Virus record (IMG/VR): IMGVR_UViG_3300007640_000016
Coordinates: 1-37,230 of that record
Direction: 5' to 3' (one strand)
Origin: a virus
Length of the DNA stretch: 37,230 bases
Each line of letters begins with the position of its first letter. Position 1 is the first letter of the stretch. Shown here piece by piece: positions 1 through 37,230 of this stretch. Below the pieces are notes generated by a model, which was given only the letters and a program-made list of their open reading frames with translations, ran no database searches and was not told where the DNA came from. The position numbers and the translations under genes were made by a program.

Positions 1-123
1 ATCCAGTTCGCTTAGAATCCTTGCAGCTTCCTCGGGAGAAAGTTCGTCATATTCCTCGATCTCAACCCGCTTTTGATCGTCCCAATATCGTTTGATGTAT
101 CCAGTCTTTTGAAACAGCGCGTC
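1..123. repeat. Left copy of 123-bp terminal direct repeat
   Basis: These bases are identical to 37108-37230. The repeat lies inside the portal gene and the reading frame is kept when the copies are superimposed. That is what an assembler leaves when it closes a circular or circularly permuted molecule, so the unique length is about 37,107 bp. A real short terminal repeat of that size is possible but would have to fall by chance inside the portal gene. Confidence 0.95.
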
Positions 124-483
124 AGTGATCCATGAGTAAAGCACCATGAACCCGTTGTTTTCCTGTTGAAATATGTAATTGCAAACGTCGGTTTCTTGAA
201 CCGCTGCGTCAATGTCTTCCTCGCCCCGCGCCGTGAAGTCCACAACCCGGTCCCCGCCGAAGAATATGTCCATCAGTTCAGGCTTGATGCTTTCAATGGT
301 GTCGCGAATGGTGGTGTCCACAATCTGCGAACGGCCCTCAACCTCATCGCCGTACTTCTTGCCAAGATAGCGCTTCATTAACTGCGAACGCTCTGAGCCT
401 ACGGTGCCATTGAGGCCACCCGAAGCGTTCTGTTGCAGCCCGTGCAGCAATGCTTCCAAGGCGTCTGTTTTCATTTTTGCCAT
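1..483 (-). CDS. Portal protein, N-terminal part (gene continues across the join at 37107)
   Basis: This is the first 161 codons of the portal gene, whose remainder is at 35497-37107. The ATG at 483-481 overlaps the TAA of the upstream ADP-ribosyltransferase-like gene (TAATG), which suggests coupled translation. An in-frame ATG three codons later is an alternative start. The encoded N-terminus begins MAKMKTDALE and is rich in charged helices, with a DIFFGGDRVV segment and aromatic stretches near residues 98-130, as in portals of short-tailed phages. Joined to the right-end part the protein has 697 residues, close to the 725 of the P22 portal. Portals form the dodecameric ring at the special capsid vertex through which DNA is packaged and ejected. 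Confidence 0.85.
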   Translation of the reverse strand, partial: MAKMKTDALEALLHGLQQNASGGLNGTVGSERSQLMKRYLGKKYGDEVEGRSQIVDTTIRDTIESIKPELMDIFFGGDRVVDFTARGEEDIDAAVQETDVCNYIFQQENNGFMVLYSWITDALFQKTGYIKRYWDDQKRVEIEEYDELSPEEAARILSELD

Positions 484-2369
484 TAATACTGCCTGTCGCC
501 CATTGTCATCGGTTGGTTGTATGCGCCTGCGCCCAGTAGCCCAAGGCCACCCACCCCAGCCGATAGGTTCTTGAGGTGCTTTAGTCGTGGATCAAATAGA
601 GCATAGCGGCTGCGGATATTGGTGGGGTCAAAAACAAACCTTTCATTAAACATGGGAAAATCCACCCCGTCATAATTAGATAACCCATCCGCCGTTGGCA
701 TATCTTCTGGAAGGTCCATAATGTCTACCTCGTCAGCATAATTGCCACGAGTCCGCACAGGAATTACAGACGGGTTTCCATTGCTTAATGACGGGTTAAA
801 TTCTGGCCTGTTTTGAGCGTACCAACTTCCCTCGTTGGAATCTGGTGTTACTGAAATTCCGTCTAAATCTATCTCGTCGTGAGGGTAGATGTTGAAATGG
901 CGTTTCCCGCCGCGCTGTGTGCCATGATAGAAATTCTGCCTATCAAACCCGCCATCGCTTGCCCGCGCCATCCGTGACGCCTCATCAACCGGCAAATCGT
1001 AGTTGTTATACAAATACGTCGGATCAGCAGCAGCCCGCATTTCCTCGGTGACTTCAGAGCCTCGGCCCGCCTTGAGTAAGTCTAGTACGTCTTGGGCTTG
1101 TCCTCGTGCGGTTTTCTCGCCGTTCTTGCTGAGAATTTGCGCTTGCTTGTCGTTGAATAGAACGTAGTTGCTTGTACCGCCATCAGCGCCTCGTGAACCT
1201 TGATCCAGGTAGCGAATGCCGGGAATGCCTGCCTCGCGTAGTCTGTCGCTGGAACCCTTTTTATCAGACGGGTCAAGACTTCTAAGCTTGAAGCCCTCCA
1301 TGATGTCCTGCCCGCGAGCCTCCAAGTCACCCCGGCGGCTTGCTTTCTCCATTTTCCTCAATAACCAAGTCGCGTCTTCTGAGGCTTTCTGATATTCAAC
1401 GCTTCCCGGCTGTGCGTCAAGTGTTTTAAGCAAGGCGTCGTCGTACTCGGCTGCTGCATTATTGTATGCCGCAACATCTTCATCACTAAAGCCAAGCGCA
1501 CGCCGCACTGACGGCTGATCAATGACCCTATTATCCCAATCAAGGAAGTCCTCGGCGTTGGCGTCTATGTTGACTTCGTAGAGGTGGCCTTTGGGCAGAT
1601 CAGCGTCGAATGGCTTGTATGAACCATCCTTTATAGCGTTGTAAAACTCTAACCTGCGGCCCGTTGGAATGTTTGCCCCGTCGCCATCTAAAACTTTTAG
1701 CGCCTGCTTCTCGCCGCCGTGATGGCGGACTAGGCTTGCCGCATATTCCGCCGCTGGTGCGTTTGCATAATTGTCAACGGCGGTTGGGCCACTAACGCCG
1801 GACGTTAAACCGTCCCTATAGCTTTCCGCCGTTTCCCTCGCCCCGCCGAAATACCCGCCTTGCCCGTAAGCCTGTGCGCCCTCGCCCTTACCCATGTTCT
1901 CGTTGAAATTAAACCGATCAAAGTCGTGCGGTGATCCATGCCACGCTTTAAACCCGCCACTTTCATTCGCAACCATGCCGCCCGCGTGCGTTGCAGCCTT
2001 GCGAGCGCCCATACTAATACCCGTGAATGCGTCAGTAAGCCCCGCCGCTATATCGTCGGAATACCGAACGCCCGCAACAGGAGCCACGAACGAAGCCATG
2101 TTGCTTAACGTGCGCCCACCAGCCGCCAACTTATCCCAGCCCTGCACATTAGGATCAAGCACCTGATCCATGTTCACCATGCTTTCACCAATATCAGTCA
2201 TCGGGTTCATCATGTCGCCGAACTTGGCAACGCTGTTTATGCGCTCGCCAGCGGGGCCGAAATAATACCGCAGTTGTTCTTGCAGTGCGGCGTCTTTCTC
2301 GTTCAGCCATTGCCGATTGCCCTGACGCCAAGCGTTGAACCTGTCGCCCATCGATATACCTTCGTTCAC
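483..2369 (-). CDS. Virion-region protein with two ADP-ribosyltransferase-like domains
   Basis: 628 residues, between terminase large subunit and portal. Residues about 142-413 match the ART-PolyVal type (ADP-ribosyltransferase in polyvalent proteins): AWHGSPHDFDRF at 142-153 with candidate catalytic His144, GEGAQAYG at 162-169, GGYF at 171-174 with candidate Tyr173, and the closing GIPGIRYLDQGSRG and NYVLFND segments at 381-407. A second, shorter ART-like unit follows: FYHGTQ at 480-485 (His482), GISVTPD at 504-510, WYAQN at 516-520, and FVFDPTNIRSRYALFDP at 578-594, a tail motif known from these proteins. The first 135 residues are helical and resemble virion proteins. The GTG at 2369 overlaps the terminase stop by four bases; an ATG at 2351 with GAAGG seven bases upstream is an equally good start. 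Probably carried in the particle and possibly injected to modify host targets (inference). Activity and third catalytic residue are unproven. Confidence 0.75.
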   Translation of the reverse strand: MNEGISMGDRFNAWRQGNRQWLNEKDAALQEQLRYYFGPAGERINSVAKFGDMMNPMTDIGESMVNMDQVLDPNVQGWDKLAAGGRTLSNMASFVAPVAGVRYSDDIAAGLTDAFTGISMGARKAATHAGGMVANESGGFKAWHGSPHDFDRFNFNENMGKGEGAQAYGQGGYFGGARETAESYRDGLTSGVSGPTAVDNYANAPAAEYAASLVRHHGGEKQALKVLDGDGANIPTGRRLEFYNAIKDGSYKPFDADLPKGHLYEVNIDANAEDFLDWDNRVIDQPSVRRALGFSDEDVAAYNNAAAEYDDALLKTLDAQPGSVEYQKASEDATWLLRKMEKASRRGDLEARGQDIMEGFKLRSLDPSDKKGSSDRLREAGIPGIRYLDQGSRGADGGTSNYVLFNDKQAQILSKNGEKTARGQAQDVLDLLKAGRGSEVTEEMRAAADPTYLYNNYDLPVDEASRMARASDGGFDRQNFYHGTQRGGKRHFNIYPHDEIDLDGISVTPDSNEGSWYAQNRPEFNPSLSNGNPSVIPVRTRGNYADEVDIMDLPEDMPTADGLSNYDGVDFPMFNERFVFDPTNIRSRYALFDPRLKHLKNLSAGVGGLGLLGAGAYNQPMTMGDRQY

Positions 2370-3700
2370 GACATCGTTCCCAAATTGCGCCGTATAGGCT
2401 CGCTGCTCGCCTTGCGACGTGTCATGTGCGGGAATAACTCAGTGAACGCCCACACCAACGCATCAACGCGATCAGGCGACCAGCCTTGAGCCTTGCGATC
2501 AAAGTCAGTGGTGAACGTCGTCATCTGGTTTTCCAAATCCTCAAACATTCCCTCGTGAAATATCTTGCCGCGTTCGTATAGTGCCGCCACAGGCTCGGCC
2601 CTCGTGAACTTGCCGCGTGTCGCATGTACTAACTTAACCGGCACGTCGGCCCGTTGCGCCCTGATAACGCTCGCCACCATATCGCCACCCTGGTTGGCCT
2701 CGGCCACTATCAAGTCAGCGTTAAACTCATCGTATAATGCAATTGCCCGCCGCGCCCAATCTTCGGGGCGATACTTGCCGCTGTCGTCTGCCAGCACATA
2801 GCCAATTGCGTCCCGTATTCCAGCAACAATTATCCCTGTCTCATCCGAACCCGGCGTGTTTGTGATAGCCGGATCAACGGCAACAACAATGCGCTGCAAG
2901 TCTGGAACGTTCTGTGTTTTGTGGATCATCTTGCGCCGCCACAGCGCGTCCTCAACGTCCTCAATGTATTCGCCGCTTAGAAACCGCTTCCTTGCGCGGG
3001 CCGGTAGCGCCTCAAGATCAGCAATATAGTCGCCAGACAGGTTGGCCAGGTTATCGTATGGGTTAACAATTTCAAAACCAAACTGGTCAGGGTTTAGTTT
3101 GCTTTCATCCTCGGGATCAATCAAGTCTTGCCAGACTTTGTATGTCCAGTGTTGCCGTGTGGTGGGATTTAGATCGCAGTAGAACTTCTGCGGCAGCACA
3201 TCGCCATCATTGTCCAGCACCACTTGCGCCAGACGTGAGCGTAGTAGCGTGAATGCAGCCCATCGAACCTCGCTTGCCTCGTTAACAAAAATCGAAACGT
3301 ATTCATTGCCGAGCAATTTCTCCATTGCCTTCGGATCGGATATGCCGCCCACCCATATTTCCGCCCCATTATAAAGCGTCAGATAGCCAAAGACCTCGTT
3401 GTTTGTGTATGTCAGGCCGGGAAAGCATGTGCGTATCACTACGCTTAGAGTAGCCAGGTTGCCCCGCATAATGGCCGAACGAGCGCTAGAAGCCTCTTGC
3501 CTGACAATTAGGTGCTTTGAATTAGGCGCACGCAAGGCCCGCGTGATAATGGCCCAACAGGTTAGAAATGTCTTGCCGGAACGACTACCTCCGTAGAGCA
3601 GGCAGAACCGGGCTGGACTGGCGAACAACTTTAATGCCTTCACCTGACCGGGGTTTAAGTTGTCCCACGGCTTGCCTTCTACAATAGCGCCTTGGATCAC
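2366..3700 (-). CDS. terL: Terminase large subunit
   Basis: 444 residues, the normal size for the ATPase-nuclease motor that packages DNA into the prohead. Walker A is GGSRSGKT at residues 37-44. The Walker B segment VSIFVNEASE lies at 135-144 with the acidic Glu141. The C-terminal RNase H-like nuclease shows VAVDPA with Asp276, VAEANQGGD with Glu334, and DRVDALVWA with Asp410 and Asp413, the usual three acidic positions. It follows the putative small subunit with a four-base overlap and overlaps the ADP-ribosyltransferase-like gene by four bases, so the three are one leftward transcript. The protein would dock on the portal during packaging. Whether packaging is headful or site-specific cannot be told from the sequence. 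Confidence 0.95.
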   Translation of the reverse strand: MIQGAIVEGKPWDNLNPGQVKALKLFASPARFCLLYGGSRSGKTFLTCWAIITRALRAPNSKHLIVRQEASSARSAIMRGNLATLSVVIRTCFPGLTYTNNEVFGYLTLYNGAEIWVGGISDPKAMEKLLGNEYVSIFVNEASEVRWAAFTLLRSRLAQVVLDNDGDVLPQKFYCDLNPTTRQHWTYKVWQDLIDPEDESKLNPDQFGFEIVNPYDNLANLSGDYIADLEALPARARKRFLSGEYIEDVEDALWRRKMIHKTQNVPDLQRIVVAVDPAITNTPGSDETGIIVAGIRDAIGYVLADDSGKYRPEDWARRAIALYDEFNADLIVAEANQGGDMVASVIRAQRADVPVKLVHATRGKFTRAEPVAALYERGKIFHEGMFEDLENQMTTFTTDFDRKAQGWSPDRVDALVWAFTELFPHMTRRKASSEPIRRNLGTMS

Positions 3701-3972
3701 AGGCTTTTAGCCATCGGGTGCATAAAAATGGTTATACCTGCTTCGCCATCAATCTGCGTTGGCAAGACTTTCCCGACGAGCGTCATAAACGCGACCGGGT
3801 TTTCATTTGCTTGCTGCGTTAGGTAGCCTACACGCCCATCTGGGTGAGCATTAGCAGCGGCTTGCAAGATTTCGTCCTTTAGGAGCGCATTTATTTTGTT
3901 TGGTACGCCCTTTGGCCTGCCTTTGCCCCTATTGCCCGTATTGACGCCTACTTTAGGCTGTTCATTGGCCAT
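3697..3972 (-). CDS. Small basic DNA-binding protein, probable terminase small subunit
   Basis: 91 residues from the ATG at 3972, which has GGTG six bases upstream; a GTG at 3981 would add three residues. An AT-hook-like GKGRPKGVPNK segment is followed by a helical stretch (NALLKDEILQAA), the pattern of the DUF5681/small-terminase-like proteins that commonly precede terL. The stop overlaps the terL start by four bases. The expected role is to recognise phage DNA and load the large subunit. There is no clear helix-turn-helix and the length is short for a small terminase, so the assignment rests partly on position. Confidence 0.6.
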   Translation of the reverse strand: MANEQPKVGVNTGNRGKGRPKGVPNKINALLKDEILQAAANAHPDGRVGYLTQQANENPVAFMTLVGKVLPTQIDGEAGITIFMHPMAKSL

Positions 3973-4282
3973 TTGGTTCACCGTTCAGTTCTGTCGCGCT
4001 ATGCCATGCTCTGCGCTTAAACTCAAGGCTATCCTGGATAGCGCTGCGTTCACGCTTCAGGTTAGCGATGTCATTCTGTAGATGCTTAATGCGTCCTTCA
4101 AGAACATCGAAGTTCATTTCCTTTCTCAATTCCTTTAGGCGCTGGGCGACCCCTTGAGTGGCCCCCTTTAATATCGTTTCAGGTATCCGATTGCTGGGAA
4201 TTGTGACGGTGCCAGTGTATCTGCCTGCCTCTAAGTTTATATCTACATGAATATCAGTAATATCAAATATTAAGTCGTCCAT
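3962..4282 (-). CDS. Hypothetical protein with beta-rich N-terminus and coiled coil
   Basis: 106 residues, ATG at 4282 preceded by AAAGGGAC. Residues 1-35 alternate hydrophobic residues (ITDIHVDINLEAGRYTGTV), as in a beta-sheet. Residues 40-95 are a long charged helix with heptad spacing (coiled coil), ending in a polar tail. The 3' end overlaps the small-terminase candidate by 11 bases, placing it in the packaging operon. I do not recognise the family. A role in packaging or as an accessory DNA-binding factor is only suggested by position. Confidence 0.7.
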   Translation of the reverse strand: MDDLIFDITDIHVDINLEAGRYTGTVTIPSNRIPETILKGATQGVAQRLKELRKEMNFDVLEGRIKHLQNDIANLKRERSAIQDSLEFKRRAWHSATELNGEPNGQ

Positions 4283-4368
4283 TATGCAGTCCCTTTCGGA
4301 TTATTGCAATTGATCCAGTCACCGCCGCGCTTTTTATGTCCGCGCAATTGCTGGGTGCTTTGTCCTCT

Positions 4369-4599
4369 CTAACGAGGGGCGGTGTTGAAGTATTCGCCTA
4401 TTGGGCCTGTTCCCAGCATGGTGACTTCTTCGACGTCGATGCCTTCCATGGCGAATAAGTTTACTGCTTCTGACCAACATTGAATGCAATGAGCGTGTTC
4501 CAACAGGCGTACGCAGTCAGTCAGCGTCATACCGGAAGCTGATGCGCTGGATAGCGTGTCCCACACGATGTCTTCTGGTGTTAGGCGAAAGTCAGTCAT
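4369..4599 (-). CDS. Hypothetical acidic protein at the head of the leftward packaging block
   Basis: 76 residues, beginning MTDFRLTPEDIVWD. The sequence is helical and acidic, with two Cys in a CIQCW motif near residues 38-42. It is the first gene leftward of the divergent intergenic region, so it probably leads the late/packaging transcript. There is no strong ribosome-binding site before the ATG at 4599. Family not recognised. The 86 bases between it and the next gene hold no convincing ORF. Confidence 0.5.
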   Translation of the reverse strand: MTDFRLTPEDIVWDTLSSASASGMTLTDCVRLLEHAHCIQCWSEAVNLFAMEGIDVEEVTMLGTGPIGEYFNTAPR

Positions 4600-4713
4600 C
4601 GTTGGCGTTTGTCATGTGTCACCTGAATAATAATTAGTTTATTTGCATTTAGCTATTGCATTAGTAACAGTTACCCGCCATATTACCTGTATAGAAACAC
4701 GAAAGGAAACAAT
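4600..4713. promoter_or_regulatory. Divergent AT-rich control region with palindrome
   Basis: This lies between the leftward packaging genes and the rightward small-gene block, so it should hold promoters for both. A perfect 11-base palindrome, GTAACAGTTAC, is at 4664-4674. Two direct repeats of TTGCATT(T)AG lie just before it, at about 4643-4663. A weak rightward promoter could be TTGCAT (4656-4661) with TATTAC (4681-4686), but the 19-base spacing is long, and the palindrome sits between the boxes, where a repressor would block. No convincing leftward promoter boxes were found. GAAAGGAAAC before the ATG at 4714 is the ribosome-binding site. Confidence 0.45.
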
Positions 4714-5097
4714 ATGAAACTTGGCACAGACACCGGATCACTTGTAAACCACATTTCCACCCACGGGCAGACTGATACAATGCCATCTTTGGGTGACGGA
4801 GCGACAATCTTTTCATGGTCAGATAGATCACCACACACTGTTATCATGGTGGATGTACTGGCCGGTCTGGTGCAGGTTCAGGAGGACACGGCAAATCGCA
4901 TCGACCGGAATGGGATGTCGGAAAGTCAGGATTATGAATACACGCCGAACCCTGACGGCGCGATCCAGACTTACAAGCTGGTCGGCACCCGCTGGTTCCC
5001 CGTTTACAAGAGCGCCGAAACTGGCCGTTACCGTCGGTCTGGTAAACCAAACATTCGGTTTGGACGGCGCAACAAATATTACGATTACAGCTTTTGA
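4714..5097 (+). CDS. Conserved phage protein of unknown function
   Basis: 127 residues, with AAGGAAA eight bases before the ATG. It resembles a phage family I recognise by pattern but cannot name: MKLGTDTGSLVNH at the start, then an SH3-like beta-rich stretch with D-G-A-T and W-S-D-R-x-P-x-T motifs (residues 27-42), NGMSESQDYEYTPNP at 66-80, and a C-terminus with arginines and KYYDYSF. The family is usually found in small-gene clusters of tailed phages. It is the first gene of the rightward block. The UUCG hairpin begins five bases after the stop. Confidence 0.7.
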   Translation: MKLGTDTGSLVNHISTHGQTDTMPSLGDGATIFSWSDRSPHTVIMVDVLAGLVQVQEDTANRIDRNGMSESQDYEYTPNPDGAIQTYKLVGTRWFPVYKSAETGRYRRSGKPNIRFGRRNKYYDYSF

Positions 5098-5102
5098 TCA
5101 AC

Positions 5103-5118
5103 GGGGGCTTCGGCCCCC
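5103..5118 (+). terminator. UUCG tetraloop hairpin, copy 1
   Basis: A perfect six-base stem closes a UUCG loop (GGGGGC-TTCG-GCCCCC) just after the 127-residue gene. No T-tract follows, so as an intrinsic terminator it is weak. It may instead protect an mRNA 3' end or mark a processing point. An identical copy is at 5318-5333. Confidence 0.6.
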
Positions 5119-5154
5119 ACCAACGGCCAATGAAGGCCACGAGGAGAAAACCAG

Positions 5155-5310
5155 ATGGAAAAGATGTTTACCGTAGAAATCAGAGCGGACAACAAAACGT
5201 GGTTTACAGCTACCGAAGCATCCACCCCCATGACCGCAGAAGAAGCCGACGAACTGGTGAAGATTTTGCGTGTTAAAGGTTTCACTGCAAGAGGAAGATT
5301 TGCAGACTAA
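5155..5310 (+). CDS. Small hypothetical protein
   Basis: 51 residues, beginning MEKMFTVEIR and ending GRFAD. GAGGAG lies eight bases before the ATG and is a strong ribosome-binding site. The product looks like a small alpha/beta fold: a beta-strand start, an acidic helix near MTAEEADELVKIL, then a basic end. It is bracketed by the two identical hairpins, as if it were an inserted cassette. Family not recognised. Confidence 0.65.
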   Translation: MEKMFTVEIRADNKTWFTATEASTPMTAEEADELVKILRVKGFTARGRFAD

Positions 5311-5317
5311 CCCCACC

Positions 5318-5333
5318 GGGGGCTTCGGCCCCC
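5318..5333 (+). terminator. UUCG tetraloop hairpin, copy 2
   Basis: Identical in stem and loop to 5103-5118, and the match extends a few bases to each side. It starts seven bases after the 51-residue gene's stop. As with copy 1 there is no T-tract, so transcript stabilisation or partial termination is more likely than full termination. Confidence 0.6.
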
Positions 5334-5340
5334 ACACACC

Positions 5341-5360
5341 AAACCGGAGAGAGAACAATG
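5341..5360 (+). repeat. Repeated 20-bp translation leader, copy 1
   Basis: The 20 bases up to and including the ATG of the next gene contain GGAGAGAG and recur exactly at 5621-5640 before the following gene. This is a duplicated ribosome-binding cassette and suggests that the small genes were added or duplicated as units. Confidence 0.75.
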
Positions 5361-5615
5361 AACACCGCAACAATTTACACGAACAACATCGTCTCAATCG
5401 ACGGGCAGTATGTCGGCAGGGTTGACCGCACCACCACGCCCGGCAGCACACGGCTCACGACGATATTTAAGCCCTGCCGCGTGTCTGATGGTAAGCCTTT
5501 CGTTTGGGGTCCGAGCGTTGAAATATCAGTTCCAACCTATATTGGCGGGCCTGCCGATTGGATTATCAACCCAGAATTTACCGCTGCGGTAATCGCGGCC
5601 AAGTCTGCATTTTAA
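5358..5615 (+). CDS. Small hypothetical protein
   Basis: 85 residues, beginning MNTATIYTNN, with GGAGAG correctly spaced before the ATG. The first 60 residues look beta-rich (short strands with Thr, Val and Tyr) and a helix near FTAAVIAAKSAF ends the protein. No signal peptide or membrane segment. Family not recognised; it sits in the rightward small-gene block, which probably carries host-takeover or accessory functions (inference from position and size). Confidence 0.6.
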   Translation: MNTATIYTNNIVSIDGQYVGRVDRTTTPGSTRLTTIFKPCRVSDGKPFVWGPSVEISVPTYIGGPADWIINPEFTAAVIAAKSAF

Positions 5616-5620
5616 GAAAG

Positions 5621-5640
5621 AAACCGGAGAGAGAACAATG
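5621..5640 (+). repeat. Repeated 20-bp translation leader, copy 2
   Basis: Identical to 5341-5360 and includes the start codon of the next gene at 5638. Confidence 0.75.
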
Positions 5641-6060
5641 AAAATCAAAATCAACAAAGACAACGCCGACAAGATCGAGTCAGCACTGGCAGCAGTCAAC
5701 GGCAAAGCGGTTCAGTTCACAATCCGCTCCGCGAGTGAGGTAATTGCAGCAGCGGAATTGATAGACGCCCGCTTGGCAATGCTGCCAAAAAAGGATCGGG
5801 TTGGCGCGTCTGGCGGTTATATTGGCGCTGGTCCGTCAGCAAAGGCTTACAAATATAGGGCCGTCACAACGTCGCTGTTAATCAAGCGTTTTGCTAGTGG
5901 CTGGTTTATGATCAGTGCGGCTCGATCCGATGTTTACCCCGGCGACAATACGCCATCTATTTTTATCACGATCACCCCAACGCAGTGCGAGCAGATCAAA
6001 GCCCGCTCAGTTGTAGGGTTCCACGTCCAAACTCCTGACGCGAAAGAAGCTAACCAATGA
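5638..6060 (+). CDS. Hypothetical protein
   Basis: 140 residues, beginning MKIKINKDNADKIESALAAV. The N-terminal 60 residues alternate helix and strand, with a central Gly-rich SGGYIGAGPSAKAY segment (residues 59-72) and a beta-rich C-terminal half. The stop overlaps the next gene's start (ATGA), which implies coupled translation. I do not recognise the family. It is soluble and without Cys-based metal sites. It is probably co-transcribed with its neighbours from the 4600-4713 region. Confidence 0.65.
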   Translation: MKIKINKDNADKIESALAAVNGKAVQFTIRSASEVIAAAELIDARLAMLPKKDRVGASGGYIGAGPSAKAYKYRAVTTSLLIKRFASGWFMISAARSDVYPGDNTPSIFITITPTQCEQIKARSVVGFHVQTPDAKEANQ

Positions 6061-6200
6061 CCGCCATTCCAAAGAAAGAACTGATGGCAAGGCTGCGGGC
6101 TGAAAGGCTCGCAGCGGGCCTTGTGCCTGTTACTGTGTGGGTGCCTTCTGGTGATGTTGATGCGATTAAAAAGATTGCTGAGAAACTAAAGGCCAACTGA
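6057..6200 (+). CDS. Small ribbon-helix-helix-like protein
   Basis: 47 residues, ATG overlapping the previous stop. The arrangement basic helix, AAGLVPVTVWVP strand, then an acidic-to-basic helix (DVDAIKKIAEKLKAN) resembles short ribbon-helix-helix/MazE-like (DUF3018-like) proteins, which bind DNA as dimers through the paired strand. It is the last gene of the rightward block. A repressor acting on the 4600-4713 palindrome is possible but not shown. It was missed by a 60-residue cutoff. Confidence 0.6.
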   Translation: MTAIPKKELMARLRAERLAAGLVPVTVWVPSGDVDAIKKIAEKLKAN

Positions 6201-6201
6201 A

Positions 6202-6298
6202 CGTGCTTAGAAAGATGTGCTGATATGAATCCTTCCGGGCATCATACGCCAACTCGTTAGAATTGGACGCTTGAACAAAGCACATCTATCTCAGCACG
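6202..6298. other. Nested inverted repeat between convergent transcription units
   Basis: An outer perfect six-base stem (CGTGCT 6202-6207 with AGCACG 6293-6298) is separated by a symmetric five-by-five internal loop from a perfect nine-base stem (AGATGTGCT 6213-6221 with AGCACATCT 6279-6287). Inside are two small arms: TATGA/TCATA (6224-6228 with 6242-6246) and CCAA/TTGG (6249-6252 with 6263-6266). The result is a three-way-junction shape. A seven-base alternative pairing (6217-6223 with 6291-6297) also exists, so the element could switch. It does not fit a tRNA and has no T-tract. It lies after the rightward small-gene block and downstream of the NusG-like gene. Function unknown. Confidence 0.55.
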
Positions 6299-6312
6299 CT
6301 TTCGCAGTCTGA

Positions 6313-6333
6313 TTGGCGACTTTTTCACGCCAA
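6313..6333. other. Small hairpin beside the nested inverted repeat
   Basis: TTGGCG (6313-6318) pairs with CGCCAA (6328-6333) around a nine-base loop rich in T. The same CGCCAA occurs at 6247-6252 inside the nested repeat, so TTGGCG could pair there instead. This is a possible mutually exclusive fold. Confidence 0.4.
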
Positions 6334-6429
6334 CCCGCTGCCGCGACCGCCGCACCTTTCGGCTGGCAGTGTCGCAACTGTCTTGTGTGCAAACCTACAT
6401 TTAGTAGTTTGAGTTGTCAATTGATCCAT
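6325..6429 (-). CDS. Possible 34-residue ORF coupled to the NusG-like gene
   Basis: The ATG at 6429 overlaps the TAA of the NusG-like gene (TAATG) and the frame runs 34 codons. The product has two Cys and a basic, Gly-rich end with no recognisable fold. The overlap is the only support, so this may be untranslated 3' sequence. Confidence 0.2.
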   Translation of the reverse strand: MDQLTTQTTKCRFAHKTVATLPAERCGGRGSGLA

Positions 6430-6923
6430 TATCCAGCCAGTTTCATGTCGGTTGCTTTGACTATAACGGCACGTTTTGACCCCATGAAATCAGTTTCGAC
6501 GACCAGATCATCGCCTGCAACAGCTATGAATGCCACACGCACACCTGTAAGTGGGCCGCCCAGAACGTCGAGCAAGTCGCCGCGCTTGATCTTGCCATTA
6601 ATGCCGTCGTCGTCGTGAAACCCCATCCGCTCCGCCTGTTTTATCCGTTGAATGTCTGCCTCTGGCACAGATAGCGGGCCTCTGTCGTTGCGTATCCAGC
6701 CAATGACGTGCTTTGCCGCCGTGACCTGGTGCCATTGGTGATCTGCTACCCTAGCCAGAATGTAGCCTCGATATAGCGGCACTTCGATTTTAATCGGTTT
6801 CTTTTTTTTACCGGGGCGGCTGTTGGTTGTCAGCATCGGGCAATAAACCTCAGAACAAAACACCTCCAGTTCATCCCGTGCTTCGGTTTCATACATGGTG
6901 AATGTGCGTATTGCTGCCCACAT
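6429..6923 (-). CDS. NusG-like transcription elongation/antitermination factor
   Basis: 164 residues. Residues 1-98 resemble the NusG N-terminal (NGN) domain, which binds RNA polymerase: an aromatic start (MWAAIRTF), the paired Glu/Phe helix EARDELEVFCSEVYCP (15-29), and PLYRGYILAR (49-58), the counterpart of the PLFPGYVFV motif. Residues 111-160 form a KOW-like beta-barrel (KRGDLLDVLGGPLTGVRVAF). The length is near NusG (about 180). It probably travels with host RNA polymerase to suppress termination or pausing on phage transcripts, as NusG, RfaH or LoaP do. It is the last substantial gene of the leftward early block and starts on the stop of the winged-helix regulator (TAATG), so the two are made together. 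Its target site is unknown. Confidence 0.8.
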   Translation of the reverse strand: MWAAIRTFTMYETEARDELEVFCSEVYCPMLTTNSRPGKKKKPIKIEVPLYRGYILARVADHQWHQVTAAKHVIGWIRNDRGPLSVPEADIQRIKQAERMGFHDDDGINGKIKRGDLLDVLGGPLTGVRVAFIAVAGDDLVVETDFMGSKRAVIVKATDMKLAG

Positions 6924-7570
6924 TATTTGATTGGTTCCTTGACGCTCTTGTACCGCTTCATGTGGATAATATCAAATATTGTGCGCTTACTCACGCCAAA
7001 TTCAGTGGCGAGAGTTAACATACTTTGTGTGCGCCTCCTAATGCTTCGAACCTGATCGTCAGTCAGTTTTTTACCTGTTGCCCGCCGTTTTTTTGCGTTG
7101 GCCTCAGTATGCAAACCGCAAAAGCAGGACTTGTTGTTTTCGGTAATTATATTCCCGCAATTTGTCGCAAGGCATTTAACGGGTGTCAGCCTTTGATACG
7201 CAGCGCGGCCAAGTTTTGTCAGCGTATAGTCGTGTCGGTCGCCGTTGGTTACTTTGTCCACCCAGCGACGTTTAACCAGGATTGTCATGGTGCTGCTGAT
7301 ACTGGCGATTTCAGCGCCAAGGCTTTCGGCCACGTCTTTTAGGCCCGTAATTGTTCCGGCCCGATATACCACGCCAAAAACTTTCAGAGAACGTTCGCCT
7401 AAAGGTTTTCCAAATTTATTTTCGATAAACCGTGTCGGCTTTGATAACGGGTTTCGTTCGAGGTCCGTCTCAGCCTGCTTTTTCATTATTAGGCCAATTG
7501 CTGTTTCTGCGCGTTCGCCTGCAAAAATAAGGCTTCGGATTGCATTCCGGTTTTTTGCTATTTGCGTCAT
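6923..7570 (-). CDS. Winged-helix plus zinc-knuckle plus helix-turn-helix regulator
   Basis: 215 residues. Residues 55-130 look like a MarR-type winged helix (LKVFGVVYRAGTITGLKDVAES, then a wing with RHDYTLTKLGRAAYQRL). A Cys/His cluster follows (C133, C138, C149, C151, H154), probably one zinc site. Residues 168-207 form a second helix-turn-helix of the resolvase/HNH-associated type (LTDDQVRSIRRR, then TEFGVSKRTIFDIIH). It is a likely DNA-binding regulator. The overlap with the NusG-like gene (TAATG) and with the 58-residue gene upstream suggests a three-gene regulatory unit. The rightward-facing terminator at 7777-7812 means that rightward transcription would run antisense across this gene before stopping. 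Confidence 0.7.
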   Translation of the reverse strand: MTQIAKNRNAIRSLIFAGERAETAIGLIMKKQAETDLERNPLSKPTRFIENKFGKPLGERSLKVFGVVYRAGTITGLKDVAESLGAEIASISSTMTILVKRRWVDKVTNGDRHDYTLTKLGRAAYQRLTPVKCLATNCGNIITENNKSCFCGLHTEANAKKRRATGKKLTDDQVRSIRRRTQSMLTLATEFGVSKRTIFDIIHMKRYKSVKEPIK

Positions 7571-7743
7571 TCGCTTGGCTCCTTTGGTTTCAGGGCTTCT
7601 TCCAAATGATCGATAATGTCATCTTCATACATTTTGAGATTGGGTTTGGTGCGCTTGAACACATTGGGTATGGGGGTGTAGCCGTTCGCTAGGACTTGCA
7701 AACGTGTCAGGGTACGCGTACTATACTCTTGCGTTGGTTTCAT
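7567..7743 (-). CDS. Small helix-rich protein upstream of the regulator
   Basis: 58 residues, too short for a 60-residue cutoff. It starts MKPTQEYSTR after AGGAAAAG and ends LKPKEPSE; the TGA overlaps the ATG of the winged-helix gene. The sequence has a short helix (RTLTRLQVLANGYTPI), a basic middle (FKRTKPNLKMYEDD) and an acidic helix (IIDHLEEALK), which could be a small DNA- or protein-binding module. Family not recognised. Its start lies 34 bases leftward of the 7777-7812 hairpin. Confidence 0.65.
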   Translation of the reverse strand: MKPTQEYSTRTLTRLQVLANGYTPIPNVFKRTKPNLKMYEDDIIDHLEEALKPKEPSE

Positions 7744-7776
7744 GACTTACTTTTCCTGTTAGTGATGATGATGAGG

Positions 7777-7812
7777 GAAGCGACCCGGTGAAAACCGGGT
7801 CGCTTCTTTTTT
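7777..7812 (+). terminator. Strong intrinsic terminator facing right
   Basis: A perfect 13-base stem (GAAGCGACCCGGT paired with ACCGGGTCGCTTC) closes a GAAA loop and is followed by six T on the plus strand. Read leftward it has no T-tract, so it should stop rightward transcription. No rightward gene lies just before it. It would end read-through from the 4714-6200 block after antisense passage over 6325-7743, or protect the leftward operon from collisions. Confidence 0.85.
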
Positions 7813-7823
7813 GTGCTGGCCTC

Positions 7824-8189
7824 TCAGGTGTAGCGACTTGGCGGGCGCGTGTCACGCACCGTCTCTGGCGCGGACACCACAGCGTCGCCCCCAACATGCC
7901 CGTATGATGGGTCTTGCTGTGAATCCTGGACGTCCAACACCATACACGCCGTGCGTGCGTACCCCGCGATGTCGATCCAGCTGTCCAGATGATCCGGCAT
8001 TGCGGTCAGGCGCGCCATTTTTACCGCGATCATATCCAGCACATGCCGCAAGCGCGGGTCCGGGCAGCTATCCACGGCTATCTTTATGGCGGCCGCCCGC
8101 GCGAAGTCGTCGCTCGGATGGCCGTATACATCGCCGCGCTCTTGCGTGATGGTCGTCAGGGCCCTGTCGAATTGATCGGTGTTACTCAT
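7824..8189 (-). CDS. DUF6378-type phage protein
   Basis: 121 residues. The motif set matches the DUF6378 family: RGDVYGHPSDDFARAA (18-33), the MIAVKMARL helix and a DSWIDIAGYARTACMVL helix (69-85). The helical, acidic core resembles MazG-type nucleotide pyrophosphohydrolases, and a nucleotide-pool role has been suggested by that resemblance, but no activity is established. The C-terminal 35 residues are low-complexity. The start overlaps the previous gene's stop (ATGA). Confidence 0.75.
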   Translation of the reverse strand: MSNTDQFDRALTTITQERGDVYGHPSDDFARAAAIKIAVDSCPDPRLRHVLDMIAVKMARLTAMPDHLDSWIDIAGYARTACMVLDVQDSQQDPSYGHVGGDAVVSAPETVRDTRPPSRYT

Positions 8190-8440
8190 GGTGCCGCCTC
8201 TTTGTTTGTCACAGTGCTTAGGGATGCGACCAGAGCTAACAGCCCGGTAACGTGCTCATCACTGAGCATTCGCCTGTGTACCTCGTCAATGCCGGATTGC
8301 AGCCGTTCGTTCTCGGCCTGTGCCTCAAGGTGGATGTCCTCGCGGATGTAGGGAATATCACCTTGGTCATAGGTATTCATTGAGAGAATATTCCAGCCCC
8401 AACCCTCGACCATCCATATCTTTTCCGGTGTATCAGTCAT
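8186..8440 (-). CDS. Hypothetical phage protein
   Basis: 84 residues. The opening TPEKIWMVEGWGW and the later PYIREDIHLEAQAENERL segment are typical of short proteins in tailed-phage early regions, where a small domain precedes a coiled coil. The ATG overlaps the previous stop by eight bases and the stop overlaps the next start. Function unknown. Confidence 0.65.
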   Translation of the reverse strand: MTDTPEKIWMVEGWGWNILSMNTYDQGDIPYIREDIHLEAQAENERLQSGIDEVHRRMLSDEHVTGLLALVASLSTVTNKEAAP

Positions 8441-8681
8441 TTTCGCACACGGGAACCGGACGCGGCTTCGGCTTCGGCTTTGGCTGCGGCGGCAGCGATG
8501 GCCCCTTGCCGCAGTTCACAAAAAACCAGTGGCCCTTCGGTGCTGTGAAGCACGTCAATGCTGGTGGCGCTGGTTGTATCAGCACCGGGTCGTAGGTGCC
8601 GGGTGTCAGCCCTGACGACTTGGCGCTGCCAGCAACGGCCAGTACAAGCATCGCTGCGGTCGCTAAAATTTCAATTTTCAT
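8433..8681 (-). CDS. Small exported protein with Pro/Lys-rich tail
   Basis: 82 residues. Residues 1-22 form a clear signal peptide (MKIEILATAAMLVLAVAGSAKSS) with a probable cleavage site after Ala-Gly-Ser-Ala. The mature part has two Cys (44 and 57) around an aromatic KGHWFFVN, then a PKPKPKPRPVPV tail rich in Pro and Lys. No lipobox is present. GGAGG spaced seven bases before the ATG supports the start, which overlaps the upstream stop (ATGA). A secreted protein in an early operon could act on the envelope or in superinfection exclusion (inference). Family not recognised. Confidence 0.6.
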   Translation of the reverse strand: MKIEILATAAMLVLAVAGSAKSSGLTPGTYDPVLIQPAPPALTCFTAPKGHWFFVNCGKGPSLPPQPKPKPKPRPVPVCEND

Positions 8682-8908
8682 TTTGCTTCCTCCATTCGTT
8701 CTGTCTTGTTACCCCAGACACTGCCCCCGACATTTCCAAAGACACTGCCACTGACACTGCCCCGGACACTGCCCCAGACACTGCCACCGATACTGCCCTT
8801 GACGTCGCCCGTAATATTGCAGGCAACATCTTTGATTCCATTGCCATCTTTTGTGAAGGAAACGAAATCTTCCAATAACTGTTGCTGCGCTGGTGTGAAC
8901 TTTGTCAT
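8678..8908 (-). CDS. Tetrapeptide-repeat protein
   Basis: 76 residues. Residues 1-30 are a helical head (FTPAQQQLLEDFVSFTKDGNGIKDVA). From about residue 31 the sequence is a run of Gly-Ser-Val-x or Gly-Asn-Val-x units (for example GSVWGSVRGSVSGSV), probably a beta-helix or other regular beta stack, followed by a charged tail. The matching DNA is a 12-bp tandem repeat (8712-8819). AGGAG is correctly placed before the ATG at 8908. Proteins with this head and repeat are seen in other phages but have no known role to my knowledge. Repeat number could vary between relatives. Confidence 0.65.
   Translation of the reverse strand: MTKFTPAQQQLLEDFVSFTKDGNGIKDVACNITGDVKGSIGGSVWGSVRGSVSGSVFGNVGGSVWGNKTERMEEAK
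8712..8819. repeat. Nine 12-bp tandem units inside a coding region
   Basis: Nine consecutive 12-base units of the type CCNNNGACACTG (plus strand) encode the Gly-x-Val-x tetrapeptides on the minus strand. The first six are closest to consensus and the last three are diverged. The unit is a multiple of three, so expansion or contraction keeps the frame. Confidence 0.8.
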
Positions 8909-8909
8909 T

Positions 8910-9092
8910 TTATCTCTCCTTTGGTTTCAGGGCAGCGCGGCCCTTGTCTGTTATTTGGCAATCGGTTTCGCTCGTAATAAATCCGTCCTCCAACAGAAAA
9001 GATAAACACTCGCTGACCCATGCGCCCCACATTGGCCATTCCCGATCGCCAGCTACCGCTTCAAGTATTTCACGTTCGTGCGTGTTAATCAC
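8910..9092 (-). CDS. Small winged-helix-like protein
   Basis: 60 residues from a GTG at 9092 that has GGAGG seven bases upstream. An in-frame ATG at 9194 would give 94 residues but would overlap the neighbouring gene. The product has a helix ILEAVAGDREWP, a second helix WVSECLSFLLEDGFI and a TDKGRAALK end, which is the H3-wing-like pattern of small winged-helix regulators. It sits two bases after the 65-residue gene and directly before the tetrapeptide-repeat gene. Confidence 0.6.
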   Translation of the reverse strand: MINTHEREILEAVAGDREWPMWGAWVSECLSFLLEDGFITSETDCQITDKGRAALKPKER

Positions 9093-9094
9093 CC

Positions 9095-9292
9095 CTACAC
9101 CTCCGCCATATGATGTGATAACCGGATATAAGCGAACCATGCGTCCCGCATCTGTTTTGGAACACATGTCGCCCCACCATCCATTTTTGGACAATCGCAG
9201 TTATTAGCGCCGGGGTGTCGCCGCTTTCTGAAAAAAATACGAGCGTAGCAGTAGTGTGGCACCGGCAAGCCAAATATTTCCGCTTCAGTCAT
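9095..9292 (-). CDS. Small Cys-containing hypothetical protein
   Basis: 65 residues, beginning MTEAEIFGLPVPHYCYAR. It has four Cys (C15, C32, C34, C43) and several His, possibly a metal site. GAGAGGG lies before the ATG, and the first eight bases overlap the previous gene's stop. Choosing it fixes the shorter start of the following gene. Function unknown. Confidence 0.5.
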   Translation of the reverse strand: MTEAEIFGLPVPHYCYARIFFRKRRHPGANNCDCPKMDGGATCVPKQMRDAWFAYIRLSHHMAEV

Positions 9293-9485
9293 TCTTTTTT
9301 TCCCTCTCTTTAATTGCTAGTCGAAAGTCCCTCTCAGCCCACGACGCGTCACCTGGCAACTTGCGCAAATCAAGATAATAACTAAGCGGCGTAACTTGTC
9401 TTTCTTTCGCCTGTTCAGCGCCGACGCAAAGTATAACGCCCGGACGCTGGAACTTTGCTAGATGAAAAGCCTGATCTGGTGTCAT
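9285..9485 (-). CDS. Small hypothetical protein
   Basis: 66 residues, MTPDQAFHLAKFQRPGVILC at the start, with AAGGAAAC before the ATG. The C-terminal half is a charged helix rich in Glu, Arg and Lys (EREKKND end). No motif recognised. It follows the helicase-loader candidate by 13 bases and overlaps the next gene by eight. Confidence 0.55.
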   Translation of the reverse strand: MTPDQAFHLAKFQRPGVILCVGAEQAKERQVTPLSYYLDLRKLPGDASWAERDFRLAIKEREKKND

Positions 9486-9498
9486 TTTGTTTCCTTGG

Positions 9499-9936
9499 TT
9501 ATTTACTGTCCCAGAACGCTAGTGATTTTTCGCCGTGCGCCCGCAAACTTGGGATATTCAACCAGCGGCGGGCTGTTTCCAAAACTCCCTCCAGAATTAT
9601 CAATTCATCCCGAGACAGTCTATTCCGATCCCCGCGCTGATTGCCAACCGTTTGATTCGTGTTGCCAGCCAATGCGCGTATGTCGCCAGGTGTCGGCCTG
9701 CGGCGAGGTTGATTGCGCAGATATGTATCACAGGCCATAGACAGGGCGTTTTCGCTGAAACAGTTCAGAGCGTTGATCCAGTCAGTCATTGCCGCCTGAG
9801 TTACCTGAACCGGCGAGTCTGGCTGGTAATAGTGGGATAACAGTGTTTTGATCCGCCCGACTATCCATTCGCCGCTTGCTGTCCCATTCCCGCCCGACGT
9901 TGAGTAGGGCTTCAAATTCTGCGTTTTGTTTGTCAT
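9499..9936 (-). CDS. Probable helicase-loader-like replication protein
   Basis: 145 residues from the ATG at 9936. Residues 23-92 (EWIVGRIKTLLSHYY, then MTDWINALNCF, ENALSMACDTYLR, and RRRPTPGDIRALA) show the helical pattern and the closing R-P-T-P-x-D-I-R motif of phage proteins that sit next to DUF1376 genes and are thought to bring the replicative helicase to the origin. If the ATG at 9789 were used the domain would lose its first helices, so the longer form is preferred. It then overlaps the DUF1376 gene by 155 bases in another frame. Role inferred from family pattern and neighbour. Confidence 0.55.
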   Translation of the reverse strand: MTNKTQNLKPYSTSGGNGTASGEWIVGRIKTLLSHYYQPDSPVQVTQAAMTDWINALNCFSENALSMACDTYLRNQPRRRPTPGDIRALAGNTNQTVGNQRGDRNRLSRDELIILEGVLETARRWLNIPSLRAHGEKSLAFWDSK

Positions 9937-10606
9937 GGCCGTTCGTCCTTATTTTGTCTGGGAATATTCCCTGCCAACCATTCATTACCGAAGCGTCAAG
10001 AACTGCCTTCGGATCAGAATGGCTTTGAAGCTGCTTTATCATTTTCTGAACAGCCAATTTTGTTATTGGCTTTTTCATGGCAAACCTGTGTTCCACAAAG
10101 TCCTTGGCCGTCTGAGAATCTACAACTGTTGAAAGGTCGGATTCTGCCTGCGCCCTAGGGTACGAAGTACCCTTCTTTATATCTGGTTCTGGTTCTGGTT
10201 CTGGTATGGTATCTTTTCGCTCTTGCGAATTGGTAGCGTTCGCTTGGTCTAAGTCATTGTTTTTACTTGCTGACGCACGTCCACCTTTGGCACCATTTGA
10301 TCGGTTCTTGTCGATCTTTTCTTGCGTAATTTCCCAAGTTTTTTGCAACTTTTCTTGCGTGATTGCGTCATTTTCAACGCGAAACCCTGAGATAGTGGCA
10401 ATAAAACGGGCCTTGATCTTGCGCCATTTTGCATTGGTTAAGCCCAATATGCGGGCATTGTCTTTGTCGTCATCTGGCACGGAACCATTGCGCCGCCACA
10501 TTGCCGCAAGAAGCAACATATAAGCGCCATGTTCTTCTGTTGTCAGGTGCGTTGTATCCGCAAGATATGCGTCCCAATACATCGGCATCGCTGGCGCTTT
10601 GCTCAT
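9782..10606 (-). CDS. DUF1376-type replication protein
   Basis: 274 residues. Residues 6-90 match DUF1376: MPMYWDAYLADTTHL, TEEHGAYMLLLAAMWRRNG, and DDDKDNARILGLTNAKWRKI. A Lys/Gln-rich helix follows. A linker with repeated Glu-Pro pairs comes from a hexanucleotide repeat near 10184-10205. The second half resembles replication-initiator C-termini (RFAMKKPITKLAVQKMIKQL, then VMNGWQGIFP). Such proteins occur beside helicase loaders in lambdoid and other phages and probably act at replication initiation. The last 45 residues overlap the next gene and look low in pattern, so they may be under relaxed selection. Confidence 0.75.
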   Translation of the reverse strand: MSKAPAMPMYWDAYLADTTHLTTEEHGAYMLLLAAMWRRNGSVPDDDKDNARILGLTNAKWRKIKARFIATISGFRVENDAITQEKLQKTWEITQEKIDKNRSNGAKGGRASASKNNDLDQANATNSQERKDTIPEPEPEPDIKKGTSYPRAQAESDLSTVVDSQTAKDFVEHRFAMKKPITKLAVQKMIKQLQSHSDPKAVLDASVMNGWQGIFPDKIRTNGHDKQNAEFEALLNVGREWDSKRRMDSRADQNTVIPLLPARLAGSGNSGGND

Positions 10607-10977
10607 GTCTTTTTATCCATGGACCGCTTCAATAAAAACATAGAGACAGACGGATGAACATGGCCCCGCGTCCGTTGAAGGTCATCAGGCCAGTGCCCAA
10701 ATTTATCCTTGAAAGCGTAAGCCGCCCACCCCTCTTTTCGTTCCTTGTTATCGGCGATGGTTAGCAATGCAGAATAGAACTCTTGCTTACTTTCTTCCTT
10801 CGCTTTCACAGATTCAGATTGCTGTATTTCCTTTTCAACCTGCCGCGCTGATGTTGGTTCCATAGATAATATGTCCATCCTGCGCCAAGCCTGCGCGTTG
10901 TTCATACCATCAGCAATAACCGCGCCAGATTCATCCTCTATGCGCCACGTTTTGTCTGTGTTTTCTATAATGATCAT
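10603..10977 (-). CDS. Hypothetical phage protein near the replication genes
   Basis: 124 residues. A beta-rich N-terminus (MIIIENTDKTWRIEDESGAVIADG) is followed by a long Glu/Lys-rich coiled coil (residues 42-70) and an EGWAAYAFKDKFGHWPDDL segment at 82-100, a motif common in phage and plasmid proteins linked to replication or helicases. The stop overlaps the DUF1376 start (ATGA). Function not established. Confidence 0.65.
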   Translation of the reverse strand: MIIIENTDKTWRIEDESGAVIADGMNNAQAWRRMDILSMEPTSARQVEKEIQQSESVKAKEESKQEFYSALLTIADNKERKEGWAAYAFKDKFGHWPDDLQRTRGHVHPSVSMFLLKRSMDKKT

Positions 10978-11057
10978 TTTTCGCCAATCTGTGTTGGCAG
11001 GGCTTGCTTTAGAAACCGCGTTAAGGTATCAAGGCCCCGCATTCTTCGCAGGTGCAT
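10974..11057 (-). CDS. Possible 27-residue peptide
   Basis: Begins MHLRRMRGLD and ends LPTQIGEK. The ATG at 11057 has GGAGAG nine bases upstream, and the TGA overlaps the next ATG (ATGA), so initiation and coupling both look real. The product is basic and helical. It lies just after the hairpin at 11083-11115 and may be a leader peptide for the 124-residue gene. Confidence 0.45.
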   Translation of the reverse strand: MHLRRMRGLDTLTRFLKQALPTQIGEK

Positions 11058-11082
11058 CGTACAGCTCTCCGGCTGACAAATC

Positions 11083-11115
11083 AAGCCCGCTCTGAAATTT
11101 CAGGGCGGGCTTTTT
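11083..11115 (+). terminator. Strong hairpin with T-tract facing right
   Basis: AAGCCCGC pairs with GCGGGCTT around an inner CTGAAATTTCAG palindrome, with one G-T pair at the junction, and T11111-11115 follows on the plus strand. Read leftward, the tail is only TTGATTT, so it may also act weakly on leftward transcripts ending after the DUF1064 gene, whose stop touches it. It is a second rightward-facing terminator inside a leftward operon. Confidence 0.75.
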
Positions 11116-11450
11116 CACGACTCCTTTATCTCAACGCCCATCGCTGCAAGTATCGCCCTTTTGATCAGATAAACGTCAGTTGCAAACCCCTTTGCGTCCT
11201 CAACCACATCCACGCCAAGTTTGTTATCGTGATATGTAAAGTCGGCCCGGTAAAACATTTTCCGCCCGGTGGGTGTACGCAGCATATCGTCAGCACCGAA
11301 TAGTTGGATCGGCACCTGACGCTTCAAGTCTTTGATAAATCCTGCGCGTTCGAGGTTCCGCAATTCAAACCAGCGGCCCGCTTCTTTCTTGCTGTCGAAC
11401 GTCAGTCCGTCCACAGTAACCTTTTTGTTGCCATATTTGTTATATGCCAT
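11115..11450 (-). CDS. DUF1064 endonuclease-like protein (Holliday-junction resolvase type)
   Basis: 111 residues, the usual size. The pattern KYGNKK, FDSKKEAGRWFEL (Glu23), RQVPIQL, YRADFTY (Asp70) and VVEDAKG (Glu84, Lys87) is the DUF1064/phage-endonuclease-I-like nuclease signature, with all expected acidic and lysine residues present. T7 endonuclease I of the wider fold resolves branched DNA, so this protein probably trims recombination intermediates before packaging. It overlaps the PD-(D/E)XK gene upstream by 11 bases. Confidence 0.8.
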   Translation of the reverse strand: MAYNKYGNKKVTVDGLTFDSKKEAGRWFELRNLERAGFIKDLKRQVPIQLFGADDMLRTPTGRKMFYRADFTYHDNKLGVDVVEDAKGFATDVYLIKRAILAAMGVEIKES

Positions 11451-11997
11451 CAGGTGCGCCCGTCATTTCGTTAACTGTTGCTAATAGTTTCAAGTTATCA
11501 ACGCACCAATAAACCATGCCGCTAGGGCCGTGCCTGTCTGAAGTGTGGCTTTCAACTTTCTTTAGAATTTTAATATTGCGGCCAAACAACCCAGTCGGGC
11601 AGGCTCTCGGGCATTCGTCATATTTCAAATCCCGCGCATCAGGCTTGTCGCTTGGGTGATAAAACAACAGCCAAACAGGTAATTGCGTGGCGCTAGAAAC
11701 TTCTAAATATTCTTTGTAATGCCTTTTATCAATTCCAGTTGTCCAACGTTCTGAAATCCTATGCCACGAAAAACAGGTTTTGTGCTTTGCCTCAATCCAT
11801 ACTACATTACCGGCCTTGAACGCCAACAGGTCAGGCAGCACCAAGTCGCCAGACGCGGCAAACATTTGCGGGCCTTTACCAGTGTGGTGTTCTATTTGGT
11901 ATGCTGGGAATACAGAATGCCCCTTGCCCTGCAACCATTTGGAAATAATGCTTTCGCCAATCTGCCCGGTTTTTAGGTTTTGATCAAAATTACCCAT
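11440..11997 (-). CDS. PD-(D/E)XK nuclease
   Basis: 185 residues from the ATG at 11997, which overlaps the methyltransferase stop by eight bases; an upstream ATG at 12054 would add 19 residues. The nuclease core shows GQIGES with Glu15, LVLPDLLAF with Asp56, and VWIEAKHKT with Glu69 and Lys71. The later CPRACPTG and the C-terminal half are not recognised. Substrate unknown; a restriction-like or repair endonuclease acting next to the adenine methyltransferase would make a self-protecting pair, but it may equally be a recombination nuclease. Confidence 0.7.
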   Translation of the reverse strand: MGNFDQNLKTGQIGESIISKWLQGKGHSVFPAYQIEHHTGKGPQMFAASGDLVLPDLLAFKAGNVVWIEAKHKTCFSWHRISERWTTGIDKRHYKEYLEVSSATQLPVWLLFYHPSDKPDARDLKYDECPRACPTGLFGRNIKILKKVESHTSDRHGPSGMVYWCVDNLKLLATVNEMTGAPDGI

Positions 11998-13081
11998 TCC
12001 TAAGAACCACCCCGAATTGCTTAAATGCGGCTTCGAATTTATCAACATCATCACCAGCGTAGATTATGGCCTGTCCTTGCAGTGGTGCGCCAGGCTTTCC
12101 ATCGGAGTCTAAAAACTTAACTCGGCCTTTGTGAAAACAAACAGCCGAAGACACCGACAATAGTTCTTGGAACCACGCCGTTTCTGTCGCGTTGTTAACC
12201 AGTACAATGCCCGTTGAACCTGCCGTTATTGATTCCGCATACTTAGCCGCGAACTGGCCCATCAAGGGTTGTGCATATGGCGGGTTCATCCAGATACGAC
12301 ACACCGGCCAATCGCCCGCCAACCCATCATCTTCTTCTGTTAAGAAGCAATCAGCCTTCACCGTCTGGTTTGCTATTTCTGACGACGCCGGGTCTAAATC
12401 AAACCCACCAAGCACACCCCGTGCAGCTTCGATTATATTGCTCGGCGTGTACCATTCGTTGTTGCCGGTGTTGTTTTCAACATGCGGTTTTCTCGCCTTG
12501 GTTTTTTTGTCCTTGGCTTTTTTTGCTGCCGCTTTGGCTTCCTTGGCTTCGGCGTCGGCCCGCTCCCTTTCTTCGGTTGCTAATTTGGCCTTTTTCTCTG
12601 CCGCAGCCTTTGCCTTGGCATTCTCAGCGGCTTCGACTTCCGCCTTGGCTTCGGCTTCAGCGTTTGCCTTGGCCTTTGCCAGCCTGTTAGCCTCAACAGC
12701 CGCGATCCGCGCTTCTTCTGCCAGTCTGGCGTTCTCAGCGTCTTTCCATTTTGAATGCCAGCCGCGAACGGTTTTTGTGTTGGTGTTGGCTTCTTGTGTT
12801 GCTTTGAAATCAAGCGGATCATCAGCGGCCCACATAGCGGCTTCACGCTCTTTTTGTTCGGTGTCGGGCAAGTTGCCTTTCACCCATTTGCCAAACAATT
12901 CGTCGCTCCGAAATAACTTGCGCCCTTCATTCAGCGCAGCGCCGTAAATCAACCAGCCCTCAACGGCGCGGCCTTCACCGTCTGCGACAATTGACAGCCC
13001 GTGCAGCGCATCGTTTGCGATCAGTTCAAGCATTAATGCGCTATTGTGTCCAATGCTGGTTTTCGTCGCGGCTTCCATCAT
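11990..13081 (-). CDS. N6-adenine DNA methyltransferase with long Ala/Lys/Glu linker
   Basis: 363 residues. Residues 205-363 are a phage N6-adenine methyltransferase (Dam-like): WYTP at 210-213, FDLDPASS at 227-234, IWMNPPYAQPL at 263-273 with the NPPY catalytic motif, and IVLVNNATE. Residues 1-95 form a separate helical head (GWLIYGAALNEGRKLF and LFGKWVKGNLP) resembling DUF3102-like modules. Residues 115-198 are an almost pure Ala/Lys/Glu/Arg helix, a TolA-like rigid rod or basic DNA-tethering arm. The target site is not known. Methylation could protect phage DNA from restriction. AGGAGG is before the ATG at 13081. The linker is low in complexity and shadow ORFs lie opposite it. Confidence 0.85.
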   Translation of the reverse strand: MMEAATKTSIGHNSALMLELIANDALHGLSIVADGEGRAVEGWLIYGAALNEGRKLFRSDELFGKWVKGNLPDTEQKEREAAMWAADDPLDFKATQEANTNTKTVRGWHSKWKDAENARLAEEARIAAVEANRLAKAKANAEAEAKAEVEAAENAKAKAAAEKKAKLATEERERADAEAKEAKAAAKKAKDKKTKARKPHVENNTGNNEWYTPSNIIEAARGVLGGFDLDPASSEIANQTVKADCFLTEEDDGLAGDWPVCRIWMNPPYAQPLMGQFAAKYAESITAGSTGIVLVNNATETAWFQELLSVSSAVCFHKGRVKFLDSDGKPGAPLQGQAIIYAGDDVDKFEAAFKQFGVVLRNG

Positions 13082-13116
13082 ATCTCAAGTTCCTCCTGTG
13101 TTGGTGGCGTTGGTTG

Positions 13117-13296
13117 TTATCGCGCCCATTTGCGAAACGCCTTTCTAAGCACATACGCCCGCACAAATGACAGGCCGAAAAACATGCCAGTTACTGCTAT
13201 TGAACTGCCTGCGCTGTAGCCAAGAATAAAGAAGGTTGCGGCCCAACTCACTGCAAAGCCTATCAACGCGTTGCTGGTTGCTTCTATGAAATCCAT
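13117..13296 (-). CDS. DUF7220-like small membrane protein
   Basis: 59 residues from the ATG at 13296; an upstream ATG would add 25 poorly patterned residues, so it is not used. Two membrane segments (IGFAVSWAATFFILGYSA and IAVTGMFFGLSFVRAYVL) and a basic end (RKAFRKWAR) match the small two-pass proteins often found in phages of Alphaproteobacteria. Function unknown. The leftward terminator at 13304-13346 lies directly before it, so it is reached by read-through or a separate promoter. Confidence 0.65.
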   Translation of the reverse strand: MDFIEATSNALIGFAVSWAATFFILGYSAGSSIAVTGMFFGLSFVRAYVLRKAFRKWAR

Positions 13297-13303
13297 GTCG
13301 CAC

Positions 13304-13346
13304 CAAAAAAAACGCCCGCCTGCCAAGTTACAAAAGCAGACGAGCG
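13304..13346 (-). terminator. Leftward intrinsic terminator after the regulator gene
   Basis: An 11-base stem with two G-T pairs (GCAGACGAGCG at 13336-13346 with CGCCCGCCTGC at 13313-13323 in plus-strand terms) and eight A on the plus strand (13304-13311), read as a T-tract leftward. It should end the short transcript of the ribbon-helix-helix gene. Leftward early genes lie beyond it, so regulated read-through by the NusG-like factor is conceivable. Confidence 0.75.
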
Positions 13347-13417
13347 TTGGAGTTGGCGCGAAGGGAGGCACGCGCTATGAAACAGAAAGGAAAGCACCGG
13401 AATTGTTGCACACCCAC

Positions 13418-13612
13418 TCACGTTCTGTCAAACCGTTTCGAAGCCCAACCAGCTTCGCGGGCATAACCGCCGGATTCTCTCAGGCCGATCACTCTCAACC
13501 AGGTTGATAGGGACAGGCCGTCCCGATCAGCGGCGACTCTTAATGCAGCCTTTTGTTCGTCCGAAACTCGAACTTGAATCAGGCTGTCTTTGTTTGGTGT
13601 TGTTTTTTTCAT
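13418..13612 (-). CDS. Ribbon-helix-helix transcription regulator
   Basis: 64 residues from the ATG at 13612; upstream in-frame codons lie in the promoter region and are not used. The Arc/CopG-like core is LIQVRVSDEQKAALRVAADRD: one strand (IQVRVS), helix A, then LSLSTWLRVIGLR as helix B. These proteins bind DNA as dimers through paired strands. The inverted ATTACACAC/GTGTGTAAT pair at 13622-13672, next to its own start, is the obvious operator candidate. No clear ribosome-binding site precedes the ATG, so low or leaderless expression is possible. It probably represses itself and the rightward block. Confidence 0.75.
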   Translation of the reverse strand: MKKTTPNKDSLIQVRVSDEQKAALRVAADRDGLSLSTWLRVIGLRESGGYAREAGWASKRFDRT

Positions 13613-13621
13613 AAGCGCAGC

Positions 13622-13672
13622 ATTACACACAATTAAATGACGTTCAACAATTACTTGTCTGACGTGTGTAAT
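13622..13672. promoter_or_regulatory. Inverted operator pair between divergent genes
   Basis: ATTACACAC at 13622-13630 and GTGTGTAAT at 13664-13672 are exact inverted copies 33 bases apart, with CAATTA direct repeats between. They straddle the probable leftward promoter and lie just upstream of the rightward one. Likely operators of the adjacent ribbon-helix-helix protein (inference). Confidence 0.55.
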
Positions 13673-13681
13673 TATTTTGTG

Positions 13682-13709
13682 TTGACAACCGGGGCTGCAA
13701 GCGTATGCT
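13682..13709 (+). promoter_or_regulatory. Rightward sigma70-type promoter
   Basis: A perfect -35 box TTGACA (13682-13687), 16 bases, then TATGCT (13704-13709). It lies 26 bases before the ATG at 13736, which has GGAGAG upstream. It should drive the block to 16497. It is the best promoter match I found in the window. Confidence 0.7.
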
Positions 13710-13735
13710 GGTGGAAGAAAAAAACGGAGAGTGAA

Positions 13736-13999
13736 ATGAAGCACTACAAAACAAGCGGCAGCACATTTGACGACGGCACAATCAGCCTCGAAGGTGCTTT
13801 TGACATACAGGCATTGTCGGTGACTGTCGAATATTCCAGCAACTTCGGGCTTATTGATGACGTGTATATTATCTCCGCAATGCTCGGCGGGCTAAAGGTT
13901 GATCGTGATATGCTTATTATGATTGCTAGCAAGGCAGAGGTTGAAAAACAGGAATTATGGCTCGCTGAAACAATTCAGGACGAATGGGAAATGTCATGA
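13736..13999 (+). CDS. Hypothetical protein, first gene of the recombination block
   Basis: 87 residues from the ATG at 13736 with GGAGAG seven bases upstream; a longer frame from 13637 would run through the promoter and is rejected. Sequence starts MKHYKTSGSTFDDGTISLEG. It has a beta-rich first half and a helical C-terminus (MIASKAEVEKQELWLAETI). Family not recognised. Its stop overlaps the next start (ATGA). Confidence 0.65.
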   Translation: MKHYKTSGSTFDDGTISLEGAFDIQALSVTVEYSSNFGLIDDVYIISAMLGGLKVDRDMLIMIASKAEVEKQELWLAETIQDEWEMS

Positions 14000-14148
14000 A
14001 AACCCCGCAAACAAACTACCGCCCCCCGCAGCCAATTCGCACACTGCGCCCGATAGCATTTGCGCTGGCTGTTGTTATGCTGGCCGTTGTCGGCGCTCAT
14101 ATCTGGGGCGTGGCCATGACTTATATTAACCCATGTGGAGCGTGCTGA
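13996..14148 (+). CDS. Small single-pass membrane protein
   Basis: 50 residues, ATG overlapping the previous stop. A Pro/Arg-rich cytoplasmic start (TNYRPPQPIRTLRPI) leads to one membrane segment (AFALAVVMLAVVGAHIWGVA) and a C-terminus with two Cys (NPCGAC). Function unknown. It was below a 60-residue cutoff. Confidence 0.6.
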   Translation: MKTPQTNYRPPQPIRTLRPIAFALAVVMLAVVGAHIWGVAMTYINPCGAC

Positions 14149-14189
14149 TGGATTATTTCAAAGAAGAAGAAATGAGGAAACTGAAATGA
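14148..14189 (+). CDS. Possible 13-residue coupled peptide before Erf
   Basis: ATG overlaps the previous stop (TGATG), and its own stop overlaps the Erf start (ATGA). It reads MDYFKEEEMRKLK. The double overlap suggests a translational relay rather than a functional peptide. Confidence 0.25.
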   Translation: MDYFKEEEMRKLK

Positions 14190-14911
14190 GTGAAGTTGCA
14201 AAGATTGACGCACCGATGATTTCTATCGATCCTATGGTTTCAATGATAGAACGCGTGGCCTTGGACCCCAACGCCGACATTGAAAAGCTGGAACGTATGC
14301 TGCAAATGAAAGAACGCATGGATAGCGCTGCTGAAATGCGGGCATTTAATGATGCGTTTGCCAAATGTCAGCGGGAGATTCCAACCGTTCTGAGAAACAA
14401 AAGAAACCAACAAACAAATTCAAACTATGCAGACTTGGCCGCAATTGAATCAGCGGTAATGCCAACAGTGAACGCGCACGGGTTTTCAATGCGGTTCTTC
14501 CCGACGGCATCTCCGCTTGAAGGACACTATGGCGTTGACTGCGTTGTGTCACACGAATGTGGCCACACGGAGACACACCACGCCGATATTCCTGCCGACG
14601 CTACGGGAATGAAGGGAACAGCCAATAAGACAGCCACCCACGCATTCGGCTCCACAATGTCTTATGGACGGCGCTATTTGCTCGCAATGATATGGAATAT
14701 TGCAACGTCAGACGATGACGGTAACGGCGGGTCGCAGTCGAAGTCTATAACGTCAGATCAATTCGTTGAACTGCAAAATCTCATTGAGGATAGTGGCGCA
14801 GATTTAGATAAGTTCCTATTAGCTTTCAGGGCCACTTCACTTGAAGAGTTCCCGTTGCAGAAACTCACTCATGCAAAATCTATGCTTGAAAAAAAGGCGG
14901 CAGCTAAATGA
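14186..14911 (+). CDS. erf: ERF-family single-strand annealing protein
   Basis: 241 residues from the ATG at 14186, preceded by GAGGAAAC; an earlier in-frame ATG would lack a good site. The ERF core runs from about residue 40 to 175: AEMRAFNDAFAKCQREIP (50-66), NYADLAAIESAVMP (80-93), GFSMRFFPT, VSHECGHTETH, KTATHAFGSTMSYGRRYLLAMIW (149-170). The C-terminal 60 residues are helical (VELQNLIEDSGADLDKFL). P22 Erf anneals complementary strands and circularises or recombines phage DNA. It is followed with a four-base overlap by an exonuclease, giving a Red-like pair. Confidence 0.9.
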   Translation: MSEVAKIDAPMISIDPMVSMIERVALDPNADIEKLERMLQMKERMDSAAEMRAFNDAFAKCQREIPTVLRNKRNQQTNSNYADLAAIESAVMPTVNAHGFSMRFFPTASPLEGHYGVDCVVSHECGHTETHHADIPADATGMKGTANKTATHAFGSTMSYGRRYLLAMIWNIATSDDDGNGGSQSKSITSDQFVELQNLIEDSGADLDKFLLAFRATSLEEFPLQKLTHAKSMLEKKAAAK

Positions 14912-15525
14912 ATGAACAGGGAACAGAAGATTGGTTCGCAGATCGTCTTGGTAAAGTCACCGCCAGCAGAATTTCGGATGTGATGATGGCCAAAACAACG
15001 GCAGGGTATCAGAATTACCTCGCACAGCTTGTATGCGAGCGCCTGACGGGCATTCCGACTGAAACCTTTACCAGTGCCGCCATGCAGCACGGGACAGACA
15101 CTGAGCCGCAAGCCAGAGCCATGTACGAATTAGAAAGTGGTCTGATCGTGGAGGAAGTTGGTTTTATAGGTCACCCGTTAATCCACAATTCAGGCGCAAG
15201 CCCCGATGGGTTGGTTGGCGATGATGGCCTGGTGGAGATCAAATGCCCGCAGCAGAATAACCACATCAAAACGCTGTTGGGTGCCAATGTGGCGAAGAAT
15301 TACAACCTGCAAATGCACTGGCAAATGGCCTGCACAGAACGCAAGTGGTGTGACTTCGTTTCATTCAACCCAACGCTGCCAATGGAAATGCAGTTGCACA
15401 TTCAGCGCGTGGATTATGACGCTAAACTAGGCGATGACATTGCCGACGCAGTAGGCGCATTTTTGATTGTCGTGGAAGAAACTGTAGCCGATTTGCAGTC
15501 ACGATACATGAAAGAGGCCGCATAA
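14908..15525 (+). CDS. YqaJ-type (lambda exonuclease-like) recombination nuclease
   Basis: 205 residues. PD-(D/E)XK core with Glu66 (HGTDTEPQAR), Asp100 (GASPDGLV), and Glu110 and Lys112 in GLVEIKCPQQ. The helix NYNLQMHWQMACT (131-143) is the usual YqaJ closing helix. It should resect double-strand ends 5' to 3' to give the tails used by Erf. Length is normal. The start overlaps the erf stop (ATGA) and its stop touches the NinB start (TAATG). Confidence 0.9.
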   Translation: MNEQGTEDWFADRLGKVTASRISDVMMAKTTAGYQNYLAQLVCERLTGIPTETFTSAAMQHGTDTEPQARAMYELESGLIVEEVGFIGHPLIHNSGASPDGLVGDDGLVEIKCPQQNNHIKTLLGANVAKNYNLQMHWQMACTERKWCDFVSFNPTLPMEMQLHIQRVDYDAKLGDDIADAVGAFLIVVEETVADLQSRYMKEAA

Positions 15526-15923
15526 TGGGCCGCGCCGTTCTCACACTGAAGGGCCAGTTTGAACGCGCCCGCGCCAGGTCTTGGATCGACAAGGCACCAT
15601 ATGGAACGCGTGTGTCATTCGCTGGCCCGCAACGCAGTCTTGATCAGAATGCTAAAATGTGGGCCATGCTCACGGATATAAGTTTGCAAGTATTAAAAGG
15701 AATCGACACCGAAAAATTAAAGGCGGGCGCCATGAATGCGCTTGGCCTTGAAACTGAAGATATAATGAACCCGTTCACGGGCAGAACGATGGACTACGGC
15801 AAATCATCGTCGCAACTTTCAGTTTCTGAAATGGCTGATCTGATAACGTTAATTCAGGCTTGGGGTGACACAAATGGCGTCGTCTGGTCTGAGCCACAAC
15901 CAACTGAGGAAACGAGAAAATGA
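15525..15923 (+). CDS. ninB: NinB-family recombination protein
   Basis: 132 residues. The NinB/Orf family pattern is present: RARSWIDKAPYGTRVSF near 15-33, RSLDQNAKMWAMLTDISLQVLKG at 37-59, and MADLITLIQAWGDTNGVVW at the C-terminus. Lambda NinB (Orf) binds single-stranded DNA and helps load annealing proteins onto SSB-covered DNA. A role with Erf and the exonuclease fits. The family usually has about 140-150 residues, so this is slightly short but complete. Confidence 0.8.
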   Translation: MGRAVLTLKGQFERARARSWIDKAPYGTRVSFAGPQRSLDQNAKMWAMLTDISLQVLKGIDTEKLKAGAMNALGLETEDIMNPFTGRTMDYGKSSSQLSVSEMADLITLIQAWGDTNGVVWSEPQPTEETRK

Positions 15924-16147
15924 TGCCAACATTCAAGGGATACGACGAATGGAAACTGCGGGGGCCAGACGAAGACCGCCCAGAACCCGAATACAAGGAT
16001 TGCGAAGACTGCGTTGATGGTATCGCAACAGATGCGGGTGGCTCTTACACATGCGAGGAGTGCGGTGGATCAGGAGAAATAGAAGTCACGCAGGAAGAAC
16101 CCGACGGCGATTACGAATATGAACGTCGTCTGGATGAGAAATTGTAA
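15920..16147 (+). CDS. Small DnaJ-type zinc-finger protein
   Basis: 75 residues, very acidic. Two Cys pairs (C28, C31 and C45, C48) with CGGSG after the second pair resemble half of the DnaJ zinc-binding repeat (CxxCxGxG). No J-domain is present. Such small proteins are common in phage recombination or lysis regions and may hold a protein fold or act as redox/zinc modules; the role is not established. Starts on the ninB stop (ATGA). Confidence 0.6.
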   Translation: MMPTFKGYDEWKLRGPDEDRPEPEYKDCEDCVDGIATDAGGSYTCEECGGSGEIEVTQEEPDGDYEYERRLDEKL

Positions 16148-16497
16148 TGACACGCCGCACTGAGTTCACACGCACAACCAAACTGGCCGCTTGGAATGCT
16201 TCCGGTGGCAAGTGCGCAGATTGCGAGCGTGAAATAAGCCCCGGCACAGGCCCGGAATATGATCACGCCATTCCATGCGAATTAGGCGGTGACAACTCGC
16301 TGGGAAACTGTGTGGTTCTCTGTATAGCCTGCCACAAGGCAAAGACTGCCAAACTGGACATGCCTGCCATTGTAAAGACACGCAGCGTTCAGGCGGGCTA
16401 TGTGAACGCAAAGACACGAAGAAACCCGCTGCCTGGTTCTAAAGGATCAGGATTTCGCAAAAAAATGGACGGAACTGTATTGTGGGTTAAGGAGTAA
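16147..16497 (+). CDS. HNH endonuclease
   Basis: 116 residues. The zinc-bound beta-beta-alpha-metal nuclease is complete: C23xxC26, YDHAIPCELGGDNSLGNCVV with Asp39 and His40 and Asn54, then C59xxC62H63 and the helix AKTAKLDMPAIVKT. The C-terminal GSKGSGFRKKMDGT end is conserved among HNH proteins of phages of Alphaproteobacteria. May assist packaging initiation, recombination or host DNA breakdown. It is the last gene of the rightward block. A weak stem (16489-16494 with 16508-16513) follows. The gene ends inside the convergent membrane-protein gene. Confidence 0.8.
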   Translation: MTRRTEFTRTTKLAAWNASGGKCADCEREISPGTGPEYDHAIPCELGGDNSLGNCVVLCIACHKAKTAKLDMPAIVKTRSVQAGYVNAKTRRNPLPGSKGSGFRKKMDGTVLWVKE

Positions 16498-16714
16498 TAT
16501 CTTTCGGCTCCTTGGATTTTATCGACTTTCGCCACAGTCCGCGCGGCATATAATACAACCAAGCACCCACCACGCCCCCGCCTATCAGCAAATAAATTAA
16601 CATGGCACGGGAAAATGCATCTCGAAATCCCCAAAATAGATCAAGTGCAATGAACGCGCCGATCAGGACGGGCAGAAGCGCACCAAATAAAATAAAATAA
16701 ATCAACCTAAGCAT
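16487..16714 (-). CDS. Small two-pass membrane protein
   Basis: 75 residues with an AAGGAGG site eight bases before the ATG at 16714. Two hydrophobic segments (LIYFILFGALLPVLIGAFIAL and MLIYLLIGGGVVGAWLYYM) and a basic C-terminus (RKSIKSKEPKD). It runs opposite to the HNH gene and overlaps its last 11 bases. It lies beyond the leftward terminator of the lysis operon, so expression may depend on read-through or its own promoter, which I did not find. A holin-type role is possible but not supported by family. From 16714 to 16824 I see no other convincing gene. Confidence 0.6.
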   Translation of the reverse strand: MLRLIYFILFGALLPVLIGAFIALDLFWGFRDAFSRAMLIYLLIGGGVVGAWLYYMPRGLWRKSIKSKEPKDITP

Positions 16715-16823
16715 CTAACTGCCCTCCTTGTCTGCTATGCGCTTCGCATTCAGCAGAGCCATTGTTTGCGACGACTGTTACCGCAAGATGATGGGCCTGC
16801 CGACGATTCAATAATTATCTCAC

Positions 16824-16856
16824 AAAAAAGCCCGCCAGCGAATGAACGCGGCGGGC
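16824..16856 (-). terminator. Leftward terminator ending the late/lysis operon
   Basis: In the leftward direction GCCCGCC and GGCGGGC pair (16850-16856 with 16830-16836) around a 13-base loop and are followed by six T (plus-strand A run 16824-16829). It lies 33 bases after the o-spanin stop and should end the long late transcript. Confidence 0.85.
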
Positions 16857-16889
16857 GCAATGAAACAACTTAGATGGACACCAGAACCT

Positions 16890-17111
16890 TCACGGGACCA
16901 GCTTGGAAAACTCAGGGCAGGCTAATTCGAAATCAACATAGCCTGCCTGAATTTCGTTCTGTGTTTGCTGGGTGTCTGCCCGTGAACGTGTCGGCAGGCT
17001 CTCGCCCCATATCCGGCAAAGAGTGGCCTCAGTCGCGGAACCCAGCGTCATCATGCTTTCGCAACCTGTCAGCACGATTGTCGCGAACACGATTTTCAAT
17101 ATCACGGGCAT
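16890..17111 (-). CDS. Rz1-like outer-membrane spanin lipoprotein
   Basis: 73 residues. A lipoprotein signal (MPVILKIVFATIVLTGC) has the LTGC lipobox with Cys16 as the acylated residue. The mature part contains the GESLPTRSRADTQQTQNEI segment typical of o-spanins in phages of Alphaproteobacteria. It pairs with the i-spanin whose gene overlaps its 5' end by 83 bases in another frame, the classic Rz/Rz1 overlap. The two proteins bridge the periplasm and fuse inner and outer membranes at lysis. A terminator follows. Confidence 0.8.
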   Translation of the reverse strand: MPVILKIVFATIVLTGCESMMTLGSATEATLCRIWGESLPTRSRADTQQTQNEIQAGYVDFELACPEFSKLVP

Positions 17112-17226
17112 TTTCCAAGTCCTCGATTTTGTTCTTCTGGTTTGCTAGTTTCTTGCCAGTCAACCGTTCTCTGACAAGCCCGATTGCCATTGTGAAAAAC
17201 GCAGCAATTCCGGCCCAGAATTTCAT
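17029..17226 (-). CDS. Rz-like inner-membrane spanin
   Basis: 65 residues from the ATG at 17226, preceded by AAGGAAG; a longer start at 17241 adds five residues. One N-terminal membrane segment (FWAGIAAFFTMAIGLV) anchors a charged coiled coil (QKNKIEDLENARDIENRVRDNRADRLRKHD), as in Rz-type i-spanins. The last third of the gene is shared with the o-spanin in a different frame. Its first bases overlap the preceding gene by four. Short for Rz (about 150 in lambda), but small i-spanins are usual in this phage group. Confidence 0.75.
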   Translation of the reverse strand: MKFWAGIAAFFTMAIGLVRERLTGKKLANQKNKIEDLENARDIENRVRDNRADRLRKHDDAGFRD

Positions 17227-17426
17227 GCGCTTCCTTTCCACATTGGCGTGTCAGTGATTGAACGCAAATACATGTTGATCGCGTTCATACCCACAGCGTA
17301 GGCGAGATACCCGCCCGGTGGCAAAATGCCCTGCGCTTCCGTCAGGAACATCAACGCCGCGTCGGTGATAGGCAGCACAGCGCCCACGCCGTTGACGATC
17401 AGCGTTCTCTTGCCCTTGAGTGTCAT
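17223..17426 (-). CDS. Small membrane protein of the lysis cassette
   Basis: 67 residues from the ATG at 17426, overlapping the previous stop (ATGA). Sequence MTLKGKRTLIVNGVGAVLPI is followed by a hydrophobic stretch (LAYAVGMNAINMYLRSIT) and a TPMWKGSA end. Proteins of this pattern stand between holin and spanin in phages of Alphaproteobacteria. A second holin or antiholin is a reasonable guess. One or two membrane segments can be drawn. Confidence 0.6.
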   Translation of the reverse strand: MTLKGKRTLIVNGVGAVLPITDAALMFLTEAQGILPPGGYLAYAVGMNAINMYLRSITDTPMWKGSA

Positions 17427-17593
17427 AATGCACCCAACAAGGCTTGCAGCCATTCAGTACCCGCCGTGAGGATGTACAGGACGGCAGCGACGACGTAGCC
17501 AGCCACGGTGGCCAGTTTGCTCTCTTTGCCGCTCCTGTGGATCAGGAAGGCGGCACCGATGATGAAGGCGATAATTACGATAATGTCAGTCAT
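17423..17593 (-). CDS. Holin-like small two-pass membrane protein
   Basis: 56 residues from the ATG at 17593, with AAAGGAG correctly placed; longer in-frame starts lie inside the endolysin gene. Two membrane segments (IIVIIAFIIGAAFLI and AGYVVAAVLYILTAG) with a charged loop (HRSGKESK) between them match a small class II-like holin, which would open the inner membrane for the endolysin encoded next. The overlap with the endolysin stop is four bases. Confidence 0.65.
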   Translation of the reverse strand: MTDIIVIIAFIIGAAFLIHRSGKESKLATVAGYVVAAVLYILTAGTEWLQALLGAL

Positions 17594-18120
17594 TTCTTTG
17601 CTCCTTTGAAAAGTTTCGCTAAGATGTCCATGACTATGGCCCACAACCCCCCGTTTTTTGCCCCGCCACTGGCCTTCGTGGGTGTTTGGGCAGCACGGCG
17701 CACCGCAAGCAGCCTGTCGGCGCGGTAGGGCTTGTCAGAAACCTTGTTGCCTTGGTTGCCGCCGCGAACAACGATAGTGCCGCGATCAGGCTTGACGTAG
17801 AATGCCACATGCCCCTGCCAGCCGTCTTTATCCCCCCGCCAGAATACGCACACATCGCCGGGGATGGCGTCATCGATGTCAACTGGATCGCCCCAGTCCA
17901 GATAGGAACGGGCGTTTAGTTTTCCGGTTCCCTGCACGCCGATAGAGGCCAGCACAGAACCAACGAAAGCAGCGCACCAAGGCGTTTCGTCGTCATTCAC
18001 CCAGTCATTGCCAGTGGCGGCGAACATTTTCAGCACAGCCGGGTTGTGTTTAGCCCCTGGCCATTCTTCAAGGCCGAGCATTTTGCCCGCTGCTTCAAAT
18101 GATGCTTTGCTTAAATTCAT
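17590..18120 (-). CDS. Endolysin, TIGR02594/NlpC-P60-like peptidase
   Basis: 176 residues. The family pattern is clear: KHNPAVLKMF, DDETPWCAAFVGSVL with catalytic Cys49, TGKLNARSYLDWGD (65-78), PGDVCVFWRG, GHVAFY with His104, and RGGNQGN with Asn122. The expected activity is cleavage of peptidoglycan stem peptides. A C-terminal amphipathic/hydrophobic helix (GLWAIVMDILAKLFKGAKK) after a Gly/Lys linker may help it reach or disturb the membrane. No signal peptide, so it needs a holin. It is in one operon with holin and spanins. Confidence 0.85.
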   Translation of the reverse strand: MNLSKASFEAAGKMLGLEEWPGAKHNPAVLKMFAATGNDWVNDDETPWCAAFVGSVLASIGVQGTGKLNARSYLDWGDPVDIDDAIPGDVCVFWRGDKDGWQGHVAFYVKPDRGTIVVRGGNQGNKVSDKPYRADRLLAVRRAAQTPTKASGGAKNGGLWAIVMDILAKLFKGAKK

Positions 18121-18773
18121 TTGGTTCCCTTCAGGCTTTCAATCTCGCGCTTCAAAGACCGCGTTTCTCCGATCAGATTTTCAATGACTTGGCGCTGAAT
18201 GTTCTGTTCAAACTCGATCTGCATTTCCTCTTTGTTATCAAGCACATTGAAAACCGGGGAAGTTACCTCGACATATTTTGTGAAAAACGGCACCGCATCC
18301 ACCTCAAATGTAGTGACAAGCACATAAGGGCCGGGTTTAAGCGCCGGGGTGGTATCACACGCCCCGCCTGTCCACCAAGCCAGCGTGAGCGGATCGGGCA
18401 GGCTGGATCGCGGATCATACGCAATGTCGCTACCGCCAGCACACACCACCGAGCGATCAGGCATACTTCTGACAGAGGTGTAATATTCTCCTTGAAACGC
18501 CCTGTGAATAGTTCGATCAACCGACATGTGAATGTTGCCTGCTGTGCCGTCCAAAACAGTTACCGATTTGATTTCGTACCAAATGCTCGCGGGTAGCAGG
18601 TACATCACCAAAACAACCGGCACGACGACAAGCCATATCACCCATGACGCGAAGTTTTCAGACTTTCGCGCCCCCGCCTTTATCGCATCCCGAGCATTGC
18701 CAGCACCCAAATTCGCACCGGCTCCACCAGCGCGAACACGCCCAGCAGGGCCACTAGTGTTCTCTGTAACCAT
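18117..18773 (-). CDS. Single-pass membrane protein with periplasmic domain
   Basis: 218 residues, AGGAGG before the ATG at 18773. A Gly/Ala-rich cytoplasmic start, one membrane segment (WVIWLVVVPVVLVMYLL, about 44-60), a beta-rich outside domain with four Cys-containing stretches (VVCAGG, GGACDTT), and a C-terminal coiled coil (MQIEFEQNIQRQVIENLIGETRSLKREIESL). It sits between spike genes and the endolysin. Family not recognised. A role in lysis timing or superinfection exclusion is a guess. Confidence 0.6.
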   Translation of the reverse strand: MVTENTSGPAGRVRAGGAGANLGAGNARDAIKAGARKSENFASWVIWLVVVPVVLVMYLLPASIWYEIKSVTVLDGTAGNIHMSVDRTIHRAFQGEYYTSVRSMPDRSVVCAGGSDIAYDPRSSLPDPLTLAWWTGGACDTTPALKPGPYVLVTTFEVDAVPFFTKYVEVTSPVFNVLDNKEEMQIEFEQNIQRQVIENLIGETRSLKREIESLKGTK

Positions 18774-18925
18774 TTACTCAGTCCTCCTAGAACTTTGATA
18801 TTGCCAATAAAAACGGCCCAGCCCGCCAATCCGTCAGTAGCGTGTCTGGATACATCCCGAGCGGCGAGAGACTGAGAGAACTGGTTCAACATTCTCTTTT
18901 GTTTAGCGTCGTCAGATTCATTCAT
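18680..18925 (-). CDS. Possible holin-like protein overlapping the membrane-protein gene
   Basis: 81 residues with GGGAG upstream of the ATG at 18925. A charged helix (MNESDDAKQKRMLNQFSQSLAARD) precedes two hydrophobic segments (LAGWAVFIGNIKVL and TLVALLGVFALVEPVRIWVLAML). It overlaps the following gene by 94 bases in another frame; both have good ribosome-binding sites, so both may be real. Membrane role in lysis is inferred. Confidence 0.5.
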   Translation of the reverse strand: MNESDDAKQKRMLNQFSQSLAARDVSRHATDGLAGWAVFIGNIKVLGGLSKWLQRTLVALLGVFALVEPVRIWVLAMLGMR

Positions 18926-18946
18926 GTCGGTACAACTCCCAGTTTT

Positions 18947-19321
18947 TCACACGCTATACGGTAGCACCTCAAAAGTCACCGAAATATCCTGATCGTCAGT
19001 AGCCTCGATAAACGTCAGCAGATCAGAACTTGTCAGGGTTGCCGTGTAAGTACCGGGTGCGAGGCTAACTGTATCGTTTGGTCCCTGCCCATCTAGGGCT
19101 GCGTTGAACTCAGCTTGGGTGGTGACCTGGTGCGCAACACCTGATGGTTGCGGGTCTGTCGCGCTGGGTGCAACAGGTTCACCCGCGTTCCAGAACACCT
19201 CCGAGAACCGTTCAGTCTGCTCATCCACCATAACAGCGAAGACTTGTGTACCATCTACGTTGCTTATCCGTGTGATGCGAGTACCACCACCAACCCGTCC
19301 ACCGTTTCTGTATCTAAACAT
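18947..19321 (-). CDS. Tail-associated hypothetical protein
   Basis: 124 residues. N-terminus basic and Gly-rich (MFRYRNGGRVGGGTRI), then beta-rich sequence with many Thr and Val (TVSLAPGTYTATLTSSDLLTF). It lies downstream of the spike gene on the same strand. It looks like a small receptor-binding or spike-capping protein, but the family is not recognised. Confidence 0.55.
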   Translation of the reverse strand: MFRYRNGGRVGGGTRITRISNVDGTQVFAVMVDEQTERFSEVFWNAGEPVAPSATDPQPSGVAHQVTTQAEFNAALDGQGPNDTVSLAPGTYTATLTSSDLLTFIEATDDQDISVTFEVLPYSV

Positions 19322-19352
19322 TATGTACTGTTCGTTCCTTTGGTTGAGTTGG

Positions 19353-21323
19353 TTATGACGCTAGGTTCGGCTCGATTGCCCCATCTGAGGGACTGCGTGA
19401 ATGGCTTGCTGCAATAGCCACACGGTTGGCTCCTACGAAGTCGTGACTTGCCACCGTACCAGTTGTTGCGCCACCGATTGCCGCTGATCCCGTTAGGGGC
19501 GCGAAAGTTCCAAAGTCATCGAGTGACGTTGTGTCGGGGTCTGGGCTTGCTGACGTATATCCCCCGGTCGGTATGCTGTCGAAGAAACCTTTATAGACAG
19601 GGGACAGGACGCTCATAGCGTCTAGGTTGCTGACCGTCACCGAGTAAATTGGCAAGTGCAGAATGTTATTCACAACGTCTGTGTCGGTGTAATCGGCATG
19701 GGTGATAACGGCACTAGGTGTAGGGCTGGTTGCCCCTAAATAGCCATGCCCCAAACAGACAAACGTATTACTAAAGGCTCGTATCGGACGACCGGGATCA
19801 CCAGCGTTAGACCAAGCAATCAGCGGTGTATTGAACTCAACAAAGGCGTTCACATTTACCTTCCGTTCTGTCGAAGACGGAATAAAGCAGATGTTATTTT
19901 TGAAGGTGACACCGGCAACTTTGAAATCAACCAGCTTGGCCGTGTAGGCGCTGCCAATCAGGATATTTGAATTGACGACCACATTCGTGGCAGTCGAACT
20001 TGCAGGGTCAACTGCCAGAACGTCTATCAGGGCTGTGCTGCTTTCCATAACACATTGCGTGACAAAGGCTTGGCTTCCTGCAATGCCGTCACTTAGCAGG
20101 CGCAAAGCCTGATCTTCCGTGCGGTTAAATATCTCACACTTATCTAAGATTGTATGTGGGTCAGTAGCGCCAGTGAAGGCATCACCACGCATGGCCTCGC
20201 CATAAACATCACCTTGGGCTGCATCTGAGTAGGCATCAACGTCTTGGGCAAATCGACAACCCGTAAAGATACCAGCCTCCCGCCCAAAGTCGTAAAACCC
20301 CCACTGATGCCACGCACGAATTTCGGTATCGTTAAAGGCGTGAAAACCCGTCAGATAACCGGCTGTCGGTGCAGGGTTGAACTCTGTCAGGAAGTTACGG
20401 ATCAGACATCTATCCAGCAGGAACATCTGAGGCCCCTCGGAAGTTATCTCCAAACCGATTGTTGTGGAAACGCCACCACCCCCTCTAAGTGAGTTGGTCG
20501 GATCGACATCACCGTACATCTCGACATCTTGCATACGCCAATCAATAGGCGATGCTTGCCCAGTGTTTGCGTTCCATGTCAAAGCTGTACCAGAAGTTAA
20601 CGTGCAATTAACCACAGCTTTTGTGCCCGGAGTATCCGAGCAGAAGTAAACGGATCGAGCAGACGCTGCGGCATTGAAACTTACCGCCGCCGATATTGTG
20701 TGAGTAACCCCTGTGCGTAGCATGATACGCATTGGGTCAGTACCAGACAACAACGCAACAGCCGCAGAGATAGTTGTGGCCTCCTGCGCACCGTCTGGCT
20801 TACCTGCATACAAACCAGCAGGGTCAACGTAAATCGTCTTTGTTGTAGCGTAATCTGGTGTGCCAACAGTGACAGACAGACTGCCTGTGGCCTCTGTTAA
20901 AACTCCAGAGACATAGCCCCAGACAGACACCGTGACATTGTACGTTCCGGCTGCTCGGAAGGTGTGCGCCGACTTAGGGGACCGGGAAGCACCAGCCGCA
21001 TTGAAATCAGTGTATGACAGAGCCGTTGCAACCGTGGCGTGTCTTGGTTGAGCCGTGAAGTTGTAAGCATCATCAAATGCCCAGAAGTGTTCTAGGTGCA
21101 GCGTCTCAGTGTAAGCACCATCAGTCACCGTGGTGAACCCTGCTCCAGAATAGTCTGTCACTTCAAACTCAACAGCCTCTGGGAAGGCTTGAGTTGCTGA
21201 CCGGCGAACGATACCGAGGGTTAGTGACTCGGCTATCCCCACAGACCCCACAGAACTGCCGGGTACACCGTCGCCAATTAGTAAGGCTGTTCCACTGACT
21301 GATCCGCGAAGTAGTAGAGCCAT
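19353..21323 (-). CDS. Tail spike with PKD-like domain and beta-helix
   Basis: 656 residues, the largest tail gene. Residues 95-155 resemble a PKD/Ig-like domain (HTFRAAGTYNVTVSVWGYVSG). The remainder, from about residue 165 to 600, shows repeated Asn/Gly/Thr-rich turns and V-x-N-N motifs (NSNILIGS, FKNNICF, VVNNILHL) typical of a right-handed parallel beta-helix, the fold of podoviral tail spikes that bind or cut surface polysaccharide. The DPAGLYAGKPDGAQEATTISAAV start of that region also fits pectate-lyase-like spikes. Catalytic residues cannot be named. Surface-glycan receptor binding is the likely role. Confidence 0.75.
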   Translation of the reverse strand: MALLLRGSVSGTALLIGDGVPGSSVGSVGIAESLTLGIVRRSATQAFPEAVEFEVTDYSGAGFTTVTDGAYTETLHLEHFWAFDDAYNFTAQPRHATVATALSYTDFNAAGASRSPKSAHTFRAAGTYNVTVSVWGYVSGVLTEATGSLSVTVGTPDYATTKTIYVDPAGLYAGKPDGAQEATTISAAVALLSGTDPMRIMLRTGVTHTISAAVSFNAAASARSVYFCSDTPGTKAVVNCTLTSGTALTWNANTGQASPIDWRMQDVEMYGDVDPTNSLRGGGGVSTTIGLEITSEGPQMFLLDRCLIRNFLTEFNPAPTAGYLTGFHAFNDTEIRAWHQWGFYDFGREAGIFTGCRFAQDVDAYSDAAQGDVYGEAMRGDAFTGATDPHTILDKCEIFNRTEDQALRLLSDGIAGSQAFVTQCVMESSTALIDVLAVDPASSTATNVVVNSNILIGSAYTAKLVDFKVAGVTFKNNICFIPSSTERKVNVNAFVEFNTPLIAWSNAGDPGRPIRAFSNTFVCLGHGYLGATSPTPSAVITHADYTDTDVVNNILHLPIYSVTVSNLDAMSVLSPVYKGFFDSIPTGGYTSASPDPDTTSLDDFGTFAPLTGSAAIGGATTGTVASHDFVGANRVAIAASHSRSPSDGAIEPNLAS

Positions 21324-21940
21324 TACAGGTCTCCTGAGTCAAAGTCGTCCAAGGTCATAACTTTAGTGCCGGTGGCAGACAGCATTCCGATACCAGCAAG
21401 ACCCTCTGTGTGTGTACTGTCTGTTGATGCGAGACCAGTTATTTCTACGTCATTTATATATGCTTTTAGCGCAGTGCTATTTGCAGTCAGCTTGAGCGTA
21501 TAAGGTGCGGTGAATGCCTCCCCCGTTTGACTGGCAGCGGTGGCTAGTGTCACTGTGTTCAGAACAGAGTATGCGTTCCATTCCATTATGCGGATGAATG
21601 AACCTGACAGGTCTATGTGAAGCGCATAACAGTTTGCCCCTGTCGTGTGCCGAACGACAACTCCGGTTATACATTCACCTGTTCCAGAGTCCCCGGTCAC
21701 GACAACACTTGCCCATTGAGCTTGAGCGAGCGTATCCGAGTGGCTGCAAATAATTTCAGAGTTACCTGTATCAATGGTACAAGCTAACTCCTCGCTGACA
21801 ATGGAGAGCGGACCGCCAGTCCCAGACTCTAGAGTCCATGATGCGTTAGCCTCTAAATCCTCATTAGCCCGGTTGAAATTATCTTTGACACCTGCGGCTG
21901 CGGCAGCGGCCTTCAAAAAACCTATTGGCTTGATCATCAT
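21323..21940 (-). CDS. Tail protein with jelly-roll/LamG-like lectin fold
   Basis: 205 residues. After an Ala-rich start the sequence DNFNRANEDLEANASW (20-35) and a beta-sandwich of alternating strands resemble concanavalin-like/LamG carbohydrate-binding modules (ALHIDLSGSFIRIMEWNAY, YTLKLTANSTALKAYINDVEI). It is placed between fibre and spike genes, so it probably decorates the tail tip and helps bind host glycans. The start overlaps the previous stop. Confidence 0.6.
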   Translation of the reverse strand: MMIKPIGFLKAAAAAAGVKDNFNRANEDLEANASWTLESGTGGPLSIVSEELACTIDTGNSEIICSHSDTLAQAQWASVVVTGDSGTGECITGVVVRHTTGANCYALHIDLSGSFIRIMEWNAYSVLNTVTLATAASQTGEAFTAPYTLKLTANSTALKAYINDVEITGLASTDSTHTEGLAGIGMLSATGTKVMTLDDFDSGDL

Positions 21941-22983
21941 GAGAACGTGACCTTATCTGCGGCTGCGGTCAGCACAGCTTGGATTACAGTAGCGCTTTGG
22001 ACAGCCACTGTCATTATATCACCCGCAGCCATAGCAGCCGATGTCGTCGCGTTGAATGTCACCGTGTGAGCGCCACCAGCAACTATGATTGCGTTGAAGC
22101 CCGCCGTTGTCGGAACCGTTACGCTGCCTGTAGTAACCAAGACGTTGCCCGAATGGGCCGTTGTTGTGAGCGTTCCAGTGACCGACGTGACCACCTTGTT
22201 CAGCATCCCCTCGACCTGTTGGCCGTTAAAGTCTTGGGTTCCCGTGAAAGTATTGGCTCCGAGTATGGCAAGTGTGCCGCTGGCTGGTAGTGAAACGTTA
22301 GTTGTGGCACCTGTCGTGAGCGTCAGGCTGTGTGCCCCTGATCTGACGAAGTTATTGGCACCAAGCACAACAGTTGCTGGCATGGTAACTGTGCCTGTGA
22401 ACGTAGGGCCAGCCAAAAGTGCAATACCAAGATCAGTGATGGCACTGGACGCCAGCCGCTTCTTGGCGTTAGAACTGTCATCTACATCAAAGAACGGGAT
22501 ACTGTCACCCGCAACGATTTGCGTGTCTGCAAGGACAGTGCCGCTGGTCGTGGATAGTTGTAAATCCCAGTCGGCGCTCGACGCAACGCCTGTAGCTATG
22601 TAGGTCGTATCCGCAGTGGTGTCGGTGTAGATATTACCAACCGCTGCTGGTGTGGTTGCTGGAGCGCCAGCACCTGAACTGGTCATGGAAGCCCCAGCCG
22701 CCGCTACGTTAGTCGCGTCGGTCACGTCCGCACCAGCCTCTACACCAGTAGTAGCACCCACAGTAAGCCCTGCCGCTGTGCCTGTGAGCGTATTGGTGGC
22801 TGTGCTAATGGTCTTGTTCGTCAGCGCCTTTGTTGTTGCTGACAAGTGAGTGTCCAGGTTCGCTACCGTGATTTTCTTCAAATCACCCGCAGCGTCTTCT
22901 GCCGTAGCCGAAACATCGTGAATGGTAACAAGGTCGCCATCCTGAAGCGTCGTTATTGCAGCTTTTCCTTGTAGTGTAGCCAT
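21937..22983 (-). CDS. Tail fibre protein with Thr/Gly-rich repeats
   Basis: 348 residues, over a third Ala, Thr and Gly. Phage-fibre style repeats GPTFTGTVTMPA (about 193-204) and ANTFTGTQDFNGQ (about 243-255) are visible, with beta-strands throughout. The N-terminus (MATLQGKAAITTLQDGDLVTIHDVS) probably docks on the tail. Trimeric fibre in the tail is expected. Antisense ORFs opposite are shadows caused by the repetitive composition. Confidence 0.7.
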   Translation of the reverse strand: MATLQGKAAITTLQDGDLVTIHDVSATAEDAAGDLKKITVANLDTHLSATTKALTNKTISTATNTLTGTAAGLTVGATTGVEAGADVTDATNVAAAGASMTSSGAGAPATTPAAVGNIYTDTTADTTYIATGVASSADWDLQLSTTSGTVLADTQIVAGDSIPFFDVDDSSNAKKRLASSAITDLGIALLAGPTFTGTVTMPATVVLGANNFVRSGAHSLTLTTGATTNVSLPASGTLAILGANTFTGTQDFNGQQVEGMLNKVVTSVTGTLTTTAHSGNVLVTTGSVTVPTTAGFNAIIVAGGAHTVTFNATTSAAMAAGDIMTVAVQSATVIQAVLTAAADKVTFS

Positions 22984-23132
22984 TACGATCTATCCTCTAA
23001 AGTTGCGCCGGAAGTAGCGCCGTCAGTAAGCGTTGCGGCTGAAATAGCACCGTCAGTTAACACCTCGGGCGAACCGCCGCCACCGACAAGCGCCCGTGCG
23101 GCCATTACCACCAAAAAGATAGCTGCTCTCAT
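22983..23132 (-). CDS. Small fibre-region protein with hydrophobic start
   Basis: 49 residues, AGGAGG before the ATG at 23132. A hydrophobic N-terminus (MRAAIFLVVMAARALVGGGG) leads to repeats of the form LTDGAxSxAT (ISAATLTDGATSGATLED). The stop touches the fibre start (TAATG). It may be a fibre chaperone or a small tip protein. Below a 60-residue cutoff, but start and coupling are strong. Confidence 0.6.
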   Translation of the reverse strand: MRAAIFLVVMAARALVGGGGSPEVLTDGAISAATLTDGATSGATLEDRS

Positions 23133-23194
23133 CGGCCCCTCCTGTGAGTTTTAAGTTTTGCCAAAGTGGCTGTTCTGTTGCATGAATCTGTCAT
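23129..23194 (-). CDS. Possible 21-residue leader peptide
   Basis: ATG at 23194 with AGGAAC upstream; the TGA overlaps the next start (ATGA). The product is basic (TDSCNRTATLAKLKTHRRGR). Possibly a coupled leader. Support is weak. Confidence 0.25.
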   Translation of the reverse strand: MTDSCNRTATLAKLKTHRRGR

Positions 23195-23239
23195 GTGGGT
23201 TCCTGTTTCTGGTGGTGCGCGGCCTCGGCGCTGCGAGAT

Positions 23240-24235
23240 TTACCCGAAGACTGCGAACATGACAATTTCACAATCAGAAACACCGCCTTCCGCTACTACT
23301 GTAAGTATCTTAAAATTACTGGTTGTTAACGCATACGGTTGGAATAATGTCCTGTCTGCTTGTTGAGCCCCGTTATCGTCAACCTTTTTGGAGCTACCAA
23401 CAACAGCATAGGTTGCGTTAGGCATCGCTGTGATGAAGTTCACTTGTATGTCACCTTCAGCGGTATCAGTCAGCGTTACATTACCGCTGCCGACAAGCGT
23501 CGGCGTGCCGGAACTTGCATCAATGTAGCCAAATGCGCGGCACCCATAAATAGGCGCGGTGCCTGTTGCGTTCAGAACTGCGGGAACGTGGGTGTCAACG
23601 ATCTCCTTCGCGCCAGCCACCGTCGGGTAAACCGTATCTGAGGTGCCGGTGATGTTCTCGGCAGAAGTGCTTCGCTCAACAACGCCTGCAACAGTTGTTG
23701 TTGCGGCAACAGCCAGCCCGCGATTTGTTGCAGTTGCCAGCATATTTGACGACACAAGCCGCCATGAACCAGATGCTACTTTTTGGAACATGAATATATC
23801 GCCAGCTACAGACTGGATATTCACACCATCAGGAAGGATGATTTTAGTGGCGTGGTGCGTCCATAGCGGTGTGCCTGTGCAATGCAGAACAATCAGTGAA
23901 CCAACCACCCATGCGTCAGCAGTCGTTTCAATATCTGTGATTGTGATGTTTCCGGTAACGGTAAAATAATTACCGTCACGAAGCACGAGAATTTCAGTAG
24001 CAGAAGCCACGTCAGCGCCCTTGCTCCATTCTACAGAAAAATCATTGGAATCCAACGGCCCGCCCAATTGAGGCGTTGTGTCCAGGCTGATCGGATCATC
24101 ATAGAACGTCTTGATGTCGGCCATCAGTTGCCGAATGATGTCATCCACCGCGTCAATGACAGTGCTATCTGTAACGGCAATGCCTGATATGCTTGTGTTA
24201 TCCGCCGCCGTTGTTGAATAGCTGGAAATAGCCAT
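23240..24235 (-). CDS. Virion fibre or baseplate-like structural protein
   Basis: 331 residues, AGGGG before the ATG. The first 60 residues are helical (DAVDDIIRQLMADIKTFYDD), then a beta-rich region with WVVGSLIVLHCTGTPLWTHH, AGVVERSTSAENITGTSDTVYPTVAGAKEIVD (a tail-fibre-like segment common in phages), and a terminal beta domain (FGYIDASSGTPTLVG). It is the first tail-tip gene after the ejection proteins. Family not named; a fibre adaptor is the best guess. Confidence 0.6.
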   Translation of the reverse strand: MAISSYSTTAADNTSISGIAVTDSTVIDAVDDIIRQLMADIKTFYDDPISLDTTPQLGGPLDSNDFSVEWSKGADVASATEILVLRDGNYFTVTGNITITDIETTADAWVVGSLIVLHCTGTPLWTHHATKIILPDGVNIQSVAGDIFMFQKVASGSWRLVSSNMLATATNRGLAVAATTTVAGVVERSTSAENITGTSDTVYPTVAGAKEIVDTHVPAVLNATGTAPIYGCRAFGYIDASSGTPTLVGSGNVTLTDTAEGDIQVNFITAMPNATYAVVGSSKKVDDNGAQQADRTLFQPYALTTSNFKILTVVAEGGVSDCEIVMFAVFG

Positions 24236-24281
24236 GAGTTAGCCCCTTTGAAGTTTCGTGAATTGTGCTTATGTTGGATGT

Positions 24282-24437
24282 ATGGATACGGATATTTTTA
24301 GAGCGATTATCGTCGCCAACGTCTTAACAGCGAGTGCTATTTATGGGCTTTGGCGTGTGTCAAAAAACGAACGAGACACCAAAGGGATTATTTGGTTAGT
24401 ATCTGCGGGGCTTATTGTGGCCCTGATATCCTACTAG
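24282..24437 (+). CDS. Opposite-strand small two-pass membrane protein
   Basis: 51 residues on the plus strand within the otherwise leftward late block. Two membrane segments (IFRAIIVANVLTASAIYGLW and GIIWLVSAGLIVALISY) are joined by a charged loop (RVSKNERDTK). It fills a 176-base gap between two late genes and overlaps the 3' end of one by 26 bases. TTGAAG (24248-24253), 16 bases, and TATGTT (24270-24275) form a possible promoter whose start point would fall at the ATG, making it leaderless. No ribosome-binding site. Could be a holin-like or exclusion protein. Confidence 0.45.
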   Translation: MDTDIFRAIIVANVLTASAIYGLWRVSKNERDTKGIIWLVSAGLIVALISY

Positions 24438-25953
24438 CCGCGCCGGACATCAGTGATTGAGCGAGCAAATTGTACTTTTCCGCCGTTACTGCTGGTAGTT
24501 TTTGGCCCATCTTGACTAAAGCCGCTGCCAATTCCGCATTTCTTGTCTGCATTCCTGTTGCCAATTTACGAGCAATGCCGCCCGTCGCCATAGTTCCGAG
24601 TCCAGCAACAGCACCAGCGGTGGGGCCACCAATGGCATTCCCGATAAGAAACGGAATGCCGCCGCCCATCCCCGCCGAAACAATGCCCGTAGGCGCAGCT
24701 TTTCCTATATCCCTCGCCAAATTCTCAACCTTTCCACCTCTAGCCACACGACTAATAGCGGCTATTTGATCGGCTGAATAACCCGGCAATTTTTCCTTAA
24801 TAATCATTTTCTCCAAACGTCTAAATTCTTTTCGCAATGCGTTTTCAAACCCCGAACCCGTAAACTGCCCAGCGGTGCTGCCAGCCAATTCTATAGTTTT
24901 TTCGATTTCTTTACCCCTCATGGCACGAGCATAGATGGCGTTGCCCTCTTTAATTTGTGGGGCCAATGGTTCCATAACACGGTCAAATTCTTGGATAATC
25001 CTACGCCCAATCCGCCCCTCATTACCGGGGCTGCGTGCGGCATCCGCTAACATGATGCGGACGTTTTGCATTTGTTGGGGCGTCATTGTGCTATCAGCAA
25101 AGTCGTTTAGCATATCAATTGCGTCAGTGACCTTTGTATATCCCTTGGGAACAGCGCCACTTGGCGACACCAGCCCTTCACCCTGTAAAATTTGAATAGC
25201 GCGGTCGGAAACCCCTTTGGTTTGTCTGCCGCTCGCGGTTATGCCCGCCGCCGTGGCCTCGTCATACTTTGCGCCGGCTTGTGAAACTAGGTCATCTACA
25301 GTTGGGGCTGCGGCTGTGAATGCCTTTTTACCGGTCTTCGCTGCACTACCCCGCACAAATTCACCAATAAGCCTCGAAATGCCGGGTGCGGCCAGCCCTA
25401 GCCCGGCACCTAAGACTGCTGATTTAAGTCCCGAATCAACGCGGTTATCCTTTCCGCCCTCGCCCTCCATGAACCCGTAAACACCAGCACCAAGGCCACC
25501 AGAAACCGCACTAACTGCCGACTTAGCCGCCAAACCTTTAGCCGCCTGAACGCCCTTCACGGCCAAGCCTCCCGGCAATAACGCAGGCGCAAGAACAGAA
25601 GCAAACGACGCAACCGGGTTTTCCTCGGCAAATTGATCCTGTTGCCCACGATAATGGTCGCGCCGATCCGCATAATCACCCCGGCCAATAAGCTGGTCAG
25701 CGACACCCGCCGCCTCATCACCCACAAGGCCCAGAGTCATACTTTCCCCAGCGTTGTTTAGAAATGTCCCCACCTTTTCGCCAAAGTTCATTGTTGCCGG
25801 GTCATTATCGCCAAGAAGGTTTTCTTTGATGGTTTGCCCCCAACCTTTGGGTTCTGTCGCTTCGGGTTCTGTCGCCTCTGGGCCAGATACCTGGGCGGTT
25901 AGCTTCCGCTGCGCTTCGGCTAATGCGAGCGCCTTTTTTTGCTCAATGTTCAT
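24412..25953 (-). CDS. Large internal-virion/ejection protein candidate
   Basis: 513 residues from the ATG at 25953, which overlaps the previous stop (ATGA); an in-frame upstream start adds 13 residues. The sequence is Ala/Gly-rich with long amphipathic helices and Gly-rich hydrophobic stretches (VSGGLGAGVYGFMEGEGG, and VSAGMGGGIPFLIGNAIGGPTAGAVAGLG near 440-475). Such stretches are seen in podoviral ejection proteins that form the DNA channel across the envelope. A basic helical region (RKEFRRLEKMIIKEKLPGY) lies between. It sits with two other large helical genes, the place of gp7/gp16/gp20 in P22. No lytic-transglycosylase motif was seen. Confidence 0.6.
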   Translation of the reverse strand: MNIEQKKALALAEAQRKLTAQVSGPEATEPEATEPKGWGQTIKENLLGDNDPATMNFGEKVGTFLNNAGESMTLGLVGDEAAGVADQLIGRGDYADRRDHYRGQQDQFAEENPVASFASVLAPALLPGGLAVKGVQAAKGLAAKSAVSAVSGGLGAGVYGFMEGEGGKDNRVDSGLKSAVLGAGLGLAAPGISRLIGEFVRGSAAKTGKKAFTAAAPTVDDLVSQAGAKYDEATAAGITASGRQTKGVSDRAIQILQGEGLVSPSGAVPKGYTKVTDAIDMLNDFADSTMTPQQMQNVRIMLADAARSPGNEGRIGRRIIQEFDRVMEPLAPQIKEGNAIYARAMRGKEIEKTIELAGSTAGQFTGSGFENALRKEFRRLEKMIIKEKLPGYSADQIAAISRVARGGKVENLARDIGKAAPTGIVSAGMGGGIPFLIGNAIGGPTAGAVAGLGTMATGGIARKLATGMQTRNAELAAALVKMGQKLPAVTAEKYNLLAQSLMSGAASRISGPQ

Positions 25954-27476
25954 TCCCATAGCGCCCTGCTTTCTGGTGGCATAAGGTTCCAAAGTTCCTC
26001 AGAAACGCCGGGAGGAGGGTTTTCACCGGAGTTATTGTCTGGATTCATCTCATCCACATAAGCCGCTCCCGCGCCCGATCCGACGCGTATGCCCTCGATG
26101 GCGTTTTCTCTGTTCTTACGCTTTTGATCAATTACCGGCTGCTGATCACCTGGAACCGGGAAGTATTGCAAGTTTCCGTTTTCAAATTCTGTTTCGGAAA
26201 TCACAGCGCCCGACTCCCTCCGAAGGATGGCGTTTATAAAGTCCCGGCGGGCTTGGTCAAACTGTTGGAACTCCGAGTCTCTCGCAAGATTTCCAAGACC
26301 CATTGGCACTTTCTCCAGGCTCTGCTGACCCCACCGCAAGCCTTGGTCTTCGAATTTATCCAGTATTTTATTTGAGGCTTGGGTGCGGATTAAGTAACCG
26401 GTGTTTTTACCGGCATCAACGGAAAGGTCGGTAGGCATTGCGCCGTTCCTACCGCCTATCTGCACTAAAGGTTTGCCCGTGACCGGATCATATACAGTTG
26501 TGCCGTCACCACGCTTGGCGTCTGCCATTGCCTTTGCAAACTCAAACCTGTCCATTGGCGGTTCGCCGCGCTGGTTGCTTGCTTCTACATACCTGCCATA
26601 TTCATCGGCAGGCGCGGCGGGCTTATTAGCCGCATCGCGTGCCTGCTGCATTTCCCACATAAGTTTAACGTTCGCTTGCCCTTCTTTGGAAAGCCCTGAG
26701 TCTGGACCTTGGGACCATAAATATTCTTCGGCAGTCAGTCTTCGTGGCCCAGAGTTCTGCGCCTGCGCACCGAACGAAAGAACATCTGGCGGGACGGGTT
26801 GTCCAAATTCAGAATCCGCGTTTGATTGCCGTGCGTTTTGCGGTTGCCCAAATTGCGGTTGCCCAAATTGCGGTTGTGCGTTTTGCGGTTGTGCGTTTTG
26901 CGGTTGCGGTGCTGGTGTCCGCGCAGACCAAGGGTCCATCGGTTCTTGCCCCTGCATCGGAATGTCAGGGCTAACACCATCAAAGCCGTAAAACGGTTGA
27001 GGCGCTGGTGCTGCGCTCATAACATTTGGCGGCTGGTTGGCTTGCTGGTTAAGAGGCAGTCCAAAGGATAAAACCTCATCTGAAGTCCCGCCCGCAGGGA
27101 ACCCGCCTTGCCCGCCGCCACCAGCGCCACCAGTCATAAAGTTTTGAAAGGCTACTCGCTGCGCACGTTTTTCCGCTTCTTGGCGGGCAGTGTTGTTTTG
27201 TGTTATTGATCTGGCGCGGCCTTGAGCGTCTAACTGCATCAAGTATTGCGGCTGTTGTTCAATGGGCAGCATGTCAAGAATAGCTCGCTGTTGACCTGAG
27301 ATATTCAGCCGCCCCATCAAGCTTTCAATTTTGGCTTTGCGTTGATCGCGCTCCAGCGCATCGCGATAGTTCTGGAGAATCCCCGACGGATCACGGCCCT
27401 GAAAGCCCGTACCCATAGCCATTAATCCGGTGCCCCATCTTTGCAAATTGGCACGGCGTTCGTCAGTCATAGCCAT
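25950..27476 (-). CDS. Internal virion protein with Gln/Pro/Asn repeats
   Basis: 508 residues. The helical start (NLQRWGTGLMAMGTGFQGRDPSGILQNYRDALERDQRKAK) and a C-terminal segment FDQARRDFINAILRRESGAVISETEFENGNLQYFPVPGD (about 405-443) match a domain common in phage ejection or DNA-transfer proteins, where R-R-E-S-G-A-x-I-S is the landmark. The middle is low-complexity, including five QNAQP/QFGQP-type pentapeptide repeats encoded by a 15-bp repeat (26832-26906). Probably ejected with the DNA. Its stop overlaps the next gene. Confidence 0.65.
   Translation of the reverse strand: MAMTDERRANLQRWGTGLMAMGTGFQGRDPSGILQNYRDALERDQRKAKIESLMGRLNISGQQRAILDMLPIEQQPQYLMQLDAQGRARSITQNNTARQEAEKRAQRVAFQNFMTGGAGGGGQGGFPAGGTSDEVLSFGLPLNQQANQPPNVMSAAPAPQPFYGFDGVSPDIPMQGQEPMDPWSARTPAPQPQNAQPQNAQPQFGQPQFGQPQNARQSNADSEFGQPVPPDVLSFGAQAQNSGPRRLTAEEYLWSQGPDSGLSKEGQANVKLMWEMQQARDAANKPAAPADEYGRYVEASNQRGEPPMDRFEFAKAMADAKRGDGTTVYDPVTGKPLVQIGGRNGAMPTDLSVDAGKNTGYLIRTQASNKILDKFEDQGLRWGQQSLEKVPMGLGNLARDSEFQQFDQARRDFINAILRRESGAVISETEFENGNLQYFPVPGDQQPVIDQKRKNRENAIEGIRVGSGAGAAYVDEMNPDNNSGENPPPGVSEELWNLMPPESRALWE
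26832..26906. repeat. Five 15-bp tandem units in an internal-virion gene
   Basis: Five consecutive 15-base units in the pattern A-B-B-A-A, where A and B share the second half (TTGCGGTTG), encode QNAQP- and QFGQP-type pentapeptides on the minus strand. Exact unit identity suggests recent slippage or selection for repeats. Confidence 0.8.
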
Positions 27477-27507
27477 TGATTAAGCCCCACTATTTCCCAA
27501 AACATCA

Positions 27508-28236
27508 TCACTTCATACCGGCCAGTCCAGTCAATAAACCGCCGCCGCCCGTCGCCAAAGAACCAACACCCATGAGCGCCTGTGCCCAGTCGAAAGGTCT
27601 TGTTGTGGTGCTGCCCATGCCGCCCATAGGCCCGACCAGTCCAGCGTATTCCCTCAAGGCGTTTAGGTCCACGTTCTCACCTTCATAATATCTTTGCATA
27701 TCAGCATTGATATTCTGCTGGTTGTAGGCGTCTGTCATTTGCCCGCCAGCAACAGCGTTTCGGGCGTCTGAATATTCCATGCCTTGCAGTTGTGGGGCCA
27801 TGCCAATTGTTTGCAACTGTCGGTTTTGTGCCTGATTATAGGCATCGTATTCCAACCCGCCTAACCCTTCAGCCATACCTCTTGAAATATTCTGTTGAAC
27901 CAGGCCGTTATCCATTGCGCCACCGCCAAAGGAAGACATAAGCCTGGATTGCACATCGTCGCCAACCGTGTTGCGTATCTGATCAAAGTCACGATATGGA
28001 TTGTTCTGCAAGCTGTCCAAATATGCCGCTTGCGCTGGCTGTGTAACCGCCGATCCGCCCGTCATCTGATCAATGCCGCCCCGTGTGGCCGCGCTCTGAT
28101 CAGCGACACGCTGGCCCCCGTAGGGATCAACGCGCAATCCTCCGCTTTCGCGCATGGCGTCGGCGTCCCCGAGAACGTTTCTCAGGGAGCCTTGTGCAGG
28201 ACGCCAAGGCTCGGTTGTTGTTTCCTGACTACCCAA
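27508..28236 (-). CDS. Internal-virion or tail-associated protein
   Basis: 242 residues. Gln/Asn/Gly-rich, helical, with QNPYRDFDQIRNTVGDDVQSRLMSSFGGG near 77-105 and QAQNRQLQTIGMAPQLQGM at about 134-152, a pattern seen in small internal proteins of podoviruses. It ends with a Gly-rich hydrophobic segment (ALMGVGSLATGGGGLLTGLAGM), suitable for membrane insertion. Family not named. It overlaps the GNAT-like gene by eight bases. Confidence 0.6.
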   Translation of the reverse strand: MGSQETTTEPWRPAQGSLRNVLGDADAMRESGGLRVDPYGGQRVADQSAATRGGIDQMTGGSAVTQPAQAAYLDSLQNNPYRDFDQIRNTVGDDVQSRLMSSFGGGAMDNGLVQQNISRGMAEGLGGLEYDAYNQAQNRQLQTIGMAPQLQGMEYSDARNAVAGGQMTDAYNQQNINADMQRYYEGENVDLNALREYAGLVGPMGGMGSTTTRPFDWAQALMGVGSLATGGGGLLTGLAGMK

Positions 28237-28636
28237 TGTTTTTCTCCAAAATTCTGTGTGTTTCTCGCATTCCGCGACTTTTCAGAAAAGGCGACCATCC
28301 GCCCCGGCAAATAGCTTTGAACCGCGCAGCGCCAACGGCCCCGGCCCATGCTTCCAATTCATCGCCAAGCAAGTCTTGCCATTTTTCGCGCTCGGTGCCT
28401 GTGCAGTGCGTCAGTACCGCTGTTAGAATGCTGCCGCGCTCTAATTTGGTTAATGCAACTGCCAATATTTTTTCTTCCCTGACTACCCAGCATTGTTGAA
28501 CTGTATTGGCTACATCAAGGGCAAGTCCGTGTGCCGTTGTTCCGTCTGTCGCCCTGTCTGCAAACTTGTCGAAGTATTCAGCTAACAGCGGGTATAAATC
28601 AAATATCGCCGTGGGCGGTATTAAAATGATATTCAC
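28229..28636 (-). CDS. GNAT-like protein in the virion operon
   Basis: 135 residues. The sequence WVVREEKILAVALTKLERGSILTAVLTHCTG (50-80), DLLGDELEAWAGAVGAARFKAICRGGWSPFLKSRGM (88-123) fits the acetyltransferase-like fold of a small protein found among phage tail genes. The acetyl-CoA loop (Q/RxxGxG/A) is not convincing. It may be an assembly factor (compare P22 gp14 by position) rather than an enzyme. It overlaps neighbours at both ends. Confidence 0.6.
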   Translation of the reverse strand: MNIILIPPTAIFDLYPLLAEYFDKFADRATDGTTAHGLALDVANTVQQCWVVREEKILAVALTKLERGSILTAVLTHCTGTEREKWQDLLGDELEAWAGAVGAARFKAICRGGWSPFLKSRGMRETHRILEKNIG

Positions 28637-29505
28637 ACTATTACCGCCAAATAACCTTCAATTTCCGCAGTACAAAAAGTGTTAGCCGCGTCCGAAATAG
28701 CAATAATTCTAACGTCGTGGTTCTTTGGAACGATCCGGTAAGGGTTGAAATTTATACTACCAGTCGGTGCGGAAGCCGTGTCTAAGCTCAATTGAACACC
28801 TGAAGGAAGCCACACGCCGCCGTTCGCAATATCCCGAGATTCAAGGATAAAGTCCACAGCGGCGGAAGGCCCCTGTGCGTTCTCAACGCCGCAATGGATC
28901 GACGTAACAATCCAGTAATCAGTTGACGAAATAGATGTAGCACATTTTTCAGATTGCGTTTTGCCCGCGCTAATTATGCACTTTGTTGCCGCCGGAACCG
29001 TTGGCACACCTGACGACATGCCGCCCGTGTTATCATACGCCGAAACAATTCCAACCAGCGCAGCGTAAGGGCTGTCGAACGTCGTGGAGTTCTTTACATA
29101 CATTCTAGAAACGCGGGCAACGGGCGTTCCTAGTGTCACCTCAGTCTGTCCGGTTAACGTCGCATTTTGCACAGAAAAGGTAAGGTTTCCTGACCCGTCA
29201 ATTGTGTGGCCTTCAATCGTGATAATCTGCGTGGTGTCAGACGTGCTACTTGATACAATGCTGTCAATGATATTCGTTGAAACATACGTTTCATTAACCA
29301 CAGCGCCTTGAAATGCAGCCACCGTTGTCCTTACACCCGCATCCGCATTCACGGTTCTGCCGAATTTATTAAGGGCTTTCTTCTTTTCCCACACAGAAAC
29401 GGTGTTCCCGTAGGTTCCCTGAATGACCCGTTCAGCGTATGCCAGCGCCCAATCCTGCGGTGTACCCGCCCCGCCGACACGGCGCTGTAAGTCAATAGGG
29501 TTCAT
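28633..29505 (-). CDS. Virion structural protein
   Basis: 290 residues. Helical start with GTPQDWALAYAERVIQG (14-30), then a long beta-rich region (TLTGQTEVTLGTPVARVSRMYVKNSTTF; VDFILESRDIANGGVWLPSGVQL). Looks like a tail or neck protein of a beta-sandwich fold. Position next to the 137-residue gene and the propeller suggests tail-hub assembly. The family cannot be named from the sequence alone. Confidence 0.6.
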   Translation of the reverse strand: MNPIDLQRRVGGAGTPQDWALAYAERVIQGTYGNTVSVWEKKKALNKFGRTVNADAGVRTTVAAFQGAVVNETYVSTNIIDSIVSSSTSDTTQIITIEGHTIDGSGNLTFSVQNATLTGQTEVTLGTPVARVSRMYVKNSTTFDSPYAALVGIVSAYDNTGGMSSGVPTVPAATKCIISAGKTQSEKCATSISSTDYWIVTSIHCGVENAQGPSAAVDFILESRDIANGGVWLPSGVQLSLDTASAPTGSINFNPYRIVPKNHDVRIIAISDAANTFCTAEIEGYLAVIV

Positions 29506-29915
29506 GGTTCACCCGTCTGGTCATAGCCCCAGCCACCAATATTCACGTCATTGTTCGTCGTGCATATCGCCTGAATAAAGTCGCCCTCGGAAATTCTATG
29601 GTTGATCGCCACGTCAATTATTTCGCTGGTTTTCGCGGGCAATGTCCTTTGGAAAACCACCGTATTGCTCGTTGCAGCCGCGCCACCGCTAGGAACAAAA
29701 TATAAAGTGTATTCCGTTGAACCCGCCGTGACGTTCGCCGCCCACAAATGCACGATCCAAAAATCAGCGTCAGCAACTGCCGTATAGATTGTCGTTGCCG
29801 TAGTTTGTATCTGAACAGGGCGAATGGGCTTGGCTGTCAGGAGCGACGGCAGGCGGCGAACTGTCTGTTCTGTCCACTGTGAGTTTTTCGGGCCTTGCGG
29901 CGGAACGTATGCCAT
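29502..29915 (-). CDS. Small beta-rich virion protein
   Basis: 137 residues. A Pro/Gln-rich start (MAYVPPQGPKNSQWTEQTVRRLPSLL) is followed by a beta-sandwich with TTATTIYTAVADADFWIVHLWAANVTAG, YTLYFVPSGGAA and RTLPAKTSEIIDVAINHRISEGDFIQAI, reminiscent of small neck or decoration proteins. One-base overlap with the propeller gene. Function inferred from place. Confidence 0.6.
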   Translation of the reverse strand: MAYVPPQGPKNSQWTEQTVRRLPSLLTAKPIRPVQIQTTATTIYTAVADADFWIVHLWAANVTAGSTEYTLYFVPSGGAAATSNTVVFQRTLPAKTSEIIDVAINHRISEGDFIQAICTTNNDVNIGGWGYDQTGEP

Positions 29916-31402
29916 CAGCGCCTCCCTGACCGTTTGGCGCGGACAAGAACATTCGTTGCGTTATCCCAAACCGTTGCTGCGGGTATGCTCATTCGAATAG
30001 CGTGCAGCCAATTGTCTACGTTATGCGGGCAGAAGCCATCAGCGGCCTTAACCGTCGGCGTGGTTGTTGATACGTCGCCGCCCTGTTGCGTTCGTGACCT
30101 GACGCTGGTGGTTACTGTCGCCGCCATAGTTTCAACACCCGGCCAAACGCCGCCGACCTTTGTTCTGTAGCCAGGTTCCAGCATAGCCTCACCTGTCAGG
30201 AAGGAAGCCGCCAAAGCCGCCCCGTCCATCGTGGCGAAGTCCGAGCCTGCACCGCTTGTTACATACGCCGCAAAACCTAAATCCTTTGCCCGCCATTCGG
30301 ATGTCCCCAATGTATAAGCTGACATTGTACCAATGCCGCCGGGGAATGTGCTTGCCAAAGACGCAAGTGTTTCCGAATTAACCCGCGTTTGAACCAAATA
30401 ATGCAAGTTCTGATCCGAGTATGACCACCGGTCCAGTGCAAAGTTATAGATCAGCAATTTGGCGAATGTAGACCCGCCTGACGGGTAAAACGCCCAAACG
30501 ATACATTTCTGCGGCCAGTTTATCGCGCCGTGCGTCTTGGAAATGTTCACGTCTGACACTTCAGCACTAAACCATTCGTTAATGCGCCCATACCCGATGT
30601 TCTGAATGTCAGAACCGTTGGTGCGGTGGAATCCGTCCTGACTTAGAAAGAACGTATCAGCACCGATTGTTACAACCGAACCGGGCGCAACCGCGCCTTG
30701 GCCAACCGCCACATATGGAAAGTCAAAAACCTGCGGTGCGCCCACAAAAACCATGCGCCGAATTGCGCGTTCCTGAAACACCAGCCCGAAACGCCCGCCA
30801 ACAATTGCCGTAATTTTGCCATCTGCCGGGTCCAGGTCTTGATACCCGCACATTGTACCGCGATCAGTTGCCCAGCTTGCTGCCGGGTTGTTTTTCGCAG
30901 ACCAGCGAATGCGGTGGTGAACTGTTGGATTTCCCGCCTCGATGTCAACCAGATCGCCGACAACAATGAAATCATCAACACGGCCAATCTGTGCCGCTTT
31001 CGGCGGTGTTCCGGTTAGAACTGACCATGTGTCGTCAGTATCGATGTCAGTTAAATATTGCAGATCATTTTCAATTGACGCCGCAATAATTAAATCCTTG
31101 AACCGTTCGAACTTCCATCCCGAAGCAGTGGCCGAATAGCCTGTGGTTTCCGTAACGGTGCTTGACCGCAGTGTGAATAACCGTGTGGATGAACCGCCGC
31201 AAATAACCGCGTTTGAATTAACATCAAAGAACATATCCGCACCGGTAACAACTTCCGTCGTTGTGTCGCTCTGCGCAACAGGCGACGGAAACGGTGAATA
31301 ACCACCCGCCGACGGGTAGACGTTCAGCGCATCAACAAGGCCGGGGTTTTTGAATGCCGGGGCGTCCGGTGTCCAGTCACCCAAGGGAAGTTCAAAATTC
31401 AT
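29915..31402 (-). CDS. Beta-propeller tail/DNA-stabilisation protein (P22 gp10-like)
   Basis: 495 residues, near the 472 of P22 gp10. Repeated blades of four strands run through the protein (DMFFDVNSNAVICGGSSTRLFTL; GWKFERFKDLIIAAS; HRIRWSAKNNPAASWA; GADTFFLSQDGFHRT), fitting a propeller. Such proteins plug the portal after packaging and form the tail hub. It is directly preceded by the adaptor gene, as in P22. The match is by fold and order, not by a unique motif. Confidence 0.65.
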   Translation of the reverse strand: MNFELPLGDWTPDAPAFKNPGLVDALNVYPSAGGYSPFPSPVAQSDTTTEVVTGADMFFDVNSNAVICGGSSTRLFTLRSSTVTETTGYSATASGWKFERFKDLIIAASIENDLQYLTDIDTDDTWSVLTGTPPKAAQIGRVDDFIVVGDLVDIEAGNPTVHHRIRWSAKNNPAASWATDRGTMCGYQDLDPADGKITAIVGGRFGLVFQERAIRRMVFVGAPQVFDFPYVAVGQGAVAPGSVVTIGADTFFLSQDGFHRTNGSDIQNIGYGRINEWFSAEVSDVNISKTHGAINWPQKCIVWAFYPSGGSTFAKLLIYNFALDRWSYSDQNLHYLVQTRVNSETLASLASTFPGGIGTMSAYTLGTSEWRAKDLGFAAYVTSGAGSDFATMDGAALAASFLTGEAMLEPGYRTKVGGVWPGVETMAATVTTSVRSRTQQGGDVSTTTPTVKAADGFCPHNVDNWLHAIRMSIPAATVWDNATNVLVRAKRSGRR

Positions 31403-31998
31403 CAGAGCCGCCGCGATCTGGTTTCAAGGGATGTGCCAATACGTCTGCGCAAGTCATCCTTTTCAGCCATTTTCTTGGCCGCAACATAAGCGCCCCCATA
31501 CGAAGCTTCTCTTTCGGAATCCGAAGCCCAAATGGCCGCATGTGTCAGCGCGGAATAAATATATAAATCAGGATAGCGCGACATCACGTCATTCGTGTCA
31601 GCACCCGCCGAAAGCGCCGCAAGGGCGCTGTTGTACGTCATATACAGGGTGTAGGTCCCATCTGGGACAGGATCAAGCCACAGCGCCCCGTCACGAAGTG
31701 TATAATATTGCGGTGCGCCTGTGCTGATAAAATTATGTGAACCAAACTCGGTTACGGGTCGCAATATTCGCGGGCTGCCGCCGACTTCAGCGTACAGACT
31801 GATAACCGAGTGAAACGCCGGGGACAGGGCCGACAAGTCAACCGGATGCGTGGCCGTTGTCAGCGTGGTTGTCGATTCCATGTCAATAAGCCGCAAGTCG
31901 CGGTTAATCGCCGCCGTTGTCAGCGTGTAGACGTAACTCGGCACGTCCGAGCGGCCCATAGCGTCGGCCACATTCGCTTGAAGTGTGGTGTAATTCAT
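31402..31998 (-). CDS. Head-to-tail adaptor protein
   Basis: 198 residues. The sequence starts with helices (TLQANVADAMGRSDVPSYVYTLTTAAINRDLRLIDM), then LYAEVGGSPRILRPVTEF, PQYYTLRDGALWLDPVPDGTYTLYMTYN, and SRYPDLYIYSALTHAAIWASDSEREASYGGAY, a pattern typical of podoviral adaptors (P22 gp4/SU10-type). It forms a ring beneath the portal and carries the tail. The one-base overlap with the propeller gene makes the pair co-translated. Confidence 0.75.
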   Translation of the reverse strand: MNYTTLQANVADAMGRSDVPSYVYTLTTAAINRDLRLIDMESTTTLTTATHPVDLSALSPAFHSVISLYAEVGGSPRILRPVTEFGSHNFISTGAPQYYTLRDGALWLDPVPDGTYTLYMTYNSALAALSAGADTNDVMSRYPDLYIYSALTHAAIWASDSEREASYGGAYVAAKKMAEKDDLRRRIGTSLETRSRRL

Positions 31999-32357
31999 TA
32001 CGTTTTATCCGTTGTTCTGAATTTGGCGTAATCGCGGTCGCGAAGCAATTCTTTAAGCAAGTTGTTCAGCTTTAGGGAATAAGTTGGCGCATTAGGATCA
32101 AGACGCCCTTGCGCCGTCCACTCGCGGATTTTATCATAGACAATCGTTGTCGGAATACTGCCCACCCTGCGGCCTTCGCCAACCTTGCCGTTGGTTTCGT
32201 TGCGAATGCGGGTATTATTGTTAATGATCGGTTCAACATCCTGAACAAACTGGCGGTGGTACTTCATGCCGTCGTCGTCAACGATCCGCACGCCAACGCC
32301 ATCCCAGCGACGTTGCCACTTCTGCGCTTCTTTGAATGCGTTAGCTGATATTTTCAA
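31998..32357 (-). CDS. Virion-region hypothetical protein
   Basis: 119 residues with charged helices (AFKEAQKWQRRWDG; DKIREWTAQGRLDP; LNNLLKELLRDRDYAKFRTTDKT). Placed between small head proteins and the adaptor. The arrangement of N-terminal helix, beta-hairpin and final RDRDY helix is conserved in related phages I have seen, but no function is known. It may be a head-completion protein. Confidence 0.6.
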   Translation of the reverse strand: MKISANAFKEAQKWQRRWDGVGVRIVDDDGMKYHRQFVQDVEPIINNNTRIRNETNGKVGEGRRVGSIPTTIVYDKIREWTAQGRLDPNAPTYSLKLNNLLKELLRDRDYAKFRTTDKT

Positions 32358-32641
32358 AGGTCAAGTTCTCCAACGAACAAAGTGCCGCCGGTATCTACTT
32401 GTATTGCTGAAACCTTTTCACCGGGAGATATGCGCAGCGGAATCGGGACATTTGCCGGGATCGGGAAATCGCTGGTTGTAGCCGCCGGGGCCGTACCCAC
32501 CGCAATGTGCGCGGTCGTGGTCGTCCAAACAATAACAGCGTGGATGTGGTCAGCCACTGCGTTTGAAATAACGCCATGCGTTCCAGTGTACGCTACAGAT
32601 TGTCCAGCTTCAGGACGGCCAAGATAGTGTTGACTTCTCAT
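32354..32641 (-). CDS. Small head or neck beta-protein
   Basis: 95 residues, mostly strands with Thr, Val and Ala (ADHIHAVIVWTTTTAHIAVGTAPAATT; ISPGEKVSAIQVDTGGTLFVGEL). Overlaps the next gene by four bases. Composition is like small head-decoration or neck proteins. No name can be given. Confidence 0.55.
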   Translation of the reverse strand: MRSQHYLGRPEAGQSVAYTGTHGVISNAVADHIHAVIVWTTTTAHIAVGTAPAATTSDFPIPANVPIPLRISPGEKVSAIQVDTGGTLFVGELDL

Positions 32642-32829
32642 TGTGCAAATCCATTCTTTTTCAGGGTTGCCGCCTCATGTGACGGGAGTTCAACATGGTC
32701 GCCGTGGTTAACCGGGCCTATCGACGTTTTAATGTGGCTGGCCGTTATGTAAACTTCCACAAGTTCCAACTCTGGTGGTGCCGATGCTGTGTGCATATTG
32801 TATTCTTTTGTTTCTTTACGAGCCGCCAT
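32638..32829 (-). CDS. Small hypothetical protein in the head block
   Basis: 63 residues, AGGTG before the ATG. Sequence includes a beta segment (LELVEVYITASHIKTSIGPVNHGDHVELP) and a helix (HEAATLKKNGFAQ). It follows the hairpin at 32855-32879, where transcription may weaken after the abundant capsid genes. Function unknown. Confidence 0.5.
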   Translation of the reverse strand: MAARKETKEYNMHTASAPPELELVEVYITASHIKTSIGPVNHGDHVELPSHEAATLKKNGFAQ

Positions 32830-32854
32830 TTTTTCACCTGTAATTTCTGTAAAT

Positions 32855-32879
32855 GGACGGGGCCATTACAGCCCCGCCC
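32855..32879 (-). terminator. Hairpin after the capsid/decoration genes
   Basis: Nine paired bases with one G-T pair (GGACGGGGC 32855-32863 with GCCCCGCCC 32871-32879) around a seven-base loop. The leftward tail is only ATTTACAG, so at most partial termination. Placed after decoration and capsid genes, it could lower downstream expression. Confidence 0.5.
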
Positions 32880-32886
32880 TGTTAGT

Positions 32887-33315
32887 TTAGCTGAACGGCG
32901 TGGCTTCAGCGCCGCTAGTAACCAGGAACCCGCTAACCAGCCATGTCGCTGTCGCAACGTCCTGCAATTCGATATAGGAGCCTTTGACGCCTCCGGTAGT
33001 CGAACCGTTGAGTGTGATGATAGTATCCGTGCCGTCAGCATTAACAACGACACCAAGAATGTCGGTTGCCATCGCTACGCCGCCGGTTAGATCATCAGAG
33101 CCGTTCGTGGTGATAGTCAAATCACCCGTCTTGGTAATCAGAACATAAATGCGGTATCTGGCACCCGACCCGGTGGCGGCAGGCAAAGTAATAGCCTGCG
33201 TTGCAGCAAGGTTGGAGTTGATTGTGACGCCAGAATGCGCTTGTTCAGTTAGTGTAAGCGCAGCGCCCGTAAAGTTAACGGGAGCGCCTATATTACGAAG
33301 GTTTTCGCTAGACAT
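32887..33315 (-). CDS. Capsid decoration-like protein
   Basis: 142 residues, almost wholly beta-strand with repeated Thr/Gly (FTGAALTLTEQAHSGVTI; ITLPAATGSGARYRIYVLI; GDLTITTNGSDDLTGGVAM). It lies 13 bases after the major capsid gene. Head-decoration proteins often have this composition and position. Placement is suggestive but the assignment is not certain. Confidence 0.6.
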   Translation of the reverse strand: MSSENLRNIGAPVNFTGAALTLTEQAHSGVTINSNLAATQAITLPAATGSGARYRIYVLITKTGDLTITTNGSDDLTGGVAMATDILGVVVNADGTDTIITLNGSTTGGVKGSYIELQDVATATWLVSGFLVTSGAEATPFS

Positions 33316-33328
33316 TTTTCAGCCCTCC

Positions 33329-34279
33329 TTACGATGTGCTAAGGTCGGCAACAATGCCAGACGCTTTTTCGTTTCGGCATTCAAGTGTTGCCTCCGCGAT
33401 GATGTGGTACTTCTGAGCATCGCCAGTCTTAGCCAGGGTTTCCTCTCTCATTGGCCGAAGTTCAGCCCATGCCCACATGTCGTTTCGCATGATGATTGCG
33501 TCACGACTGCGAACATGGCGGTTCGCTTCAAAGCGAACAGTGCCAAAATCATAGTCATACACGTCAATTGTCGCCACCAGTGTCTTCTTGGAAGCGTCGA
33601 GGTTCATCGTGCTTGCGCCAGTGAGCGAAGATGCAACCTGCTTCACCCACGAACCCATATAGACACAATCAGGCATAACGCCCGAATTGTCCCAGATGGA
33701 TTTCAGTTCAGCATCCAGCAACGCAGCAGTGATTGCCCGCTGTGTGCCGTCAGTCCGTGCGTCCGTGCCGTCACCAGTCGGTTCCACAGCAGCACCACCA
33801 CCGTTTGAGGTGTTAGTAGTCAGCCATGCCGGGATGCCCGCCATTTCACCAGCGGTAGAAGAACCACGGGCAACTTTGGCGTTGTTCGCAAAAATAGACA
33901 TCTCCATGTCGGTTTTCAGGGCTTTCGCCTTCATACCGGCCTGATATGTGTGTTCTTTTTCGCGTCCAGCCTTATCAACTGCCTCCATAGTGCCTGTGAC
34001 GTTGAACGATTTGCTCAAAATCTGGCATTGGTTTGACAATCGAGCTGTCGGTGTAATGGCAGCAGCAACAACGTCGTCGCCTTCAATCTGCGCATTGGTG
34101 GCACTTGGCGTATCAAGTGAGTCTGTCTGCCACTCATGTAGCGTCGACTTTGCCCGGACTTTGGGAATGGCACTTAGAACGGGAACCTCATGAGCGTCTA
34201 CGTTGTAGATGTTATTAACGAGGTCCTCTCGAATGCCGATTGCGTCGGCAGTGTCGAAGGTATTTGCTGGTTGAGCCAT
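33329..34279 (-). CDS. Major capsid protein (DUF5309/HK97-type)
   Basis: 316 residues. Sequence features of DUF5309-type major capsid proteins: N-terminal FDTADAIGIREDLVNNIYNVDAHEVPVLSAIPK (8-40), HEWQTDSL, a long helix (KAGREKEHTYQAGMKAKALKTDMEMSIFAN), and the C-terminal RNDMWAWAELRPMREETLAKTGDAQKYHIIAEATLECRNEKASGIVADL. These build the icosahedral shell. It follows the scaffold gene by 24 bases. It should be the most abundant virion protein. Confidence 0.9.
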   Translation of the reverse strand: MAQPANTFDTADAIGIREDLVNNIYNVDAHEVPVLSAIPKVRAKSTLHEWQTDSLDTPSATNAQIEGDDVVAAAITPTARLSNQCQILSKSFNVTGTMEAVDKAGREKEHTYQAGMKAKALKTDMEMSIFANNAKVARGSSTAGEMAGIPAWLTTNTSNGGGAAVEPTGDGTDARTDGTQRAITAALLDAELKSIWDNSGVMPDCVYMGSWVKQVASSLTGASTMNLDASKKTLVATIDVYDYDFGTVRFEANRHVRSRDAIIMRNDMWAWAELRPMREETLAKTGDAQKYHIIAEATLECRNEKASGIVADLSTS

Positions 34280-34303
34280 AAGCTCATCCTCCTAAACGGT
34301 GAC

Positions 34304-35257
34304 TTACCGCCCAATAGACTTTTTTATTTCGTCAAATGATATGGGTCGGCTGAGTCGTTTCTGAAATGCGGCCCGTCTTTCAGTTTGTGGATCGACATCG
34401 CCACGGGATTGACCGGGGCGTAGAACCTTCGGCGCTGCGGCGATTTTCTTATCCGCTGCGCTTGCCGTAATCTTTTGCTTGGATTCCAACGCATCGTATC
34501 GCGCTGCCTTTTCCAAAATAACGGCAATTCGATAATCGGGAGTCGAGTCATATTCTTGCACAGTAAAACCAGCAGCCAGCGCTTGAGCTTTTCTTGCTTC
34601 AGCGCCTTTGTCAAAATTCTTTACGTCGTTCCATTCGGGGAACCGATCAACCGCTATGGTCGCCGTTTCCGCAATGAATTGTCTACGCGCAGAATCCTGT
34701 CGTTTCTGGTTTTCCTGATTACGCTCATCGCGAAGTCGTATTTTCGCGTCCCATCTGGCTTTTGCTGACGCATACCCAAGGGGGTCTTCATCTGCCAGCT
34801 TTACCCAATCCGGTTCACTTCCTTCAGTGTCCACTAACTGTTGTGCGAGCCGCTGCTCGCGATCCGCAAGATCGGCCTTTTGTTTATCAATGTCGGCCAT
34901 CAAGTCTTTGCGTTCTTTTGCAAGGTCTTGTGTCTTGCGACTATAATCCGCCTGCCTCAGATTGCCCGCCTTCAGTTCACTCAGGCTTGTCTCTTTCCCG
35001 TTAAAGGCAACTAATACATCATCGTATTCATCGCCAAGGATTTGAGGGCCTTCGTCGGACTGTTGGGGTTCTTCCGCTTCGGTGTCGGTGTCGGTGTCAG
35101 CTTCCAGCGTTTCCACGCCTTCAGCTTCGGGTTCCGGCTCTAATGCCGGTTCCTCTGTCTCAACTTCCTTGGCCTCAATGAGGCTGTTCGCTTTTGACAG
35201 GGCTTCAGTCATCGTTATGGGTTCCCCTGAAAAGGGAGTATCCGTCGATTCAGACAT
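34304..35257 (-). CDS. Scaffolding protein
   Basis: 317 residues. Residues 30-75 are extremely acidic (Glu/Asp/Thr runs such as TDTDTEAEEPQQ). Residues 100-190 are coiled coil (QDLAKERKDLMADIDKQKADLADREQRLAQQLVD and RLRDERNQENQKRQDSARRQF). The C-terminus is basic and ends FDEIKKSIGR. This acidic-helical-basic layout with place directly before the major capsid gene is typical of scaffolds, which guide shell assembly and then leave. Confidence 0.8.
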   Translation of the reverse strand: MSESTDTPFSGEPITMTEALSKANSLIEAKEVETEEPALEPEPEAEGVETLEADTDTDTEAEEPQQSDEGPQILGDEYDDVLVAFNGKETSLSELKAGNLRQADYSRKTQDLAKERKDLMADIDKQKADLADREQRLAQQLVDTEGSEPDWVKLADEDPLGYASAKARWDAKIRLRDERNQENQKRQDSARRQFIAETATIAVDRFPEWNDVKNFDKGAEARKAQALAAGFTVQEYDSTPDYRIAVILEKAARYDALESKQKITASAADKKIAAAPKVLRPGQSRGDVDPQTERRAAFQKRLSRPISFDEIKKSIGR

Positions 35258-35267
35258 TTGGTTGATC

Positions 35268-35480
35268 CTATTTGTTTGTTTCGGCCTCTCCTGGCCATCT
35301 ACGCAGCAAATTCCACGCCCGTTTTAGGCCGTGGTATTCGTGCCATCGCTCATCGCGTTCCTCTGCGGTTTTCGCGGCGAGCAAAGACTTGTTTATGCTT
35401 GCGAGAGTTTCATCAATCGCCAGCACTAGAATTTCATCGTTTATTACAGCGTTGGCCCTGAAGGCCCTTGCTTGAGCGTC
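35268..35480 (-). CDS. Small helical protein between portal and scaffold
   Basis: 70 residues from the ATG at 35480, 16 bases after the portal stop. A longer frame to 35603 would overlap the portal by more than 100 bases. All helical (MDAQARAFRANAVINDEILVLAIDETLASINKSLLAAKTAEERDERWHEYHGL), with WHEYHGLKRAW near the end. Small helical proteins in this position are common in podoviruses; function unknown. Confidence 0.6.
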   Translation of the reverse strand, partial: DAQARAFRANAVINDEILVLAIDETLASINKSLLAAKTAEERDERWHEYHGLKRAWNLLRRWPGEAETNK

Positions 35481-35496
35481 CATTAAATCACCCACA

Positions 35497-37230
35497 TCAT
35501 ACGGATTCGTTGCCGCTATCTTGTGCCGCGTCCATTCTATCAAAGGCCAGTTTTTGGCGGCTAACGCCAAGTTCCTCTGCCTTGAAGTCACGTTCCCGGT
35601 CATCGCGCATCAACACATCGAGGTGTTTGGTTTCCAATTCCCGGCCCCTAAGAGCCAAGCCCATCTTGTCGTATTGAGATTTCATCATAATTTTCATTTG
35701 CTCAAGCTGTGCATTCTGCGCGTCAGACTGCGCTTTCGCCTGCACCTTGCTGGATTCGATTTCCGCCAGTATCATCGTCGGATCGGGTGGCGGTTGTTTT
35801 TCCGCCAGCATTTTATCAACGTCCTCGGGATTCGGCAGGAAGTTCGTGGTGTCCTTGAACCCGCTCAGTTCCAGTATTTTCTTCAGCGTGTGGTGAACCT
35901 TTTCATAGCCCAGAATACCGCGCTCAAAGCCTTCCTTCTGCTCTGCCAGAATGCGCTCCAACCTTGCCAATTGAATATCCTTATCACCCGTCCCCAAACC
36001 AACAGAAACCGTAATATCCGAGCGGTGCCGCCATGTGCGCGGGTTTACAGGCACATATTTGTTATTTAACCGAATGCTCAATTCCTTCATTGGCCCAGCC
36101 CGCAAGTCACGGTGCATGTGAACAAACAAAGACTTATAGCCTGTTTCGGCGAAAATGCGGGCAATCATCAGAATCTTTTTCTGTGACGCCGACATGATCA
36201 TTTTAATGCCGCCCTTGGTCTTGTTCAGGCTGTCGGCATCTGTGCCCTGGTTGTATCTCGTAACACCCGTGCGCTTTTCTTGCAGGTTATCCACATACTC
36301 TATCGCCTGCAAAGACTGGCCCGCCGTTTGTGGAATGGGCAAATAGGAAAGGCTCTGCACCCCGCCGGGAATGCGGATCGTGCGGCTCATGCCATTATAT
36401 TGCAAATCTTCTATTGTGCTTTTAGTCATGCTGTCTTCGTCAACAACAACATCGGGGTTGTTCGAACCAACGATATTATCAACCAATTGCCGTGATAAAA
36501 CCGTTTTCAAACGCTGCAAGTCCTCAACCAGTTCAGCCACCGACAAGCCATAGTGCCGGTGCGGAATTGGCAGCGGGCAAAGAGCCTCAAACGGCGCGTC
36601 GGTTACGAAGTCTATGGCCGGTTTTTTATTACGCCGTAGAATGCCGCCCTCTGTGCCGCCGGTGAATACCCGCAACTGTTCAGCAATGCCGTCGCCGTCA
36701 TAGTCGCAAAGAACATAGTTCTCGTAAACCAGCACCTCGCGCATACTGTCGTCGTTCACCGCCGTACCTGCGTCAGTCAGCCCTTGATCGTTGTGCCGCG
36801 TGTTGGCTTCTTCGCTTTCAAGCTGAGAGTTGTATTCTGGCAGCGCCTCGACTTCCTTGCGATCAAACCCCATCGCAATGAGTTCGCTAACCGTGGCCGA
36901 ACGCTTGTGTGCAACAAACGGACACCCGACGAAATCAACCCGCGTCCATTGCGGATGCACGATAAGTTCCTCGGGTGGCACGTTTACAATGCGGTATTTC
37001 TTTTCGGTGCTGGTTTTCCTGATCTTGATGTAAAGCGGCGTAACTTCACCCGTTTCCTCATCAATACCGCCAGCACGTCCAAGCACATCAACGCTGTCGG
37101 ACGTTTCATCCAGTTCGCTTAGAATCCTTGCAGCTTCCTCGGGAGAAAGTTCGTCATATTCCTCGATCTCAACCCGCTTTTGATCGTCCCAATATCGTTT
37201 GATGTATCCAGTCTTTTGAAACAGCGCGTC
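35497..37230 (-). CDS. Portal protein, middle and C-terminal part (N-terminus at 1-483)
   Basis: The frame is open from 37230 down to the TGA at 35499-35497. The portion to 37107 joins codon 161 at position 1 to give a 697-residue portal. In this part are VPPEELIVHPQWTRVDFVGCPFVAHK, a region with YDGDGIAEQLRVFTGG, PHRHYGLSVAELVEDLQRLKTVLSRQLVDNIVGSN, and GVTRYNQGTDADSLNKTKGGIKMIMSASQKKILMIARIFAETGYK, the helix-rich core of P22/SU10-type portals. The C-terminal 130 residues are a coiled coil (KVQAKAQSDAQNAQLEQMK), perhaps the barrel. It is not a bona fide truncated gene; the ends come from how the circle was cut. Confidence 0.9.
   Translation of the reverse strand, partial: DALFQKTGYIKRYWDDQKRVEIEEYDELSPEEAARILSELDETSDSVDVLGRAGGIDEETGEVTPLYIKIRKTSTEKKYRIVNVPPEELIVHPQWTRVDFVGCPFVAHKRSATVSELIAMGFDRKEVEALPEYNSQLESEEANTRHNDQGLTDAGTAVNDDSMREVLVYENYVLCDYDGDGIAEQLRVFTGGTEGGILRRNKKPAIDFVTDAPFEALCPLPIPHRHYGLSVAELVEDLQRLKTVLSRQLVDNIVGSNNPDVVVDEDSMTKSTIEDLQYNGMSRTIRIPGGVQSLSYLPIPQTAGQSLQAIEYVDNLQEKRTGVTRYNQGTDADSLNKTKGGIKMIMSASQKKILMIARIFAETGYKSLFVHMHRDLRAGPMKELSIRLNNKYVPVNPRTWRHRSDITVSVGLGTGDKDIQLARLERILAEQKEGFERGILGYEKVHHTLKKILELSGFKDTTNFLPNPEDVDKMLAEKQPPPDPTMILAEIESSKVQAKAQSDAQNAQLEQMKIMMKSQYDKMGLALRGRELETKHLDVLMRDDRERDFKAEELGVSRQKLAFDRMDAAQDSGNESV
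37108..37230. repeat. Right copy of 123-bp terminal direct repeat
   Basis: Identical to 1-123 and coding in the same portal frame. See the left copy for interpretation. Confidence 0.95.

What the first reader, a model, noticed from the sequence alone, without database searches (positions are those of the whole stretch)
483..2369. Double ADP-ribosyltransferase-like protein encoded between terminase and portal
One protein carries a full ART-PolyVal-type domain (HGSPHDFDRF, GEGAQAYGQGGYF, then GIRYLDQGSRG) and a second compact ART-like unit (YHGTQ, GISVTPD, NIRSRYALFDP) behind a helical head. It lies in the virion-assembly operon, not in the early block. T4 uses injected and early ARTs to modify host RNA polymerase and other proteins; here a structural-gene neighbour may deliver a modifying enzyme with the DNA. 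Two dissimilar domains in one chain could mean two targets, or one active and one structural copy. The first domain has GGYF where relatives usually have GLYF.
Basis: partly seen in the sequence, partly recalled or inferred. Interest (0 to 1): 0.72.

Follow-up and report, generated by a model that had tools for sequence, protein, structure and literature searches.

The report
Phage head-gene protein with two ARTs
A small tailed phage carries, between its DNA-packaging motor gene and its portal gene, a protein with one apparently intact and one degenerate ADP-ribosyltransferase domain; it belongs to a widespread modular family that phages probably inject into bacteria, and in relatives the second domain has been swapped out like a cartridge.

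Summary
The ORF is on the minus strand, 628 codons from GTG (probably 622 aa from ATG 2351), and overlaps terL and the portal gene. It has two ART-fold units behind a helical head. Left-out-window profiles score ART1 at about 200 bits, adaptor plus ART2 at 142 and the head at 82; shuffles reach at most 9.

ART1 is an intact ART-PolyVal (H-Y-D type) domain: H144, Y173, D389, S392 and R393 are conserved in essentially all 72 sequences, and the GGYF change leaves the tyrosine. ART2 keeps H482 but has Ser506 where 36 of 41 aligned sequences have an aromatic residue, so it is probably inactive.

The protein is modular: constant head, exchangeable middle domain (ART, GNAT, ParB-like or LPD23), fixed adaptor, variable ART2 core, fixed C-terminal motif. 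In sibling contigs the ART2 core is replaced while the rest is identical. Terminase lies within 2.5 kb upstream in 29 of 39 evaluable loci.

Best reading: a late-made, virion-packaged polyvalent effector whose ART1 modifies host molecules on entry; ART2 is a variable recognition or binding module. Packaging and activity are inferred. Multi-ART polyvalent proteins near terminase and portal are already published; the swappable second core is the new part.

The parts
483..2369 (-). whole ORF, 628 codons from GTG; probable true start ATG 2351 (622 aa) behind Shine-Dalgarno-like GAAGG
1950..2327 (-). constant N-terminal head module, residues 15-140, shared with 28 other distinct proteins that carry different payload domains
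   Evidence: left-out profile 82 bits against at most 9 in shuffles
1119..1949 (-). ART1, residues 141-417: ART-PolyVal / Tox-ART-HYD2 type domain with helical insertions
1938..1940 (-). His144 of ART1 (strand 1), 71 of 71 sequences
1851..1853 (-). Tyr173 of ART1 (strand 2, GGYF), 72 of 72
1191..1205 (-). Asp389, with Ser392-Arg393, of ART1 (LDQGSR, directly after a strand), 72 of 72
933..1118 (-). LK adaptor, residues 418-479 (GRGSEVTEEM...DLPVDEASRMARA), always found before ART2
633..932 (-). ART2 core, residues 480-579: His482 kept, Ser506 in place of the strand-2 aromatic residue; orphan core without a single-sequence relative among the collected proteins
555..632 (-). conserved C-terminal motif, residues 580-605 (FDPTNIRSRYALFDPRLKHLKNLSAG)
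486..554 (-). Gly/Leu-rich C-terminal tail, residues 606-628, low-confidence in the model
2366..3700 (-). terminase large subunit, overlaps the GTG of the ORF by 4 nt
3697..3981 (-). small protein upstream of terL (phrog_11043), likely small terminase by position
   Evidence: function inferred
1..483 (-). portal protein, N-terminal part; its ATG overlaps the stop of the ORF (TAATG)
35497..37230 (-). portal protein, remainder, across the contig junction

Best explanation
The gene encodes a late-expressed polyvalent effector that is packaged in or on the phage head with terminase and portal and delivered with the DNA. The head module (residues 15-140) and the C-terminal motif are the constant parts and probably serve packaging or ejection. 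ART1 (141-417) is the catalytic payload: it would use NAD+ to ADP-ribosylate a host molecule at the start of infection. ART2 (480-579), held between a fixed adaptor and a fixed C-terminal motif, has probably lost catalysis and acts as a fast-changing recognition, decoy or binding module. Shown: the two ART-type units, intact residues in ART1, loss of the aromatic residue in ART2, translational overlap with terL and portal, conserved gene position, exchange of the second core in relatives. Inferred: packaging, injection, enzyme activity, host target, role of ART2.
For: Left-out profiles: ART1 201 bits, ART2 with adaptor 142 bits, head 82 bits, shuffles at most 9. ART1 model pLDDT 87; best BFVD matches E 2e-14, several named ART-PolyVal or large polyvalent proteins. 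H144, Y173, D389, S392 and R393 essentially invariant in 72 sequences. ART2 model matches PARP, tankyrase, RES, ParT, KptA and toxin ART folds almost exclusively, though weakly (best E 0.02). Ser506 where 17 Y, 10 W and 9 F of 41 stand. Gene overlaps terL and the portal gene. TerL within 2.5 kb upstream in 29 of 39 adaptor-ART2 loci and 9 of 11 head-module loci; 32 of 63 downstream neighbours match virion structural family phrog_2941. phiGT1 gp5, a head-gene protein, has the same ART1. PMC5512222 and PMC9503650 place ART polyvalent proteins in this context.
Against: No virion proteomics could be read: the phiGT1 data are in Table S3 of PMC10386132, which was not readable here. No ART1 match to solved structures. 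Most ART1-only relatives lie elsewhere: 38 of 53 evaluable loci have no terminase nearby. The position alone does not separate packaging from late intracellular action. The window's own Pfam score is below the curated cut-off.
Confidence: 0.58

Rival explanations
1. The protein is made late and acts inside the infected cell without being packaged: it modifies host or phage proteins during assembly, or protects terminase and portal from host immunity that senses them.
For: Translational overlap with terL and portal gives late expression by itself. PMC9503650 names protection of the packaging apparatus as an alternative.
Against: The recurring head module joined to unrelated payloads (ART, GNAT, ParB-like, LPD23) looks like a delivery module.
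Confidence: 0.18
2. Both ART units are active and modify two different targets; ART2 uses a diverged active site.
For: ART2 keeps His482 and an Asp in YDGV (D567, shared with 11 of 41). Many relatives keep Tyr at the strand-2 position (17 of 41).
Against: Ser506 is unique among 41 sequences and the nearest double relative L088 has Thr there. No acidic residue is conserved in the third position of this group, so D567 is not convincing as catalytic.
Confidence: 0.12
3. Neither ART is used as an enzyme: the protein is a minor head or portal component and the ART folds are scaffolding.
For: Location between terL and portal; unusual Gly172 in ART1; ART2 degenerate.
Against: Complete invariance of Tyr173, Asp389, Ser392 and Arg393 across 72 otherwise diverged domains is what selection for catalysis leaves. 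Related phages such as Ssp-JY42 and A-4L have no gene of this kind between terL and portal, so it is not an essential head part.
Confidence: 0.1

Closest known systems
ART domains of polyvalent proteins (Pfam PF18760 ART-PolyVal; Tox-ART-HYD2 clade; Iyer et al. 2017, PMC5512222)
   Same: H in strand 1, Y in strand 2, D after strand 5 in ART1; several domains in one chain; multi-copy ARTs known (up to 12); terminase-portal phages
   Different: second ART lacks the strand-2 aromatic residue and sits between a fixed adaptor and a fixed C-terminal motif; the window's own Pfam score is below cut-off
Sulfitobacter phage phiGT1 gp5 (QLB38217.1)
   Same: helical head plus one ART1-type domain (32% identity, E 3e-25) encoded in the head-gene block
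   Different: one ART only; lies behind portal and gp4, not between terL and portal
Octadecabacter Antarctic DB virus 2 (OANV2) gp6 (URC15508.1)
   Same: adaptor, ART2 and C-terminal motif (33% identity over residues 423-602, E 3e-14), downstream of terL
   Different: ParB-like segment in place of ART1; Tyr present in ART2
IMG/VR 3300006916_005487 (L088)
   Same: same order: head, ART1, adaptor, ART2, C-terminal motif; Pfam ART-PolyVal 50 bits with two stretches
   Different: ART2 core only 24% identical although the C-terminal motif is 90% and the adaptor 74% identical
T4 Alt
   Same: injected ART encoded among late genes; works like the proposed role of ART1
   Different: R-S-E active site and another ART clade according to PMC5512222; not a relative by any search here
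Helicobacter jhp1044 polyvalent proteins (PMC5512222)
   Same: orthologous phage effectors with extensive domain mosaicism
   Different: PBECR RNase domains; whole domains rearranged rather than one core exchanged between fixed flanks

Membership tests
ART-PolyVal / Tox-ART-HYD2 (for ART1) | H (strand 1), Y (strand 2), D (strand 5) active site | tested here: met
   H144, Y173, D389 present; 71/71, 72/72, 72/72 in the alignment
ART-PolyVal / Tox-ART-HYD2 (for ART1) | sequence homology to the family | tested here: met
   201 bits with a left-out profile of relatives; 32% identity to phiGT1 gp5, itself ART-PolyVal at E 1e-6; L088 above the Pfam cut-off
ART-PolyVal / Tox-ART-HYD2 (for ART1) | Pfam PF18760 curated score (31.2 bits) on the window protein itself | tested here: not met
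   13 bits, E 0.18; a limit of the model rather than a biological feature
ART-PolyVal / Tox-ART-HYD2 (for ART1) | ART fold | tested here: met
   confident model whose best viral matches are ART-PolyVal proteins; PDB search uninformative because of helical insertions
ART-PolyVal / Tox-ART-HYD2 (for ART2) | H-Y-D active site | tested here: not met
   His482 kept, Ser506 for the aromatic residue, third residue uncertain
ART-PolyVal / Tox-ART-HYD2 (for ART2) | ART fold and homology | tested here: met
   Foldseek top hits nearly all ART superfamily but best E only 0.02; profile comparison with ART1 94%, E 1.4e-7; core alone above 5,000 shuffles
phage polyvalent proteins | two or more effector-type domains in one chain, in a terminase-portal phage | tested here: met
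   relatives exchange the middle domain for GNAT, ParB-like or LPD23
phage polyvalent proteins | packaged in the virion and delivered to the host | not testable with these tools
   context only
T4 Alt/Mod ARTs | R-S-E active site | tested here: not met
   ART1 carries H-Y-D
T4 Alt/Mod ARTs | ADP-ribosylation of host RNA polymerase after injection | not testable with these tools
   needs experiments

The most novel reading that the evidence does not exclude
A virion-delivered polymorphic effector system: constant head and C-terminal modules carry two exchangeable payload slots, and the conserved adaptor (DLPMDEASRMARA) and C-terminal motif serve as recombination joints through which phages swap ART-fold cores in an arms race with host defences or targets, so that one delivery chassis presents many different, partly non-enzymatic ART-fold binders.
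Probability: 0.3. Interest if true: 0.66.

Novelty: new variant of a known kind. Interest (0 to 1): 0.43.

Why it matters
Injected enzymes are how phages act before their genes are expressed, and few are known outside T4. This family offers a small, complete podovirus protein with a clear active site to test, close enough to isolated phages (phiGT1, OANV2) that virion proteomics and biochemistry are feasible. The replacement of the second ART core between otherwise identical proteins points to strong selection on what that core binds, so comparing the cores may reveal host targets or defences.

Tried and rejected
Single-sequence scan of IMG/VR with the whole protein: no relative; the portal likewise. 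A composite alignment of ART1-only and ART2-only proteins with the full protein merged the two domains; it was discarded and the domains were folded apart. PDB fold search with ART1 returned only helical bundles, because long helical insertions dominate, so it does not count against the fold. The PDB profile search with ART2 gave only weak diphtheria-toxin-fold hits (E 0.07), used as a fold hint only. Foldseek rank 7 for ART2, a cyanophage A4 ejectosome chain (E 0.13, rmsd 17.7), was followed to Anabaena phage A-4L: the two proteins checked there match no ART model in Pfam, so it was dropped. Conservation of the adaptor is partly an artefact of the search patterns; a second sample collected only by the C-terminal motif still had adaptor and ART2 in 63 of 65 real hits, the other two being cut off at contig starts, so the unit is real. 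A split or frameshifted pseudogene was rejected: the frame is open over 628 codons. Gradual divergence as the cause of core differences was rejected for L239/L318, where 362 preceding residues are nearly or fully identical. No relative with the full double architecture turned up in genome contigs, only ART1-type matches.

Full report
Observation. The window is a complete circular contig: its first and last 123 bases are identical and the portal gene runs across the junction. The gene order TerS-like, TerL, this ORF, portal, a small ORF, scaffold (phrog_3927), major head protein (phrog_1328) is that of a P22/SU10-type podovirus. The start codon is more likely ATG 2351 than GTG 2369, since GAAGG stands 7 nt before it. 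The stop overlaps the portal start in TAATG and the GTG overlaps the terL stop, so the gene is translated with the packaging genes.

Is it more than chance? Pfam sees only 13 bits and PHROG 873 matches residues 367-421 at E 2.8e-8. Profiles built from relatives without the window score 201 bits (ART1), 142 bits (adaptor plus ART2) and 82 bits (head), with shuffles at 9 or below. The ART2 core alone scores 13.8 bits, above 5,000 shuffles. The nearest full-length relative, L088, passes Pfam ART-PolyVal with 50 bits and two matched stretches. The two units are homologous to each other (hhalign 94%, E 1.4e-7).

ART1. A model from 72 sequences is confident (pLDDT 87) and its best viral matches are polyvalent and ART-PolyVal proteins. 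H144, Y173, D389, S392 and R393 are conserved in 71 or 72 of 72 sequences. The sample was collected by the motifs GEGAQAY and HGSPH, so conservation of the His is partly a selection effect, but Tyr, Asp, Ser and Arg lie outside those patterns. This matches the H-Y-D active site described for ARTs of polyvalent proteins (PMC5512222). Gly172 for Leu is found only here but leaves the Tyr.

ART2. A model from 41 sequences (pLDDT 77) finds PARPs, tankyrases, RES toxin, ParT, KptA and toxin ART folds at the top of the PDB list, none better than E 0.02. His482 is kept (35 of 41). At the strand-2 position relatives carry Tyr 17, Trp 10, Phe 9, Thr 4; only the window has Ser, and L088 has Thr. No acidic residue is conserved after the following strands; D567 in YDGV occurs in 11 of 41. 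ART2 is therefore probably not a normal transferase. This rests on sequence and a moderate model only.

Modular family. The head module occurs in 29 distinct proteins of the collection, joined to ART1, to adaptor plus ART2, or to both. The middle position is occupied by ART1, other ARTs, GNAT acetyltransferase, ParB-like or LPD23 domains in different members. In a sample collected only by the C-terminal motif, 63 of 65 real hits have adaptor plus ART2 and the other two are truncated. Pairwise identity within the ART2 family is 24% for the core but 65% for the C-terminal motif and 76% for the second half of the adaptor (the adaptor figure is partly inflated by the search patterns).

Exchange of the second core. 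Of 193 protein pairs with adaptors at least 80% identical, 142 have cores below 35% (many pairs share members, so this is not a count of events). In L239 and L318, from the same metagenome sample, about 362 residues including a first ART are identical but for a few residues at the very end, the core is about 22% identical, and the last residues are identical again. The DNA matches at 91% up to the core, not at all within it, and at 79% after it. L177 and L225 show the same. Between the window and L088, ART1 is 50%, the adaptor 74%, the C-terminal motif 90% and the ART2 core 24% identical. The window's core alone finds no relative among the collected proteins, while its adaptor and C-terminal motif each match more than 100. 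This is replacement rather than slow drift in the sibling pairs; for the window itself, drift is not excluded.

Gene context. Where at least 2.5 kb upstream was held, TerL lies within 2.5 kb upstream in 29 of 39 adaptor-ART2 loci and in 9 of 11 head-module loci, but in only 11 of 53 loci of ART1 without adaptor. At least 30 of 57 upstream neighbours match terminase families, and 32 of 63 downstream neighbours match virion structural family phrog_2941.

Mechanism. The best-supported reading is a late, virion-packaged, ejected effector: head and C-terminal modules for delivery, ART1 as NAD+-dependent modifier of a host molecule, ART2 as variable recognition or binding module. Delivery and chemistry are inferred from family and context. 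Published surveys already state that ARTs are the commonest modifying enzymes of polyvalent proteins, that they occur in several copies per chain, and that they lie near terminase and portal genes (PMC5512222; PMC9503650). Virion proteomics of phiGT1 exists (PMC10386132), but the table could not be read here; the OANV2 paper reports no virion proteomics in its main text.

Verdict. A real and well-formed member of the polyvalent ART effectors, ordinary in its location and enzyme type. The variant features are the degenerate second ART and its exchangeable core between fixed flanks. I read only passages of the two reference papers and searched an open-access library, so the novelty of the exchange pattern is provisional.

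Noticed in passing
window 1-123 and 37108-37230: Identical 123-bp ends: the contig is a complete circle of 37,107 bp and the portal gene is split by the linearisation.
   Followed up: yes
L239:3282-5078 and L318:3866-5596: Sibling contigs from one sample whose proteins are nearly identical except for a completely different second ART core: direct evidence of cassette exchange.
   Followed up: yes
L177, L182, L183, L225, N-terminal parts before the adaptor: By eye, several of these carry a further, different ART-like domain (VYHGG...PFFVTPD), each followed by a similar NAS-K-S-x-GLL ending, as if modules end in a common tag.
   Followed up: partly
L187:50-1522, L167:4621-5958, L301:4207-5463: The same slot holds a domain with LHE-x-QH-x-IQ-x-REGFARG; LPD23 matches three proteins of this set. 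It could be a metallopeptidase-like payload.
   Followed up: partly
window 27508-28236 (-): Similar to a DNA ejection protein family (phrog_4287, E 1e-11), so this phage probably also ejects P22-type proteins.
   Followed up: no
window 11990-13081 (-), 14135-15525 (+): DNA methyltransferase (phrog_111) and an Erf-like annealing protein next to a RecE-like exonuclease; the recombination pair could promote the mosaicism seen in the family.
   Followed up: no
window 24412-25992 (-): A second protein matching a 'major head protein' family (phrog_21712, E 2e-74) although the major head protein proper is at 33329-34279; its role is unclear.
   Followed up: no
window 17590-18120 (-): Matches the lysozyme end of a baseplate hub/tail lysozyme family (phrog_1259, E 4e-31): probably the endolysin of this podovirus.
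   Followed up: no
L084:6540-12464 (vir555, host given as Methanomicrobiales): ART1-type domain inside a 1,974-aa protein directly downstream of internal virion protein genes in a virus assigned to an archaeal host.
   Followed up: no
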